Part shown: piece by piece, positions 1-64,000 of the stretch
How the letters are laid out: each line of letters opens with the position of its first letter
Numbering within the stretch: the first letter of the stretch is position 1
Source: Magnolia sinica
Lineage: Eukaryota > Streptophyta > Magnoliopsida > Magnoliales > Magnoliaceae
Direction of reading: 5' to 3'
DNA: 64,000 bases
NCBI RefSeq assembly: GCF_029962835.1
Contig: NC_080577.1
Span: 6,696,001-6,760,000 of the forward strand
Translations under genes and position numbers: made by a program
The notes under the pieces: generated by a model
What the model was told of the DNA's origin: nothing
Database searches by the model: none
Seen by the model: only the letters and a program-made list of their open reading frames with translations

Positions 1-771
1 GATATAATGCCTATATTCACATAATGAATATTCATTATCACCACTATATAATATTAAATGAAAAAAATAATATTTGCATTGGTTCAAATAATAAAAAAAT
101 ATTTCAATGTCTATATTATATAAGACAATTAGTTATGAATTTTTCAATGGGGAATGATGACCTACCTGTTATGAAAAAATTGTGTGATAGGAGGAAAATA
201 ATTTGAAGTGATGCTGATTTCTACCTGTACTAACTTGGATTGATCAACTCTGAACTCGATGTGGAACCCTCACGGATACTCTCCCTTCTCCTGAGCTCTC
301 TTTTTCTTCTCACAGATTTTCTATATGGTTTTCTCTCGATAGCATGAGAAATAGGGTATGAAAATGATGTTAGGTGAGTTGGTGGGTTCTGAGTTTAATG
401 GGCGGTTTAGATTGAGGAGTGGGTCCCACCATGATGATGGCAATCATGGGTGATGGGTTCCCATTCGCAACCGTACCACGGAGAAGTGGGAAAGAGAGAG
501 AGAGAGAGAGTCGTGGAGGATAGGGGGGTTAGTTTGTGGGTGACGTGCGTCAGCACGTCACTTGCTTTGCTTTCTTTTTTTTCTATATTTTTTTTTTGAG
601 AATGGGCCCCTACAGGATCACGTGATAAATCCATACTGTTCATTAGTTTTGCCTTTCAAAGTTAGGGCATGAGCCCAAAAATGAGGGTCATCCACAGCTT
701 AGGTGGGCCACATCATATGCAACGGTGGGTTAACGGTGGAACCCACCATTTGAAAGAAACAGAGTATTACA
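1..771 (-). repeat. 3' LTR (partial) of the gypsy element
   Basis: This stretch matches 7345-8107 almost base for base and ends in TATTACA at 771, the same end as the other LTR. The first roughly 930 bases of this LTR copy lie left of the window. It contains a short GA microsatellite near 496-511. Confidence 0.93.
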
Positions 772-786
772 TTCTACCCACCTTAA
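772..786 (-). other. polypurine tract of the gypsy element
   Basis: On the minus strand this reads AAGGTGGGTAGAA directly before the LTR start TGTAATAC. A purine run in this place primes plus-strand DNA synthesis in the family. The conserved TTTCGAGGACGAAATTTTG just upstream (about 787-808) is common in Tekay/Del-type chromoviruses. Confidence 0.75.
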
Positions 787-847
787 CAAAATTTCGTCCT
801 CGAAATTTATATACCTAAAAGAGGTTATGGTACTTTTCTCGAATTTC

Positions 848-3800
848 TTATTCTCGCTCCCACGATGCTTCTTCCTTGTTGTGATGACTCCACTGTACCT
901 TCACAAGTGGTGTAACCTTCGTACGAAGTACTTGCTCCTTACGATCGAGAATGCGCACAGGTTGCTCTTCATATGTGACATTTTCTTGAATCTCTAGCAG
1001 CTCCCATTCGATGACATAAGAATCGTTCGGCTTGTACTTTCGAAGCATGGAGAAATACATTGTGGATATTAGATAACTGAGGCGATAGGGCCAGCTTGTA
1101 TGCTACAACTCCTACTCTTTTTAGGATCTCGAAGGGTCCAATAAAACGTAGCGCGAGCTTCCCTTTCTTTCCAAAACGCATAACTCCTTTCATGGGGGAA
1201 ACTTTTATGAACACATAATCTCCCACACAAAACTCTAAGTCTCTGCGTCGATTATCTGCATAGCTCTTTTGGCGACTCTGGGCGGCACGCATACGTTCCC
1301 GAATGATGTCAATCTTCTTGGAGGTCTCTTAAATAAGTTCTAGTCCCTACAATGTCCTTTCTCCTACTTTGGTCCAACAGCTTGGTGATTTGCAGGGTCT
1401 TCCGTGTAAAGCTTCAAATGGTGTCATACCAATGCTGGCTTGGTATCTATTATTATATGCGAATTCCACCAGTAGCAGATGATCATCCCAATTTTCCTTG
1501 AAGTCGAGAATGCAGCTACGTAACATATCTTCTAAAACCTGATTTGTCCTTTCTGTTTGTTCATCAGTCTGTGGGTGAAATATTGTGCTACAATCGAGAG
1601 TAGTTCCCAAAGCTTCCTGTAGACTTGCCCAAAACCGTGATTTAAACCTGGGATCTCGGTCGGAGACGATGGATACTGGAGTACCATGAAGTTGGACGAT
1701 TTCTTTAATATCAATTTGACTCGAGTCCACTGCAGATGCAGAAATTTTTATCGGGATGAAGTGTGCGAATTTGGTTAACCTATCCACGATCACCCATACA
1801 GTGTCAAGGTGTCGACCTGTGTTTGGAAATCCAATTACGAAATCCATGGATATATGCTCCCATTTCCACTTGGGGACCGGTAACGGCTGTAAGAGTCCTG
1901 GTGGTCTTCGATGGTCTGCCTTCACTTGTTGACATGTCACACATTTAGATACGTACTCGGCGATTTTTCGCTTCATGTTGTTCCACCAGTAATGGCGCTT
2001 AACATCGTGGTACATTTTAGTCTCCCCTGGATGGATAGTGAATCTTGATCTATGAGCCTCGTCCAAAATCTCTTGCTTCAATTCAGGTTTGTTTAGAACA
2101 CATAGCCTTCTTCGAAACCTAATCCCTTCATCAGTGCCAATTTGTCATTCTGCATTCTCCTTCCGCATTCCTTCTGCTCATTTTTCTTGTAGCCAAACGT
2201 CTTCCTTTTGAGCTTCTAGAATATACCGAATCTAAGAGAAAAGTTTATCATGATCTAATCTCAATTATAAAAATTAATAAGTTAAACTTCACTATTAAAC
2301 TTAAGAAAATAAAAATAAAATTACACACTAGGGCAGGTTGTGCTATTAGGTTACTTAGATGCGCCTGAGGTTCTTCAAGCTAGAGTTGCAGATCGAAATC
2401 CTTGATGACATTTAGCATCTCCCACTCTTTGATCATTAGGCTGGCTACAAGTCTTCGTGTCTTTCTGCTTAGGGCATCGGCCACAACGTTTGCTTTTCCT
2501 AGGTGATATGAAATATCGAAATGGTAGTCTTTCAAAAATTTCATCCATCTTCTCTGACGCATATTCAATTCATTCTGATTAAAGAGATACTTTAAACTCT
2601 TATGGTCTGAATATAAGTCGAATTGTTCCCCATATAGGTAATGCCTCCAAATTTTCAAAGCAAAAACCACTGCTACTAACTCCAGATCATGCGTCGGGTA
2701 ATTTCGCTTGTGAGTCTTTAACTGTCGTGATGCGAATGCGATAGCTTTGCCTCTTTGTATAAGAACATATCCTAATCCCTGATATGACGCATTGGTATAA
2801 ACGACGAATCTTTCTCCTTTGGTCGGTAATGTCAAAACTGGGGCTGATGTCAACCGCTTCTTCAGTTCGATAAATGCCTGCTCACAATCTTAATCTCACT
2901 TAAAGTTCGTATTCTTCTTAGTTAGATTAGTTAGGGGTCTTGATATATTAGATAATCCTTCTATAAATCTTCGATAATAATTGACAAGGCCGAGAAATCT
3001 TCGCACTTCTAACACATTCGAGGGCTGCACCCATTCTAATATAGCTTCAATTTTAGCTGGATCCACAGATATCCCTTTCTCTGACACCACATGCCCTAAG
3101 AATTTTACTTCATGCTTCTAGAAGTCACATTTCGATGACTTAGCATACAATTGATTTTCCTTTAACGTTTGTAGAGCGGTCCTGAGATGTTCCTTATGCT
3201 CCTCATGAGTCTTAGAATATATAAGAATATCATCGATGAATACAATAACGAATCGATCTAAATAAGGTTTGAATACCCGATTCATAAGATCCATAAATAC
3301 TGCTAGAGCATTTGTCAATCCAAATGGCATTACCAAGAACTCATAGTGCCCGTAACGAGTCCTAAAAGTCGTCTTGTGCACGTCTTCGTCGTTTATTCTC
3401 AACTGATGGTAACCTGACCTCAAATCTATTTTAGAAAAGAACCTCGCTCCCTTAAGCTGGTCAAATAAATCTTCAATCCTAGGAAGAAGATATTTGTTCT
3501 TAATTGTTACTTTATTCAATTGACGATAATCGATACATAATCTCATAGTTCCATCCTTCTTCCTTACAAATAAGACTGGTGCTCCCCATGGCGACGTGCT
3601 TGTTATAATGAAACCCTGATCTAACAACTATTGGATCTGATCCTTTAATTCTTTTAATTCTACAGGAGCCATGCGATAAGGTGCTCTGGAAATGGGTGCA
3701 GTTCCGGGCATTAGATTGATACCGAAGTCCACATCTCTCTTTGGAGGTAACCTTGGAATGTCCTGAAAAACTTCTGGAAACTCCCTAACCACAGGTATTT

Positions 3801-4629
3801 GTTCAATCCCTTCTTCTGATTGCTCGATTCCCATAATAGCCGACAAACCAATCGGCGCTTTCCTTCTTCGTGTCCCATAAAATTTCAGTGGAGATCGTCC
3901 TTCTATGTTCAACGCAATCGTCTTCCTGAAACAATCTATCTTGGCACGATACTAGGACAACCAATTCATTCCTAAGATGACATCATATTCTCTCATAGGC
4001 ATAATTATGAGATTTGCTGGTAGTATTTTATTTTCAATTATGATGCAGCATTTTTCACATATTTGCTCTAAATTCATGGACTTACCGAGAGGGGTTGCTA
4101 CGATAATTTTCTTATCTAATCGTATGGGTGATATACCAAGTGAGCATACAAAGAAATAAGATATAAATGAGTGTGTAGCTCCTGAATCGAATAATGCTCT
4201 GGCAAGAGATGTGTAAGCCAAGATAGTACCTTCCACCACATCATTAGTAGCTTCAGCACCATGTTGAGGAGTGATATCTGCAGGTTGTGCTGGGTCCTCA
4301 TAAGCAGAAGCAGTAGTCTCATACATTTGTGCAGCATCATCTTGAGGTGGCGTTGGATCATCATAGCTTCGATTTGGATCCTCATACTCCTGAAGTTGGG
4401 TTGGATCATTTGTGAATGAAGATAGAGCGTAAACATGTCGTTGAGCTTGAGGTCGAGGCGCCTGACTTTCTGGCCTCAGTTGTTGATATTGGGGAGGCTT
4501 GACCTGTTGTCGCGATTGTTGAGGTGGTCTCGGATAAGCTTGAGGGGGTCCAGGCAGCTCGTATCGTAGATGTAGCTGTACAGGCCTCTGAGGATAAAGT
4601 TGTGCTGGTCTCACAGTTGACTGAATCAT
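848..4629 (-). pseudogene. fossil pol region (PR, RT, RNase H, integrase, chromodomain-like tail)
   Basis: Parts seen, in element order: an aspartic protease with DSGATHSF near 4160-4200; reverse transcriptase across about 2900-3910 with the FIDDILIYS active-site box; RNase H at 2380-2853, ending in VADALSRK; an integrase with an HHCC-type finger (CVTCQQ) and core at about 1347-2081; a GPF-type C-terminal module near 1000-1290; and a chromodomain-like segment at 848-1060 (VKVQW, EEASWE). It encoded the enzymes for copying and inserting the element. It is broken in several places and no longer makes a polyprotein. Confidence 0.92.
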
Positions 4630-5670
4630 TTGAGGGGGTGGTGGAGGTCGTTGATATGATGTAGACGGTGCATAATGAAGAGGCGGCCTGTAAAACGATC
4701 ATGGTGGTCCTTGATTCCCTGGATATTGATGACGAGGTGGTAGAAGACAATGGCGGGCAGGATGACCCACCTTTCCACAGTTATGGCAAGTCTCAGTGAA
4801 TTGCGTTGAAAGTTGCATAGTAGCATGACTGGGTACTGATGTTGGCATCATCTTCTGCCGCTTAGTTACTTCATGTTGTGTGAGAGATGAATGGGGCGTG
4901 GTCCTGGCTCCACTCCTCATGTCCTTCCTCGGCTCACGGTTCTTCCAATGCTCATCAAAGTCTTTTTCTATTGCGTTAGGGCGTTCCAATGCTTCTGTAT
5001 ACATTTTAATAAGAAATGGCGCCAGTCGAGTATGAATAAAAGGTTTCAGTCCCTCAACAAACTTCTACCCTTTACGAAGCTCATCCGGTATGAGAAATGT
5101 CGTAAATCGTGCCAACTCTGTAAACTTTGGATCATATTGACGCACCGTCATATCTCCTTGTTCTAATTTCATGAATTTGTAACCTTTTAAACACGCACAT
5201 AAGCTGAAAAATATTTATTTTCAAATTTTGTGCAGAATTGATCCTATGTCCACCTTTCTATTCTCGGGTTCTCCTTGGTCGTAGATTCCCACCAATGATC
5301 GGCTTCTCCTTCCAATAGAAGCCTTCCAACATATATATTATTAATTCAGCCTTTTGTTGTTCGTTATATCTCATAGCTGAGAAAATTTTCTCCATCTGCC
5401 TTTTCCAACCCTCAGCTTCACTTGGGTCAGGCCCACCTTAAACGTAGGCGGTCTTTGCCTCTTAAACTTTTTCAACAAGGACCCCGTCCCTTCAGGGGCT
5501 ACAAGTATCGCTTGAGTCTGCTCCTGAGATTAAGTTATAAGCACTTGTGTTCCCATAAATGAGGCAAATCCTTCCATCGCCTGGAGGATCTTGTCAATAA
5601 TTGCTCCTTGCATAGCTACATCGGGTAGTTGAGTCTCCGATGTGGCCCCGAAGTTCATACTTTGATCCGT
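4630..5670 (-). pseudogene. fossil gag region with CCHC zinc knuckle
   Basis: The region encodes a Gln/Pro-rich nucleocapsid part and a zinc knuckle with spacing C-X2-C-X4-H-X4-C (CHNCGKVGHPARHC) at about 4750-4800. The probable start is an ATG reading MTDQSMNFGA at 5668-5670. The reading frame is broken. Confidence 0.82.
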
Positions 5671-6394
5671 CATAGCCTATAATAAATAAAGAAAATTATG
5701 AATTTTACTGAATAATCTTAAAATTATAAGAAATTAGATGGTTCAATGTAGGCATACATGAAGATCTAAGAGAAGTTGAACTAAGATGTAGTTTAGAACT
5801 ATGTGCAGAAATTTCTGGTCATAAGGGTGCTATTCTAATTGATATTTTTGATATTCTTAGACATTATTTTAACTTCAAAAGTTTTATATAAATATATCTA
5901 TAAGTCTACTATACCCCTGTAAAATTTTATAATAGTTTGAAGCCTATAAAATTTTTAAAAATTCAAAGAATACACGCTGTCCAGATTTAAATGATTTCTG
6001 GACAGGTTTTTCTTAACTTCAAATACATACATGAAAGGTCAGTATTTTTAATTTTTTACCTATTTTTTTATAAAATTATACTTATCAAGCTTCGATTGAG
6101 TTTTTGAATCACCTCCATCGGAGTTTTACTTAAATAGTTATGATTTTTCAAAGTCAGACATTTTATATTGATTATTGCTGCCCAACTTAAGAAATAGTTA
6201 GAAAATTTTCAGAAAATTCCTAACACCTAAACTTGATTTTGTATGTTAATATACAGCCTAAATGAGATCTAAGTATTATATCATAATAGATTAAATGTCT
6301 TACATATGTATTCTAAATTTCTCATCTCCTAGTTAAGGCCGTTTAGAAAAACTTATAGTTAAATATTTATTTGAGGTCCAACGTTTAAGATCAA
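5671..6394 (-). other. untranslated leader of the gypsy element
   Basis: AT-rich, non-coding stretch between the primer site and gag. Nothing else is recognisable in it. Confidence 0.6.
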
Positions 6395-6411
6395 CCTGGC
6401 TCTGATACCAA
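6395..6411 (-). other. primer binding site for initiator tRNA-Met
   Basis: The minus strand reads TTGGTATCAGAGCCAGG, the complement of the 3' end of plant initiator tRNA-Met, three bases inside the LTR border. This fixes element polarity and the inner border of the 5' LTR. Confidence 0.93.
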
Positions 6412-6414
6412 CTT

Positions 6415-8107
6415 TGTCACGCCCCAAAATCCGGGTACCCGAATAGGGTGTCTAGGACCCGAATTCCAGACCCGTGACCTATATAAAAATAAAAATAAAA
6501 ATACAATTAAAGTATGACAATTTTATATGCATTTCATTTTTTTTTCACACCATAGTCCAATACTTTAAAATCCAAACACAAATTAAAATATCTAATTACA
6601 TAATCTGTTTTTACATCGATTCATAATTATTAAACTTAACTTGAAGTAAGAAAATCAAGCCCAAACATTACAACACTCAGAGTTCTAAAATAAAATAAAA
6701 TTTATTTTATGTACAATGACATGCCATGTGCATCTAACCACATTCCATGCTCCACTACTAATAGTAGTACCCTGCATCTTCAAAATATTCATAACCTGAA
6801 ACGGTTAAAACATAATGAGTTGACAACTCAATAGGATCACATCAATCCCAAGTTGAAAATCTTACAAATATTACCAAATTTAATCTCGATATATTAATCA
6901 AAATAAGACGAACATTGGATGTAAAATCATAGTAAATAATTTGACATTCATGAATATGGAATGAATAAATTGTTTAACATAGCTTTTTTAAAGATGCTAA
7001 GATTTGGAGTAGGCAAAACACTCATGTGTGCTAATCCTTTTAGGGGATGACCCACGGCAGAGCACCGATGTTGATCCTTTCAGGGTATGACCCTCGACAG
7101 AGCACCGGTATAACCTTTTAGGGACAAAAGCCCAGGGCAGTGCACCCGTGTGTACTGATCCTTTTAGGGAATCACTCAGGGCAGAGCACCCGTGCCGATC
7201 CTTTTGGGAATGACCCTTGGCAGAGCACCCGTGTCGTGCTGATCATTTCGGAAATGACCCTGCGCAGAGCACCTGTAAGAATCATTGCATAAAACAAATA
7301 ATTGTTCACATAAGATGCATCTAACTTACAAGGAAATATGACAGATATAATGTCTATATTCACATAATGAATATTCATTATCACCACTATATAATATTAA
7401 ATGAAAAAAATAATATTTGCATTGGTTCAAATAATAAAAAAATATTTCAATGTCTATATTATATAAGACAATTAGTTATGAATTTTTCAATGGGGAATGA
7501 TGACCTACCTGTTATGGAAAAATTGTGTGATGGGAGGAAAATAATTTGAAGCGATGCTGATTTCTACCTGTACTAACTTGGATTGATCAACTCTGAACTC
7601 GATGTGGAACCCTCATGGATACTCTCCCTTCTCCTAAGCTTTCTTTTTCTTCTCACAGATTTTCTCTATGGTTTTCTCTCGATAGCATGAGAAATAGGGT
7701 ATGAAAATAATGTTAGGTGAGTTGGTGGGTTCAGAGTTTAATGAGTGGTTTAGATTGAGAAGTGGATCCCGCCATGATGATGGCAATCATGGGTGATGGG
7801 TTCTCATCCGCAACCGTACCGCAGAGAAGTGGGAAAGAGAGAGAGAGAGTCGTGGAGGATAGGGGGGTTAGTTTGTGGGTGACGTCACTTGCTTTGCTTT
7901 CTTTTATATATACATATATATATATATATATATTAGAATGGGCCCCCACAGGATCACGTGATAAATCCATACCGTTCATTAGTTTTGCCCTTCAAAGTTA
8001 GGGCATGAGCCCAAAAATGAGGGTCATCCACAGCTCAGGTGGGCCACATCATATGCAACGGTGGGTTAACGGTGAAACCCACCGTTTAAAAGAAACAGAG
8101 TATTACA
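6415..8107 (-). repeat. complete 5' LTR (1693 bp) of the gypsy element
   Basis: It is bounded by TGTCACGCC on the left and TATTACA on the right. Beyond the part shared with 1-771 it includes an array of about five imperfect copies of a 45-60-bp unit at 7034-7280 and an AT dinucleotide run near 7904-7933. Confidence 0.92.
7034..7280. repeat. short tandem array inside the LTR
   Basis: A unit containing GATCCTTTTAGGG ... GGCAGAGCACC(C)GTG repeats about five times with small differences in length. It lies in the outer part of the LTR, so it may affect transcription signals. That role is a guess. Confidence 0.85.
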
Positions 8108-8176
8108 CAGAGTGTGATAGTCATTTCTCTGACTAAATCAAATTAATCCTTCAAAAATTTGACCCCCAATTTATGG

Positions 8177-8526
8177 GAGTGGATTAGGTGTTACCTAGGT
8201 AACATGTTAGTGAGTGTTATTTAGACCGTATGGGGCCCACCTTGATGAAAGTGGTATATATCCATGCTGTCCATCCATTTTCTGATCTCATTTTACAACT
8301 TGATCCAAAATATTAAGCAGATCTAAATCCCAGGTGGACCGCACCAATGGAAACTGTGGTCATTGACCATTGAAAACTTATTGCTGGCCTAAAAGTTTTG
8401 GATCAAGCTGATCTTCGTATTTTCGTTTCATCTAGGATTTTTTTATCAACAGGTTGGATGGAAAATAAACATTACAGTGGGCCCTGGGTAGTTTTTAGTG
8501 GTGGGAATCATCACCACTGTTTCCTG
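8177..8526. repeat. foldback MITE, partial (GGATTAGGTGTTACC-ended type)
   Basis: It begins GGGAGTGGATTAGGTGTTACC-like and then carries the modules common to this repeat group: GTATGGGGCCCACC, CATGCTGTCCATCC, a GGTTGGATGGAAAATAAACATTAC centre, and the start of the complementary right half. The right end is replaced by the hairpin segment at 8527-8725. Confidence 0.7.
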
Positions 8527-8725
8527 TGATGGTTTACAAGAATCGTCCGTATTATGACGGTTGTGCCATTTTAAAGAGTACTTATCTGATACTATGGCAG
8601 AGTCTGATGGTTTACAAGAATCGTCCGTATTATGGTCCATAATACGGACCCATGTCTAGCTATATTGTGCCTGTGTAACCATCATACTCTGCCATAGTAT
8701 CAGATAAGTACTCTTTAAAATGGCA
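8527..8725. repeat. nested direct and inverted repeats (strong hairpin)
   Basis: A 30-bp direct repeat lies at 8527-8556 and 8605-8634. A perfect 40-bp inverted repeat pairs 8564-8603 with 8686-8725. Its loop holds a second perfect palindrome at 8623-8649 (arms GTCCGTATTATGG). I do not recognise a named element. Confidence 0.9.
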
Positions 8726-9055
8726 GAACTTGTGGTGGACGGCTTAACATTAGCCAATGTTCAATTAAGAAAATAATGAAAGACAATTAATGAAAACCAG
8801 ATACCGAGTTCAGTGAGCAACTTAATACTCTATAATATTGAGACCGAGTTCCTTGCTTGTTCTGAACAGAAGCTTAGTTTATAGCTCTGGGGCCATGGTT
8901 GTTCCAAGGTATTAATCAGATGGCCCATCATGGGGCAGATGCTATCCATGGTGAATTCCATCGGTTTGGATTGCTGAATCACTAGCCTTGCTCGCGCTAG
9001 CTGAAAGCCAAAGAATGCTGTATAAACTCTCTGCCCGAGCAATATTGTATGCTAT

Positions 9056-9068
9056 CTTTATATATGGG
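9056..9068 (+). promoter_or_regulatory. TATA-like element upstream of the dead OMT
   Basis: CTTTATATATGGG lies about 90 bp before the likely start codon at 9157, a usual distance for a plant core promoter. Confidence 0.4.
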
Positions 9069-9156
9069 TATGCGTGGGTGCGTTAATAGGCAGAAACGTG
9101 AGTTACACAAAAGGAAGAGGGAAGAACAAATCCGTAGTTTGAGACGTGTGCTAGAG

Positions 9157-11148
9157 ATGGCGATGGCGATGGCGGTCATGCAAGGAGATGAGGCCAATGA
9201 GGTGTTGAAAGCCCAAGCCCATATGCATGTATTTAACTTCATTAATTCCATGTCCCTCAAGTGTGCCGTTCAACTAGGCATACCAGACATCGTTCACGGC
9301 CATGGCCATCCCATGACTCTCTCCCAGCTGGTGGCCGCACTTTCGATCGCTCCTGCTAGAGCGTCTCATGTGGGCCGTATCATGCGTTTGTTGGTCCACT
9401 CGGGCTTCTTTGCCTTACAAAAAATCAACGGTGATCAAGGAGGAGATGAAGAAGGATATGTGCTGGCACCACCTTCTAGGCTCCTGTTGAAGGACACTGC
9501 GACATGCATGTCGCCGTTTTTGCTGGTGGTGCTAGATCCAGTTGTAGTAATGCCGTGGCATTTCTTGAGCACTTGGCTCGTAGGGGATGATCCAACAACA
9601 GCCTTCAAGACCGCACACGGTATAGACATGTGGGACCACATGGCGCAGAGCCCTAAGCTTCATAACTTATTTAATGAGGCCATGGCTAGCGATGCTCAGA
9701 TAGCCATGAGCATAGTTGTTAAAGAGTGCGGTCTGGTCTTCCAAGGGTTGCGATCATTGGTCGATGTCGGAGGCTGCACAGGAACTGCCACCAGAGCTAT
9801 CGCCAATGCGTTCCCACACGTCAAGTGCACCGTGTTTGATCTCCCGGCCACAAGTGATCGCGAGCGTGCCAAAGAGTAAGAACGTGGATATGGTTGGAGG
9901 GGATATGTTTGAGTCCATTCCTTGTGCGGATGCAGTTTTACTCAAGGTATACTTGTTTTACTTGCAGTTTACTATTCCATAGTGGAATGTTCCACTACAG
10001 CAAGCAATCTGAATGAGCGTCTGATATACTGACCGACTGTTGTTAGTAGTTGGGACCACTAAATCATATGTTGGAGGGCCTTATATCTAACCATTTTCAG
10101 TTGGTGGTCCCTATCAGAATGAGATTCCTAGATTTAGAAACACTTTTTAGAGTCTCCTATTCGTCCAAACAAATAGATGGTTTAAATTATAAATTTGGCC
10201 TAGGATCATAGGGTCACTGTACGTACGGTGCATGCTTTTCTGTCAATGGGTTGTTTAAGGAAATCCAATCCGTTCAAAAGGTTGACCACGTCATTTAGAA
10301 TGCGTAATGTCAAAATAGCAATGATCCAGTCATGCAATAGGGTAAACCTTGATTGATGGATCAGATGATCGGCTGCTCATTTTATTTCATTGTGTGGCCC
10401 ACTTACTGCTTGGCTTGATTTTAATTACAAGTGATATTATGATAACGACAACCTTCCCATATGGTCCGGATTTCTTGCACATATGAAACACATTGGTGGG
10501 AGAAAAATGTAGTACGGTGAGCTTAATTACCTCATCATCTCTCTTTAATCATTGCCATGTCAGAAATCACAATCAGATGATATTAGTCATCAATGGAACG
10601 AAACAACCCGTCTATCAGTCATCAATGCTCCTTCAATCGGAAGCTACGATGGCCTAGCAGCTTCTGATTTTGGATAAAGCCCACCAGATGAAAGGTCCAG
10701 ATTTCATAAACGCAAACCATGTTGAATGTCCAATGACCAAGATAACATTGGTAGCACTGGACCCTCTCTCTTCATATCATCCCATTCATCTAATTATTAA
10801 ATCATGGCCAACAAGGGGTGCTTAACAATCATGATAATGGATTACAGTAGATTGTACATGATTGGAGTGATGAAGAGTGCGTGAAGATTCTGAGACTCTG
10901 CAAGAAAGCTCTCCCTTCCAAAGAAGAGGGTGGGAAGGTAATTATACTGGACATGATCGTGAACATGAAAAGTGGTGATTACAAGTCTACTGAGGCACAA
11001 TTCTGCTTCGATCTATTAATGTTGGTTCTCTTTGGTGGTAAGGAGAGGGACGAGCAAGAATGGCAAAAGATCTTCATCGATGCTTTTCACTCACTACAAG
11101 ATTTCTCCCATCCCTGGCATGTCATCTATTACTGAGGTTTATCCATAA
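9157..11148 (+). pseudogene. type-II plant O-methyltransferase pseudogene (copy 1)
   Basis: Two-exon SAM-dependent OMT of the caffeate/isoflavone-OMT class, colinear with the intact copy at 39142. Exon 1 is 9157-9946 with donor GTATAC; exon 2 is 10848-11148. The start was chosen at 9157 (MAMAMAVMQ), which aligns with the intact copy's start; the frame is open further upstream but nothing aligns there. Three lesions are visible against the paralogue. Four extra bases at about 9846-9853, just after FDLP, shift the frame. The exon-2 Trp codon is TAG at 10848. Two bases are lost near 11083, which changes the C-terminus. The SAM motif also reads VDVGGCTG instead of VDVGGGTG. The dimerisation domain and HDWSDEE are still recognisable. 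The 3' flank (to about 11880) also matches the flank of the intact gene. Confidence 0.88.
9947..10847 (+). other. intron of OMT copy 1
   Basis: Non-coding. Its first roughly 250 bp match the introns of the other two OMT copies, as does its last roughly 200 bp before the acceptor TTACAG. The middle shows no recognisable element. Confidence 0.7.
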
Positions 11149-11889
11149 TTATTTGATGGTTTGCGGTTGTTTAGTTTGCTGCTAGTTCAAGTAATTCTTG
11201 AATTAAGAACACCTTTGGATTTATTAAGTGGTGTTTATGTATTGGGCTTGTGGTTGATGGTCCTCTATTTCTGTGCACATGTTTAATGCTAGTGTTATTC
11301 TATGAAATGGAATTTGTAGTTAGGATTGTTGGGTGATTCTACTTTCTCCCTTTTTGACATGACCAATGCATGGTGAGGCACACTTGATGGATGAACAATT
11401 TGGATTATTGTGAAATTGTTGGGGGCACAAAGGTAGCTTATGTTAGCACCATATTCAATTACAATGCAATAAAAATATTTATAGTAAATTCTAACACTAA
11501 TTAATCTAAATTCCTTTCTTATCTTTTTGTAATTTCTAATCGTAATCATCAATTTCAACAAAATATTAGAAATGATAAGATACCCCTTAGTCTTATCAAA
11601 ACCATATACATCCCGAGAGATCAGGCATAACTTAAACATATGATGTTTTAATAGCATGCTCTTAAACTCGTTGGAAAGTTAATTTAATAGGATTTCAAAT
11701 GGAACTAGTTTCACATCATTTTGTACATCATAGGTATCCCAAAACCGAGTCATAAAAAAGTGATGAAAATAATAATTAAAACTTTAACTCCATCTAAATA
11801 ATTAAAGTATATGAATAAATCTAATTAAAAGAAACTAGCATGAGTTTAAAATCACTCAACCATAAGACTCTTCATGTGGAGTACATATT
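11149..11889. other. 3' flank of OMT copy 1, duplicated with copy 2
   Basis: AT-rich, no gene. It follows the 3' flank of the intact OMT (41479-42485) with scattered indels until the shared segment ending near CACTCAACC(A/C)TAAGAC. Transcript 3' ends probably lie within the first 200 bp. Confidence 0.7.
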
Positions 11890-12634
11890 CTAAATATATA
11901 TTCAGTTTTTGTTTTGAACGTGTTTATATTAGTGTAATGGTTAACTCTTTGTTAAAAGTGTTGTATATGGTTGTCTGGTGAATTTATGAGCATGGTTATA
12001 TGTCTCCAATATTTACACATCACAATCAAACATTAGAACTAGGAAAAAATTAATACATAAATACATTTTTTTCTTTATTTTTTTCAAATGGCCCTCAGAG
12101 CTTTTATTTACCTAAATCACTTCAATCTACGGTTTTAATCCTAAAAACTATGGTAAGATTGATCAAAATCTACTATATAATAATTTAAGGAAAGTTTTGA
12201 AATGAGAAAAGTTGGTAAAAAGAAAAAAGAGAGGGGAAAATGGATTTAAATAGAAAAGGTGGCATTTTTTTGACCATTACAATGGTAATGGTTGTTATAC
12301 CCCATAACGGCTGTTATGTCCCCCGTAACGGCCGATACAGTTCCAAAAAACTGTCTTGTATCACGTAACGGTCATGACCATTGCGGGTTATGTTCCCCAA
12401 CCTTGTAGCCCACGAATTGGATGCTTTGGATTAGCAAAAAATGCTCACTTGTACGGTGTTTGGGTTGCCACTGTTTAATAAGAGGTGGCAAATGTAAACC
12501 ATAGTCTTCTCCTTCATGAAATTGCATTATCAGTCCTAAATCATGTTTTGGGAGTTTTTAAGCAAAATGAAATATATTTCTTCTATAAATATTCTTTAAT
12601 TGTCTACGAAGTTTCATCACCTGACAGACAATTG
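11890..12634 (+). repeat. displaced copy of ERIL1-like intron 1 sequence
   Basis: It matches 47715-48713 in intron 1 of the exonuclease gene, in the same orientation, with gaps. The match includes the distinctive TCATCACCTGACAGACAATTG at its end. It stops 28 bp before the place where exon 2 would begin, so no coding sequence is included. Confidence 0.85.
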
Positions 12635-12658
12635 ATGTCGAGGGTGGCACAGGAGCTG

Positions 12659-13209
12659 GGGTGCGGATTAGGTACTACCGCCAACCTATTCCGAAGTAGG
12701 GACAGGTGGAGGCCCCAGGACTATTGACGGGCCACCGTGATATATGGATTCTATCCACACCGTCCATCCATTTTTCCATATCATTTTAGAATTCTGGACC
12801 AAAATTGAGGCAGATCCAAGGCTCAAGTGAATCACACCAGAGGAAGCAACAGTGCTAACGACTCCCACTATTGAAACCTTCTTAGGGTCAACCGTATTGT
12901 TTATTTTCCATCCAACCTGTTGATACGGTCATATACACCTGGATGAAGTGAAAAAATAAATATCATTTTCATCCAAAACTTATGTGGTCCGTAAGAAATT
13001 TTCAACAGCAAGAATTTAATCCCTACTGTGTGGTGCATTTAAGCCTTGGATCTTCTTTAATTTTTTCCAGTGTTTTAAAATGATATATAAAAAAAAATTT
13101 ATGGACGGTGTGGATAGAATTCATACATCACGTTGGCCCCTCAGTGGCCCACAGGGCCTCCGCCTGTCCCGAGCTCGGAACAGGCGGAGGTAGTACCTAA
13201 TCCGCACCG
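12659..13209. mobile_element. complete Mutator-type foldback MITE with 9-bp target duplication
   Basis: Both ends read GGTGCGGATTAGGTACTACC (inverted), and pairing continues inward for more than 100 bp through GACAGG-GGAGG, CCACCGTGAT and TCCACACCGTCCAT. It sits inside OMT coding sequence and is flanked by CAGGAGCTG at 12650-12658 and 13210-13218. The intact OMT has this 9-mer once (GGCACAGGAGCTGCTG). Nine-bp duplications are typical of Mutator-like elements. It has no coding capacity. It is the best-defined member of the repeat group that recurs throughout the window. Confidence 0.92.
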
Positions 13210-13635
13210 CAGGAGCTGATGCCGTAGCCATTGCCAACGAGTTCCCACACGCACAACGCACCGTGTTTGATCTCCCACACGTGGTTGCGAGCATTCCAAA
13301 GAGTAAGAACATACGTATGGTTGGAGGGGACATGTTTGAATCCATCCCTTCAAGGTACGTACTTTTATTCCTTGCAGTTTACTATTCATCAATGTTCCAC
13401 TACAGTAAGCAATCTGAATGACCATCTGATCTATTGACATCCGTTAGTAGTTGGGACCACCACCTCATATGTTGGTGGGCCTTAGATCTAACCATTTTCA
13501 GTTTGTGGGCCCTATCAGAATGAGATTCCAGTGGAAATTAGTATTCCGCGCGGTTCCAAGGGACAGAAGTAGATTTTGGAACACTTTAAGTCTCCTATTC
13601 TTCCAAACAAATAGATGGTTTAAATTCTCAGTTTT

Positions 13636-13661
13636 ACACACACACACACACACACACACAC
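13636..13661. repeat. CA dinucleotide microsatellite
   Basis: About 13 tandem CA units in the intron remnant of OMT copy 3. Confidence 0.95.
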
Positions 13662-13690
13662 CAAATAGACAGTTCAGATCCATCAATTGG

Positions 13691-13999
13691 ACTGTCCTAA
13701 TGTACCGATGGAACTTGGACCGATAATTAACTCTGCTACGGGTAGGGTTGTCAATGGGCCAGGCCGGCTGATGGGCTTTGGGCTCAGCACGTATTCGGCC
13801 AAGGTTTATGTATGCCTTCTTTTAATAGAAAAACTTCAAAGCCTCTGTCTAAGGCACCGCATTAACACAACAAATTATGGTGCCATACTAGTATGGCATG
13901 AGAGGATCAGGACTTTATCGATGCATCTTACGATTCACTATACTGGCTTATACTTATGGATGACGAAACATCGCCAAACCTGCGTGAAGTAAAAGTGAA
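13691..13999. other. non-coding spacer
   Basis: Holds a hAT-like end motif (TAGGGTTGTCAATGGG near 13745). Otherwise nothing is recognised. Confidence 0.5.
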
Positions 14000-15315
14000 C
14001 CGTTTTCTTTGATCTTTTGCGCCCTCCCAAAAGACGTGTGAAGAAAATTTTAAATTCTAAAGAAGGATGCTAGGTTGGCCGTCCCACCTCTAACGAAACC
14101 TATAAAAATCACTTGCATCATCATCATCCAACAAATGGACAGCTATATAGGTACTCAAAAATTACCATCGATACATGTTCTCTGCAAACAAGACGTGTCT
14201 ATTATCCACTCATTCTTATATACGACAGCCATTTGATGCCATGGCTGGGTATGAGACTCGATTAGTAGGCACATGGCATATGTTGACTCAGATCAAACCA
14301 ACTAGATCGCGGGCATGAATATTATTAAATTACAGACTAAAACTTAGATTGGTTGAAAAATTCTAACATTTAATCTATTGAGAAAGCATGATGAATTGAA
14401 TAATTCAGAAATTCAGGTATGCATGGTTTTTCGTGCATATGCTCTGAGTAGTATTGGCCCATTGATTGATCCGTCCTGATACATCACCATGTGTGCCGGA
14501 GTTGTATGGTTGGTGACATTTACTAAAATGAGGAAGATTCAAAATTCATGCAGACTACCTAAATCCTAGAATTAAAAACTTTCAAAGGCCCATGGAAATG
14601 TTTATATGTCATCCCAACCGTTAATAAAGTTATTCCCACCAGGATGAGCTGAAAACTCAAATATTAGCTAGTCTGATTCAAACTCTCTGCCCCCGGTGAT
14701 GGTTTCACTGGCGGGCGTTGAATTGTTATTCTTTCATATAGTGCGTGCGTAACTTGATTTTTGATTTGTCTTATTTTTGTACTCATGCATGTAATAGATT
14801 TTTCCATCTGTCTCATTTTTATAAGCACGTCTTAACATGACCCATCACAGTTTTAGATTTGACTAGACCACATGAGAGATGAAAGCAAAGCCTGTTTGAA
14901 GTTATCAATTATTCGTGAAACTTGGACTCATATCTAACAAATGCACATGCAATAATGACATGGGACCACAATCAAAATACCCCAAAGGTGCGTGTCTTCA
15001 ATCAATACTGATTGCCTATGATAACATAGCCCACCAGAGGAAGTTAGGTGAGGCCACAATCATATTTATGAGAAATCCATCCATCTGTTTTATTAGATCA
15101 TGTTAGGAGATTAACCCAAAAATGAGGCTGATCCAAAGTATATACACTTCGTGACAAGAAAAGACAAGGAAATGCCATCAGTTGAAACCTCCCAAGTGCA
15201 TCATAAAGTTTATATGCCATCCATACCATAAGTAAGGTCATCCCTACTGGGATGAAATAAAAATACAATAATGTTAGCCTGAATCAAAACTTCCATTCGC
15301 CATAAATGTTACAAT
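14000..15315. other. gene-free part of duplication unit 1
   Basis: No coding region is supported. It contains diverged foldback-repeat modules (ATGAGGCTGATCCAAAG, TATATGCCATCC near 15120-15230), which are also present in unit 2. Confidence 0.6.
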
Positions 15316-15739
15316 AGTCACTATACCAAAATTGTCATTTAGGAACGGTTTTAAGCCGTTCGTAACTTCTAAATGAGGCGTCGCGGAATGAAGGAACAAT
15401 TCAACCGTATTGGGTGCCAATTCAAATTTTAGGAACGGTTTTAAACCGCTCCGTTGCCAACAGTCAGATTTTAGGAACAATTTTAAACCCTACTCTTTTT
15501 TTCTTTTTTTAAACCTAAAGAAACTTCATTGATGGAAATCCAATGATAACATCTATTACATCCTTTTGCTGAAGCACATACATCTAAACCTCAACAGTAA
15601 GATTATTTACAAAATATAGAAAAAGAAAGCAGTAAAGACCGTCCCAACACCAAAACCAAAATTACAAATTTGAAGAAATTTCCAAAAAATCCATTAAATA
15701 AGAATTACAAAGTGGGCCCAAGCATTCATCCCAACCCAA

Positions 15740-16020
15740 TCAATCCTTTTTTTTTGGAGATTTTGAAGCTTCCTCAGACTTCTTAGGTAAGAGAACAGAG
15801 TTTATGTTTGGCAAAACACCACCACTTGAAATTGTCACACCAACTAGCAATTTCCCAAGCTCATCATTTTTGACAGCCAAAAGAACATGCTTTGGAATGA
15901 TGCGGGACTTCTTATTGTCTCTAGCAGCATTCCCAGCCAGCTTCAAAACCTCAGCTGCCAAGTACTCAAGAACAATAGCCAAATAGACAGGAGATTCATG
16001 CAAGCTTGTGCCATTAGCCT
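15740..16020 (-). pseudogene. histone H2A fragment (H2A.W-like tail) captured in the CACTA element
   Basis: The 3' exon of a plant H2A gene. The translation runs [16 protein letters not shown], then [17 protein letters not shown], then [12 protein letters not shown], and ends ASKSPKKKD. The SPKK motif near the C-terminus is typical of plant H2A.W. The N-terminal half of the histone fold (about 55 residues) is absent. A possible splice acceptor (CTATAG) lies just upstream at about 16021-16026. Two acidic-patch positions differ from normal H2A: one Glu of NDEEL is missing, and VLELAGN reads VLKLAGN. Even if translated it would not make a normal nucleosome subunit. It is most likely a transduplicated fragment, possibly transcribed. 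Confidence 0.88.
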
Positions 16021-16333
16021 ATAGTAGTTGAACGATCATTAGATAAAATACAAAATCATAGTTGTCGAAAAGTCTTATTCTCATAATACAAAAGGATTTA
16101 TGCATACCGGGGTTGGTACGATGTTTCTGTCAGCAATCTTCTAAGCATTGTAAGCATAAGATTCGGACATCTGAGTAACATTAATCAGTGCATGCTAGAG
16201 ATGCAAAGACATGACTCTTTCAGGTATGCCATAAGTTATGTATAGGAACACTTGCAACCAACTTGAAGATGCAACTAACAGGACATTTTCATTTTTCAAC
16301 TGATGGCAAGAGACACAATGATGCAATGCACCT

Positions 16334-16411
16334 CTAATCAAAGGGGTCAATTCGAGGATCATGCTCGCTTGCCACTACCATCCCCGTGCAAAGGCATGTA
16401 GGACACATGAT
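16334..16411 (-). pseudogene. captured terminal exon of a small CPTCLCTG-motif protein
   Basis: After a good acceptor (TTTGTTGCAG) the minus strand reads IMCPTCLCTGMVVASEHDP then RIDPFD and a stop. A short exon with an acceptor, a clean C-terminus and a CxxCxC motif looks like a real plant exon. I cannot name the parent gene with certainty. Confidence 0.5.
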
Positions 16412-17640
16412 CTGCAACAAATGAAAACCAACAACATAGAATTATGACAAAGCAATCCCAGCTATGTAAAACATAATGAAGAAGAAACATGTGGACTGAA
16501 TGTTAAAGATCAGTAGAATGAAGCAATGACCCAATATAAAACCTGTGCTTGAACAACACTCCATACATCTAAAAATTGTCATGTTGGGTGCACATGTCAA
16601 AATCCACATTGGCAAACAATGAATGGACATCAGAACAAAAAAAAATAAAAATAAAAAAATTGATGTCTGCAGCATGTTGGATTTTGATGTTTGCCCATTT
16701 GGGAACACAAGTTTCTCGGGGTGGGTAGTTGCATTAAAGACCATGGTGGAAATATCTTGATGGAATACCCAAGTAGCAGGGCTGTTTGGGCATCTTTGGA
16801 TAGAATCTTAAAAACTGTACATGGAATACCCTAAGGAATCGTCAACAAATGGAAAACTGCAGAATCCAACAATAAATTCATTGTTTTGTTTGGAGTGTAG
16901 TTTTCTATGGAAGATCAATAGTTGAAGGGAGAGAGTCCATCATCATCATCTAAACCTTATCACAACTAATCGGAATTGGCTACATAATCCTGCTCCACCA
17001 TTCCACTCTATTGAGGGTCAGACCTTTAGTTAGACCATAGGTCATCAAGTCTATTTTTCACTACATCAATGAAGTTTAAAGCATAACCTATCATCCATAA
17101 CTAACCGTCCTGGCTGAGAATAGAAATAACATGCCATTGGAAGCATAAAAACCTTAACATACCGAAAGATATTGAAACAATCCCTTTAAATGTTGGGGCT
17201 TCAGATGGTCTTGAACTCTGGAAAGGAAGAAAATATACACTGCCATACCAAGTACACAGAGGCAAAAGGATATCAAAATAAGCACAACTTTGAGCACACA
17301 AAGGAAAATAGCACCTGCCAAACTAAAATATACTTTGTCGATCAAGACTAGAACTCATCTTCCATCTAGTCTGATATGCAAGCAGAATCAAACTATCGGC
17401 ATGTTAAAAGAGTTCAAATGTTTAGAACAATATATTTTAAGGAATCTCAACATACACAACAAGAAAACAGAAGTGAACACACCCAAATCATCCAAATCCA
17501 ATCCAAAGGTAATTAATCCCAATGATCCCTAAAAATCAAATCATAATTCTTCTCTAACAGAACCCATGATCAAATGAAAACTAGCAAGTGCCATGAAAGA
17601 AAATAAGAAACAACTTTTCATGAGGGAGATTGAAACAGAC
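16412..17640. other. CACTA interior without recognised exons
   Basis: Non-coding, AT-rich. It may be intron sequence taken with the gene fragments; no motif is recognised. Confidence 0.5.
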
Positions 17641-17805
17641 CTTGGTAAATAGACCGTGTGAACGGCTCCGATGTCCTTCCTAGGAGAGCTTCTCTCCTCA
17701 ACCTCTCCTTCTCTTCTAATTCCTTCTCCCTCTGCCTTTGCCTCTCAGCAATCTCATCCAGCTTGGCTTTCCGCTCTGCATCTTCCTTCTTACGCCGTTC
17801 GGCCT
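17641..17805 (-). pseudogene. captured exon of translation initiation factor eIF3 subunit A
   Basis: A 55-codon open exon bounded by an acceptor CTGCAG and a donor GTCTG. Its charged helix (ERRKKEDAERKAKLDEIAE, then RQRQREKELEEKERLRREAL, then LGR) corresponds to the C-terminal coiled-coil part of plant eIF3a (AERKANLDKAFEKQRQREIE in Arabidopsis, from memory). The splice borders are kept and no stop falls inside. The rest of eIF3a is absent. It lies on the same strand as the H2A piece, so one transcript from the element's right side could include both. Confidence 0.82.
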
Positions 17806-20210
17806 CTGCAGTACAAATCAAACACTCACCATAGATCAATCAAAACATAAGATGATATATATGAGAAAAAAGTGCAAGCATGCTTTCAACAGAAGCAGCC
17901 TAATACAAATCACTCATAATAATCAGGTTTTTCTGACAAGGCATGTTTTGTTCCACAATATAATGCAGATGCATAAGAGATTAGGTTATCTGGCAAGTAA
18001 TGCAAATGCATAAGAGATTAGGTTATCTGACAAGGCATATTTTGTTCCACAACACTCTAATGCAAATGCTACCTTGATGCCTGGTAGAGATGCTGAAAGT
18101 AATGAAAACCAATAGAAAAAGGTTAGCATTTCCAAGAAATGAGCTTTTCTTGAGATATAACCATGAGAACATTGCATTAAGTTACTATTGTAAAACACAG
18201 TTTGTGAAGCAGAGCCCTCTCAAAAGGAAATTGAGGTTTTCAGTTTTAAAAAGAGATAAATACATCTTGGTTTTTGGTTGGCATGCACGAATGGAAAATC
18301 AAGTATACTTATGATGAAAGGATTGAATTCATTGTCTGGAACTTAGTTCTGGAAACTGTTGCAAATTTCATTCACTGAAATGTCCTATTCATAGCCATTT
18401 ACTTTCCTTGTCATTCAGTTAACTACCTATGCCAATAAAATCTATCAAGTTCTACCATGCATCATAATATTATGTGAATCCACCGCATCTAACTTATGTG
18501 AATCGTTGGATCATGCCACAGTCGGAAGAAAACAGATTTGATAAACACGTCACTGTTAATGAAGGGAAAGTTGGAAATGATGGAAATAAACACAAACAAA
18601 TCAAAAAGGTAAATATATTTTTTCCGTCTAGAAAAACGGACATGTTCATGACAAGATAATCGTACCTTCATAAAAACACTCATTTTTATTCTTCAAAGAA
18701 GATCCACATGCTAGACCATTATTCAAGAATGAAATTTGCAATATATTATGGTCTTAAGGGCAGGGTCCAGACAAATCAGAGATCCAAAACCAATGGTGGA
18801 CAATGGATGAATTAGATCGTCCAATCAACATGATATTCAGTACATGCCCCATCCAGTGTGGGCCGCACAACTAGGATCTACTTACGTGTACGCCACACTG
18901 AATTTGGTTGGGTTCCTACATTGATGCTTGACTAGTGTTGTATGGGAACTTTCACACATAATGCTTTCATTCCTGTTGAAATGTCAATAGCGTAAATCAT
19001 CCAAGCATTTAAAAAGGCAGGCCACCCCATAACTATCATCTAGTAAAACCAAACATATCGAATATATAGGTGGGGTCGTACCATTGGCTGTCCATTTATT
19101 TCAAAGTTGTATCCTACGTGATGAGTGGAACATCTTGGTTTTCCTCGGTATGGCCCCACGTTCAGCACCATCCGGATGATTACAAAAAGTCCCACTTTGG
19201 GTAGGAAAAGAAGGCACTGTATGTGAAATCTTCCATACAACGGGTGAAATCGCCCCTAATCCGCCAAGAGCAGTGACAGTTACAGGCTGCTGCAAAAATT
19301 AAAATAATAATAACCTCAAGATGCTACCACCACATCCGCCGTCACTAGTCCCTGCAACAACTTGTGAAACCCATCTCCACTCCATTGCCAATCTTGTGAG
19401 CTCATCTTCTTCTTTCGCAGTTGATTTCTACCACCCATCCAGCATCCATCCATTAAAATCGACCCTCTGATTGGGTGGAGTACTACCAGTCCTCTCACAC
19501 ACCCCACTGCTCCGCTCACACCAGCGACCCACAATCACAGTCGTTTGCACCCAATCTCCAGCCATCAGCAAAACACCAGAAATCATAGCAGAGCCCCACT
19601 CCAAGCGTCTTTAAAGGGCCCCCATTCTACTGATCGGAAGACGAATGACCAAGATCTCAAAGTAGAGTGGACCTTCACCCGCACCTACAACAAAAAGAGC
19701 AGAACTCTGCTCCCATCATCAGCCCACCCCTGTCACAGATCGTGAAATCGTAGGGCCTTCTTCTTCGCTGGCTTCTGTCTTCATGCCTCCATTAAATCCA
19801 GCAATCCTCTGAAATCGGCGACCCCTGCGCATCAAGTAGCCATTGAATCCGTCATCCTCTAATGTGGCTTGCTCAAACCCTAGATCTAGACCTCTGGCCA
19901 CCATCTTCTACGGCTACTCCCAGTCATGACTTCCACCCCTGCTGCGTCGAGAGCGACACACATTGTTTCCACACTTCCTTCAATGCCAGGGTTTTAAAAA
20001 CCCCCTTTCGTCAAACGACAACATTGATCTACCATTCCAATCTATGAAAAAGAGAATCACAATGAGAGCCTAATCTGACAGCTGGAGAAAAAACTTCCTT
20101 TGACAACGGTGAGGAGTTCGTGCCCGAGGTGGTGGCCCTCGATCACAAATATTGCGAAAATCCTTGCATAGGGTTTGGAAAAGGAAAAAAGGGATATAAA
20201 GTGCTGGAAA

Positions 20211-20212
<2 letters not shown>
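17806..20212. other. CACTA interior, right part
   Basis: It contains a diverged stretch with foldback-type modules (about 18770-18910) and a GC-richer block (19320-19990) that resembles a promoter or 5' UTR, with no coding evidence. Two nearly identical pieces near 17970-18015 and 18000-18070 form a small direct repeat. Confidence 0.45.

Positions 20213-20252
<40 letters not shown>
20213..20252. repeat. GA microsatellite
   Basis: About 19 AG units near the right end of the CACTA element. Confidence 0.95.
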
Positions 20253-20254
<2 letters not shown>

Positions 20255-20387
20255 CTTTTAGAAATCAAATCAGCCTTTTATTTTAGTTACTTTTTTAACC
20301 TTTGTTACGTACGGCCTAAAACCGTTTCTAAACCAAAAAAAGAGCCGTTTCTAATCATCGATTTTGGTGTAGTGAGTGTAAGTTTAA

Positions 20388-20850
20388 TCCACACTGTTTC
20401 TTTAATGGGCGGCCCACTCCAGTTTTGGATCCGCCTAAATTTTGGCAGTCCTATAGTGGGGTCTACTTTGATGTATGTGTATAGTATATCCACGCCGTCA
20501 ATCCATTTTTTTTCCAGCCCATTTTAGGTCATGAGAACAAAAATGCAGCAGGTACATATCTCAATTGGACCACACTATGAAAAGTGATGATCAAACATCC
20601 AACATTAAAAACTTCTAAGGGACCACCATAATATTTATTTGCCATCCAACCTGTTCATAAGTTCATGCAAACTTCCATGAAGGAAAACAACAAATATCAG
20701 CTCGATGGAAAACTTGTGTGCCCCATTAGAAGGTTTTTAATGGTCAAGAATGGGATTTGTATCTACTTCATTTTTTGTTTGATGTCCTAAAATGAGCTAG
20801 CAAAATAGATAGACGGCGTGGGTGAGGGCCGCACCTAATCAGCTTCCCTT
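20388..20850. repeat. foldback MITE copy
   Basis: It shows GTGGGGTCTACTTTGATGTATG, CCACGCCGTCAATCC, a centre ATTTGCCATCCAACCTGTT, and the complementary right half GACGGCGTGGGTGAGG. It is the orthologous position of the repeat split by the gypsy element at 27860-28315/34510-34560. Confidence 0.75.
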
Positions 20851-20863
20851 TTAAACGGGAGTG

Positions 20864-21235
20864 GATCAGATGTGCCCCAGCCTCACCCAAGATATGTAGT
20901 GCGGACCTTACAGTTGAGCCACGTCGTCAATCTATTTTTTTAGATCATTTTATGTCATGAGCCCAAATATGAAGTAGGGCCAATTCTCAGGTGGACCATA
21001 CCTTAGGAAACAGTGGTGATTTGCCATTAATGGGCCATGCACAAAAGTTTTGGATCAAGGTGATATTTGCTTTATCCCTTTATCCAGGTTTATGTAACCT
21101 TATCAATAGGATGGATGGCAAATAAACATTACAGAAACCTTTTGGTGGGCCCAGGAAGATTTTAGTGGTAGAACATTCAATCAGCATTATTTCCTATAGT
21201 GTGGTCCACATGAGATTTGGATCTTCTTTTTTAAA
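20864..21235. repeat. foldback MITE copy
   Basis: It starts GGGAGTGGATCAGATGTG and contains GGTGGACCATACC, GATGGCAAATAAACATTAC and GTGGTCCACATGAG modules. Its counterpart in unit 2 is about 34590-34930. Confidence 0.7.
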
Positions 21236-21344
21236 AAAATAAAAAAATAAAAAATTAGGCTCATGCCTTAAAATCACCTTGAGAAAACTTATCGACAGCT
21301 TGGATGTATAATAAATACATCAAAGTAGGCTCTTTTAAACATGT

Positions 21345-21850
21345 GACATGCATTAGGCACTGCCCGGACCCAGCTAGAGACAACCTGGCAAGCGCTATGT
21401 GGGGCCGATATTGTGATGCATGTTTTTTATCCACATCATTCACCCATTTTTACATGTAATTTTAGTGAATGAGCCCAAGGATAAATCAAATGATCAAGCG
21501 CACCATAGCAAAGGAAGCTACGGATTGAATGCCCACCGTTGAAAACTTTTTGGGGGCCATACAAGTTTTGAATGAAGCTAATATTTATGTTTTCCCATCA
21601 TCCTTCATGCATGTCTATGTGACCTTATGAACAAGTTGGATGGCAAATAAACATGATGGCGATAGGAAGGTTTCAACAGTGGACATCATTGTCAACATTT
21701 ATTTATGCTTTGTTGTCCACTAGAGCCTTTGATCTACCTCCTTTTTTGGCTTATGTTCTAAAATAATTTGTAAAAATAGATGGATGGTGTAGATCATAAA
21801 ACATATACTATTTGTGCAATTTAATTAAAGACGAGGCCACACCTACTAGC
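21345..21850. repeat. foldback MITE copy (GCTAGAGAC-type subterminal)
   Basis: Left subterminal CCCAGCTAGAGACAACC, then GTGGGGCCGATATTGTGATG; central GTTGGATGGCAAATAAACAT; right half GATGGATGGTGTAGATCATAAA. Its counterpart in unit 2 is 34980-35360. Confidence 0.72.
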
Positions 21851-21865
21851 GAGGGCCTTATTTAG

Positions 21866-21909
<44 letters not shown>
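21866..21909. repeat. GT microsatellite
   Basis: About 20 GT units at the left edge of the unit-1-specific segment. Confidence 0.95.
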
Positions 21910-21911
<2 letters not shown>

Positions 21912-23095
21912 GAAGTATGAACGTGTCAGAATTGTACTCGACTGTTGTTTAATTGAACACTAATGACCCCCACGCTAAGATGGACCGATTAAGACCGAGT
22001 TATAAGACTCGGCCGCCCTCATTAGCCACCGGTTGTAACAGTGATCAGATGATTTGTGGATGGAGAGGAGTCGGTCCTTCCTAATTGACTGCTTTTGCCT
22101 TGTGTCTTAAGGACTTGTTCTTTCACTAGTAATTGTCAACAATGTATTTTTCAAATGAACAGATATGGCTATACTAAAACAGAAGAAGGCTAAAATAATG
22201 TTGATTTTTTATTGATTTATAGATATTCCTCATTCTAATTGAGAGTGTGACACATAAATTAGAGAATACATAAAAAGAGATCAATACTTGAATCGCCTGC
22301 ATGGACAAATGATCTAGGCGAATGGTTAATAGGATGTGACTAGAATGTTTGATCCTCCAAGTAAGAACATCATTGATCAGGATCCAGCAATAGAAGAGGT
22401 TGTAGATATTTATCCTACTACTAAGCATATTATAGCAGTAGCGTTGAACAATAGCAATCTAAGTGAAGACTGGACTTGGATATGCTAAAATAAAGGGAAA
22501 TACTATAAAGATAAATTATATTTAGTATGGGCCTAGAACTCTTCATCATATTCTCCTTTTATAGTTTCTGGATATCACTACTAGGTTTTCTTATTAGTTT
22601 AGGATCCTTCACAACCATGACTTTTTTATATACTCTTCCCACAAAAGATCCCAGTAAATTTGAAATCTTTTACAGATCTCTTGCTACTGTGGCTGCGATG
22701 ACTTTTGTACATCGAAAATCGTTTTCCAGACTCTGTATCATTGGATCCAGTTTAATCACGGATCATCTTCAGAGATTCTCTATTGTGACCACGAATATTT
22801 GTGGAAGTGGTGGAACCGGTCCCACTAGATCCATATCGAGCTTCAATGCATTAGTTATCATCCACTTAGATATTGGTTCGATCTTCGAAGCTTCAAAATT
22901 ATCATGAAAGTTTCGAATGTATCCTAAAAGATCTCTCATTTTAAAAAGACTATAAAATACAGTTCTATTGAGCATAATTTAAATATGTGATGGGATCCTT
23001 GTCTCAATGAATCTTATATAGACTTATTCAGTCGCTTTGTTTCTTCAATAGACATATGTACAGCTTTATACCATTGCATTTTACACTAGGGCATG
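21910..23095. other. unit-1-specific 1.2-kb segment of unknown origin
   Basis: Absent at the matching place in unit 2 (around 35300-35375). Parts look coding-like: plus-strand FDPPSKNIIDQDPAIEEVV near 22345-22405, and minus-strand LLGSFVGRVYKKVMVVKDP near 22590-22660 plus PISKWMITNALKLDMDLVGP near 22810-22880. I do not recognise the family, and the readable stretches are short and interrupted. It may be an old transposon or gene remnant. Confidence 0.4.
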
Positions 23096-23177
23096 TGGAG
23101 GAAGAAATTGATGGATAGCCACGTGTTTGTTCATGAATCATGATACTGCGAGCAGAGGAAGTACGTTAACCAACTGG

Positions 23178-23366
23178 CGCGGATTGGGTACTACCCTAGG
23201 ACCTAGCTAGAAACGGACGCTCCTGTCAAGGATCCGTGGGACCCACTACTGTGATGTCTGTGTTTTATCCACACGCTCCATCCATTTTTATTTTTATTTT
23301 TTAAATCATTTTAGGCCGTGATCTAAAACATGAGGCAGATGGAATGCTCAACCATTTTACTTGGAT
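23178..23366. repeat. foldback MITE, left end only
   Basis: It begins GGCGCGGATTGGGTACTACC, then CTAGCTAGAAACGGAC, GTGGGACCCACTACTGTGATG and TTATCCACACGCTCCATCC. It is cut off where duplication unit 2 begins. Confidence 0.75.
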
Positions 23367-23659
23367 CTTTTTTCACTTTCCCAAAAAGAAAAGTGAAGAA
23401 AATTTCGAATTCTGAAGGAGGAGGATGCCTTCGTTCCACCTCTAATCAGACTTATAAATGTCGCCAGCATCATCATCATCCAACGAACAGATAGCTATTT
23501 GATACTTTGGCTGGGTAAGACGCTTGATAATTAGTAGGCACATGGCATATGTTGACTCGGATCAAACCGACTAGATTGTGGACACCACTGTTCTTATGTT
23601 ATGGTCCAAAACTCAGATTGGTTGAAAAATTCTAACCTCTAATCCATTGATACTTGTTT

Positions 23660-24191
23660 ATCATCTAATAAATGTACACCAATCTGACGGTCAAATAATA
23701 AAAAATGCTCAATTTTTTGAGTCAGGATACATCTAAAATGATGCATATAATTTGGATCGTGTGCAATTTTTAAATACTTTTTTAGTGCGTGCGTATAATC
23801 CATCACACTCTTCGAGAGTATCAATTTTTTTTTTTTCTTCGGCCAGCAAATCTTTCAGGATCTCCATACAGGATGATACCATCCCCATGCCATGAGCCGC
23901 ACCTATCTTGGACGTTCTGAAGTACATCATGTGAGACCGCCGATTCATGTGATGTCAACGTAGTTTGGATAGTGGTCCAAATCCAAAATGCCATAAGCTT
24001 TGCCCCTCAATTTAGTGTAAGAATTCTATAAGGTGGGCCTAATTAATCCATGGCCTGAATCTCTTTAAGAGTTGGATATTATAATTATGTATACTGATGG
24101 ACCCATTTAAGTTGTGATTAGTCTATAATCATATAAGGGGGTGATGCGCTACAATTGTGTAGGACTGAAGATGGTGGAGATGATGGTACGC
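23660..24191. other. gene-free part of duplication unit 2
   Basis: No coding region is supported. It is weakly alignable with unit 1 around 14390-14500. Confidence 0.5.
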
Positions 24192-24196
24192 ATTTG

Positions 24197-24920
24197 TGAC
24201 GCAGGGATGAATGTGATGAGATTGATCACCATCTTCTTCAAGGATAACTACTCCAAATCCATGAGCTTCTTTAGACTCATAGAAATTTCTTGAATCCACG
24301 AGGAAAGAAAGCAAGAAGAATATAAATAAATTCTAATAAATTCGTAATTTGATAGATGAATGAAATAAACGAGTTCACAACTCTTTAAATAGGGATACCA
24401 AGCAATGGGAGAGAAATCAGAAGCAAACTACAACTAAAACTCCTGGAATTCAGGACTTACTATAAATAGTAAACTTACTATTTATAGATGGCCGTGATGT
24501 CTACTAGTGCGCAAGGTTTTCAGACAAAAATAGTAAGTATCCTATTTGGGTTCACCATGTTGTTCTCATAATTATTCTAAGCTCTTTTCACGTTGTCGCA
24601 ACTCCTGAAGCCCAACGAATGAAGAGTTATATAATCAAAGTAAAACTTATTATTTATAGGAAAAATGGAATTAAAATAGGGAAACGACTGTCAATCCGGG
24701 GGTATTTCACAAATCCGGCTTGCGCAACCCGGCATACCCGGGTTGGGTGGCTAAAGTAGCCCGTTCTACCCCAAAATCATACATTTTACACCTGATAACT
24801 CATTCCGGATTGTGAGATACGTCCGATCTAAGGTCTAATAGTTTGGATCACTTCTGTCGTTAACCGGGCCTTTTCTGATCCATCTTGGCCATGAAATTGT
24901 CCATGACCCACTCTAAATCA
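24197..24920 (-). mobile_element. solo LTR, same family as the gypsy element at 28316-34509
   Basis: It starts TGACGCAGGGATGAATG and ends CTCTAAATCA, matching the LTRs at 28316 and 33594 over the full 724 bp. A 5-bp target duplication ATTTG lies at 24192-24196 and 24921-24925. No internal sequence is present, so it arose by recombination between the two LTRs of a former full element. It is more diverged from the two LTRs than they are from each other. Confidence 0.94.
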
Positions 24921-24925
24921 ATTTG

Positions 24926-25400
24926 TATGCACAATCCCAAATTCTACACTTGGGTCCCATTGCTTTCACCGCGGGGACTCGGGCCTCCTTATTTGGTAGA
25001 CCAATATCAATCGTATGCCTGACACACATTTACCTGAATTACTTAAAGGGTCTTGTGCCATCACGTACACTAAGTTTATGTGGACAGAAGCTTTGTGGAG
25101 CCCACCATGATCTCAATGGAAAATGCACTCCATCCTTACGTTTTACCAGCTCACGTTAGGATATGAATTAAAAACTGAGGAAGATTCAAAACTCATGTAT
25201 ATCAAATCACCACTTGCACTGAAAGCTAGATGATGGTGTATCAATGTATATCAAGTGACTTAATACTTTAATACTCTCCAATGTGAAACTCCGCATGGTA
25301 GGGAATATATTCGGCAAGAGTGGAGGGCCACTCACAACTCACACAATAAACACCTGAGGATAGTGGGAGAGTATGTCAAAGAGGCACACTTACTACAGGG
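24926..25400. other. gene-free spacer in unit 2
   Basis: It partly aligns with unit 1 (AACTGAGGAAGATTCAAAAC near 25170). No gene is seen. Confidence 0.5.
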
Positions 25401-25408
25401 ATCAAAAC

Positions 25409-26021
25409 TAGGGGTGTACATTGAGTCAAACCGAGTCGAGTTGGCCTCAGCTCGACTCAACTTAGCCAGCTCGACTCGGTTCAACCACTAACTGACCTCA
25501 GCTCGGCTAGGTCTTCGAGCCTGATTGGCCAGCTCAGCTCAGTTCGATCAGCAGCTTAGGCCAGTTCGAGCCAAGTTCACCTGTGCAACATTTTCACAAA
25601 CACCTAGACTGCACCTTCAAAATCTCACTGTATTTAAGACAGCAGCAATGGTTTTACAGGTATTTTATCAAACACCTTCTAAGCAACATAAAAATCAAGA
25701 AAAAAATAGTATTGGTTTCATATACATACCTTCCTTGCCACCAGCCACACTTCGTTGGGTCATTTCATCAAACACTTGGTGAGCAACATCAATATCAAAG
25801 TAACCGAGTCACTGAACTGGTTCGATCCGAGTTTGATTCGAGCTGGGTTTGATCTGAGTCGAGTCGAGCTGGGGCCAACTTGAACTCGGCTTGAATTCAT
25901 ATTCGAGCTCAAAAAATCGGCTCAACTTGGCTTGAACTTAGCTTCGAACCGAGTCGAATTGAGTTTTTTCAAGTCAAGTCGAGTGAGCTACCGGAGCTAG
26001 CTCGGTTCGTGTACACCTCTA
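25409..26021. mobile_element. non-autonomous hAT-type element, 613 bp
   Basis: The ends are TAGGGGTGTACA and, inverted, TAGAGGTGTACA. The flanks ATCAAAAC (25401-25408) and ATCGGAAC (26022-26029) agree at 6 of 8 positions, as expected for an aged 8-bp duplication. The subterminal regions are packed with GAGTCGAG/GAGCTCGGTT-type motifs in both orientations. The middle (25570-25800) is ordinary AT-rich DNA without a transposase. Confidence 0.85.
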
Positions 26022-26223
26022 ATCGGAACACAAGACCTTCTTTAGCCCTCTAAAAGTTTCACTAGGGGGAATTCAATTGTTACTCTTTCATATGGTGTGC
26101 CTCACTTGAATTATTTTTTTTAATGGATCTCATTTTTGAGGTCATATCTTAACATGATCTAACATTGTTGACCGGACCATGTCTTCAGGGTGAGAGATGA
26201 CTACTAAGCATATTTGAAAGGTG

Positions 26224-26715
26224 TGCCGATTGGGTACTACCTGTCAGGACTAAGCATGTTTGAAAGGGGTGTGGATTGGGTACTACCCGGTCAGAATCTA
26301 GCTAGAGAAGGGCAGTCCTGTGAGGACTCCGTGGGGCCAACCTTAATGTATGTTTTTATCCATTCCGTCCATCCATGTTGACGGATCATTTTAGGTCATG
26401 AGCCGAAAAAGGAGGCAGGTCAAAGGCTCACGTGGACCACACCACAGGAGATAGTGGGGATTGAACACTTACCGTCCAAAACCTCTTGGGGCTCACAGAA
26501 GTTTCGGATCAATCTGATATTTATGTTTCCCTTTATCTAGGTATGTGTGATCTCGTGAAGGTTGAATACAAATAAACATTACGGGGGTCCTAGGAAGGTT
26601 TCAACGGTGGGCATCAATGTCACAACTGCTTATGTGGTGCAGTCCAATCAAGCCCTTGATCTGCCTCCTTTTCGGGGTCATGGCCTAAAATGATCTGTCA
26701 AGTGAAACCCCGATT
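26224..26715. repeat. foldback MITE copy with reiterated left end
   Basis: The left end appears twice: AAGCATATTTGAAAGG followed by GCCGATTGGGTACTACC, and AAGCATGTTTGAAAGG followed by GTGGATTGGGTACTACC. After that the full left half, centre and right half (GGGTCATGGCCTAAAATGATC) follow. The right terminus is missing where the next MITE begins. Confidence 0.72.
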
Positions 26716-27165
26716 GTCAGGTTCACTGCGATTTATGTGACTGCATCGATGCTGTCCATCCATATTGAAAGCTTATTTTAAGGCATGACTCAAAAAAAAG
26801 AAAAGAAAAAAAAGAAGCAATTCCAAATCCCAGATGGACTATAGTACAGGAACCAATGTTGATTAACCATTAAAAACTCCTTGTGGGCCTTAAAAGCTTT
26901 GGATCAAGATGATATTTTTTGTAGTCTCTTCATCTAGATGTTTCTTTTTACCTTATCAACAAGTTGGATGCAAATAAACATTGTGGAATCCTTGAAGCTG
27001 TTAATGGTGAGGATTCAATCACGATCATTTCCTGTGGTGTAGTCCATACTAGATTTGATTGAGCTTAATTTTAGGGATCATGCCCTAAAATGATCACTCA
27101 AAATGGTTGGACGGTGTAGATTTAAGGCACATACATCACTGTGACCCACAGTCAGGGATCCCACC
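26716..27165. repeat. foldback MITE, CAGGGATCCCACCCACC-ended type
   Basis: Left: TGTCAGGTTCACTGCGATTT then GATGCTGTCCATCC. Right: TTGGACGGTGTAGATTTAAG then CATCACTGTGACCCACAG. Same type as 35400-35990. Confidence 0.7.
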
Positions 27166-27850
27166 CACCTCTATCTCTAACAACTGCATACGCAGCAATG
27201 ACATCCTGCCAACAATAAGTCGCCTATTTCTGGTATCCACGTATGCAGCCATGATATCCCGCCAAAGTCAACCCAGAGGTGCGTCGGTTCCAATAATCAA
27301 TTACTATCAAACAGATGCAAGTTGTGCCAGCCATACCAGCTAGGTGAGGTGCGTGGGGTCCAATCAATCAGACTTTCAACCAGGAGCGACAACCTATCGC
27401 AAGAAATTGGGGCCTAGGGTGATGTTTGTGAGAAATCCACTCGTCCATCCATTTTATGGATCATGCCATGATATAATTCAAAAAATGAGGCTGATCCAAA
27501 GTAGGCATGTTTATATACTCCCACCGTTGAAACATCCCCTAGTTCTACCATGATGCTTATATGCTTATATGCCATCTATATTCTTCATAAAGGTCATTCC
27601 TACTTGAATGAACTCAAAACACAATTATTAGTCTGATCCAAAACTTCTGTGCCAGAATGTTCCGAAAGTGCATGTTCAATTTCCTTGTTTCTGCACGCGG
27701 CTCACTCGAGTTTTGAATCTGCTTTATTTTTTGGCCAATGTCTTGACATGATTAAAATATTTGGATAGGGTGAATTTCTCACAAATATTATGGTGGGTCA
27801 CACCTAGCTTTTTGTTGCTAGAAGTTTTATTGCCCACAATTTGGGTCACG
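27166..27850. other. unit 2 sequence containing the empty site of the CACTA insertion
   Basis: It aligns with 14915-15318 on the left of AGT at 27667-27669 and with 20375-20440 on its right. No gene. Confidence 0.75.
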
Positions 27851-27859
27851 TTGCAATCC

Positions 27860-28315
27860 TGATTGTGGGGCCTACCTCGATGTATGTCTACAGTATATCC
27901 ACACCTTCCATTTAATTTTTCAGCTCATCCACTTTTTTCGGCTCATTTTAGGTAGTGAGAACCAAAATACAGTTAGGTGAAAATCTCAGTTGGACTACCA
28001 TAATATTTATTTGTCATCCAACCTGTTGACAAGTTCGCACATACTTAGATAAAGGTAAACAACAAATATCAACTTGGTAAGAAGGAAGGCTATTGAGGCT
28101 GTAGGTGGTTTTGTGGCTAATTGTGGAAGGCTGAAGTGACCAGTTGTTGAAAAAAAGAAGAAGCAGAGGGGCAGTCTGTTGGAGTTTGTGTGAGTCTAGG
28201 CTTCCTCTCCTTTCTAATTCAAAAAAAAAAAAATGATCTAAAACTTATGTGGCCTACTAAAAGACTTTTAATGGTCAATCACCACTACTAGTGTGGTCCA
28301 CTTGAGATTTGTATC
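27860..28315. repeat. foldback MITE, left part, split by a gypsy element
   Basis: It has GTGGGGCCTACCTCGATGTATG, CACACCTTCCATT and CATCCAACCTGTTGACAAG modules and breaks off at GAGATTTGTATC. The remainder (TCTGCCTCATTTTTAGTC) resumes at 34512 after the retrotransposon. Compared with the unit-1 counterpart it also contains a private insertion at about 28080-28235, ending in an A-run. Confidence 0.78.
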
Positions 28316-29042
28316 TGACGCAGGGATGAACGTGATGAGGACGATCACCGTCTTCCTCAAGGATAACTACTCCAAATCCACGGAGCTTCTCTGGATTCCT
28401 CACAGAGACTTCTCGAATCCACGAGGAAAGAAAGCCAGAAAATAGAAATAAATTCTAATAAAATTCGAAATAGATTAATCGATGAGTAAAAACGAGTTCA
28501 CAACCCTTTAAATAGGGGTACCAAGCAATGGGAAAGAAATCAGAATCAAACTACAACTCAAACTCCTAGAATCCACGACTTACTATAAATAGTAAACTTA
28601 CTATTTATAGACGGTCGTGATGTCTACTAGTGCGTAAGGTTTTCGGCCAAAAATAGTAAGTGTCCTATTTGGCTTCACCAAACCGTTCTCCTAATTATTC
28701 TAAGCTCTTTTCATGTTAGCCAAAACTCCTAAAGCCCGACAGATGAAGAGTTATAACCAAACTAAAACTTACTATTTATAGTAAAAACGAAATTAAAACA
28801 GGGAAATGACCGTCGATCCAGGGGTATTTTGCAAATCCGGCTTGCGCAACCCGGCATAGCTGGGTTGGTTGGCTAAAGTAGCTCGTTCTACCCCAAAATC
28901 ATATATTTTACGCCTGATAACTCATTCCGGATTGTGAGATACGCCCGATCTAAGGTCTGACGGTCCGGATCACTTCTGTCGTCGACCGGGCCTTTTCTGA
29001 TCCATCTTGGCCATGTAACTGTCCGCGACCCGCTCTACATCA
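28316..29042 (-). repeat. 3' LTR (727 bp) of the CRM-like element
   Basis: Bounded by TGACGCAGGG and CTCTACATCA. The purine-rich AAGTGGAGGAGAC (minus strand) directly precedes it and is the likely polypurine tract. Confidence 0.93.
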
Positions 29043-32000
29043 GTCTCCTCCACTTCAAAAGAACTCATCCTCGAGTTCTCGTCATGCTCTGGTTCATGAT
29101 ACTCGGTCAGGTTCGCGACATTAAAAGTCTGTGAGATTGCCATGTCATTTGGAAGATCAACAACATAAGCGTTGTCATTGATCTTTCGGATGATTGGTAC
29201 CGGTCCAATCTTCTTATTTTTCAACTTGTTGTATGTTCCGGTCGAAAATCTCTCTTTGCGCAGATGGACCATAACGCGGTCGCCCACCTCGAACACTTTT
29301 TGTCGCCGATGCTTGTCCGCTTGTTCTTTGTACTTCTCGTTCGAGACATGTAGCTTGGTCTGCACTTCTACATGGATGCTCATGATCTTTTCTGTCATAT
29401 GTTCTGCTGCAATGCTCGTGCCTGAGTGCTTGGGCAGAGGGACCAAGTCAAGTGTGTGGCGAGGCACTCGTCCGTAAATAATCTGGAACGGTGATCTCCC
29501 TGTCGAGCGGTTCACCATGTTGTTGAATGCAAACTCTGCTTGAGACAAGGCCAAATCCCACTACTTTGGTTTTTCTCCTGAAATACAGCGAAGGAGGTTT
29601 CCCAACGTGTGATTCACAACTTCGGTCTGCCCATCAGTCTGTGGGTGGTAAGCACTGTTGAATTGAAGTTGTGTATCGAATCAATTCCATAAAGTCCACC
29701 AAAAGTGGCTAATGAATTTCGTGTCACGATTGAAAGTAATGGTCTTGGGGACCCCGTGTAGCCGTATGACCTCCCTGAAAAATAAATTCACCACGTGTGT
29801 TGCATCGAGGGTCTTCTTACATGGGATAAAGTGCGTCATCTTAGAGAAACGATCTACCACCACGAACACCGAATCCATGCCGCGTTGTGTTCGTGGGAGA
29901 CCAAGCACGAAGTCCATTGATAAATCCTCTCAAGGACCATTAGGCACAGGTAATAGGGTGTAGAGGCCTGTATTCTGAGATTGCCCCTTGGAGGTCTGAC
30001 AAACATGGCAACGTTGTACGGCTTTTCCCACATCACGTACTAATTGCGGCTAGTAATACCGCTCTTCCACAAGAGCTCGCGTCTTGTCTCGCCCCAGGTG
30101 TCCACCGAGGCCACCTCCATGTAGTTCCTGAATAATCTGCTCCCTTAGAGAACTTTGGGGGATGCACAATCGATTCCCTTTGAAGAGAAAATCGTCCTGT
30201 GTATGAAGGTCACTGGGGTAACCTTCTTGGCACTTCATCCAAGAATCTTTGAAGTCCCCATCCTCGGCATACAGCTCCTTGAGACAGTCGAAGCCGACCA
30301 CCTCGTTGCTCATCGTAACAAGTAGTGATGCACGACGGCTAAGTGCATCAGCCACCTTCTTCTGATGCCCTGACTTGTGCTTCAGAACGAACGTAAATTC
30401 CTATAAAAAATGCAACCCATCTAGCATGCACATGATTCACGTTAGTCTGACTATTAATAAACTTTAATACTTGATGGTCAATGTACAAAACAAACTCTCT
30501 TTGAATCAGATAATGCCGCCAATGTCGCAGCGCCTGAACAACTGCGTACAACTCAAGCTCTTAGTCGACCACTTCTTTCGGGCTTCGCTGAGCTTCTCGC
30601 TGTAGAAGGCTACCGGCCAGCCTTCTTGTGATAATACTCCTCTAATTTCGATGTACGAAGCGTCACACCCAACCTCAAACAATTTGTCGAAATTAGAAAG
30701 CACCAAAACCGGTGTTGTAGACAAACGATGCTTGATCTCATGAAAGCTCTTGTCAGCTTTATCAATCCACTGGAACAGTCCTTTTTTCATGCAATTTGTT
30801 ATAGGCGCAACTATGGTGCTAAAATCTCACACAAATCGATGATAGAAAGTTGTCAACCAGTGAAAACTCCTCACCTCATGAATATTTATCGGGATCGGTC
30901 ATTCCCTAATAGCTCGCACCTTTTCATCGTCCACACGAATGCCTGTGGACGTTACAACAAATCCTAGAAACAACAAGCTGTCAGTTAAAACACTACACTT
31001 CTTCAAATTGAAGTACAACTGGTTAATTTGTAAGACCTGCAGCACCTACCTGAGATGTTTCCTATGCTCCGCCTCATCTTGGCTATATATCAATATGTCA
31101 TCAAAATATACTACCACAAATCGGCCAGTGAACGGTTTTAGAACTTGATTCATCAAACGCATAAAAGTACTTGGTGCGTTTGATAAGCCGAAGGGCATGA
31201 CCAGCCACTCATACAACCCTTCCTTTGTCTTGAATGTCGTTTTTCACTCATCACTGGGTCGAATACGAATCTGATGGTACCCGCTCCTTAGATCTAGTTT
31301 AGAGAACACATTGGCTCCTTCTAACATATCGAGCATGTCGTCCAACCGTGGTATTGGGAATCGATATTTAATGGTAATTTTGTTGATTGCCCGACTGTCG
31401 ACACACATGCGCGAGCTTTCATCTTTTTTTGGCGTTAATAATGCTGGTACGGCACATGGGCTCATGCTCTCTCTCAAGAGACCCTTACGGATCAATTCCT
31501 CCACTTGCCCCTGAAGTATCTCACACTCCTTCGGACTCATCCGATAATAAGGGCGGTCGGTTGGGCAGGCTAGCCCTAGAGACGAGGTCTATGTAATATT
31601 GGATGTCCCTCATGGGGGCCAATCCATCAGGTAAATCCTCAGGCCAAACTTCTTTGAATTCGTTTAGCAACAGTCTTAAACTTGGAGGGATGTTTGAGGG
31701 TTCCTCTTCCTCGCACTTCACCACTACAGCGTATACCTCGCCGGTTTCCTTGGATTCCTCCATAAAATTCCGAATGGTCAAGAGGGAACTCCCCTCCACT
31801 TTATAAGCTTCAAGGTGGTTCTCTGGTACCATAGGGGCAAGGATTATTTTTCGATTATCCTTGACGAATACGTAAACATTATCTCGTCCCCTATAGGTCG
31901 CATCACGGTCCGACTGCCAGGGTCGACCGAGTAATATATGACAAGCTTCCATATCGACCACGTCACAAAGTATTTGATCCTTATAATTTTTGCTAATTGA

Positions 32001-32156
32001 AAATGAGATAGTGCATTGTTCAGTTACCTTGGTCTCATTCACCTTTTTTATCCAGCCGATTGAGTACGGGGAAGGATGTTTTATCGTTGGTAGCTGCAAC
32101 TTGTCCACCATCACTCTCGAGATGATATTCTCGCTACTATCACTGTCTATGATCAC
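28970..32156 (-). pseudogene. fossil pol region of the CRM-like element
   Basis: Parts, in element order: a protease-like segment at about 31800-32156 (ILLGRPWQ box); reverse transcriptase at about 30800-31540 ([15 protein letters not shown]); RNase H at about 30340-30790, ending MADALSRR; an integrase zinc-finger segment and core at 29681-30300 ([21 protein letters not shown]); and an integrase C-terminus at 28970-29554 with INDNAYVVDLP and FNVANL. The open frame continues about 70 bases into the 3' LTR. Several breaks separate these parts. Confidence 0.9.
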
Positions 32157-32389
32157 ATCACAGACCTTTCCGTTGATAGTGCACCGAGTACGAAATATAT
32201 TGTGTCGTTGTGCATGTAATTCCTTTCATGGGGCATACAGTAATCGCCTCACAACTAGAAATTCGCCACGATCCTCACCCGTCATTTCATCACCACCTGC
32301 TATTTCTTCAGTGATTTGTTCATGTTCATCAAAGCGATGGTCTTCTTCTACAACCTCATCTTCAGTGCCCCCTTCGTTTATAGTCAAGT

Positions 32390-33560
32390 GTGCTGCGGGA
32401 CGTTGAGGACAAGTGTTTGATTAGTGGCCTGTTTGGCCACAGCGGTAACAATTGTTCTACCTTGGCCAAGCATAAGGATTTGGAATCCTACTCGGACCCG
32501 CTGTTGTGGGTGCTGCACGTTGAGGTCTGGATGAGCCGCTCCCTGTATCACAGTTTGCCGTTGTACGAAGTTGAGGTACTGGGTTTTTTCCTCGTGGCAG
32601 CACTGGATCCTGCGTGGGACCCGTCATGGGGGGTCGAGTTGAAGGATATGGACGAGCAGGAGCTCTTACAAGTTGTGTTTCTGCCCTACACACCAATTGA
32701 ACTGCTTCATCCACAGTCCCGACTGGGTACATCTGAACTCGGTCCTGAATTGTCGGTCGCAACCCACCTATAAAACATGTCACCTTCTGTGACTTAGATT
32801 CTGACAGATCGTTTCGTGTAGCCAGCCGTTGGAATTCTTCAGTGTAATCTGTGACAGTTCGATTTCCTTGTCTGCAATTTTGATATTGCTGGAATAATAT
32901 CTGCTCATAATCACTGGGGAGAAATCGAGATCAAAGAAGACGTCTCATCCGTGACCATGATGAGATGGGCGCCTTGTTCTGGCGGGCTCATGAGAGTTGT
33001 AATTGTTCTCACCATGCAGAAGCAGCAGATTTTAATTTAAACGCTACCAATTTCACCCTTTTATAATCTGGCACATCCATGTAATCAAAATATCTCTCTA
33101 CTTCGGCTAGCCAATCGAGAAAATCTTCTATACGTAATAAACCGTTAAAACTAGGAAGTTCAGCCTTACCTCGATAGTCTCTTTCAGCACGATCTAGATG
33201 ATCACCTCCATGGATTGGTCGTCGAGCAAAACCCTCATTAAGGTCCTCGTCGCTAGAACTTGAATCATCTGGTGTAGCCCTACGGTTTGCCACTGGTAGT
33301 GCTCTATGAAAATCAGGGTTGCGTCGTACAGCAACCATGGGTGGTGAAGCCACCATGGGTGGGGGAGCAACCAAAGGTGGTGGAGCACCGCCTAGGGCTC
33401 GGGGCGAGAGTAGCGCATCCGCAAGACGGTCGAGAGTTGCCTGCAGCACTTGCATGGTCAACTGACTCTCCCGGTGGAAAGCTTTCATTCTTTCCAAAAG
33501 ATAACGAATCCCTGGATCACCGTCCACAGGATTTTGATTCATACCTTCATTGTTTGCCAT
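32390..33560 (-). pseudogene. fossil gag region of the CRM-like element
   Basis: The start is at 33558-33560 ([14 protein letters not shown]), followed by a low-complexity PPP-rich stretch and the conserved gag core ([20 protein letters not shown], then [11 protein letters not shown]). A zinc knuckle of the form CYRCGQTGH lies near 32430-32460. Broken. Confidence 0.85.
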
Positions 33561-33575
33561 CGGCCCGAGGGGAAT

Positions 33576-33592
33576 CCTCGCTTTGATACCAA
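33576..33592 (-). other. primer binding site
   Basis: The minus strand reads TTGGTATCAAAGCGAGG directly inside the 5' LTR. It resembles the initiator tRNA-Met complement with mismatches. Confidence 0.8.
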
Positions 33593-33593
33593 T

Positions 33594-34509
33594 TGACGCA
33601 GGGATGAACGTGATGAGGACGATCACCGTCTTCCTTAAGGATAACAACTCCGAATCCACGGAGCTTCTCTGGACTCCTCACAGAGACTTCTCGTATCCAC
33701 GAGGAAAGAAAGCAAGAAAATAGAAATAAATTCTAATAAAATTTGAAATAGATTAATTGATGAATAAAAACGAGTTCACAACCCTTTAAATAGGGGTACC
33801 AAGCAATGGGAAAGAAATCAGAATCAAACTACAACTCAAACTCCTAAAATCCGTGCTTACTATAAATAGTAAACTTACTATTTATAGACGGACGTCATGT
33901 CTACTAGTGCGCAAGGTTTTCGGCCAAAAATAGTAAGTGTCCTATTTGGCTTCACCAAACCGTTCTCCTAATTATTCTAAGCTCTTTTCACGTTGGGCGC
34001 AACTCCTAAAGCCCGACGGATGAAGAGTAATAATCAAACTAAAACTTATTATTTATAGTAAAAACAAAATTAAAATAGGGAAACGACCATCAATCCAGGG
34101 GTTTTTCGAAATTCCGGGCTATAGTAAGTTTACTATTTGGCTTCACCAAACCGTTCTCCTAATTATTCTAAGCTCTTTTCACGTTGGGCGCAACTCCTAA
34201 AGCCCGACGGATGAAGAATTATAATCAAACTAAAACTTACTATTTATAGTAAAAACGAAATTAAAACAGGGAAACGACCGTCAATCCAGGGGTTTTTCAG
34301 AATTCTGGGCTGCGCAACCCGACGTAGCGGGTTGGTTGGCTTCAATAGCTCGTTCTACCCCAAAATCATATATTTTACGTCAGATAACTCATTCCGGATT
34401 GCAAGATACGCCCGATTTAAGGTTCGATGGTCTGGATCATTTCTGTCGTCGACCGGGCCTTTTCTGATCCATCTTGGCCAAGTAACTGTCCGCGACCCGC
34501 TCTACATCA
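33594..34509 (-). repeat. 5' LTR (916 bp) with an internal 191-bp tandem duplication
   Basis: Same ends as the other LTR but 189 bp longer. The stretch beginning CTATTTGGCTTCACC at 33942 recurs at 34133, a period of 191 bp. This explains the length difference. Confidence 0.92.
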
Positions 34510-34590
34510 GTATCTGCCTCATTTTTAGTCTAATGGCCTAAAATGAGCTGTAAAACGGTGGCACCATGATGGGTGAGCTGTAAAACAGCC
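34510..34590. repeat. foldback MITE, right part, after the gypsy insertion
   Basis: It continues the repeat interrupted at 28315 (GTATCTGCCTCATTTTTAGTC, then CCTAAAATGAGCTG). Confidence 0.75.
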
Positions 34591-34935
34591 TCACCCATGA
34601 CAGTGCAGCCCTTACAATGGAGCCCACTTTGATGTATGTATTCTATATCCACGTCAGTCTATTTTTCTAGATCACCTCATGCCATGAGCCCAAAAATGAA
34701 GATCAAAGTCTCGAGTGAACCATACCATAGGAAACAGTGGTGATTGGCCATTAATGGCTTACACAAGTTTTGAATCAAGCTGATATTTGTTTCAAACCTT
34801 CATCCAAATTTATATGACCTTGTCATAGGTTGGATGGAAAATAAGTATTAAGGAAACATTTTGGTGGGGCCTAGGAAGATTTTAATGATAGAATGTTCAA
34901 TATACTGTGGTATATATGAGATTTGGATAAAGAAT
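34591..34935. repeat. foldback MITE copy
   Basis: Modules GGAGCCCACTTTGATGTATG, ATCCACGTCAGTC, GGTTGGATGGAAAATAAG. Counterpart of 20864-21235. Confidence 0.7.
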
Positions 34936-34978
34936 TAATATAGAATAAATACATCAAAGTAGGCCTTTTTAAACATGG

Positions 34979-35360
34979 GATGCAGATTAATCACTACCCG
35001 CGCACAAGTACCTAGCCAGAGACCGACAGTCGTGGCAGGGGTCCACCTTAATGTATATGTTGAATCAATGCCGTCCATCCATTTTTTAAGGTAATTTTAG
35101 TTAATAAGCCAGAACAGTTAATAAACATCGAGGTCGACTTTAGGAAGGTTTCAACGGTGTCATTATCAACACTAATTTTTGTAGGGTAGTCCAATTTAGC
35201 CTTCAATCTGCCTCCTTTTTTAGATCACGCCATATATTATATGTAAAAATGGATGGACCACAATGATGAAATACACATCATGGTGGGTCCCACAGCCCCT
35301 GCCAAGTCCGTTGTCACTAGCTAGGTCCCAGCTGGAGGTAGTACCCAGCTCGCGTCCTTA
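34979..35360. repeat. foldback MITE copy with both ends
   Basis: Left end AGATTAATCACTACCCGCG with CCTAGCCAGAGACCGAC. Right end, inverted, GACGCGAGCTGGGTACTACC with CCAGCTGGGACCTAGC. Same ends as the family member at 12659-13209 with substitutions. Confidence 0.75.
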
Positions 35361-35404
35361 AACATGTGATGGATAGCCACTTGTTCGTTCACGAGACCGA
35401 AGGG

Positions 35405-35990
35405 ACACCGATTGGGTACAGGGGTGTAATCTGCGCGGATTACGTGAGACTGTGGATACACTGAGGTAGGTGCGACCCCTGATCATAGGGTTCACAGTGA
35501 TGTATGTGCCTTAAATCCACACCGTCCAACCATTTTGAAAGTTCATTTTAGGGCTTGATCACAAAAATGAAGCTGACTAAGGTCTTAAGTGGACCACACC
35601 ATCGGAAACTGTCATGATTGAATCTACACCATTAAAAACTTCATGGATTCCACTAAAATGTTTATTTGCCATCCAACCAGTTGATGAGGTCACAAACACT
35701 TAGGTGAAGAGACCACACAAATATCATCCTGATCCAAAGCTTTTGTAGGTCACAAGAAGTTTTTAATGGTCAGTCACCATAATTTCCTGTACTATGGTCT
35801 ATCTGGAATTTGGATCTGCTTCATTTTTGGATCATGCCCTAAAATGAGCTTTCAATATGGGTGGATGGCATGGATGTAGTCATATACATCAAAGTGGCTC
35901 CCATAGTCAGGGGTCCTACCCACCTTGGTGGATCCCGGGTTTCACCCATTCTGCTCATATGATAGGGATGGGAACGGATTACGTGTTACA
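35405..35990. repeat. foldback MITE, GGATTACGTG-ended type
   Basis: The left end GCGCGGATTACGTGAGACTG is followed by CCTGATCATAGGGTTCACAG. The right half has TAGTCAGGGGTCCTACCCACC and then GGTGGATCCCGGGTTTCACC. Confidence 0.65.
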
Positions 35991-36146
35991 CCTGTAACAG
36001 CTCAATGGGTGCAGTTATCCATACCATGGGGCCCACCTTGATGATGTGTTGTATATCCATTCTGTACATCCGTTTCTCCAGCCAATTTTAAGACAAGGTC
36101 ATAAAAATTAAGTAGATACAAATCTCAGGAAACATTAGTGATTGAG
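35975..36146. repeat. foldback MITE, left part, split by a solo LTR
   Basis: GGAACGGATTACGTGTTACA, ATGGGGCCCACCTTGATG, TGTATATCCATTCTGTAC. It breaks off at GATTGAG. The right part is at 38393-38705. Confidence 0.75.
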
Positions 36147-37644
36147 TGTGAACGCTGGAAAATCATCACTCATGCTGATTTATATTTGGTTTGATGCTGT
36201 ATGGGCTGATTCAGATTGATGATGCAGTAGACTTGAAGTCGCCACTAACTAATTAGCTAAAAATCCCGCGATCAGCTAGAACCTGTAAAATTTGTAAAAG
36301 TTGGAGAATTCGAAAATTCTTTTGCTTTAAGTTGACTCCTGATCTGCAACCTGTGATTCTGAGTAAGGAACCTCAATTACAGAGAAGGAATGTGTTAGGC
36401 ACACCCTCTGTCCGTACAGGTGTACGGTCTCTACTTTGTGTGGTAAACTAATCTTAGGGGATAAAATGATAGGATATGAAGTATTAAAATTGTTGTGTTT
36501 TTTAGAATAAAAATAAATTTCAAAAATAAAAGTTATTTTTAGAAAGTAAATAAATATATTAATTATTTAAACTTTCCATAAATAGTATGTATAGCCAGAC
36601 GTCGAAAAGAGAAAAGGTTTTTGCTTATGCAACCAGAGTTCAAATCTTGCACCGTCTGCACGCGCGTGACGTGGGCTGTAGGGCTGCTTGGGTGCTTTAT
36701 TACGCGCACTTAGCACTTCGCAAGGAGTAATAAGAGCCTTAGTCTTTTTGACACACGGTTCAATTTTTTGGGCCATGATACCCTGATGTTTTATTACCTT
36801 TTTTGCTAATTGAGAGTAATTGTGACATGATTGTACATGTGGCACCTATGCCATGTGTCGCTTATGTAAATACAGTTTTTCCTGTTGGATAACTGCTTCT
36901 ATCTAAATGGGTACTAAAATAACTGTCATAGGACAAAGAGTCATGTCCTTTCATGGAAGGCAATTATTTGCTGTGAATGGGTATGAATTTCTTGAAAAGG
37001 CACTTTAGCATCTCTCCAAGAAGAAATTCATAACCTTTTAATTAATATAAATCCTGGATACTACAATTCAGAAGATAATACTCTAATCCTTGAGATTATA
37101 TCATCTTCTGTGCAATTACTCTCGATCTGATCTCTTACTGAATTTTTTCTGAACGTTTTAAGGCATATCGGTATCAAAACTAGAGATCTATTCAACACTT
37201 AAATGTACAAATTTTCGTGTTGAAAATCGGATTGAGAGTTCATTGTATCCTGAAGACAATTTGCAAATTTCCTTCGTTTGCACTTGCTGAAAATTCCAGA
37301 AAAGGGGCAGCAAATTTGTCTTAAGAAATTGACCGTTCAAGTCGAGCCTTAAACCTGATAGATCTGATCGTTTTATTATCGTTTTCTTTTATCCTCCGTT
37401 GTGTACAAGAAACTCTTATATTTCTAAAATTCTAACAAAAATGAGACTAGGCGGACTTGGATATCTGATGTGGCAGGATCCGAAATCCCGGCAAGCTGCA
37501 GAGCATACATCCAGAGAATGCCTAGTGAAGAAATGAGGTTAAGAGGAGAGATGATTGACCTAAATAGGACTGTAAGGCTAAGAGATTGGTGGAGGAATCT
37601 AGAAGGGGGGGCCTAAAAAGATGGAAGCTTGAGAGCTCAAGCAC

Positions 37645-37719
<75 letters not shown>

Positions 37720-38392
37720 TTCCTTCTTTTGGTGGGGGCTTACTTGGTAGTTGGTTGGTGTGAGATGAAGAGAGGAGTAGGGTATTTATAGCCCCTTGGG
37801 ATAGCTTTTATGTAATTCAATCGTTTATGAAGGATAAATGATGATGTGACAGTTTTGGATTGGTAGAGAGAAGAGAGATGCCACGTGGCGCTTCTCTATA
37901 TGCTAAAGGGCTTGGTAATATGGTAAATAGTTGGAATTCTGGGGTCAAATAGGTCCTAATAGAGTTGACTTTTAAGGGAGGAATAGTTATGTCTTCGGGG
38001 GCACATTTTTCAAAAGGGGACGGTAATCCGATTACTGCCCCTGACTATACTTGAAATTCAGCCGGCGGTAATCCAATTACCGCCTCACTTTGTTTGCTTC
38101 CATGAGTTAGCCCAGGGCTTGTTTGGGCCCGGAGAGTGGCTAAGGGCCCATTTTTGAAAATTTGGCTCGAAGATGGCTCAAATATGGCTCAACTTTGGGT
38201 GATGGCTTGGGTATGAATCGGCTTGGGTAATGGCTCAAGTTCGACTAGGGTTTGGGATAATGGCTCGAGTTCAGCTAGGGTTTGGGTTAGGCATAGAAAT
38301 GGCTAAGGTTTTAAGTAGGGTTCAGGGTTTAGGTTTAGTCCTATGGATCATCCATCCTTCGTCAAGTTGCTAGCTTAAGTGAGGTGTCTACA
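36147..38392. mobile_element. large solo LTR (2246 bp), Tat/Ogre-like gypsy
   Basis: It runs from TGTGAACGC to GGTGTCTACA with a 5-bp target duplication TTGAG at 36142-36146 and 38393-38397, inside a foldback MITE whose halves lie on each side. No internal coding region exists. The stretch AGTCGCCACTAAC...GTGTTAGGCACACC (36238-36405) resembles LTR sequence of Tat/Ogre-type gypsy elements, from memory. It contains a long CT run (37647-37717) and near its right end several copies of a GGCTCGAGTTCAGCTAGGG-type phrase (38160-38300). Confidence 0.87.
37647..37717. repeat. CT microsatellite
   Basis: About 33 uninterrupted CT units inside the solo LTR. Confidence 0.95.
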
Positions 38393-38705
38393 TTGAGTGC
38401 CTTAGTTAAAATTTACATTTGACATCGAACCCATCGATAATGTCAAGAAGATCCGAATGAAAGAAAAATGCAAATATGCTTGATCCAAAACTTTTGTGGC
38501 CCACAAACTATTTAATGATCGTTTATCACTATTTCTAGTGTTATGGTCCATATGAGATATGGATCTTCTTAAGGTTTGGCCGGGATATCATCCTATGAAA
38601 TGAAATGGAAAAACATATAAACAGCACGGATATATAACAAATACATCAAGGTGGGCATCACCCACTGAGATCTTACCTTGGTATCAACTAATCCACTCCC
38701 CTTCA
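38393..38705. repeat. foldback MITE, right part
   Basis: It continues from TTGAGTGCC through TTGATCCAAAACTTTTGTGG to the terminus GTATCAACTAATCCACTCCCC. Confidence 0.75.
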
Positions 38706-39080
38706 ATGCGACGCTATGGGCCTAGAAATCAGGCCAATCAACTACTTAGGTGGGCCCCATCATATAATTATTGAGGATAGATGCTCCCCCATTAAAACAT
38801 TCTTGATTATTTATAGGGCCACTGAGACGAGGTCCTGACATCTAAACCATTCATTGTGTGTGTTCCACTTGAATGAGGAGTCACACTAAATTTCAAGCTA
38901 TTCACTTGATGTCCAATACACATCAAGGTGGGCCCCATGGAGCTCGACCTCATGGGAAGCTCCCGTGAAATTGACCTCATAACACCTTTTTTCGTCTGTA
39001 CCTAAATGTATACGTAGAGGTCACGTACAGGAAAACACTCACTAACATGTTAGCCAGGTAACACCTAATCTGCTCCCCTG
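38706..39080. repeat. MITE remnants just upstream of the intact OMT promoter
   Basis: 38706-38990 has modules of a second type (GGTGGGCCCCATC, ATTAAAACATTCTTGATT) ending in the inverted terminus ACCTCATGGGAAGCTCCC. 39035-39078 is another terminus (CTAACATGTTAGCCAGGTAA then CACCTAATCTGCTCCCC). The gene's TATA box follows six bases later. Confidence 0.65.
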
Positions 39081-39083
39081 CCT

Positions 39084-39093
39084 CTATATATAC
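39084..39093 (+). promoter_or_regulatory. TATA box of the intact OMT gene
   Basis: CTATATATAC lies 49 bp before the start codon, so the 5' UTR should be about 20-30 nt. A MITE terminus abuts it upstream, so distal control sequences may derive from the repeat. Confidence 0.65.
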
Positions 39094-39141
39094 AGGGGAT
39101 GTGGCTTGGTGGAGCTTCAAGCGTGAGTGAGAGAGAGAGAG

Positions 39142-41478
39142 ATGGAGATGGAGTACATAGGAGAAGAGGCCAAAGAGGTGTTGAAAGCCCAATCCCATGT
39201 ATGGAACCATTTGTTTAACTTCATTAATTCCATGTCCCTCAAGTGTGCCGTTCAACTTGGCATACCAGACATCGTTCACAGCCATGGCTGTCCCATGACT
39301 CTCTCCCAGCTGGTGGCCACGCTTTCGATCGCTCCTGCTAGAGCGGCTCATGTGGGCCGCCTCATGCGTTTGTTGGTACACTCGGGTTTCTTCGCTGTAC
39401 AAGAAATCAACGAGGATCAAGGAGGAGACAAAGAAGGTTATGTGCTCACACCTTCTTCTAGGCTCCTCTTGAAGGACACAGCTACGTGCATTTCGCCATT
39501 TTTGATGATGATGCTAGACCCAGTTCTAGTAACGCCATGGCACTTCTTGAACACTTGGTTCACAGGGGATGATACAACACCCTTCCAGACTGCACACGGA
39601 GCACCCATCTGGGACCGCATGGCCAAGAGCCCCGACCTTAACGACTTCTTTAATGAAGCCATGGCTACTGATGCTCGGCTAATCATAAGGATCGTTGTTA
39701 AAGAGTTTAGTCTAGTCTTCCAAGGTGTGCGGTCATTGGTTGATGTCGGGGGCGGCACAGGAGCTGCTGCAGTGGCCATTGCCAACGAGTTCCCACACGT
39801 GAAGTGCACCGTGTTTGATCTCCCACACGTGGTTGCAAGCGTGCCAAAGAGTAACAACATACATGTGGTTGGAGGGAACATGTTTGAATCCATCCCTTCT
39901 GCAGATGCGGTTTTCCTCAAGGTGCCTTTTTTTTTTTTATAAAAAAAAAACTTGCAATTTACTATTTTAAAGTGGAATATTCTACTACAGTAACTAGTAA
40001 TCTGAATGACCGTCTGACCTACTGAAGGCCGTTGGTTGTTGGGACCACCATCTCATATGTTGGTGGGCCTTAATATCTAACCATTTTCAGCTGGTGGATT
40101 CTATCTTAATGAGATTCCAACCCGTCTTCTGTAGAAACAGTGGGAGATTAGTACTCCCGCGGAGCTCCAAGGGACGGAAGTTGATTTTGGAACACTTAAT
40201 TTCCTGTTCTTCGAAACAAATAGATGGTTTAAATTATAATTTTGGCTTACTTTTTATAAGTGATCCTGGCTGTCCAGTTTATAACACTTTGGTCGAATGC
40301 TTAGAATTGCTGGATTGGTACGATTTTTACATGGTAGCTCATGAAATTTATGTCTAACCAAATAGACGGTTCAGATCCATCAATATAATGTGTGTGAAAG
40401 GTATTAGGAGGTCAACCTCATGGGAGCTTCCCATGAAGCCAAGCTTTGTGGGCCCATCATGATGCATGTCTGACATCCACACCATCAATCAGATGCACCC
40501 TTCCATTGTAGGTTATGGGCCTAAAAACCAGGCTAATCCATGACTTAGGTGGGCCACACCACATACAACAGTTGAGGGTGGAAGCTCACCCATTGAAACA
40601 TTCTTGATTGTTTACATGGCCCACTGAGATGAGGGTCAGACATATAACCCATCCACTGTATGTCTGCCACTTGGACTAGGGGTCACACCAAATTTCAGGC
40701 CATGCCAAAACTCACTTGGGCTTCACAAAGTGCTTTTAGATGCTTTAAGCATGACATCACATGGTTTCGGATCGTGTAGTTCACCTTAGTTCCGCATATA
40801 GCTAACTTTCGAGATATATATGCGTGTGTCCACGTAGAAAGAGAGCTTTGGCACCCACGAGCATGTGCAGTAAAGCTCATGTACCTGCCACACATGTGCT
40901 AGCATGGCACGATAGGTCCGGGTCCAACCCATCCATCAGAATGACACCACCACCAATCCGCAATGGTCCTCATTCAGAAGATATGACGTCCCAGCAGCTG
41001 AATAAAGCCAACCAAATGAACGGTCCAGATTTCATAAAAACAAATCACACTAAATGCCTAATGACCAAGATAACACTGATGGCACTGGACCCTCTCTATT
41101 CAAATCATCCCATCCATCCAAATCATAAATCATGGTCAACAAGAGGTGATTAACAATCACGGCAATGAATTACAGTGGATTCTGCACGATTGGAGCGATG
41201 AAGAGTGCATGAAGATACTGAGACGGTGCAAGGAAGCGATCCCTTCAAAAGAAGAGGGAGGGAAGGTTATTATACCGGACATGGTCGTGAACATGAACAA
41301 TAGCGATTGCAAGTCAACGGAGACACAGCTCTTTTTCGATCTATTAATGATGGTTGTTGCTGGCGGGAAGGAGAGAGACGAACAGGAATGGCGAAAGATC
41401 TTCATCGATGCTGGTTTCACTCACTACAAGATTACACCCATCCTTGGTATTCGGTCCATTATTGAGGTCTATCCATAA
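39142..41478 (+). CDS. type-II plant O-methyltransferase, intact, two exons (39142-39921, 41176-41478)
   Basis: It transfers a methyl group from SAM to a hydroxyl of a small aromatic compound, probably as a cytosolic homodimer. The spliced product is 360 aa, the usual family length. Residues 1-110 form the N-terminal dimerisation domain (KAQSHVWNHLFNFINSMSLK, then AVQLGIPDIV). The SAM site LVDVGGGTG is at residues 199-207. FDLPHVV and GGNMFESIP follow. The catalytic His is His264 in WILHDWSDEEC, and the C-terminus is IRSIIEVYP. The intron (donor GTGCCT, acceptor TTACAG) falls just before the WILHDW motif, as in related plant OMTs. The start is the first ATG after the TATA box (MEMEYIGEE); an in-frame GTG 15 bp upstream is unlikely. 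It belongs to the broad group that includes resveratrol, isoflavone, reticuline and similar OMTs. The substrate cannot be read from sequence alone. Confidence 0.93.
40395..40720. repeat. MITE in the OMT intron (GAGGTCAACCTCATGGGAG type)
   Basis: Left end GGAGGTCAACCTCATGGGAG then CTTCCCATGAAGC, internal GTGGGCCCATCATGATGCATG and GAAACATTCTTGATTG. It shares modules in opposite orientation with 38706-38990. It is absent from the intron of OMT copy 1. Confidence 0.7.
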
Positions 41479-42485
41479 TTATTTGATGGTTTGCAATGTT
41501 TAGCTTGTTGCTAGTTCAGGTAATTCTAGAAATAAGAACTCCTTTGGATTTATTAAATGGTATCTATGTATTGGGTTTTCGAATCATGTTCCTTTATGTT
41601 TGTGTACCTGTTTAATGCTCGTGTTATTTTAAGAAATGGAATGTGTGTTTGTGATTGTTGAATGATTTTTCTTTGTTTTTTTCTTTTTTTCTGTTTTTGA
41701 CATAGCACATGCATGGTGAGGCTCATTAGATGAAAGTTTAAACTATTGTGATCTGTATAAGTGTTGCTAATCATGGTGCTTCTAATCAAAGGTTACAAGA
41801 GTGGTTTATGTTAACACCATATCTAATTATAATGCAATAACAGTATTTATAATAAATCCTAATACTAACTAATCTAAATCATTCATTATCTTTCATAACT
41901 TCTGAGGCCCTCTCTTCTCAAGTCGAGCAAATGCTGAAATAGGTCTCTCTTGTTTTGTGCCTCTTCTTTCTATTCTTCTTTTTGTGCATAGAGCTAAATG
42001 ACAGGGGAGCTCTTCCTTTTTTGTGGGGCCCACCCAAAATGTGTTGGATGTAGAGCGCACTAGTTTCCCCTTTAATAAAATTAAGACCGGAGATTTCCAC
42101 CTCTAATTAAAAAAAAAAAAAAAAAAAAAAAACAAACAAACAAAAAAACTTGTGATAGTTAACTATCAAATTTAACAAAATTTGGAAAATGATAAAATGC
42201 CCGCTCAATCTTATCAAAAACCATACACTGCCTCATAAATGGGGTATAACTTGCTCACATAATATCCAGTTTGAATGGTCTCGGGCTAGTTGGAAAATTA
42301 ACTTAATAGGCTTTGAAACAGACTAATTTCATATTGTTTTATACATCGTATGATATTTCAAAAGCGAGTCATAAAAAATATGGCAGAATCAATAATTAAA
42401 ACTTCAACTCTAAATAACTAAAAGGTATGAGAAAATCTAAAATAAACTAGTATGAATCGAAAATCACTCAACCCTAAGACACTTT
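41479..42485. other. 3' flank of the intact OMT
   Basis: No gene. It matches the flank of the dead copy (11149-11880). A private block (about 41890-42150) includes an A-run of about 28 bases at 42106-42132, possibly a short retroposon tail. Confidence 0.6.
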
Positions 42486-44210
42486 ATGTGGGATCCACGA
42501 CAATGGCCTACTCTTCACAAGATCTCGATCGGGATCCTCTAAGGTAAAAAATGGTGAATACATAATTTCTTGAAAATTTGGGCCATTAAATAATTTGATT
42601 ATAGGTAGTATGGAAAGCAATGGTGGAGATGTCTGGGCGTAGATGCTGCCTACATCAATATCCTTGTCGAAGCCTTCAATAATGAAGTTAATCAAATCAT
42701 TGTTGTTGCCTAAGCTACTGTATTTTGCAAGAATATCATCTCTTTGCTTTGCTTAAGAATCTAGCATTTTCATGGAAGATCTCATCCGAATTTGGAAAAT
42801 GATTGGAAAACTCAAGGTTGAAAAATGAAAGAGAGACCAGGTCGGAAGAAGAAAGTAAAAAATAGGGAGAGAAGGAAGAGAGGTGTAAAAATAAGGTTTG
42901 AAGAATGAAGGATAGGGAGACAAAAGGGAGAAAATAGAAGAAGAAGAAGAAAGAGAAGTGTTAAAAAAAAAAAAAAAATAGAGAGGCAGAGAAGGAATGA
43001 AGAATTAGAAAATTCAAAGTTAAAGAAAGCACAGGAGGGAGAGAACAAGGAAAATGAAGGGAGTTCAACTGAATATTAATATTTTACTTTAATTTATTCG
43101 AACGCTTAACTAACCAACTATTAAGATGGTCTAAAAAGTCAATTCTGAGTGATGCCTCTATTGCAGGAAAACCATCCACATACATTTGAAATCCAATCCA
43201 ACCATTGCATCCTCAATTAAAATATATGCATGTGAATAAAAAATCAGGCCCAACCATAATTCAGATGGGCCACACATTCGAAAACATTTTGTAAGGCAAG
43301 TGTTGCCTTGTACTATTGGGAGAGGGACGCCACCCTTGATTTATACATGGACCACTGTGATGTTTGTGTATAATCCAACCTAATCATAAAATCTATCATC
43401 CCAAGTCGGGTACAGGTCTTAAAAAACTATGTTTACCTAGGCTTTAGGCAGGCCGCACCAAATGAAACAATAAGAGAGGCACACTCACATGCCTACCATG
43501 ATGATTATATGGAATTCAATCTAACCAGAAGATGGCCTAAGAAAATTTATGCTTAAAATTTTAAAATTAAATTAAATTAACTTAAATTTTAAAAAAAAAA
43601 AAAAAAAAAAAAAAACCAAGCCCAATCCTGATTCAAGTGGCAACATGAATGGAAACAGTTTCAAGTGTGAGCATTGCCTAATTGAATTAGTAAAAGGCAA
43701 AATTTTAAGACATGGGTTTAATTAGGGTGTCAATGGGCTGGGCATGAGCATGCCACAATCAAAATTTTGAATAGGACCAGACCAACGGCCTGGCCGAAAC
43801 AGTTCAAAATCCAAGCTAAGACCAACACCCAGTCCCGTTTACAACCCTAGGCCTAATATGGGGTGACACATTCTAGTTTGGGATGGATTTGCCGTAGACA
43901 TGAAGGTGGGCCATCTCATTCCGGGATATGGACCATCTCAGTAGGGGTTACCGTAGCTAGTATACCGTGTTAGCTGATCATACACGTGGATGTAAAATCG
44001 AATAAAATATTAGTCATGGCCATGGCTGAAGCAGTCCAAGCCATCTAAATCATGGAAACGGTTGTGGATGATCATGACCTAAAAATACCGCTGACGGGAT
44101 GATCTTAACCATTTGACCTTGTGCGTTGAAGATGGACCAGCGACAAATTTTAGCTGTGAACTTCATGTAAACAAATCAAATGGTTAGGATTCTTCTGTCA
44201 TAATTTTAGG
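42486..44210. other. intergenic DNA with repeat remnants
   Basis: 42810-43060 is a purine-rich (GAAGAAGAA) tract. 43570-43615 holds an AT-rich run ending in poly-A. 43725-43852 looks like a short hAT-type MITE: it opens GGGTGTCAATGGG and closes, inverted, TAGGGTTGTAAACGGG. A minus-strand stretch at 42540-42660 (LLSILPIIKLFNGPNFQE) is coding-like but unrecognised. No gene is supported. Confidence 0.5.
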
Positions 44211-44212
44211 GG

Positions 44213-44760
44213 ATGGGGCATGGACGCTACTACCCCTCACAACCACTTAGCTAGAGATGGGCAGTCTATCAGAAGCTCTGCAAGGCCACTGTGAGGTATA
44301 TGTTTTATCCACGCCGTCCATCTATTTTGACCGGTTATTTTAAGACATGAAAATGGAGGTAGATCTAAGATTCAAGAGGACCACATCACAAGAAACATTG
44401 GGGATTGAGAGCATATAGTTAAAAACTTCTTCAGATCCACGTAGTTTTTGAATAAAGCTGATATAGTAGTTTTTGAATAAAGCTGATATTTATATTTTCC
44501 CATCATCCAAGTCCGTGTGGCCTTATAAACAGGACAGAGGGTGATGCGGGGAGTTTTCAACAACAAAGAGTTCAATGAATGCTTACCAGTTTCTATGGTA
44601 CGATCCACCTGAGCCTTTGATTGGCTTGGGGCTCATGGCCAATGAATTATCAGTGGATAAAACATATACATCACAATGGGCCCACAAAGCTGGACCCATT
44701 TGTCTTCCTGGGTCTCCGTGGGATTTGTACCCAATCCTCGCGCGGAGTACATCTATCCTA
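44213..44760. repeat. foldback MITE copy
   Basis: Left: GACGCTACTACCCC, ACTTAGCTAGAGATGGGC, ATCCACGCCGTCCATC. Right: inverted terminus GCGCGAGGATTGGGTACAAA. A 31-bp piece (GTAGTTTTTGAATAAAGCTG) is tandemly doubled at 44437-44487. Confidence 0.75.
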
Positions 44761-45222
44761 AGAATCTTAAGAGCTCTTTTGTGATATTGATTCAACTTTG
44801 TAAAATTAATTGAGTGTGCCTCTCCTAAAGTTTGAAATTTATGATTTTTTAAATTATTTTAAACTAAGGTATATATTTCGTTGAGTTTGTTACAATCATT
44901 CCGTCAAATTCAGGTCAGTGTATTAATTTGAGATATTAAAATTAATTTACTTAATAAAATTTATATTCTTGAGAATCTATTAAAGAATTTTAATCACAAG
45001 CTGTCAAATGCAAATTATGAAATGTAGTGGATTCCAATTTCCAAATACAGACTGAAAAGCACGAATGAAAATTCCAACTTTACAAGCTCCCGAACGTACC
45101 GATCCCGATCCCGTTGCCGTTTCATCGCTGTCACAGCCTCATCATCCCGCCCGCTGCACTTAGTAATCCTCATCCTACGGGCACACATCTTCTCTGCTTG
45201 CTTCTCCGACAGCACAGAAAAA
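44761..45222 (+). promoter_or_regulatory. upstream region of the ERIL1-like gene
   Basis: AT-rich to about 45080, then a GC-richer CT-rich stretch just before the start codon that is probably the 5' UTR. No clear TATA box, which suits a housekeeping gene. The exact transcription start cannot be seen. Confidence 0.4.
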
Positions 45223-45417
45223 ATGGCGTTGGCTAGGGTTTCTCTGTCGTTCTACAGCTCTCTATCAAGAACTCCATTCTCTCATTCACTTCCTCGAAAG
45301 AAGCTTCTCAAAGTCTCTGCTTCCATCTCATTCTCAACCCCAGATTCTTCTACTTCTCCCAAAGCCCGTCACTGGAAGCCCTTGTGCTTGTATCACACCC
45401 AAGGGAAGTGCACAAAG
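45223..45417 (+). CDS. ERIL1: ERIL1-like exon 1 (transit peptide and Cys/His start)
   Basis: 65 codons, from MALARVSLSFYSS to HTQGKCTK, followed by donor GTATGC. The Ser/Arg-rich, acid-poor N-terminus fits a chloroplast transit peptide. Confidence 0.92.
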
Positions 45418-48400
45418 GTATGCTGCTGCTGCTGCTACGTTTGCTCCTTTTCATGCTCTTTTCGCCGGACTCGCTGCCGTCCCCGCCATTAACATTACCA
45501 GGGATGGAAATAAGTCCTGCTCCACTCGCCAGGCGGACCACACCATACAGCCGGCGGTCTTATTCGACCAAGCGACCCACCTGATGACTGTATCCGCCTG
45601 GTTTATATGTGTCAGGCTATCTTCGTGGACGCGCCTGCTTTTTGGACGGCCCAGATGTCCCACACATGTGGCACATTGGCTACATGTGTACCCAGATGGA
45701 TGATAACTTAATGCATTGGAAGTATTGTTGTGAAAACTACTGATTATTGCCATGTTGCCGCCGCATATCAGCTGCTTGTTGGAAAGTTTCTAGTATTCCC
45801 TCAAATTTTCATTTATTATAGAGTTGTGCCATCGTGATTCGTATAAAGAGGTTGAAGATGTGATTCACGGAACAAATGCCAAGTGCCAACACGGCAAACA
45901 TGTGTGCGTTTCTGTGCCACTCATCAGGTGGGTACTCCATGAACATGCCTCTGACTCAAAAAATAAGGCTGGTCCGTTCATCAGGTGGCCTACATGTGTG
46001 TAAGAAAGGTGGGCAACGGGCATTAGCAAAAGGCTACTTGCGTAATCCTTCTAATCAGATGCCACCCCTGCTTTGAATCGCAATTTGGACTCCCACGCCT
46101 GTTTCGTAGTTGTTTACAGTTGTTAGCATTTTGAAACAGATGGTTCCTTGCTCCCACACTCAAATCTACTGTTGTTTCAATTCATGCTCTGCAACTACAG
46201 TAAAACGATGGTCAACTCCCTATTCAACATACACATGTGGTCCACCTGATATGCATACCTGCCTGTTTCGTTGGCCAGGCTATGTTCACAGTGGAACCCA
46301 CTTGAAGACTGGCCAGGATCTTGCACATCTGTGCCATGTTGGCACAGCACAAAGCTGCCCTTCAGTCTCTCCCCATACAAGTCACTACATATCTCTATCC
46401 AAATCATGGTTCCTGTGTGGATGTGGATAGCCTAGAATTAGATTGATTGGATGATCTTAACAATCTGTTTTGGCCAGTTCAACTTGGAGGGTGGACTGTT
46501 TTCTTTTGTCAGGTTATGTTCACAGTGGAACTGATGCAACTAAATGGCCACACAAATGGGTTGATCAAGATTCGAAGAATCCACACATTGAAACTGTCTT
46601 GATTGATGATATGAACTAAATCAATGATTTAATGATCAATTGGATGAGATCAACGGTCAAGTTAAATTGTGGGGCCTATGGGATCAATCATATGGTCATG
46701 AATTTCATATGTTTTGTTTATGAAATTAGTCTATAGTGTTAGACTGAGTCATGATTTAGTTAATAAATACTCATTTGTATTTTTGTCACTTTTTTGGCAT
46801 GCCACTTTTGGGGCACCAAACAATGTCCGAATGACACCAAGTTGGTCCCTTTGATAGCCTATTCATCTTCCAAACGAGCCCTAGATCCTGCAATTCTAGG
46901 GTTGTTTGGGTGATATATGACTCATTTACATAAGGCTGGTATGGTAGTAACTAGTAACAGGATTTAAGGGTAGTTTGGACATTTTCTATTAATAAGTTTT
47001 CTCTTTTTGGTTTTAAGCCTATAAAGCTATGTTGTGAAGGTAATGCACTATTATTATAATTATGGAATGGTAATAGTAATAATAATAATAACAGTTTTCA
47101 TGTTTCTTTCTTTCCTTTTATTCGGTAGAAGATTTCGAGAAGGGGTTTTTTGCGGTCTTTCATATCCGGCTGGAGGATTGTTGGGTTCCTTCTCACAATC
47201 TCTTTCTTCTTTCTTTGATCTGCTTGCATCCCTTTTTGGGGTTTGCATTAGGAACCACTTGAAGACGCACTAGGATCTTGCACGTCTGTGCTACGTCGGC
47301 ACACCACAGAGCCGCTCTTCAATCTCTCCTCATACGGGTCACTACACTATCTCTGTCCAAATTGTGGTCCCCTTGTGGATGTGCATAGCCTGGAATTAGA
47401 TTGATTGGATGATGTTAACAATCTGATTTTACCAGTTCAACTTGGAGGGTGGACCATTTTCTTTGACTGTCTATTTAATGGCCACCAAGTGCACAGCTAG
47501 GATAGTTTGATCAATACATTTTTCAGGTTATGTTCCCCCCACTATGGAGCCCACAAATTGGATGGTTTGGATTAGCATACACATACTCGCTTGTATGCAA
47601 GGTATTCTGTATTAGTAACGGTGACCGTAATGGTAACGGTTTTGTTTTGTTTTGTTTTTTTTTTTTTTTTGCTCGAAAAATTCTGAAAAAATATTAATGA
47701 AATCTAGAATAATTTAAATATTCCAAATATGTATTCGTTTTTTATTTTTTAATTTTGTTTCGAACATGTTTATAGTAGCGTAATGGTCCACTCTTTTTTA
47801 AGAGTGTTGTATCTGGTTGTCTGGTGAATTTATGAACATGGTTATGTGTTTCCAATATTTATACATTACAATCAAGCATTGGAACTAGAAATCGGAAAAT
47901 AATGCATAAATACAACCTCTTTGATTTTATTTTATTTTTTAAATGGCTTTCAGAGTTTCTATTTGCCCAAATCACTTCAATCTACAGTTTTAATCCTAAA
48001 AACAATAGTAAGATTTATCAAAATCTGCTATAGAATAATCTAAGGAAAGTTTTGGAATGAGAAAAGTGGAAACGAGAAGAGAAAAATGGATTTTTTTTTT
48101 TTTAAAAGGGTGGCATTTTTTCGACCATTACAATGGTAACAGTCGTTATGCCCCGTAACGGCTGATACAGTCCCAAAAAACTAACTGCCCATATCACCCC
48201 CATATCATGTAGCGGTCACTACCATTGCCTATACGTATTGGCCTCTATGGCCATACCGTAACGGATGCAAAAAACCTTGCTTGTATGGTGAATGTGCATA
48301 GCCTGAAATTAGATTGATTGGATGACCTTAACAATCTGATTTTGCCAGTTCAACTTGGAGGGTGGACCATTTTCTTTTACCATCTGTTTAATGGCCACCA

Positions 48401-51400
48401 ACTGGGCAACTAGGATAGTTTGATCAATGAGTTTTTTGGGTTATGTTCCCCCCACCATGGAGCCCACAAATTGGATGGTTTGGATTAGCATAAACATGCT
48501 TACTTGTATGGTGAATGGGTTGCCACTGTTTAATAAGAGGTGGCAAGGTGGCAAATGTAAACCGTAGTCTGCCCCTTCAGATAAATGCATCATATGGGAC
48601 AGGCATCATCTGTCCTAAATCATGTTTTGGGAGTTTCTAAGCAAAATGGAATATATTTCTTCTATAAGTATTCTTTAATTGTCTACAAAGTTTCATCACC
48701 TGACAGACAATTGTAACAGTTTAGTTTCACTTCTTACGCAGATGGATGATCCTGTGCATCTCGAGAAGTTCAATCACAATCTTTCAGCAGAGCTTCCACT
48801 GAATGCAACTGAACTCAAAGATTTGCGCCCTCAGCATGTAGATTATTTTTTGGTGCTTGACTTGGAGGGGAAAGTTGAGATTCTCGAGTTTCCTGTTGTT
48901 ATGATTGATGCAAAAACCATGGATTTCGTAGATTCATTCCACAGGTGAAACTCCCTTCAAAGTACCTTGTGCTGATTGGCTATGATCAATATTATGTCCA
49001 TTGTAAATGCAATCTTTCATTCTACTTCTTTGCTAAGCGGCCTCGTCCAAATCCCTTTCATAGGACTCGTGTTTTGTCCACCTAGGCAGTGGGCCCATCA
49101 CATTCATGTTGTAATCTATTTTACTGGTTAGCTATACATTTTAAATTGAAAAATGCAACTAGTTAAACCCATTAAAACATGGGCTCTATCCTTTGGTGGA
49201 CCAATCAAGGAAAGGTCCCTTCACATTTCTTTTCTTTTCTTTTCTGATACGCACTCCCTTATGTTTTATTAGATGATATCAACTTTTCGGACATTGATTA
49301 CTATTAGTTGTTTACCCCCCCTTCCAAAAAGATTTATTACTTCAACAAGATTCTTTGATTTGAGTGCTATGTGTGGTAATAAGGTGTACTTTAAAGTTTA
49401 TAACTTGTGTGTGCCTTGTCCAAGCTATTTGGGTCTGCAATTCTCATTCAAGATGCTTTAAGAAATCCATTATCAACCACAGTTTTCTCTAAACTTCATT
49501 TGAGAACCCAGCCTTTTACATATCTAGGGGCCATTTGGCGAGCATCATAGGCTGAGTGGATTGCATTGTCTAAATAGGTTTATTTTATGGTGATTACCTT
49601 TGTGATGGCTATGGACATACCATGTTTGGTAGTGATATTACCTGTCCATATAAGCATATGTCAAAAATAAAATCATTTAATACTAGATGCTTTCAAATGT
49701 TGCCAAGTTTGTGTGAGGTGAGTATTGTTTTTCAGTTATACTCCATCTGTAGTTGATTCAGTGATTTAGATGGTTTGGATTGTCTTACAATCATCACACA
49801 TGTAAAATATTCTGCTGCATGTTTATCAACCATCATTCTCCTTAAACCCACGATCAACCTTTTCTCCTTCCCAAATCCATTGGAAACGGCATCTTTAACG
49901 AAACCATGGGAAACAGTGTAGGCGTGTATTATTGTGCCTATTGTCGACGTGAGATGAATGACTTATGTGCATAGAATCCACACTGTTCATCAAACCTGTC
50001 ATCCCATGTTTGGCCATGATCCCAAAGATCAGACCTATCCACTATTCAGGTGGGCCAAACCATAGAAACAGCGTAAAATCCTGCTTCAAACTTCTAAATT
50101 CTCATGATGGGACCCACCTTAGTTTTGGAATGGCCTGATTTTTGGGGCATCCCTTTGTGCTGCTAGGGTGCATCAAATGAAGGGATTGGATGGCATATAA
50201 AAACCACAGCAGCCACTAACATATTGATGCAAGACATGAAATTCAAGTATGATGTGCAAGAATTCAGGCTTAGATCATACCAATTCAGAAACAATTACAC
50301 AAATTCCACATCCCACATGATAGTCTAAACATTCAATGAAAGGGGAATCCATGCGGGTCCAGGCCGACATAGGCTAGGGCTGGACCAATAAAATTTATAA
50401 GTCAAACAATGTCAAAGGGAAATAGAAATCAACCACACATGCATAAGAATCAGTCTCTAATCCAAGAGATTCCCCAATTTCAATTCAAGGAACCCTAGGG
50501 TAAAAAAAAATGGCAAATAAATTAGGGCTAATGCAAACTAAGGCTAGGGTTTAGAAAATATGAATGAAAAAAGAAAAACATGACTCGGAGAAAGCTCCTG
50601 CGTGCAAATGGTGACCTGGGGCTGACGCACGTGCGCGGGTGGGTTGGCCGCACATGTGATGGAAGCCCGCCTCCTCAAAGTGACACCTAAGCCTTGGTCG
50701 GTCAGGGGAGACCTCTAATCCCTCCAAGTTTGACGACGATCTGACATAAAGTCGAGGCGTAATGATCCGCTGAAGTTTCAGCCCTCCTACAGGTCCAGAT
50801 TTTGGAAACTGGCTGTAGGGAGATGAATAGCTGCAAAAGCTTCTTCCACAACTCACGAAGAGAGCAAAAAAATAAAGTAGGAATTTTTATTAAACTTGAA
50901 TGAATGAAAAGAACTACAAGGGGTACCTATTTATAGGGAAAACCTTATACCCCAAAAACTCGCACTATGTGCGCAACCTATTACTTGTCGATGAAGTAAA
51001 CTAAAATAAAAACCAAACAAAGAAATCTAAAGCGTTCACGATGTTCTAAATAATAATAATAAGCAAAACCTAAAATATGAAATCAATTCGACGAGTGGGC
51101 CATGATAATGAGATCCCATGATGGGCTTTTCTTGACTATTGGGCCCACCCTTTTGAACCAAAACTTCGTCTTCTAGCTAGAAGGCCTTCCCTGGACGTCG
51201 TCATCGAGCCAGATCGATGGTGGGGCCCTCCTGCGTACGTACGTGTGTAGGGGGGTGGTGTGCGTGCCCGTGTGTGCATGATGTCCCCATCACATACCTA
51301 ATGGTAGGCTTCCACTTTGCAACAGTTTCCTATGGTGTGGTCCACCTGGGTTTTTGATGGGCCTTATTTTTGGGCTCCAGGGTGAACATGGGGCGACACA

Positions 51401-54400
51401 CCTGATGGACAGTGTGGATCTCATGCACTTTTCCTCCCTCCATGTGGCCATGCCAAGCATGGTAAAACAGACCTCTTATCAAAATAGTTGGATCCTTCCT
51501 TTTCCTCGGAATCCAGCTGACAATATAGTGAGACAATTAACACGGGAGAAAAATTAGCGCTATTTTGATTACTCCACTGTGAGTATATCATATTAATGCA
51601 CCAAACACAAAATTATCTATCAAAATAGCCTTATTTTTTTATGCTGACAACACTATGAGGCATGCCAAACAGGCACCTAGTTCAAAAATTAACAGAAAAT
51701 TGAACCAGTAGAGTCCACTTGTCAGAAAAAAAGGAAGTTGATCATGATCATATATATCATATCTCCAAAGAGCTATTTAACTTTTATTTGTGAAGACTAC
51801 AGCTAAGCACAAGAGGGGAACTAACAACATTCTTTCTTCAGTAAATTGCAACAAAAGAAAGAACCTTTGAGGGGTGGATATTGCACCAACACAGTGGCAG
51901 TGGGGTTGGGGGGTAAGCTGCACTTCGAACCCAAATCCTCATTGTTAATTGCAGGCTGCTACCTATTTGAGCTACAGGCTTGAACCCACAGGGAGAGGCA
52001 GAGTTTTTCATGTAGATGGAACTGGCTTTTATTTATGAAGACTTTTCCAGGTCTTTATAGGACTGATTAGTCAAAGGGTGGCTGTATCTTTTGGGTTGCT
52101 ATTAAGGTGGAGGGAAGCCTGTCTGGAACCATGGTTTTTGAAGAGATCATAAAGGCAAGGAGGTCCCATGGCTTGACAGCATTTGGGTGACTTGAAGCTT
52201 ATTTTCCTTTTGTTTGGTTGACCACTGTCTTTGGGCAGTAGAGCATCGTGGTCTTTTCTTCTCTATGTTCTCTTTCCAAGTTCTTATGACATTGGGGGCT
52301 AATACCCTCTCATGAGGAATAGAAAACCATGATTTCAAAAATAGCATTGTACTAACAGTCGGCTTCGTTAATCTCCAAAAGGTCCCATGATATTTATCCA
52401 CAGTTCAAAAAACTGACCCTGATAGAAGTGAATGGCATGGTTGGGTGTTATTTTTCATTCTGAATTTCAAAGTATGACTAATGTTATTGTTCATGTTTAG
52501 TAATATTCAGTACAACGATGGCATTTATTTCCGTACTTTTCTCATCGTATATGCTTATGACTCGAACTTGTTATTTTGCAAATGATATATCTACATATGC
52601 TCAATCTTCTTTCTTCCACTGTGTATTCCCTACTACAGGTTTGTGAGGCCTGGAGAAATGAGCGAGCAACGAATAAAGGAATACATCGAAGGAAAGTATG
52701 GCAAACTGGGTGTTGATCGGTATGCTCCTAATTCTAGTATGTTATTGGATTCCTCAAACCTCTGAGATTTTGCACCTAGTTTTACTTGGAAAATGTAGGT
52801 TTTGATAGAAATTGCATTTTTTTTTTTCATACACATCTGATGTTGTTAGGTAGGGATCAATCCCATCATGCCTCTCCTATCAAGGAATTCTAGCCTACTC
52901 TTGTTTCAGAAGCACCAAGAAACTATTTTTAAGAACCTATATCTTCTTACTTGTATTTCAGATTTCTCTTCATCTAGTCTATGTTTGGATACCAGGAATT
53001 CCATGCCAAACAATGGAAAAGGAAAAGGGTTTTCCTTTGACGTGACAATTTAAATTGTTTCGATAGGCAAGAAAATGATGGATTCCACAAAGGAATCATT
53101 GCAATTTACCATAATTTTTCATTCTTGGCATAAGAAACTAGGTTACTGTTGTGAGAGGATACTGACATTTACACTAGCTATCCAAACAAGGACTCTAGAA
53201 TTGGAATCCATGTTTCCATAGGGCTCATGGAAATCATCATTAGGGAATTATTTTTTCTCCTTTCTTTTCCTTGGATTCCATGTATGCAAACATGCCCTTA
53301 GTATTTAATGGTGGGTACTAATGGTAGCATCTCTAGTTATTATTATTTATTACCATTGTGCAACAGGGGGTGAAAGTCATACTAGAAGACGATGACAACC
53401 TCACGGCAAAGCTACCTGGAATATCGGGAGACGACGCCGTGATGGGAACATCCCGCGCACGCGCAAGCACGCCGAGCCCCCTACTCATGTATGCCAAAAG
53501 GAGGGCCCTACCGTCGATCTGGACCAATGACGACGTCCAAAGAGGGCCTCCTAGTTAGAAGACGAAGTTTTGGTTCAAGAGAATGGACCTGATAGCCAAG
53601 AAAGGCCCATCATGGGATCTCATGATTGTGGCCCGCTAGTCAGATTAAGTTCATACTTTAGGTTTTGCTTATTTATATTATTTAGAACATCATAAACGCT
53701 TTAGATTTCTTTGATTGATTTTTATTTTAGTTTACTTCATCGCCAAGTAATAGTTCGCGCACATGGCGCGAGTTTTTGGGTATAGGGTTTTCCTTATAAA
53801 TAAGCACCCTTGTAGTTCTTTTGATTCATTGAAGTTTAATATAAATTCCTGCAAATTTTTTTCTACTCTTTGAGTTTCTGAGTTGTGGAAAAATTCAAGT
53901 AGGAGCGAAGCCCTCCCTTTTCGAAGGGCTAACTACCATGGTGCGAAGCTACATCTGTCCCCATCCGTCCCTACCCTCTTCCATCCATATATCTCACCTT
54001 CTTCCATCCATATTTCTCTTTTCCTACAAGCATTTCATCTGCAAATTCATCAATAGTTGCAGCCGTTTTTCTCTCTACAGTACATTTCCAAAATCTGGCC
54101 CTGCAGGAGAGCTGAAACTTCGGCGGAGCACCACGCACAAATCGTGCATCGGATCGAGCTGAGATTTGGGGATTTTAGAGTCCATCCTTGGCCGACCAGG
54201 GCCAAGGTAACCTTTTTCTGAATAGTGGGCCCCACACACGTGCGGCCGTGATCACACACACGTGCTTCTGGGCCATTATTGCTGTCCGCATGCGGGAACT
54301 GTCTTCCGGTTCAGTTTTTCTTCTTATTTTACCCTTTCATACCAGTTTTTCATAAACCCTAACCCTAGATTGCATTCTCCTTAATTTATTTGCCCATTTT

Positions 54401-57400
54401 TCCACCCTAGGGTTCCTTGAATTGAAATTGGTGAATCCCTTGGATTAGGGACTGATTGTTGTGCATGTGTAGATGATTACCGTTTATCTTTAATCATCGT
54501 TTGGTTTATAATTTTGATAGATCCAACCCTAACATGTGTAGGTCTGTACCCTCATAGATTCCCCTTAATTGAATGGTTGGGACTTTCATGTGGGATATGG
54601 AATTTGTGTAATTGTTTCTGAAATAACGTGATCTTAAGCCTGAAATCTCGTACATCATATTTAAATTTCATGTCCTGCATCACGCCGTCTCCAGGAAAAC
54701 CATCTTAGAAGCCAACGAAATGGAGATTCAACAGCTGCAACAATACAAGGATTCCCTAGATGTTTGGCATGAAGTTGAGCGCAGGAAGGGCAAAGGGAAG
54801 GAAGCGGGTAGGAAAATTAGGGCTGTTGAGAGTTACCCAACTCTATTTGTCAAAGGTTTCCCTAATGGATGGTTACCCATCAACCTATCGAGAGTGTTTG
54901 GCCGGGCTGGAGCTGTAATGGATGTTGTTATGCCCAGGGATAGGAAAAACGGCCATTTCAGAGGTTTGGTGCTTATCAGAATGGGCTCAGAGGAGGAGTT
55001 ATCAAAGGCGGTCCTGATGCTTCATGGAGAAAAATTCGGCGGAGCTACCCTGCTGGTTCAAAGGGCGAGATTTGGCCCTGAAAGAAAACAAAGTAACGGC
55101 CTCATCAGAAAGTCTATGGCCTCAAAGGAATTTGAAAAGGACAAATGCTAACCATAACTCCAGTCAGATTAAGGGAGGATCATTCAAGGAAGCTCTCCTG
55201 GGTTCGTCTAACTCTCATAATATCCAGCAGCCAAGCTTTCGACAGAACCAGGACAGGGAAGGAACGAAGTATTAGTGCGTCTGAGACACCAAACATGGGT
55301 TCGGATCATGTGTTGCAGATCAACCAAGAACCTTTTGCTCGTGCTAAAACGGATTTGGATAAAACAGTTGTGGCGATAACAAGAGAGGGTGTCTCGATTC
55401 CTCAGGTTTGGCAATGGATAGATGAATGCTGCGACATCCATCCGTCTACCTACTTCATCAAACCAATCGGTTACAATGAGCTATGGATCAAGGTAGGTCT
55501 GGGCGTCAACCCAGATGCTCTGGTCATGGCAGGTGCGTTACACACAGAGGGTCCGATTCTGAAAGTGCTGAGATGGTACGATTTCTCCTATTTCGGGTCG
55601 GAGAATGTCTGGATCCTCATCTGGGCGATCCTACTCGAACTTTGGTTCGAGGATTTCTTTATCTCCGCAACTTCCATGGTAGGATCATTCATTGAACTGG
55701 ATCCTAAAACTAAATTTGGAGAGGAAATGGCAGTCATCAGAGTTCGGGTCAAAAGAAGCAAAGGAGACTCCATGCCTTCCCACATCGAAGTTCTTGCGGA
55801 CAACAGGAAACTCTTCCTACCGGTTCAAAGGGAGACTATGAACAACCAAATCCCTAGATGGGGTGACTTGTAGAAGACGAAGGAAGCGGGTGCCTCTTCC
55901 TCTACGCCCGACGACGACGAAGAAGAGCGCGCGGCAGATCGAATTCGGTGCTCCCGGGGAACACCGAATAGTAACATTATGACAACTGCTTGTCATGATG
56001 GTAGTGTCAGTCCCCTGCCAAGGCTTACGATGCGTGGAACGTCGTCTACAAAGACACGTGTCTCTAGCCCTGTCGTTAGTACGTTTTTGCCGTCTCCAGC
56101 GCCTTTAGCCAAAGGCCCCTCCAGTCGCGCGACGTGTGGTGCGTCCATCATCGTTGATTCATCCAGATGGGTGGCCCTTGCTACTAATTGTCTTGAATCC
56201 TCCAAGTGGCAAGCCGAGCTTAGGCCACATCTCCCAGAGATCTCTGCGATCTCGAGTAAAGGTGATTTCTCTGATCCCCCTGGTCGGTTGGAGACGCGTG
56301 GCGTGATCAAAGACCGTTCGACATCAGATGGTGCTTTAGACATCCAAGCCTCGGGTCCTCTTATCGGGTCTACCTCGATATCTCCTCCAACTTTAGTCCT
56401 TGGGTCGGGTCCGCTGGTGGCGACGGATCGGGCCTTTAACCTAAACCTCTCTCCTAGTCCTGACCCTCATCTGGACCGCAGATTAATATCAGTGGCTCCT
56501 ATTGCGACAGCTGTCAACCCTCTTCACCCCCTAGACAATATTGCGATGGCGTGGATTCCTCCTTCGAATGCCTTCAAGTCGGGGACCTCTACCATCTCCA
56601 AACTTACAGCTTCAAGCAATCGGACCTGCCCACCCGACCTAAGTCTCCATTTCCATGAGAGTGAAGATAGAGTGGAATCTGACAATCAGTCCTACAATTC
56701 AGAGAATCCAGCCTCTCTCGACTCTCTCCCTCCCTCCCCTTCTGCTTCTATCGACGCTCTTTCTGATCAAGCTCTCATCACTCTTTTTCAGGATGAGTTA
56801 GACGATCGCATCATAGAGGCGGAGCCTCTTCAGGTCCGGATTGGCAATTCTCCAGAGCAAGGGTTTTTTTTTGAAAAAACAGATGTTAGAGCAAGAAAGC
56901 AGAGCGAACCTCATCAATACGATCCAGAAGAAAAAATGGATCAAAGACGCTATAGGCCAGGTCAGAAGGGTTGTAGGCTTATCTTTTAGGGACTGTCTGT
57001 TGTAGGGACTGTCTGGAGGATTACATTATCCTATTTCAGTGTGTGGAAGCTCGTGGAAGACCTCTCTATGTTACGAGATCTCCCAAAAACAGATTATCCA
57101 AATCGTGCAGCAATAGAGAGCTTCAACGTCTTGCTTCTTCTACGGGTTTAGCGTCTGATTTTATCAACTTCGCAGACCTTCAAGGTTCTCGGGGCAACAT
57201 AGTTCCCCAATGAAGATCATCTCGTCGAATGTTAGAGGGGTGGGTTCGAAGCAGAAGAGAAGACTGATCAAGGCCTCTTGCGACGCCCGCAATCCTGATA
57301 TAATTTGTTTCCAGGAAACAAAAGTTCAGATCTTTAATAACAGAATTTTGGGTTCGCTGTGGAAGGCCACAAATGCTAAATGGGTGTTATTGGATGCTAT

Positions 57401-60400
57401 TGGAAGTGTTGGAGGCATTTTGATAGCTTGGAAATCCTCCCTTTGGACGCTGGTGAATTCTTGGTCTGGGGCCTTCTCAGTCTCGGTTATTTTGGCTAAT
57501 AGTTCTTCTAATCAGCAATGTCTTATTTCTTTTGTCTACGGTCTAACTCTTGAAGCCGGAAGGTCTGCTTTCTGGGAGGAACTGAGTGCTTCTAAGCTCA
57601 AATTCTCAGGCCCTTGCTGTTTTGTTGGTGATTTCAACATGACCAGGTGCGCTAATGAAAAATCCCATAGTAGAAAAGTGTCTCCTCAGATGCGATCCTT
57701 CTCAAGCCGGATCGAGGACCAAGAACTTGTTGATCTCCCTCTGCATGGGTCCAGATTTCTTGGGACCAACTGTCGAGTTAATCCTTCCTACTCTAGATTG
57801 GATAGATTCTTAGTTTCCCCAGAATGGCTGGAAAGATTTCCTTTCGTCTCTCAAACTACTCTCTCGAGAACTACTTCTGATCACAGTCCGGTAATGTTGT
57901 CGACTGATGAATACAACTGGGGCCCAAAACCCTTCAGATTTGAATCCTCCTGGCTTAATATCAAAGGTTTTTCTTAGCTGGTTGCAGATTGGTGAGGTGG
58001 TTTCCATGTTGCAGGCTTTGCAGGTTATAGGCTTTGTAGCAAATTCATAATGCTAAAGGAAAAGCTGAAGCAATGGAAGCAGGAATTGCTCCTCAAAAGG
58101 GATTTGGAAACGGAATCGATAACGGCTGAGTTGCATGCGATAGATGTGGAAGCTAAAGATGGCATCATGTCGACTGAGATTCTATAAAAAAGAATCCATC
58201 TTATTCAGTCTTTGTCTAACAGGGTCCTTGAGAATGAAATTGCTTGGAAGCAAAGGTCTCGTGTCAAATGACTAAAGGATGGCGACAAAAGCTCAAAATA
58301 CTTCCATAGTATTGCCAGTATGCACGCCAGAAATAACAGAATCTCCAACATCTCTGTGAATGGTCGTCGAATTGAAGATAAAGATGAAATCTCGGAGGCA
58401 GCTATTGCGCATTTCAGCTCCCTGCAGAGGGAGGATCGGTGGAATAGACCACTGCTGGATCACCTTCAGTTGGACAATTTATCCCAAGAAGATGTAAATC
58501 TATTAGAAGCTCCTTTCAGTTTCGAAGAAACGTGGCTGGTTGTGGCCTCCCTTGGAAGCGACAAGGCTTTTAGACCTAACGGTTTTCCGATCTCCTTTTT
58601 TTTTCTACTTTCTGGGAAGTGATAAAAGAAGACATAATGTTGTTCTTCAATGAGTTTCATGAAAGGGACAGATTATCTAAAGGGTTAGGGGCCTCTTTTA
58701 TTGCTTTAATCCCAAAAGTTCCCGGTGCAAATTCCTTCAAAGATTTCAGGCCTATTAGTCTTCTAGGGGGCCCGTATAAAATTTTGGCTTCTCACTTGAA
58801 GAAGTTGTAGGGAATCTTATTTCTGGACACCAGACGACCTTTATTCCGGGGAGACAAATCATCGATTGTGCCCTCATAGCAAACGGATGCTTGGATTCCA
58901 GTTTCAAAGATGGATCGAAGTCTATCTGTTGCAAGTTGGATATTGAAAAGGCTTACGACCATGTTGACTGGGTATTTCTGCAATACATGATGAGGCAGAT
59001 GGGCTTTGGAGTTAAATGGAGAGGATGGATCGGTGAGTGCATAGGGTCGGCATATTTCTCCATTCTTCTTAATGGGACTCCAAAAGGTTTTTTTAGGAAC
59101 TCCAGAGGCATTCGACAAGGTGATCCTTTATCCCCTTTCCTTTTCCTTTTAGTGGGGGAGGCTTTCTCCATAATGAATCAAGCAGGGCAGGAGGTAGGGG
59201 TTATAGGCGGCGTCAGGGTGAAAGGCTTACCAACTCCGATATCTCATATTCAATTTGCAGATGATACCATGATTTTTAGCGAGGCAGATCCAGTCAAGGT
59301 AGACAACCTGCGTATGACGATCCATTGTTTTGAGGCCGTGTCGGTTCTAAGGGTTAACATGACAAAATCTAAGATGTTTGGGGTCAACTTAACGGATGAG
59401 GAAGTTAGTAACTTAGCGGAATCTTTTGGGTGCTCTTCAATTTCGCTCCCGACTCTTTTGTCGGTCTCCCATTATGCTTGGGGTCGCCTCCTAAATCCCT
59501 TTGGGATAAGGTCATTAATAGATTCAAAAGCTATCTAGCAAGATGGAAATGTAAATATCTTTCTTTGGGAGGTCGTTTCACCCTTATCAAGGCAACCCTC
59601 TCTAACTTACCCCTATATTATATGCCCCTTTTCAGATGCCCAGCTTCAGTCTTAGGCAGTCTAGAAAGATTAAGACGGGACTTCCTTTGGCATGGCAAGG
59701 AAGAAAAGAAAAAGTTCCATCTTATGCAATGGCATAAAGTCTGTAAGCAGTTCAAAGAAGGTGGAGCGGGGATTAAAGATCCCAAGAAAATGAACAGGTT
59801 CTTCTAGGGAAGTGGATCTGGAGACTTGGGTCGAAAGACGACAGTCTTTGGAATAAGATTATTAAAGAGAAATACGGTAGGTCTAATGGTGGTTGGTGGA
59901 CCAAAGATTCCTCCCTTTATAGGGCTTCAACTATTTGGAAAGGAATCCTATCTTTGAAGAAGGAAGTGGCCAAAGATATCAGTTTCGTTCTTGGGAAAGG
60001 AGACAACATCTGGTTTTGGGAAGATGTTTGGGTAGGTGAAGTCCCCTTGAAAGAAGACTTTCTGAATATTTTCCGTCTTGCCCCTTATCCAGATATTGTT
60101 GTTGCTAACCGTTTCTCAATTTCGGCCAACAAAATTTGTGGAATGTGGTCTGTAGGAGAAACCTCCACAATTGGGAGGTTAAAGAGTATGCGGGGCTCCT
60201 TGAACGTATTTACAGGGGCATTCCTGACACTTTTTCTTCAGACAGTATATGCTGGAAGGCAGACAAGTCCAGTAAGTTCACCGTCAAGTCCTTTTATGCT
60301 TTGTTGGATCATGTTCAGACCCCTTTCGATGCTCACCCGTCCTTCCATATCTGGAAATACCCGGTTCCTCCTAAATACGTCTCTTTTGGGTGGTTGGTGG

Positions 60401-62970
60401 GAAACAAGAAAATTCTTACGGTGGACAATTTGAGAAAAAGGGGAATGCCCATAGTTAATGTTTGTCTTTTTTGCATGAAGAATGAAGAATCCATCGATCA
60501 TCTGCTACTCACTTGTCCTTTTATCTTTCAAGTTTGGTCAGAATTCCTCAAGAGATTCAACATTCTGTGGTGCTTTCCTAATTCTGTGACTCAACTTCTT
60601 CAAGCTTGGCATGGGGTCAGTTTGGGTAAGAAAAAGACTCGCTTGTGGAGAATGACAATAGTTGCAATCTGGTGGTCGGTCTGGGAAGAGAGAAACGGTA
60701 GATGTTTCAGGGACTCCTCAAACTCGGAAATGGCTATCGCTAGCAAGGCTAAGAGATTAATCATAGAATGGGCTGTTCATATAATGGGTTTAAAGGATTG
60801 TGATTTTCTTTTTCTCGGAGTTTAATTGAGATTGCTTCCTCGGCGATCTCTCTCCCCCCTCTTTTGTATTCCTTCCTTCTTTTAATATATTTTGTGATCT
60901 GTCAAAAAAAAAATACAAGGGGTGAAAGTCTTGGAAGTTGAAAATTATGGAGATGAGGACAAGAGGAGAGCAGTACACAAAGGGGGTTAGGTGGGTATGA
61001 TGATATTGGGAGGGATGCATGGGAGGGTAATGGAGGAGGATGTTTGGATGAGAAGAGACGGTTATTGAATTCAAAGAGGGGCTGGTATGTTCAGACAGAA
61101 GTAACTATTTTAAGGGATAGGAAAAAAGTAAGAACTGCACCAGTTAGGAGTGAGTGGGTAGAAGTTGGAAGGCTCTAAAAGGGTAAGGGGAAGGCCCGGC
61201 GGAGGTAATAAGAAAAGATAATGCAGGGGCATTTTCATACCGGGCTCGAGTGGGGTAGCTTGTGGGATGCAGGGACACGCTCAGGGTGGGTGGCTTGTGA
61301 GAGGCGGGCCCATGTAAAGTGGGGCCTACGAGGAGGGTTCGACCGATGTCCTAACCCATGAGATGTGCAGCGTGGGCTATGAGATAAAAGGATTGATTCG
61401 CCACTCTCTAACATTTCGAGCTTTTAGAGCAAGCGGCTAATTGTCCTGCATCAAATTGGTATCAAAGCGGGAGGTCTCGCGTTTGAGACTCTTCATCAAG
61501 GGTGATTAATGCAGGGGTATTTTCACACCGGGGTCGAGTGGGGTAGCTTGTGGGATGTAGGGACATTCTGGACGGGCGGCCCATGTGAGGAGGTTGGCTC
61601 GTGAGAGGCGGGCCCACGAGGAGGGTTCGGCCGACGTCCTAACCCATGAGATGTGGGGCCTGGGCTATGAGATAAAGGGATTGATTCGCCACTCTCTAAC
61701 AGTTCGAGCTTTTAGAGCAAGAGGCTAATTGTCCTGCATCAAAAGACTTGACCTATGATTTAACTGAAGTTATAGTCCTTGAGAGAGTGGAATGGCAGAA
61801 AATGATTCATCTAGTCGACCCAATTAGTTGGGAACTTGGGATAAGGCTTAGATGATCCTGATGACGTGGAAGAAAACTAAGAAAAGAAGGTTAGTGCTTC
61901 ATGACAACAGATGAAAATAGAGTAAGCAGGTAGCTGACATGTGATGATAACAGAAAATGGAGTAAAGCACTGACTGATTCCTGAAGAGAAGAAAACTGGA
62001 TATATGATTGACTGCAGTTGCATTTCTCCGTGGAATGTGTTCTGTAGAATCTGGCAACATACATTTCCAAGCCTGCACTGGTACCACCAGCACGTATAGC
62101 AAAAAATAATGTTGTTCAACTCTACTCTTCTATCATTTAGTTTACATTTGTAAGTTACAAAAAGAAAAAAAAGTTATGATTCCACCTACTTCAACGTGAA
62201 GAATTTCACAAAATAAGTAAATGCATATTCATTGTTTGCCCTTGAATACATTTTTGTAGGCTGGTGGATTCCTTCTAACGTCTCAATCCTTTTGTTTTCG
62301 TGTCATGACACTTTAATTAGATAATATTGTGGTGCAGGTCTCGATCTTTTGTTTTCTTATCATGACAATTCAATTGGATAATATTGTGTTGCACTTTGGT
62401 GTGGCTTTGTAATTGCTTCTTGTTGCAACAATTTCAAATCTTCTCAATTTAAATCATTTGGTGTTAATGGAGATATAGGTTACACTTTTTCTTTTTTCTT
62501 TTTTCTTTTTTTCCTTTTTGTTTCTCATTTTAGTTACATTTACTCATTGCTCTTCCCCTGATTTTGAAATTCAACCTCTTATGCTTCTAATTTTTGAACT
62601 TCGTCTTTGATTTTCATTGATGGAGGCAATAGATACTTAATGGGTTGTGCTGCCAAGCATTGGAGCCTGCCTGGTACTATCTATTGATGAACTCTTGAAT
62701 TGCATACACTTTCTGAACAAGAGTTTTCATTGCCTGAAGAAACTATAGACCCTAGTATTTTTCTGGATGACAATTGAGGATCCAAATTATACAATTGTTA
62801 TTTCCATATTTTTGTATTGCAACTTATCTAACTTGGATTTGCAGTGTGTGGCATGATACAGCTATCCCATTTAAAGAAATGCTTCAGGAGTTTGAGATTT
62901 GGATAACTCATCATCGCTTGTGGAAAGAAGAACTGGGAGGATCTCTTCATCGAGCAGCATTCGTAACTTG
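45223..62970 (+). CDS. ERIL1: ERIL1-like plastid 3'-5' exonuclease, first four exons; gene continues past the window
   Basis: Exons 45223-45417, 48742-48944, 52639-52719 and 62845-62970 join in phase (605 nt, 201 codons plus two bases). The product matches the Arabidopsis At3g15140 exonuclease (ERI-1 homologue, reported in plastid rRNA end processing) in order: a Ser-rich transit-peptide-like N-terminus (about residues 1-45); a Cys/His segment WKPLCLYHTQGKCTKMDDP...FNH that resembles a zinc-binding motif; the DEDD exonuclease first motif FLVLDLEG with catalytic Asp and Glu; FVDSFHRFVRPGEMSEQRI; and WHDTAIPFKEMLQEFEIW. All borders are GT/AG. The remaining exons with the later catalytic residues (GNWD onward) lie beyond 64000. 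Introns are 3.3, 3.7 and 10.1 kb and full of transposons. No lesion is seen in the visible exons. Confidence 0.93.
46532..47250. mobile_element. solo LTR (719 bp) in ERIL1 intron 1
   Basis: It starts TGATGCAAC and ends GTTTGCATTA, near-inverted ends, with a 5-bp duplication GGAAC at 46527-46531 and 47251-47255. The tandem copy of the surrounding intron (46290-46305) shows the uninterrupted site. The superfamily is unknown (Copia or gypsy). Confidence 0.85.
47600..48296. repeat. GTAACGG-type palindromic repeat region in intron 1
   Basis: Left GTAACGGTGACCGTAATGG and right motifs ATGCCCCGTAACGGCTGATA and ATACCGTAACGG suggest a MITE with alternating CCGTTAC/GTAACGG ends. A poly-T run lies at 47653-47670. 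A diverged copy sits in the displaced intron copy at 11900-12390. Confidence 0.55.
48742..48944 (+). CDS. ERIL1: ERIL1-like exon 2 (DEDD motif I)
   Basis: The acceptor is TTACGCAG. It encodes MDDPVHLEKFNH, then YFLVLDLEGKVEILEFP, and ends within the Arg codon of SFHR (AG|G) before donor GTGAAA. Confidence 0.93.
49915..50224. repeat. foldback MITE, left part, split by a solo LTR
   Basis: GAATCCACACTGTTCATCAA, TTCAGGTGGGCCAAACC and GATTGGATGGCATATAAAAA modules. The right half follows the LTR at 51293-51540 (GTGTGGTCCACCTGGGTTT, GATGGACAGTGTGGATCTCA). Confidence 0.72.
50225..51292 (-). mobile_element. solo LTR (1068 bp) in ERIL1 intron 2
   Basis: It runs from TGATGCAAGAC to TGTCCCCATCA, with flanks CATAT (50220-50224) and CATAC (51293-51297), a 5-bp duplication with one change. 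It is homologous along its length, in opposite orientation, to the solo LTR at 53440-54682. Confidence 0.88.
52639..52719 (+). CDS. ERIL1: ERIL1-like exon 3
   Basis: The acceptor is CTACTACAG. It encodes FVRPGEMSEQRIKEYIEG, then KYGKLGVD, with a split Arg codon (CG|T) at the donor GTATGC. Confidence 0.92.
53440..54682 (+). mobile_element. solo LTR (1243 bp) inserted in the LINE 5' UTR
   Basis: It runs from TGATGGGAACATCC to CCTGCATCA with a perfect 5-bp duplication CGCCG at 53435-53439 and 54683-54687. A TATA-like TTATAAATAAGCACCC lies in its middle. It is the same family as 50225-51292 but in the opposite direction. Confidence 0.92.
54720..56989 (+). pseudogene. LINE ORF1 (RRM protein), broken
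   Basis: An RRM-like fold is visible at 54830-55070 (TLFVKGFPNGW, then NGHFRGLVLIRM), typical of plant L1 ORF1 proteins that bind the element's RNA. A frameshift lies between about 55024 and 55145. The following frame (55145-56989) has an internal stop at 55871. The downstream part is a Ser/Pro-rich linker with no known domain. Confidence 0.85.
57210..60825 (+). pseudogene. LINE ORF2 (endonuclease, reverse transcriptase), broken
   Basis: AP-endonuclease is at 57210-57977 with SSNVRG, CFQETK, VGDFNMT and TSDHSPV, so the catalytic Asn, Glu, Asp and His positions are present. Reverse transcriptase spans about 58100-59807 (FRPISLLGGPYKI, KLDIEKAYDHVDW, IRQGDPLSPF, active site FADD). A zf-RVT domain is at 60136-60825 (CLFCMKNEESIDHLLLTCP). 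The frame is interrupted by stops or shifts at about 57976, between 58190 and 58320, near 58620, near 58808, between 59430 and 59540, near 59805 and around 60140, so no full protein is made. Confidence 0.92.
60931..62844 (+). other. remainder of ERIL1 intron 3 after the LINE
   Basis: Apart from the TRIM-like element, only AT-rich intron sequence and a T-rich CTTTT tract near 62480-62525 are seen. Confidence 0.65.
61222..61741 (+). mobile_element. TRIM-like miniature LTR element (520 bp)
   Basis: Two direct repeats of 232 bp (61222-61453 and 61510-61741), each running from TGCAGGGG to CCTGCATCA, flank only 56 bp. The inner segment begins AATTGGTATCAAAGCGGGAG, an initiator-tRNA primer site, and ends with a short purine stretch (CAAGGGTGATTAA). 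This is the plan of a TRIM. The repeats differ at about 10 percent of positions including indels, so it is old. No convincing target duplication is seen. Non-coding. Confidence 0.82.
62845..62970 (+). CDS. ERIL1: ERIL1-like exon 4
   Basis: The acceptor is GATTTGCAG. It encodes VWHDTAIPFKEMLQEFEI through HRAAFVT and stops inside a Cys codon (TG|) at donor GTTAGT. The next exon is not in the window. Confidence 0.91.
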
Positions 62971-64000
62971 GTTAGTTGATAAATCTTTATATAAATAGTT
63001 AATTGGCCTATGCACACAAACTTCAGATCAACATCTATCTTGTATTATGTCTTAATGATGTTAGCAATGTGTTGCAACCTTTTCTTTTCCATAATTTTCA
63101 AGGTTGATCTATTTGCAACTATTGCAGCCAGATCAGAACTTCTCAGTGCTAGCATTATGTGTGTCACAATTGTACAATAACTCGATTCGTTCAATGAGGA
63201 GCAATTGTCCCTAATATTCAGTGCACATGAGGAATAGTGCCATCCATGCACATGCATCACATGTTTTAAATGCGCCGCATGTGTGACCATCCGAGTTCAT
63301 GCACCTCACATTTGCATGTGTGCCACCATTAATCTTCAAGGTGCACACGCCAATGTGCACATGCACACATTTCAATGTGCCCCCGGTCAAATCAAGCCCC
63401 CACATGTGCCAAAATCCATCCATATTCCAGGGTATTTGACAAACAATATATGGAATGACTAGTCACAACAGCATGTTCATGAACAATTAGTCCTGATACG
63501 TGCATGCTAGCTTGTCATGACACAACTTTGCCTGAATCCAAACAGCCCATAGTATAGAGCAGCAAACATAACACCAAAAGGAAGATTTAACAGCCTGTTA
63601 TGATCAGCCACGTCCTGACGGTATCACCTGTGCGGGTGCAGCCAGTCTAAGGCTGCGACATCCCTGTACCAAAAGGTCACACAATCCACAACATGCAAGT
63701 TCATTTCCTTCCAAGTAACAATATAAAGCCGTAAAAAGAACATAACTTAGCAAAGCAGAATTATGCGGAAGGTAATACCCAGCAACAGAAAACTAACACA
63801 AAGGCAAAAGCAAGGTCCCAAAACTCTCTATTATTCACTCTGGTAGAGCATCAAAGATCCTCATTTGTATAATAACTGATCTGTTCAAGCTGCTGTTACT
63901 TTGGTTGTTGTAATCGGATCAGCTACTTTGATGAGTTGAATTAACTTTCGATATTCTTACAAGTTCAGTTTTGTTTGTGCAAGACCCATTTTAGGGGATC
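62971..64000 (+). other. start of ERIL1 intron 4
   Basis: No exon is recognised. A block at 63220-63420 is rich in alternating CACATG/TGCATG dinucleotides. The next ERIL1 exon should lie right of the window. Confidence 0.6.

Follow-up and report, generated by a model that had tools for sequence, protein, structure and literature searches.

The CACTA superfamily is defined by terminal inverted repeats (TIRs) that start with CACTA, a 3-bp target site duplication (TSD), subterminal repeats and a Transposase_21-type enzyme. Helitrons are rolling-circle elements without inverted ends or a target duplication. Among the systems described so far, the soybean CACTA element Tgm-Express1 is, on our best reading, the closest to the locus presented here. 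As described in the relevant parts of PMC1947982, Tgm-Express1 is 5.7 kb long, lies within an intron of F3H in the wp allele, and has been demonstrated to give rise to chimeric RNAs. The Magnolia element resembles it in superfamily, in size (5.06 kb) and in carrying fragments of several unrelated host genes as exons and introns (PMC1947982). However, the cargo of the soybean element is UP, CDC2, FPK, M and CS, whereas that of the Magnolia element is H2A, probable eIF3a and a third piece (PMC1947982).

Pack-CACTA elements have been described in Arabidopsis and maize (PMC8903248; Catoni et al., 2019, as cited in PMC13317346). The published model in which two nearby elements move as one fits the hybrid structure of the Magnolia element, but the Magnolia (magnoliid) family differs in sharing an H2A piece beside the left end across many copies with differing interiors. 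In the portion of PMC8978399 that concerns Chenopodium, CACTA elements likewise carry host gene fragments close to one end, but those elements also contain transposase-associated domains; the same portion mentions a Magnolia ashei transposase, and not the H2A-linked family. Maize Helitrons are similar in that related elements acquired several gene fragments in sequential steps, according to the available part of PMC3288121, but they form a superfamily separate from CACTA.

Ends, target site and block structure

In the window (the whole stretch of 64,000 nucleotides that was analysed), a 5,056-bp CACTA element of Magnolia sinica C5 occupies positions 15319-20374, corresponding to C5:6711319-6716374 (Table 1). 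Its inverted ends, CACTATACCAAAAT and CACTACACCAAAAT, lie precisely where the initial annotation had placed them, and the flanking AGT duplications and subterminal repeats that it had reported were likewise recovered. The subterminal repeat TTTAGGAACGGTTTTAAACCG has four matches in the window with at most three mismatches, all of them within the element, and none of 100 shuffled sequences had four matches. The duplication is 3 nt long, whereas the part of PMC8903248 on rice and maize CACTA elements gives 5-nt duplications, and this difference counts against reading the locus as a Pack-CACTA element. The left-end pattern of the family occurs at 362 places in the genome, compared with 0 for the reversed control.

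Table 1. Features of the element and its flanks, in window coordinates.
Feature	Position	Strand	Remark
TSD, left copy (AGT)	15316-15318	.	also the single AGT in empty site L038
TIR, left (CACTATACCAAAAT)	15319-15332	+	left-end pattern recurs genome-wide
Left block	15319-16766	+	wholly or partly common to at least 17 other loci
Subterminal repeats, left	15338-15490 (15338-15358, 15428-15448, 15470-15490)	+	
H2A.W-type fragment	15740-15993	-	3′ part of coding frame and stop, from codon P of APVYL
Fused in-frame non-H2A codons	15994-16018	-	follow a putative acceptor AG and precede the H2A piece
Third piece	16195-16374	-	59-aa open frame; internal TAA in relatives
Filler, 23 bp	16767-16789	.	between left and middle blocks
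Middle block	16790-18571	-	94-95% identity to C3:121685090-121686973
Probable eIF3a fragment	17651-17887	-	part of C-terminal exon, 17651-17805, with native acceptor; intron remnant, 17806-17887
High-copy repeat piece, 635 bp	17937-18571	.	ends at 18571; L009 and L028 extend beyond
Right block	18572-20374	+	18775-20374 has 82% identity to C3:83475957-83477542
(AG)20 microsatellite	20213-20252	.	
Subterminal repeat copy, right	20312-20332	-	
TIR, right (CACTACACCAAAAT)	20361-20374	-	
TSD, right copy (AGT)	20375-20377	.	also in the empty site

The ends of the element are exact, because a paralogous empty site (L038, C5:6694000-6694720), 17 kb from the element, aligns with the left flank through 15318 and with the right flank from 20375 and has one AGT between them. 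An ordinary gene lying between chance CACTA-like motifs could account for exon-like pieces with splice-like borders; it is ruled out by the empty site and the repeated copies, as is an ordinary gene at this place, which the initial annotation had named as its own refutation, and we regard it as extremely improbable.

The element is a mosaic of three blocks, each of which has different genomic relatives. The relatives of the left block were counted among the best 40 of 3,736 candidates, and H2A DNA is present in 16 of the 17, L025 being the exception. The right end of the right block has matches of more than 300 bases at no fewer than 13 other places (among the best 40 of 126 candidates), and the right block is related to a different set of CACTA right ends than the lineage of the left block. 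The middle block stands as an alignment unit of its own, and several of its sub-pieces recur singly elsewhere, as would be expected if it were a separate mobile element that had later inserted into an H2A-bearing CACTA element. However, no terminal repeats or target duplication were seen by eye at the block edges, the right edge interrupts a high-copy repeat whose sequence extends further in L009 and L028, and no locus among the matches listed combines the left block with the right block in the arrangement seen here. We therefore consider such a later insertion quite unlikely.

The gene pieces

The initial annotation had recognized an H2A exon, and this identity is well supported (HTA6, E = 9.8e-35; PF16211, 9.7e-18). 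The exon is truncated and lacks the histone start. Among the gene-like frames that were read, L033 is the nearest, with 94.4% identity across 251 aligned coding positions, and the homology extends through the 3′ UTR to about 15586. L033 has a nearly full H2A frame with an in-frame TAG, and 21 columns are gapped relative to the element; it was rejected as a working parent gene on account of the TAG. L034 and L035 were also rejected as parent genes, since each adjoins CACTA subterminal repeats.

The element itself had been thought to have collected the H2A piece. This does not hold, because the cargo is common to the family: the adjoining DNA (16019-16766) is found at 23 other loci with 87-94% identity (all 27 candidates scored). 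Selection on the H2A frame was assessed in 17 of 21 rows, with L022, L025, L033 and L035 excluded. The singletons comprise 31 synonymous, 57 nonsynonymous and 4 stop changes, compared with expected values of 26.9, 62.8 and 2.3, and purifying selection was undetected in these 17 rows (dN/dS of about 0.79, p = 0.36). The variants shared among copies, 4 synonymous and 25 nonsynonymous, speak against the Pack-CACTA reading.

The only support for the eIF3a piece is L036, a gene-like locus in this genome, to which it is 82% identical over 237 columns. We take L036, and hence the piece in the middle block, to be probably eIF3a from the Arabidopsis sequence. No useful Pfam or PDB match was obtained for this piece or for the third piece, and none of the 22 rows of a PCI-domain search for the eIF3a gene lies near C1:69.64 Mb; this absence either counts against the name or merely reflects exon splitting. 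Retrotransposon-like frames were seen by eye within 6 kb on the upstream side of the eIF3a exon. The piece had been annotated as an exon with splice borders. The acceptor is indeed native. The donor is non-native, since the exon of the gene-like locus continues past this site in an open frame of 192 aa.

The element had also been credited with collecting the eIF3a piece. However, this fragment recurs together with its neighbours at C3:121685090-121686973, and this locus was rejected as an intact eIF3a gene: the 50 kb around it (plus-strand frames of at least 80 aa, by eye) contain other genes but not another eIF3a exon. The eIF3a cargo is second-hand, because the C3 locus is itself already a mere fragment. 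The element thus carries host gene fragments, as Pack-TYPE elements do: H2A and, through L036, probable eIF3a.

The third piece, annotated as a terminal exon with an acceptor and a stop, is probably the frame at 16195-16374. This frame is open here, but an internal TAA interrupts it in nine of nine further matches of full length, and each of the 20 loci detected is a member of the transposon family. No donor gene was found among these 20 loci.

The initial annotation had envisaged that a chimeric transcript, or small RNAs against H2A.W and eIF3a, might arise from the element. A domesticated chimeric gene would be transcribed from a promoter in the right end into a spliced RNA whose last part is the H2A terminal exon with its 3′ UTR, and the plant would use the product. 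The in-frame fusion of the H2A piece, the retained 3′ UTR homology and the common strand of the identified pieces agree with such a gene. However, purifying selection was undetected, the histone start is absent, other H2A copies carry stops and frame changes, and the eIF3a donor is non-native. Domestication would thus be very unlikely. Alternatively, small RNAs produced from the family might silence H2A.W-type and eIF3a genes. The targeting of plant transposons by small RNAs is known and was counted in favor of this possibility, as were the H2A-linked DNA at 23 other loci and the high identity of the H2A piece to L033. Nevertheless, the stop and gapped columns of L033 and the lower identity of the eIF3a piece to L036 argue against it, and such silencing seems unlikely.

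Relatives, cargo strand and mobilization

As had been annotated, the element lacks a transposase: a six-frame Pfam scan (E up to 0.05) found no transposase domain and returned two H2A models alone, both on the minus strand, with the plus strand empty. PF02992 has at least 150 matches in the genome, and none of these best 150 of 1,669 candidates was linked to ends of this type; no autonomous element with the same ends was traced. A CACTA transposase encoded elsewhere in the genome would move the element in trans.

The family includes one complete relative, L015, which is 4,514 bp long with TCT on each side and is the only one of the 17 fetched H2A-family loci with both ends and matching flanks. 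Both ends are also present in L021, with TCA and CCA as flanks, and in L011, with non-matching flanks. The family-type left end was recognized in 11 of the 17. In six relatives, AATTTGGTGTAGTG sites that precede AGT or ACT were rejected as right ends, since homology extends beyond them.

The initial annotation had described gene fragments captured by a CACTA element and all lying on one strand, and the locus conforms to this description. Pieces of RPAC1, CNOT9, enolase and MINDY occur in the relatives, and all five named extra pieces, eIF3a included, lie on the H2A strand. The strand-blind scan alone accounts for three of three; RPAC1 was picked out visually in a list of frames from both strands and then tested, and eIF3a was taken from the earlier annotation. 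The scan covered 7 of 18 elements (that of the window and 17 relatives), with 4,980 bp only for L012, L013, L023 and L024. The right end was not located in L012, L013, L016, L023 and L024, and the scanned DNA may partly fall outside the element. The MINDY match is slightly above its cut-off (27.6 vs. 27), and the Rcd1/CNOT9 match is below its own (32.9 vs. 37.7). An uncounted LRR match in L023, also on the H2A strand, is below threshold (20.0 vs. 20.6 bits), and a "PDS5-like" identity for L016 was unsupported.

This one-strand pattern is suggestive only. It may be that H2A-linked Magnolia Pack-CACTAs take up or keep cargo that reads in the direction of the H2A terminal exon, with transcription from the right end and the H2A-derived 3′ end acting as an exon trap for sense, splice-compatible pieces. 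Because just three of the five pieces come from the strand-blind scan, we hold this proposal to be doubtful.

Origin and meaning of the element

We are highly confident that the locus is a non-autonomous hybrid Pack-CACTA element carrying H2A and probable eIF3a pieces and presumably mobilized in trans. It belongs to a large family of Magnolia transposons that shuffle genes, a family of a previously known kind. The left end and the H2A cargo would derive from one amplified lineage and the right end from a separate set of CACTA right ends, with host DNA containing the already broken eIF3a-like fragment between them. Most probably, two neighbouring related elements and the intervening DNA were mobilized as one unit; template switching during gap repair would be the alternative. 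Two O-methyltransferase-like genes flank the AGT site at which the element then inserted, and the cargo would be at most passively transcribed, or silenced.

Under the two-element model, the donor place should have a pair of CACTA ends close to each other. In the 50 kb around the C3 locus, right-end-type matches are absent, and the single left-end-type match, which has one mismatch, lies about 7 kb from the block in the opposite relative orientation. The expected pair is thus missing from this interval, and the route of formation is a proposed one.

This element provides a clean example of a plant transposon family that builds multi-gene chimeras, visible in a histone piece multiplied through the genome, a second-hand eIF3a-like capture, hybrid ends and an empty site exact to the base. 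If the one-strand pattern of cargo proves true in a full survey, transcriptional filtering of Pack-TYPE cargo would become directly testable.

Boundaries and insertion site of the element

The element is delimited exactly, from 15319 to 20374 of the window, which covers C5:6696001-6760000. Its terminal repeats are CACTATACCAAAAT and CACTACACCAAAAT, AGT stands on either side, and all four copies of the subterminal motif in the window fall within it, a number reached in 0 of 100 shuffles. The CACTA-type ends, AGT duplications and subterminal repeats described in the initial annotation are therefore confirmed. A search with the joined flanks identified C5:6694039-6694388, which spans the insertion junction at 89%, and 37 more rows that cross the junction at 70-79%. 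When the locus itself was read (L038, C5:6694000-6694720), the flanks were found to join at one AGT. L038 is an empty site within a duplicated copy of the flank 17 kb upstream, and it matches the left flank at 87% over 305 columns and the right flank at 93% over 72 columns and 91% over 218 columns. Because the duplicated flank carries a single AGT and lacks the element, we consider the ends to be exact. On the simplest reading of these sequences, the insertion would be younger than the flank duplication. The element sits between two O-methyltransferase-like genes.

Features of the window and gene pieces in relatives (L numbers) of the element's left block
Feature	Location	Description
CACTA element	15319-20374	5,056 bp
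Left block	15319-16766	element positions 1-1448
H2A piece	15740-15993	minus strand
Fused non-H2A codons	15994-16018
Third-piece frame	16195-16374
Middle block	16790-18571
Probable eIF3a piece	17651-17887
Right block	18572-20374
O-methyltransferase-like gene pair	9001-11700 and 39127-41674	by eye; duplicates some 30 kb from each other, 80-89% alike where they match
Gypsy-type retrotransposon frames	1350-5064 and 28973-33677	by eye
LTR-like direct repeats with the Gypsy-type frames	1-300 and 7344-7643; also at 24193, 28316, 33594	98% (first pair)
LINE-type frames	54627-60822	by eye; endonuclease and reverse transcriptase, plus strand
Tandem duplication	33930-34311	191 bp, matches 94%
RPAC1 piece	L021	H2A strand; E 7.9e-16, 42-aa piece
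CNOT9/Rcd1	L021	H2A strand; E 5.5e-8, under curated cut-off
Enolase	L016	H2A strand; 4.3e-16
MINDY deubiquitinase	L012	H2A strand; 2.1e-6, barely above cut-off
H2A alone	L013, L024	Pfam scan
H2A and sub-threshold LRR	L023	H2A strand

As the initial annotation had stated, no transposase domain was found in the element: a six-frame Pfam search returned H2A models only from the three minus frames and nothing from the three plus frames. At least 150 places in the genome, many with open frames, carry the PF02992 transposase (best 150 of 1,669 candidates scored). Help in trans from these transposases, none of which is tied to the ends of the element, is therefore plausible.

Captured gene pieces

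The H2A piece comprises the later part of the protein, from the P of APVYL to the stop, together with 3′ UTR homology, and its frame ends in KSPKKKD. The proposed H2A exon is borne out, and HTA6, an H2A.W protein, is among its best named matches. The piece is 94.4% identical over 251 aligned coding positions, with 21 gapped columns besides, to L033 (C16:58392500-58394000), whose H2A frame is almost complete and contains a single in-frame TAG. L033 is H2A.W-type and intronless, lies behind a long GA repeat, and could be a gene, a pseudogene or a retrocopy. In the element, the piece is joined in frame to non-H2A codons that were seen in 18 of 20 aligned rows, with small gaps in some copies, and that are absent from L033 and from a further locus, L035. 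Among 17 rows, the changes of the H2A frame seen in one copy only comprised 31 synonymous, 57 nonsynonymous and 4 stop-creating changes, compared with expected values of 26.9, 62.8 and 2.3 (dN/dS 0.79, p = 0.36). Because these counts are near expectation, the singleton changes give no sign of purifying selection on the frame. Variants common to at least two of the 17 copies were 4 synonymous and 25 nonsynonymous, with 0 stops.

The third-piece frame was matched by 24 rows at 20 loci, all within loci matching window 16019-16766, and an internal TAA occurs in 9 of the 9 other full-length matches.

The eIF3a exon of the initial annotation is probable. The piece matches a C1 locus at 82% over 237 columns, and this locus has a gene-like frame of 192 aa that extends beyond the edge of the fragment. 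The name depends on a match of this frame (44%, 140 columns, E 1e-13) to a sequence that we take to be the C-terminus of Arabidopsis eIF3a; neither PDB nor Pfam supported it, and a PCI-domain search gave no row near the C1 locus. The middle block as a whole matches C3:121685090-121686973 at 94-95%. We rejected this C3 locus as an eIF3a gene, the plus-strand frames of at least 80 aa in the surrounding 50 kb being, by eye, other genes and the same fragment only. Sub-pieces of the block also recur singly, 17651-17838 at no fewer than seven other loci (94-98%) and 17416-17653 at five or more (90-93%), among the best 40 of 3,086 candidates scored. Moreover, a high-copy repeat is broken off at 18571, and L009 and L028, two loci of this repeat, run on together beyond that point; the middle block was therefore cut from a longer genomic stretch.

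Relatives of the two ends

The family left end occurs at 362 genomic places and at 0 in the reversed control (35-place pattern, up to 3 mismatches). The left block is matched wholly or partly at 17 or more other loci, a lower bound from 40 of 3,736 candidates scored, with main rows at 86-93%; 11 of these 17 loci have a recognisable left end of the family type. With all 27 candidates scored, window 16019-16766 has matches of 87-94% at 23 other loci and a further three rows at 70%. L015 is a complete relative of 4,514 bp with TCT on either side, and L021 has both ends over a 7,421-bp span with flanks TCA and CCA. L025 matches the left block from position 671 on only, without H2A. There, sequence of the element's right end recurs at 1682-1739, just left of the H2A-less left-block piece (2437-3204), and the order is thus reversed. 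Among the copies, the shared sequence ends at differing points and the interiors have co-linear patches in common, as expected if longer parent elements had undergone internal deletion and recombination. An internal AATTTGGTGTAGTG, followed by AGT or ACT, is conserved in six relatives (L012, L014, L015, L017, L018 and L022, with one variant in L017) and resembles an ancient CACTA terminus that became nested.

The right end is reached by at least 15 other rows at 77-92%, and in at least 13 the match exceeds 300 bases (best 40 of 126 candidates scored). Window 18775-20374 matches C3:83475957-83477542 at 82%. The family left-end pattern also occurs at C3:83467651, and this relative may therefore be a 9.9-kb element; in the part of the locus viewed by eye, no long transposase-like frame was seen. 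Another locus, L010, has tandem CACTA right-end copies at 3903-4559 and 5958-7543, which match the element's right end at 88% and 82%.

Origin of the cargo

According to PMC8903248 and the review PMC13317346, capture occurs when two nearby related elements are mobilised as a unit and the intervening DNA is taken along. Such an event would leave a left end of one lineage, an unrelated interior and other right-end DNA, and this model predicts the hybrid make-up of the present element. No flanking end pair was found in the 50 kb around the C3 middle-block locus, so the two-element route remains an inference.

In the seven elements scanned, no family at E ≤ 0.05 was found on the strand opposite H2A. 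With eIF3a included, 5 of 5 gene pieces lie on the H2A strand (p = 0.031 one-sided, 0.0625 two-sided); RPAC1 and eIF3a came from outside the two-strand Pfam scan, which by itself gives 3 of 3 pieces beside H2A. Because this pattern was noticed after the fact in few cases, one-strand cargo is a lead only.

According to PMC1947982, the cargo of Tgm-Express1 is spliced into chimeric RNAs, as that of the Magnolia element might be. PMC8978399, which mentions Magnolia three times, in one passage for a Magnolia ashei transposase, considers that captured fragments might serve as camouflage that protects elements from silencing; by analogy, the cargo described here might conceivably play such a role. 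Among the papers listed for Pack-CACTA, CACTA capture, Magnolia CACTA, CACTA with H2A and oriented Helitron fragments, no title or opening abstract describes an H2A-linked Magnolia CACTA family. The Magnolia element is new, and its kind, Pack-CACTA, is already known.
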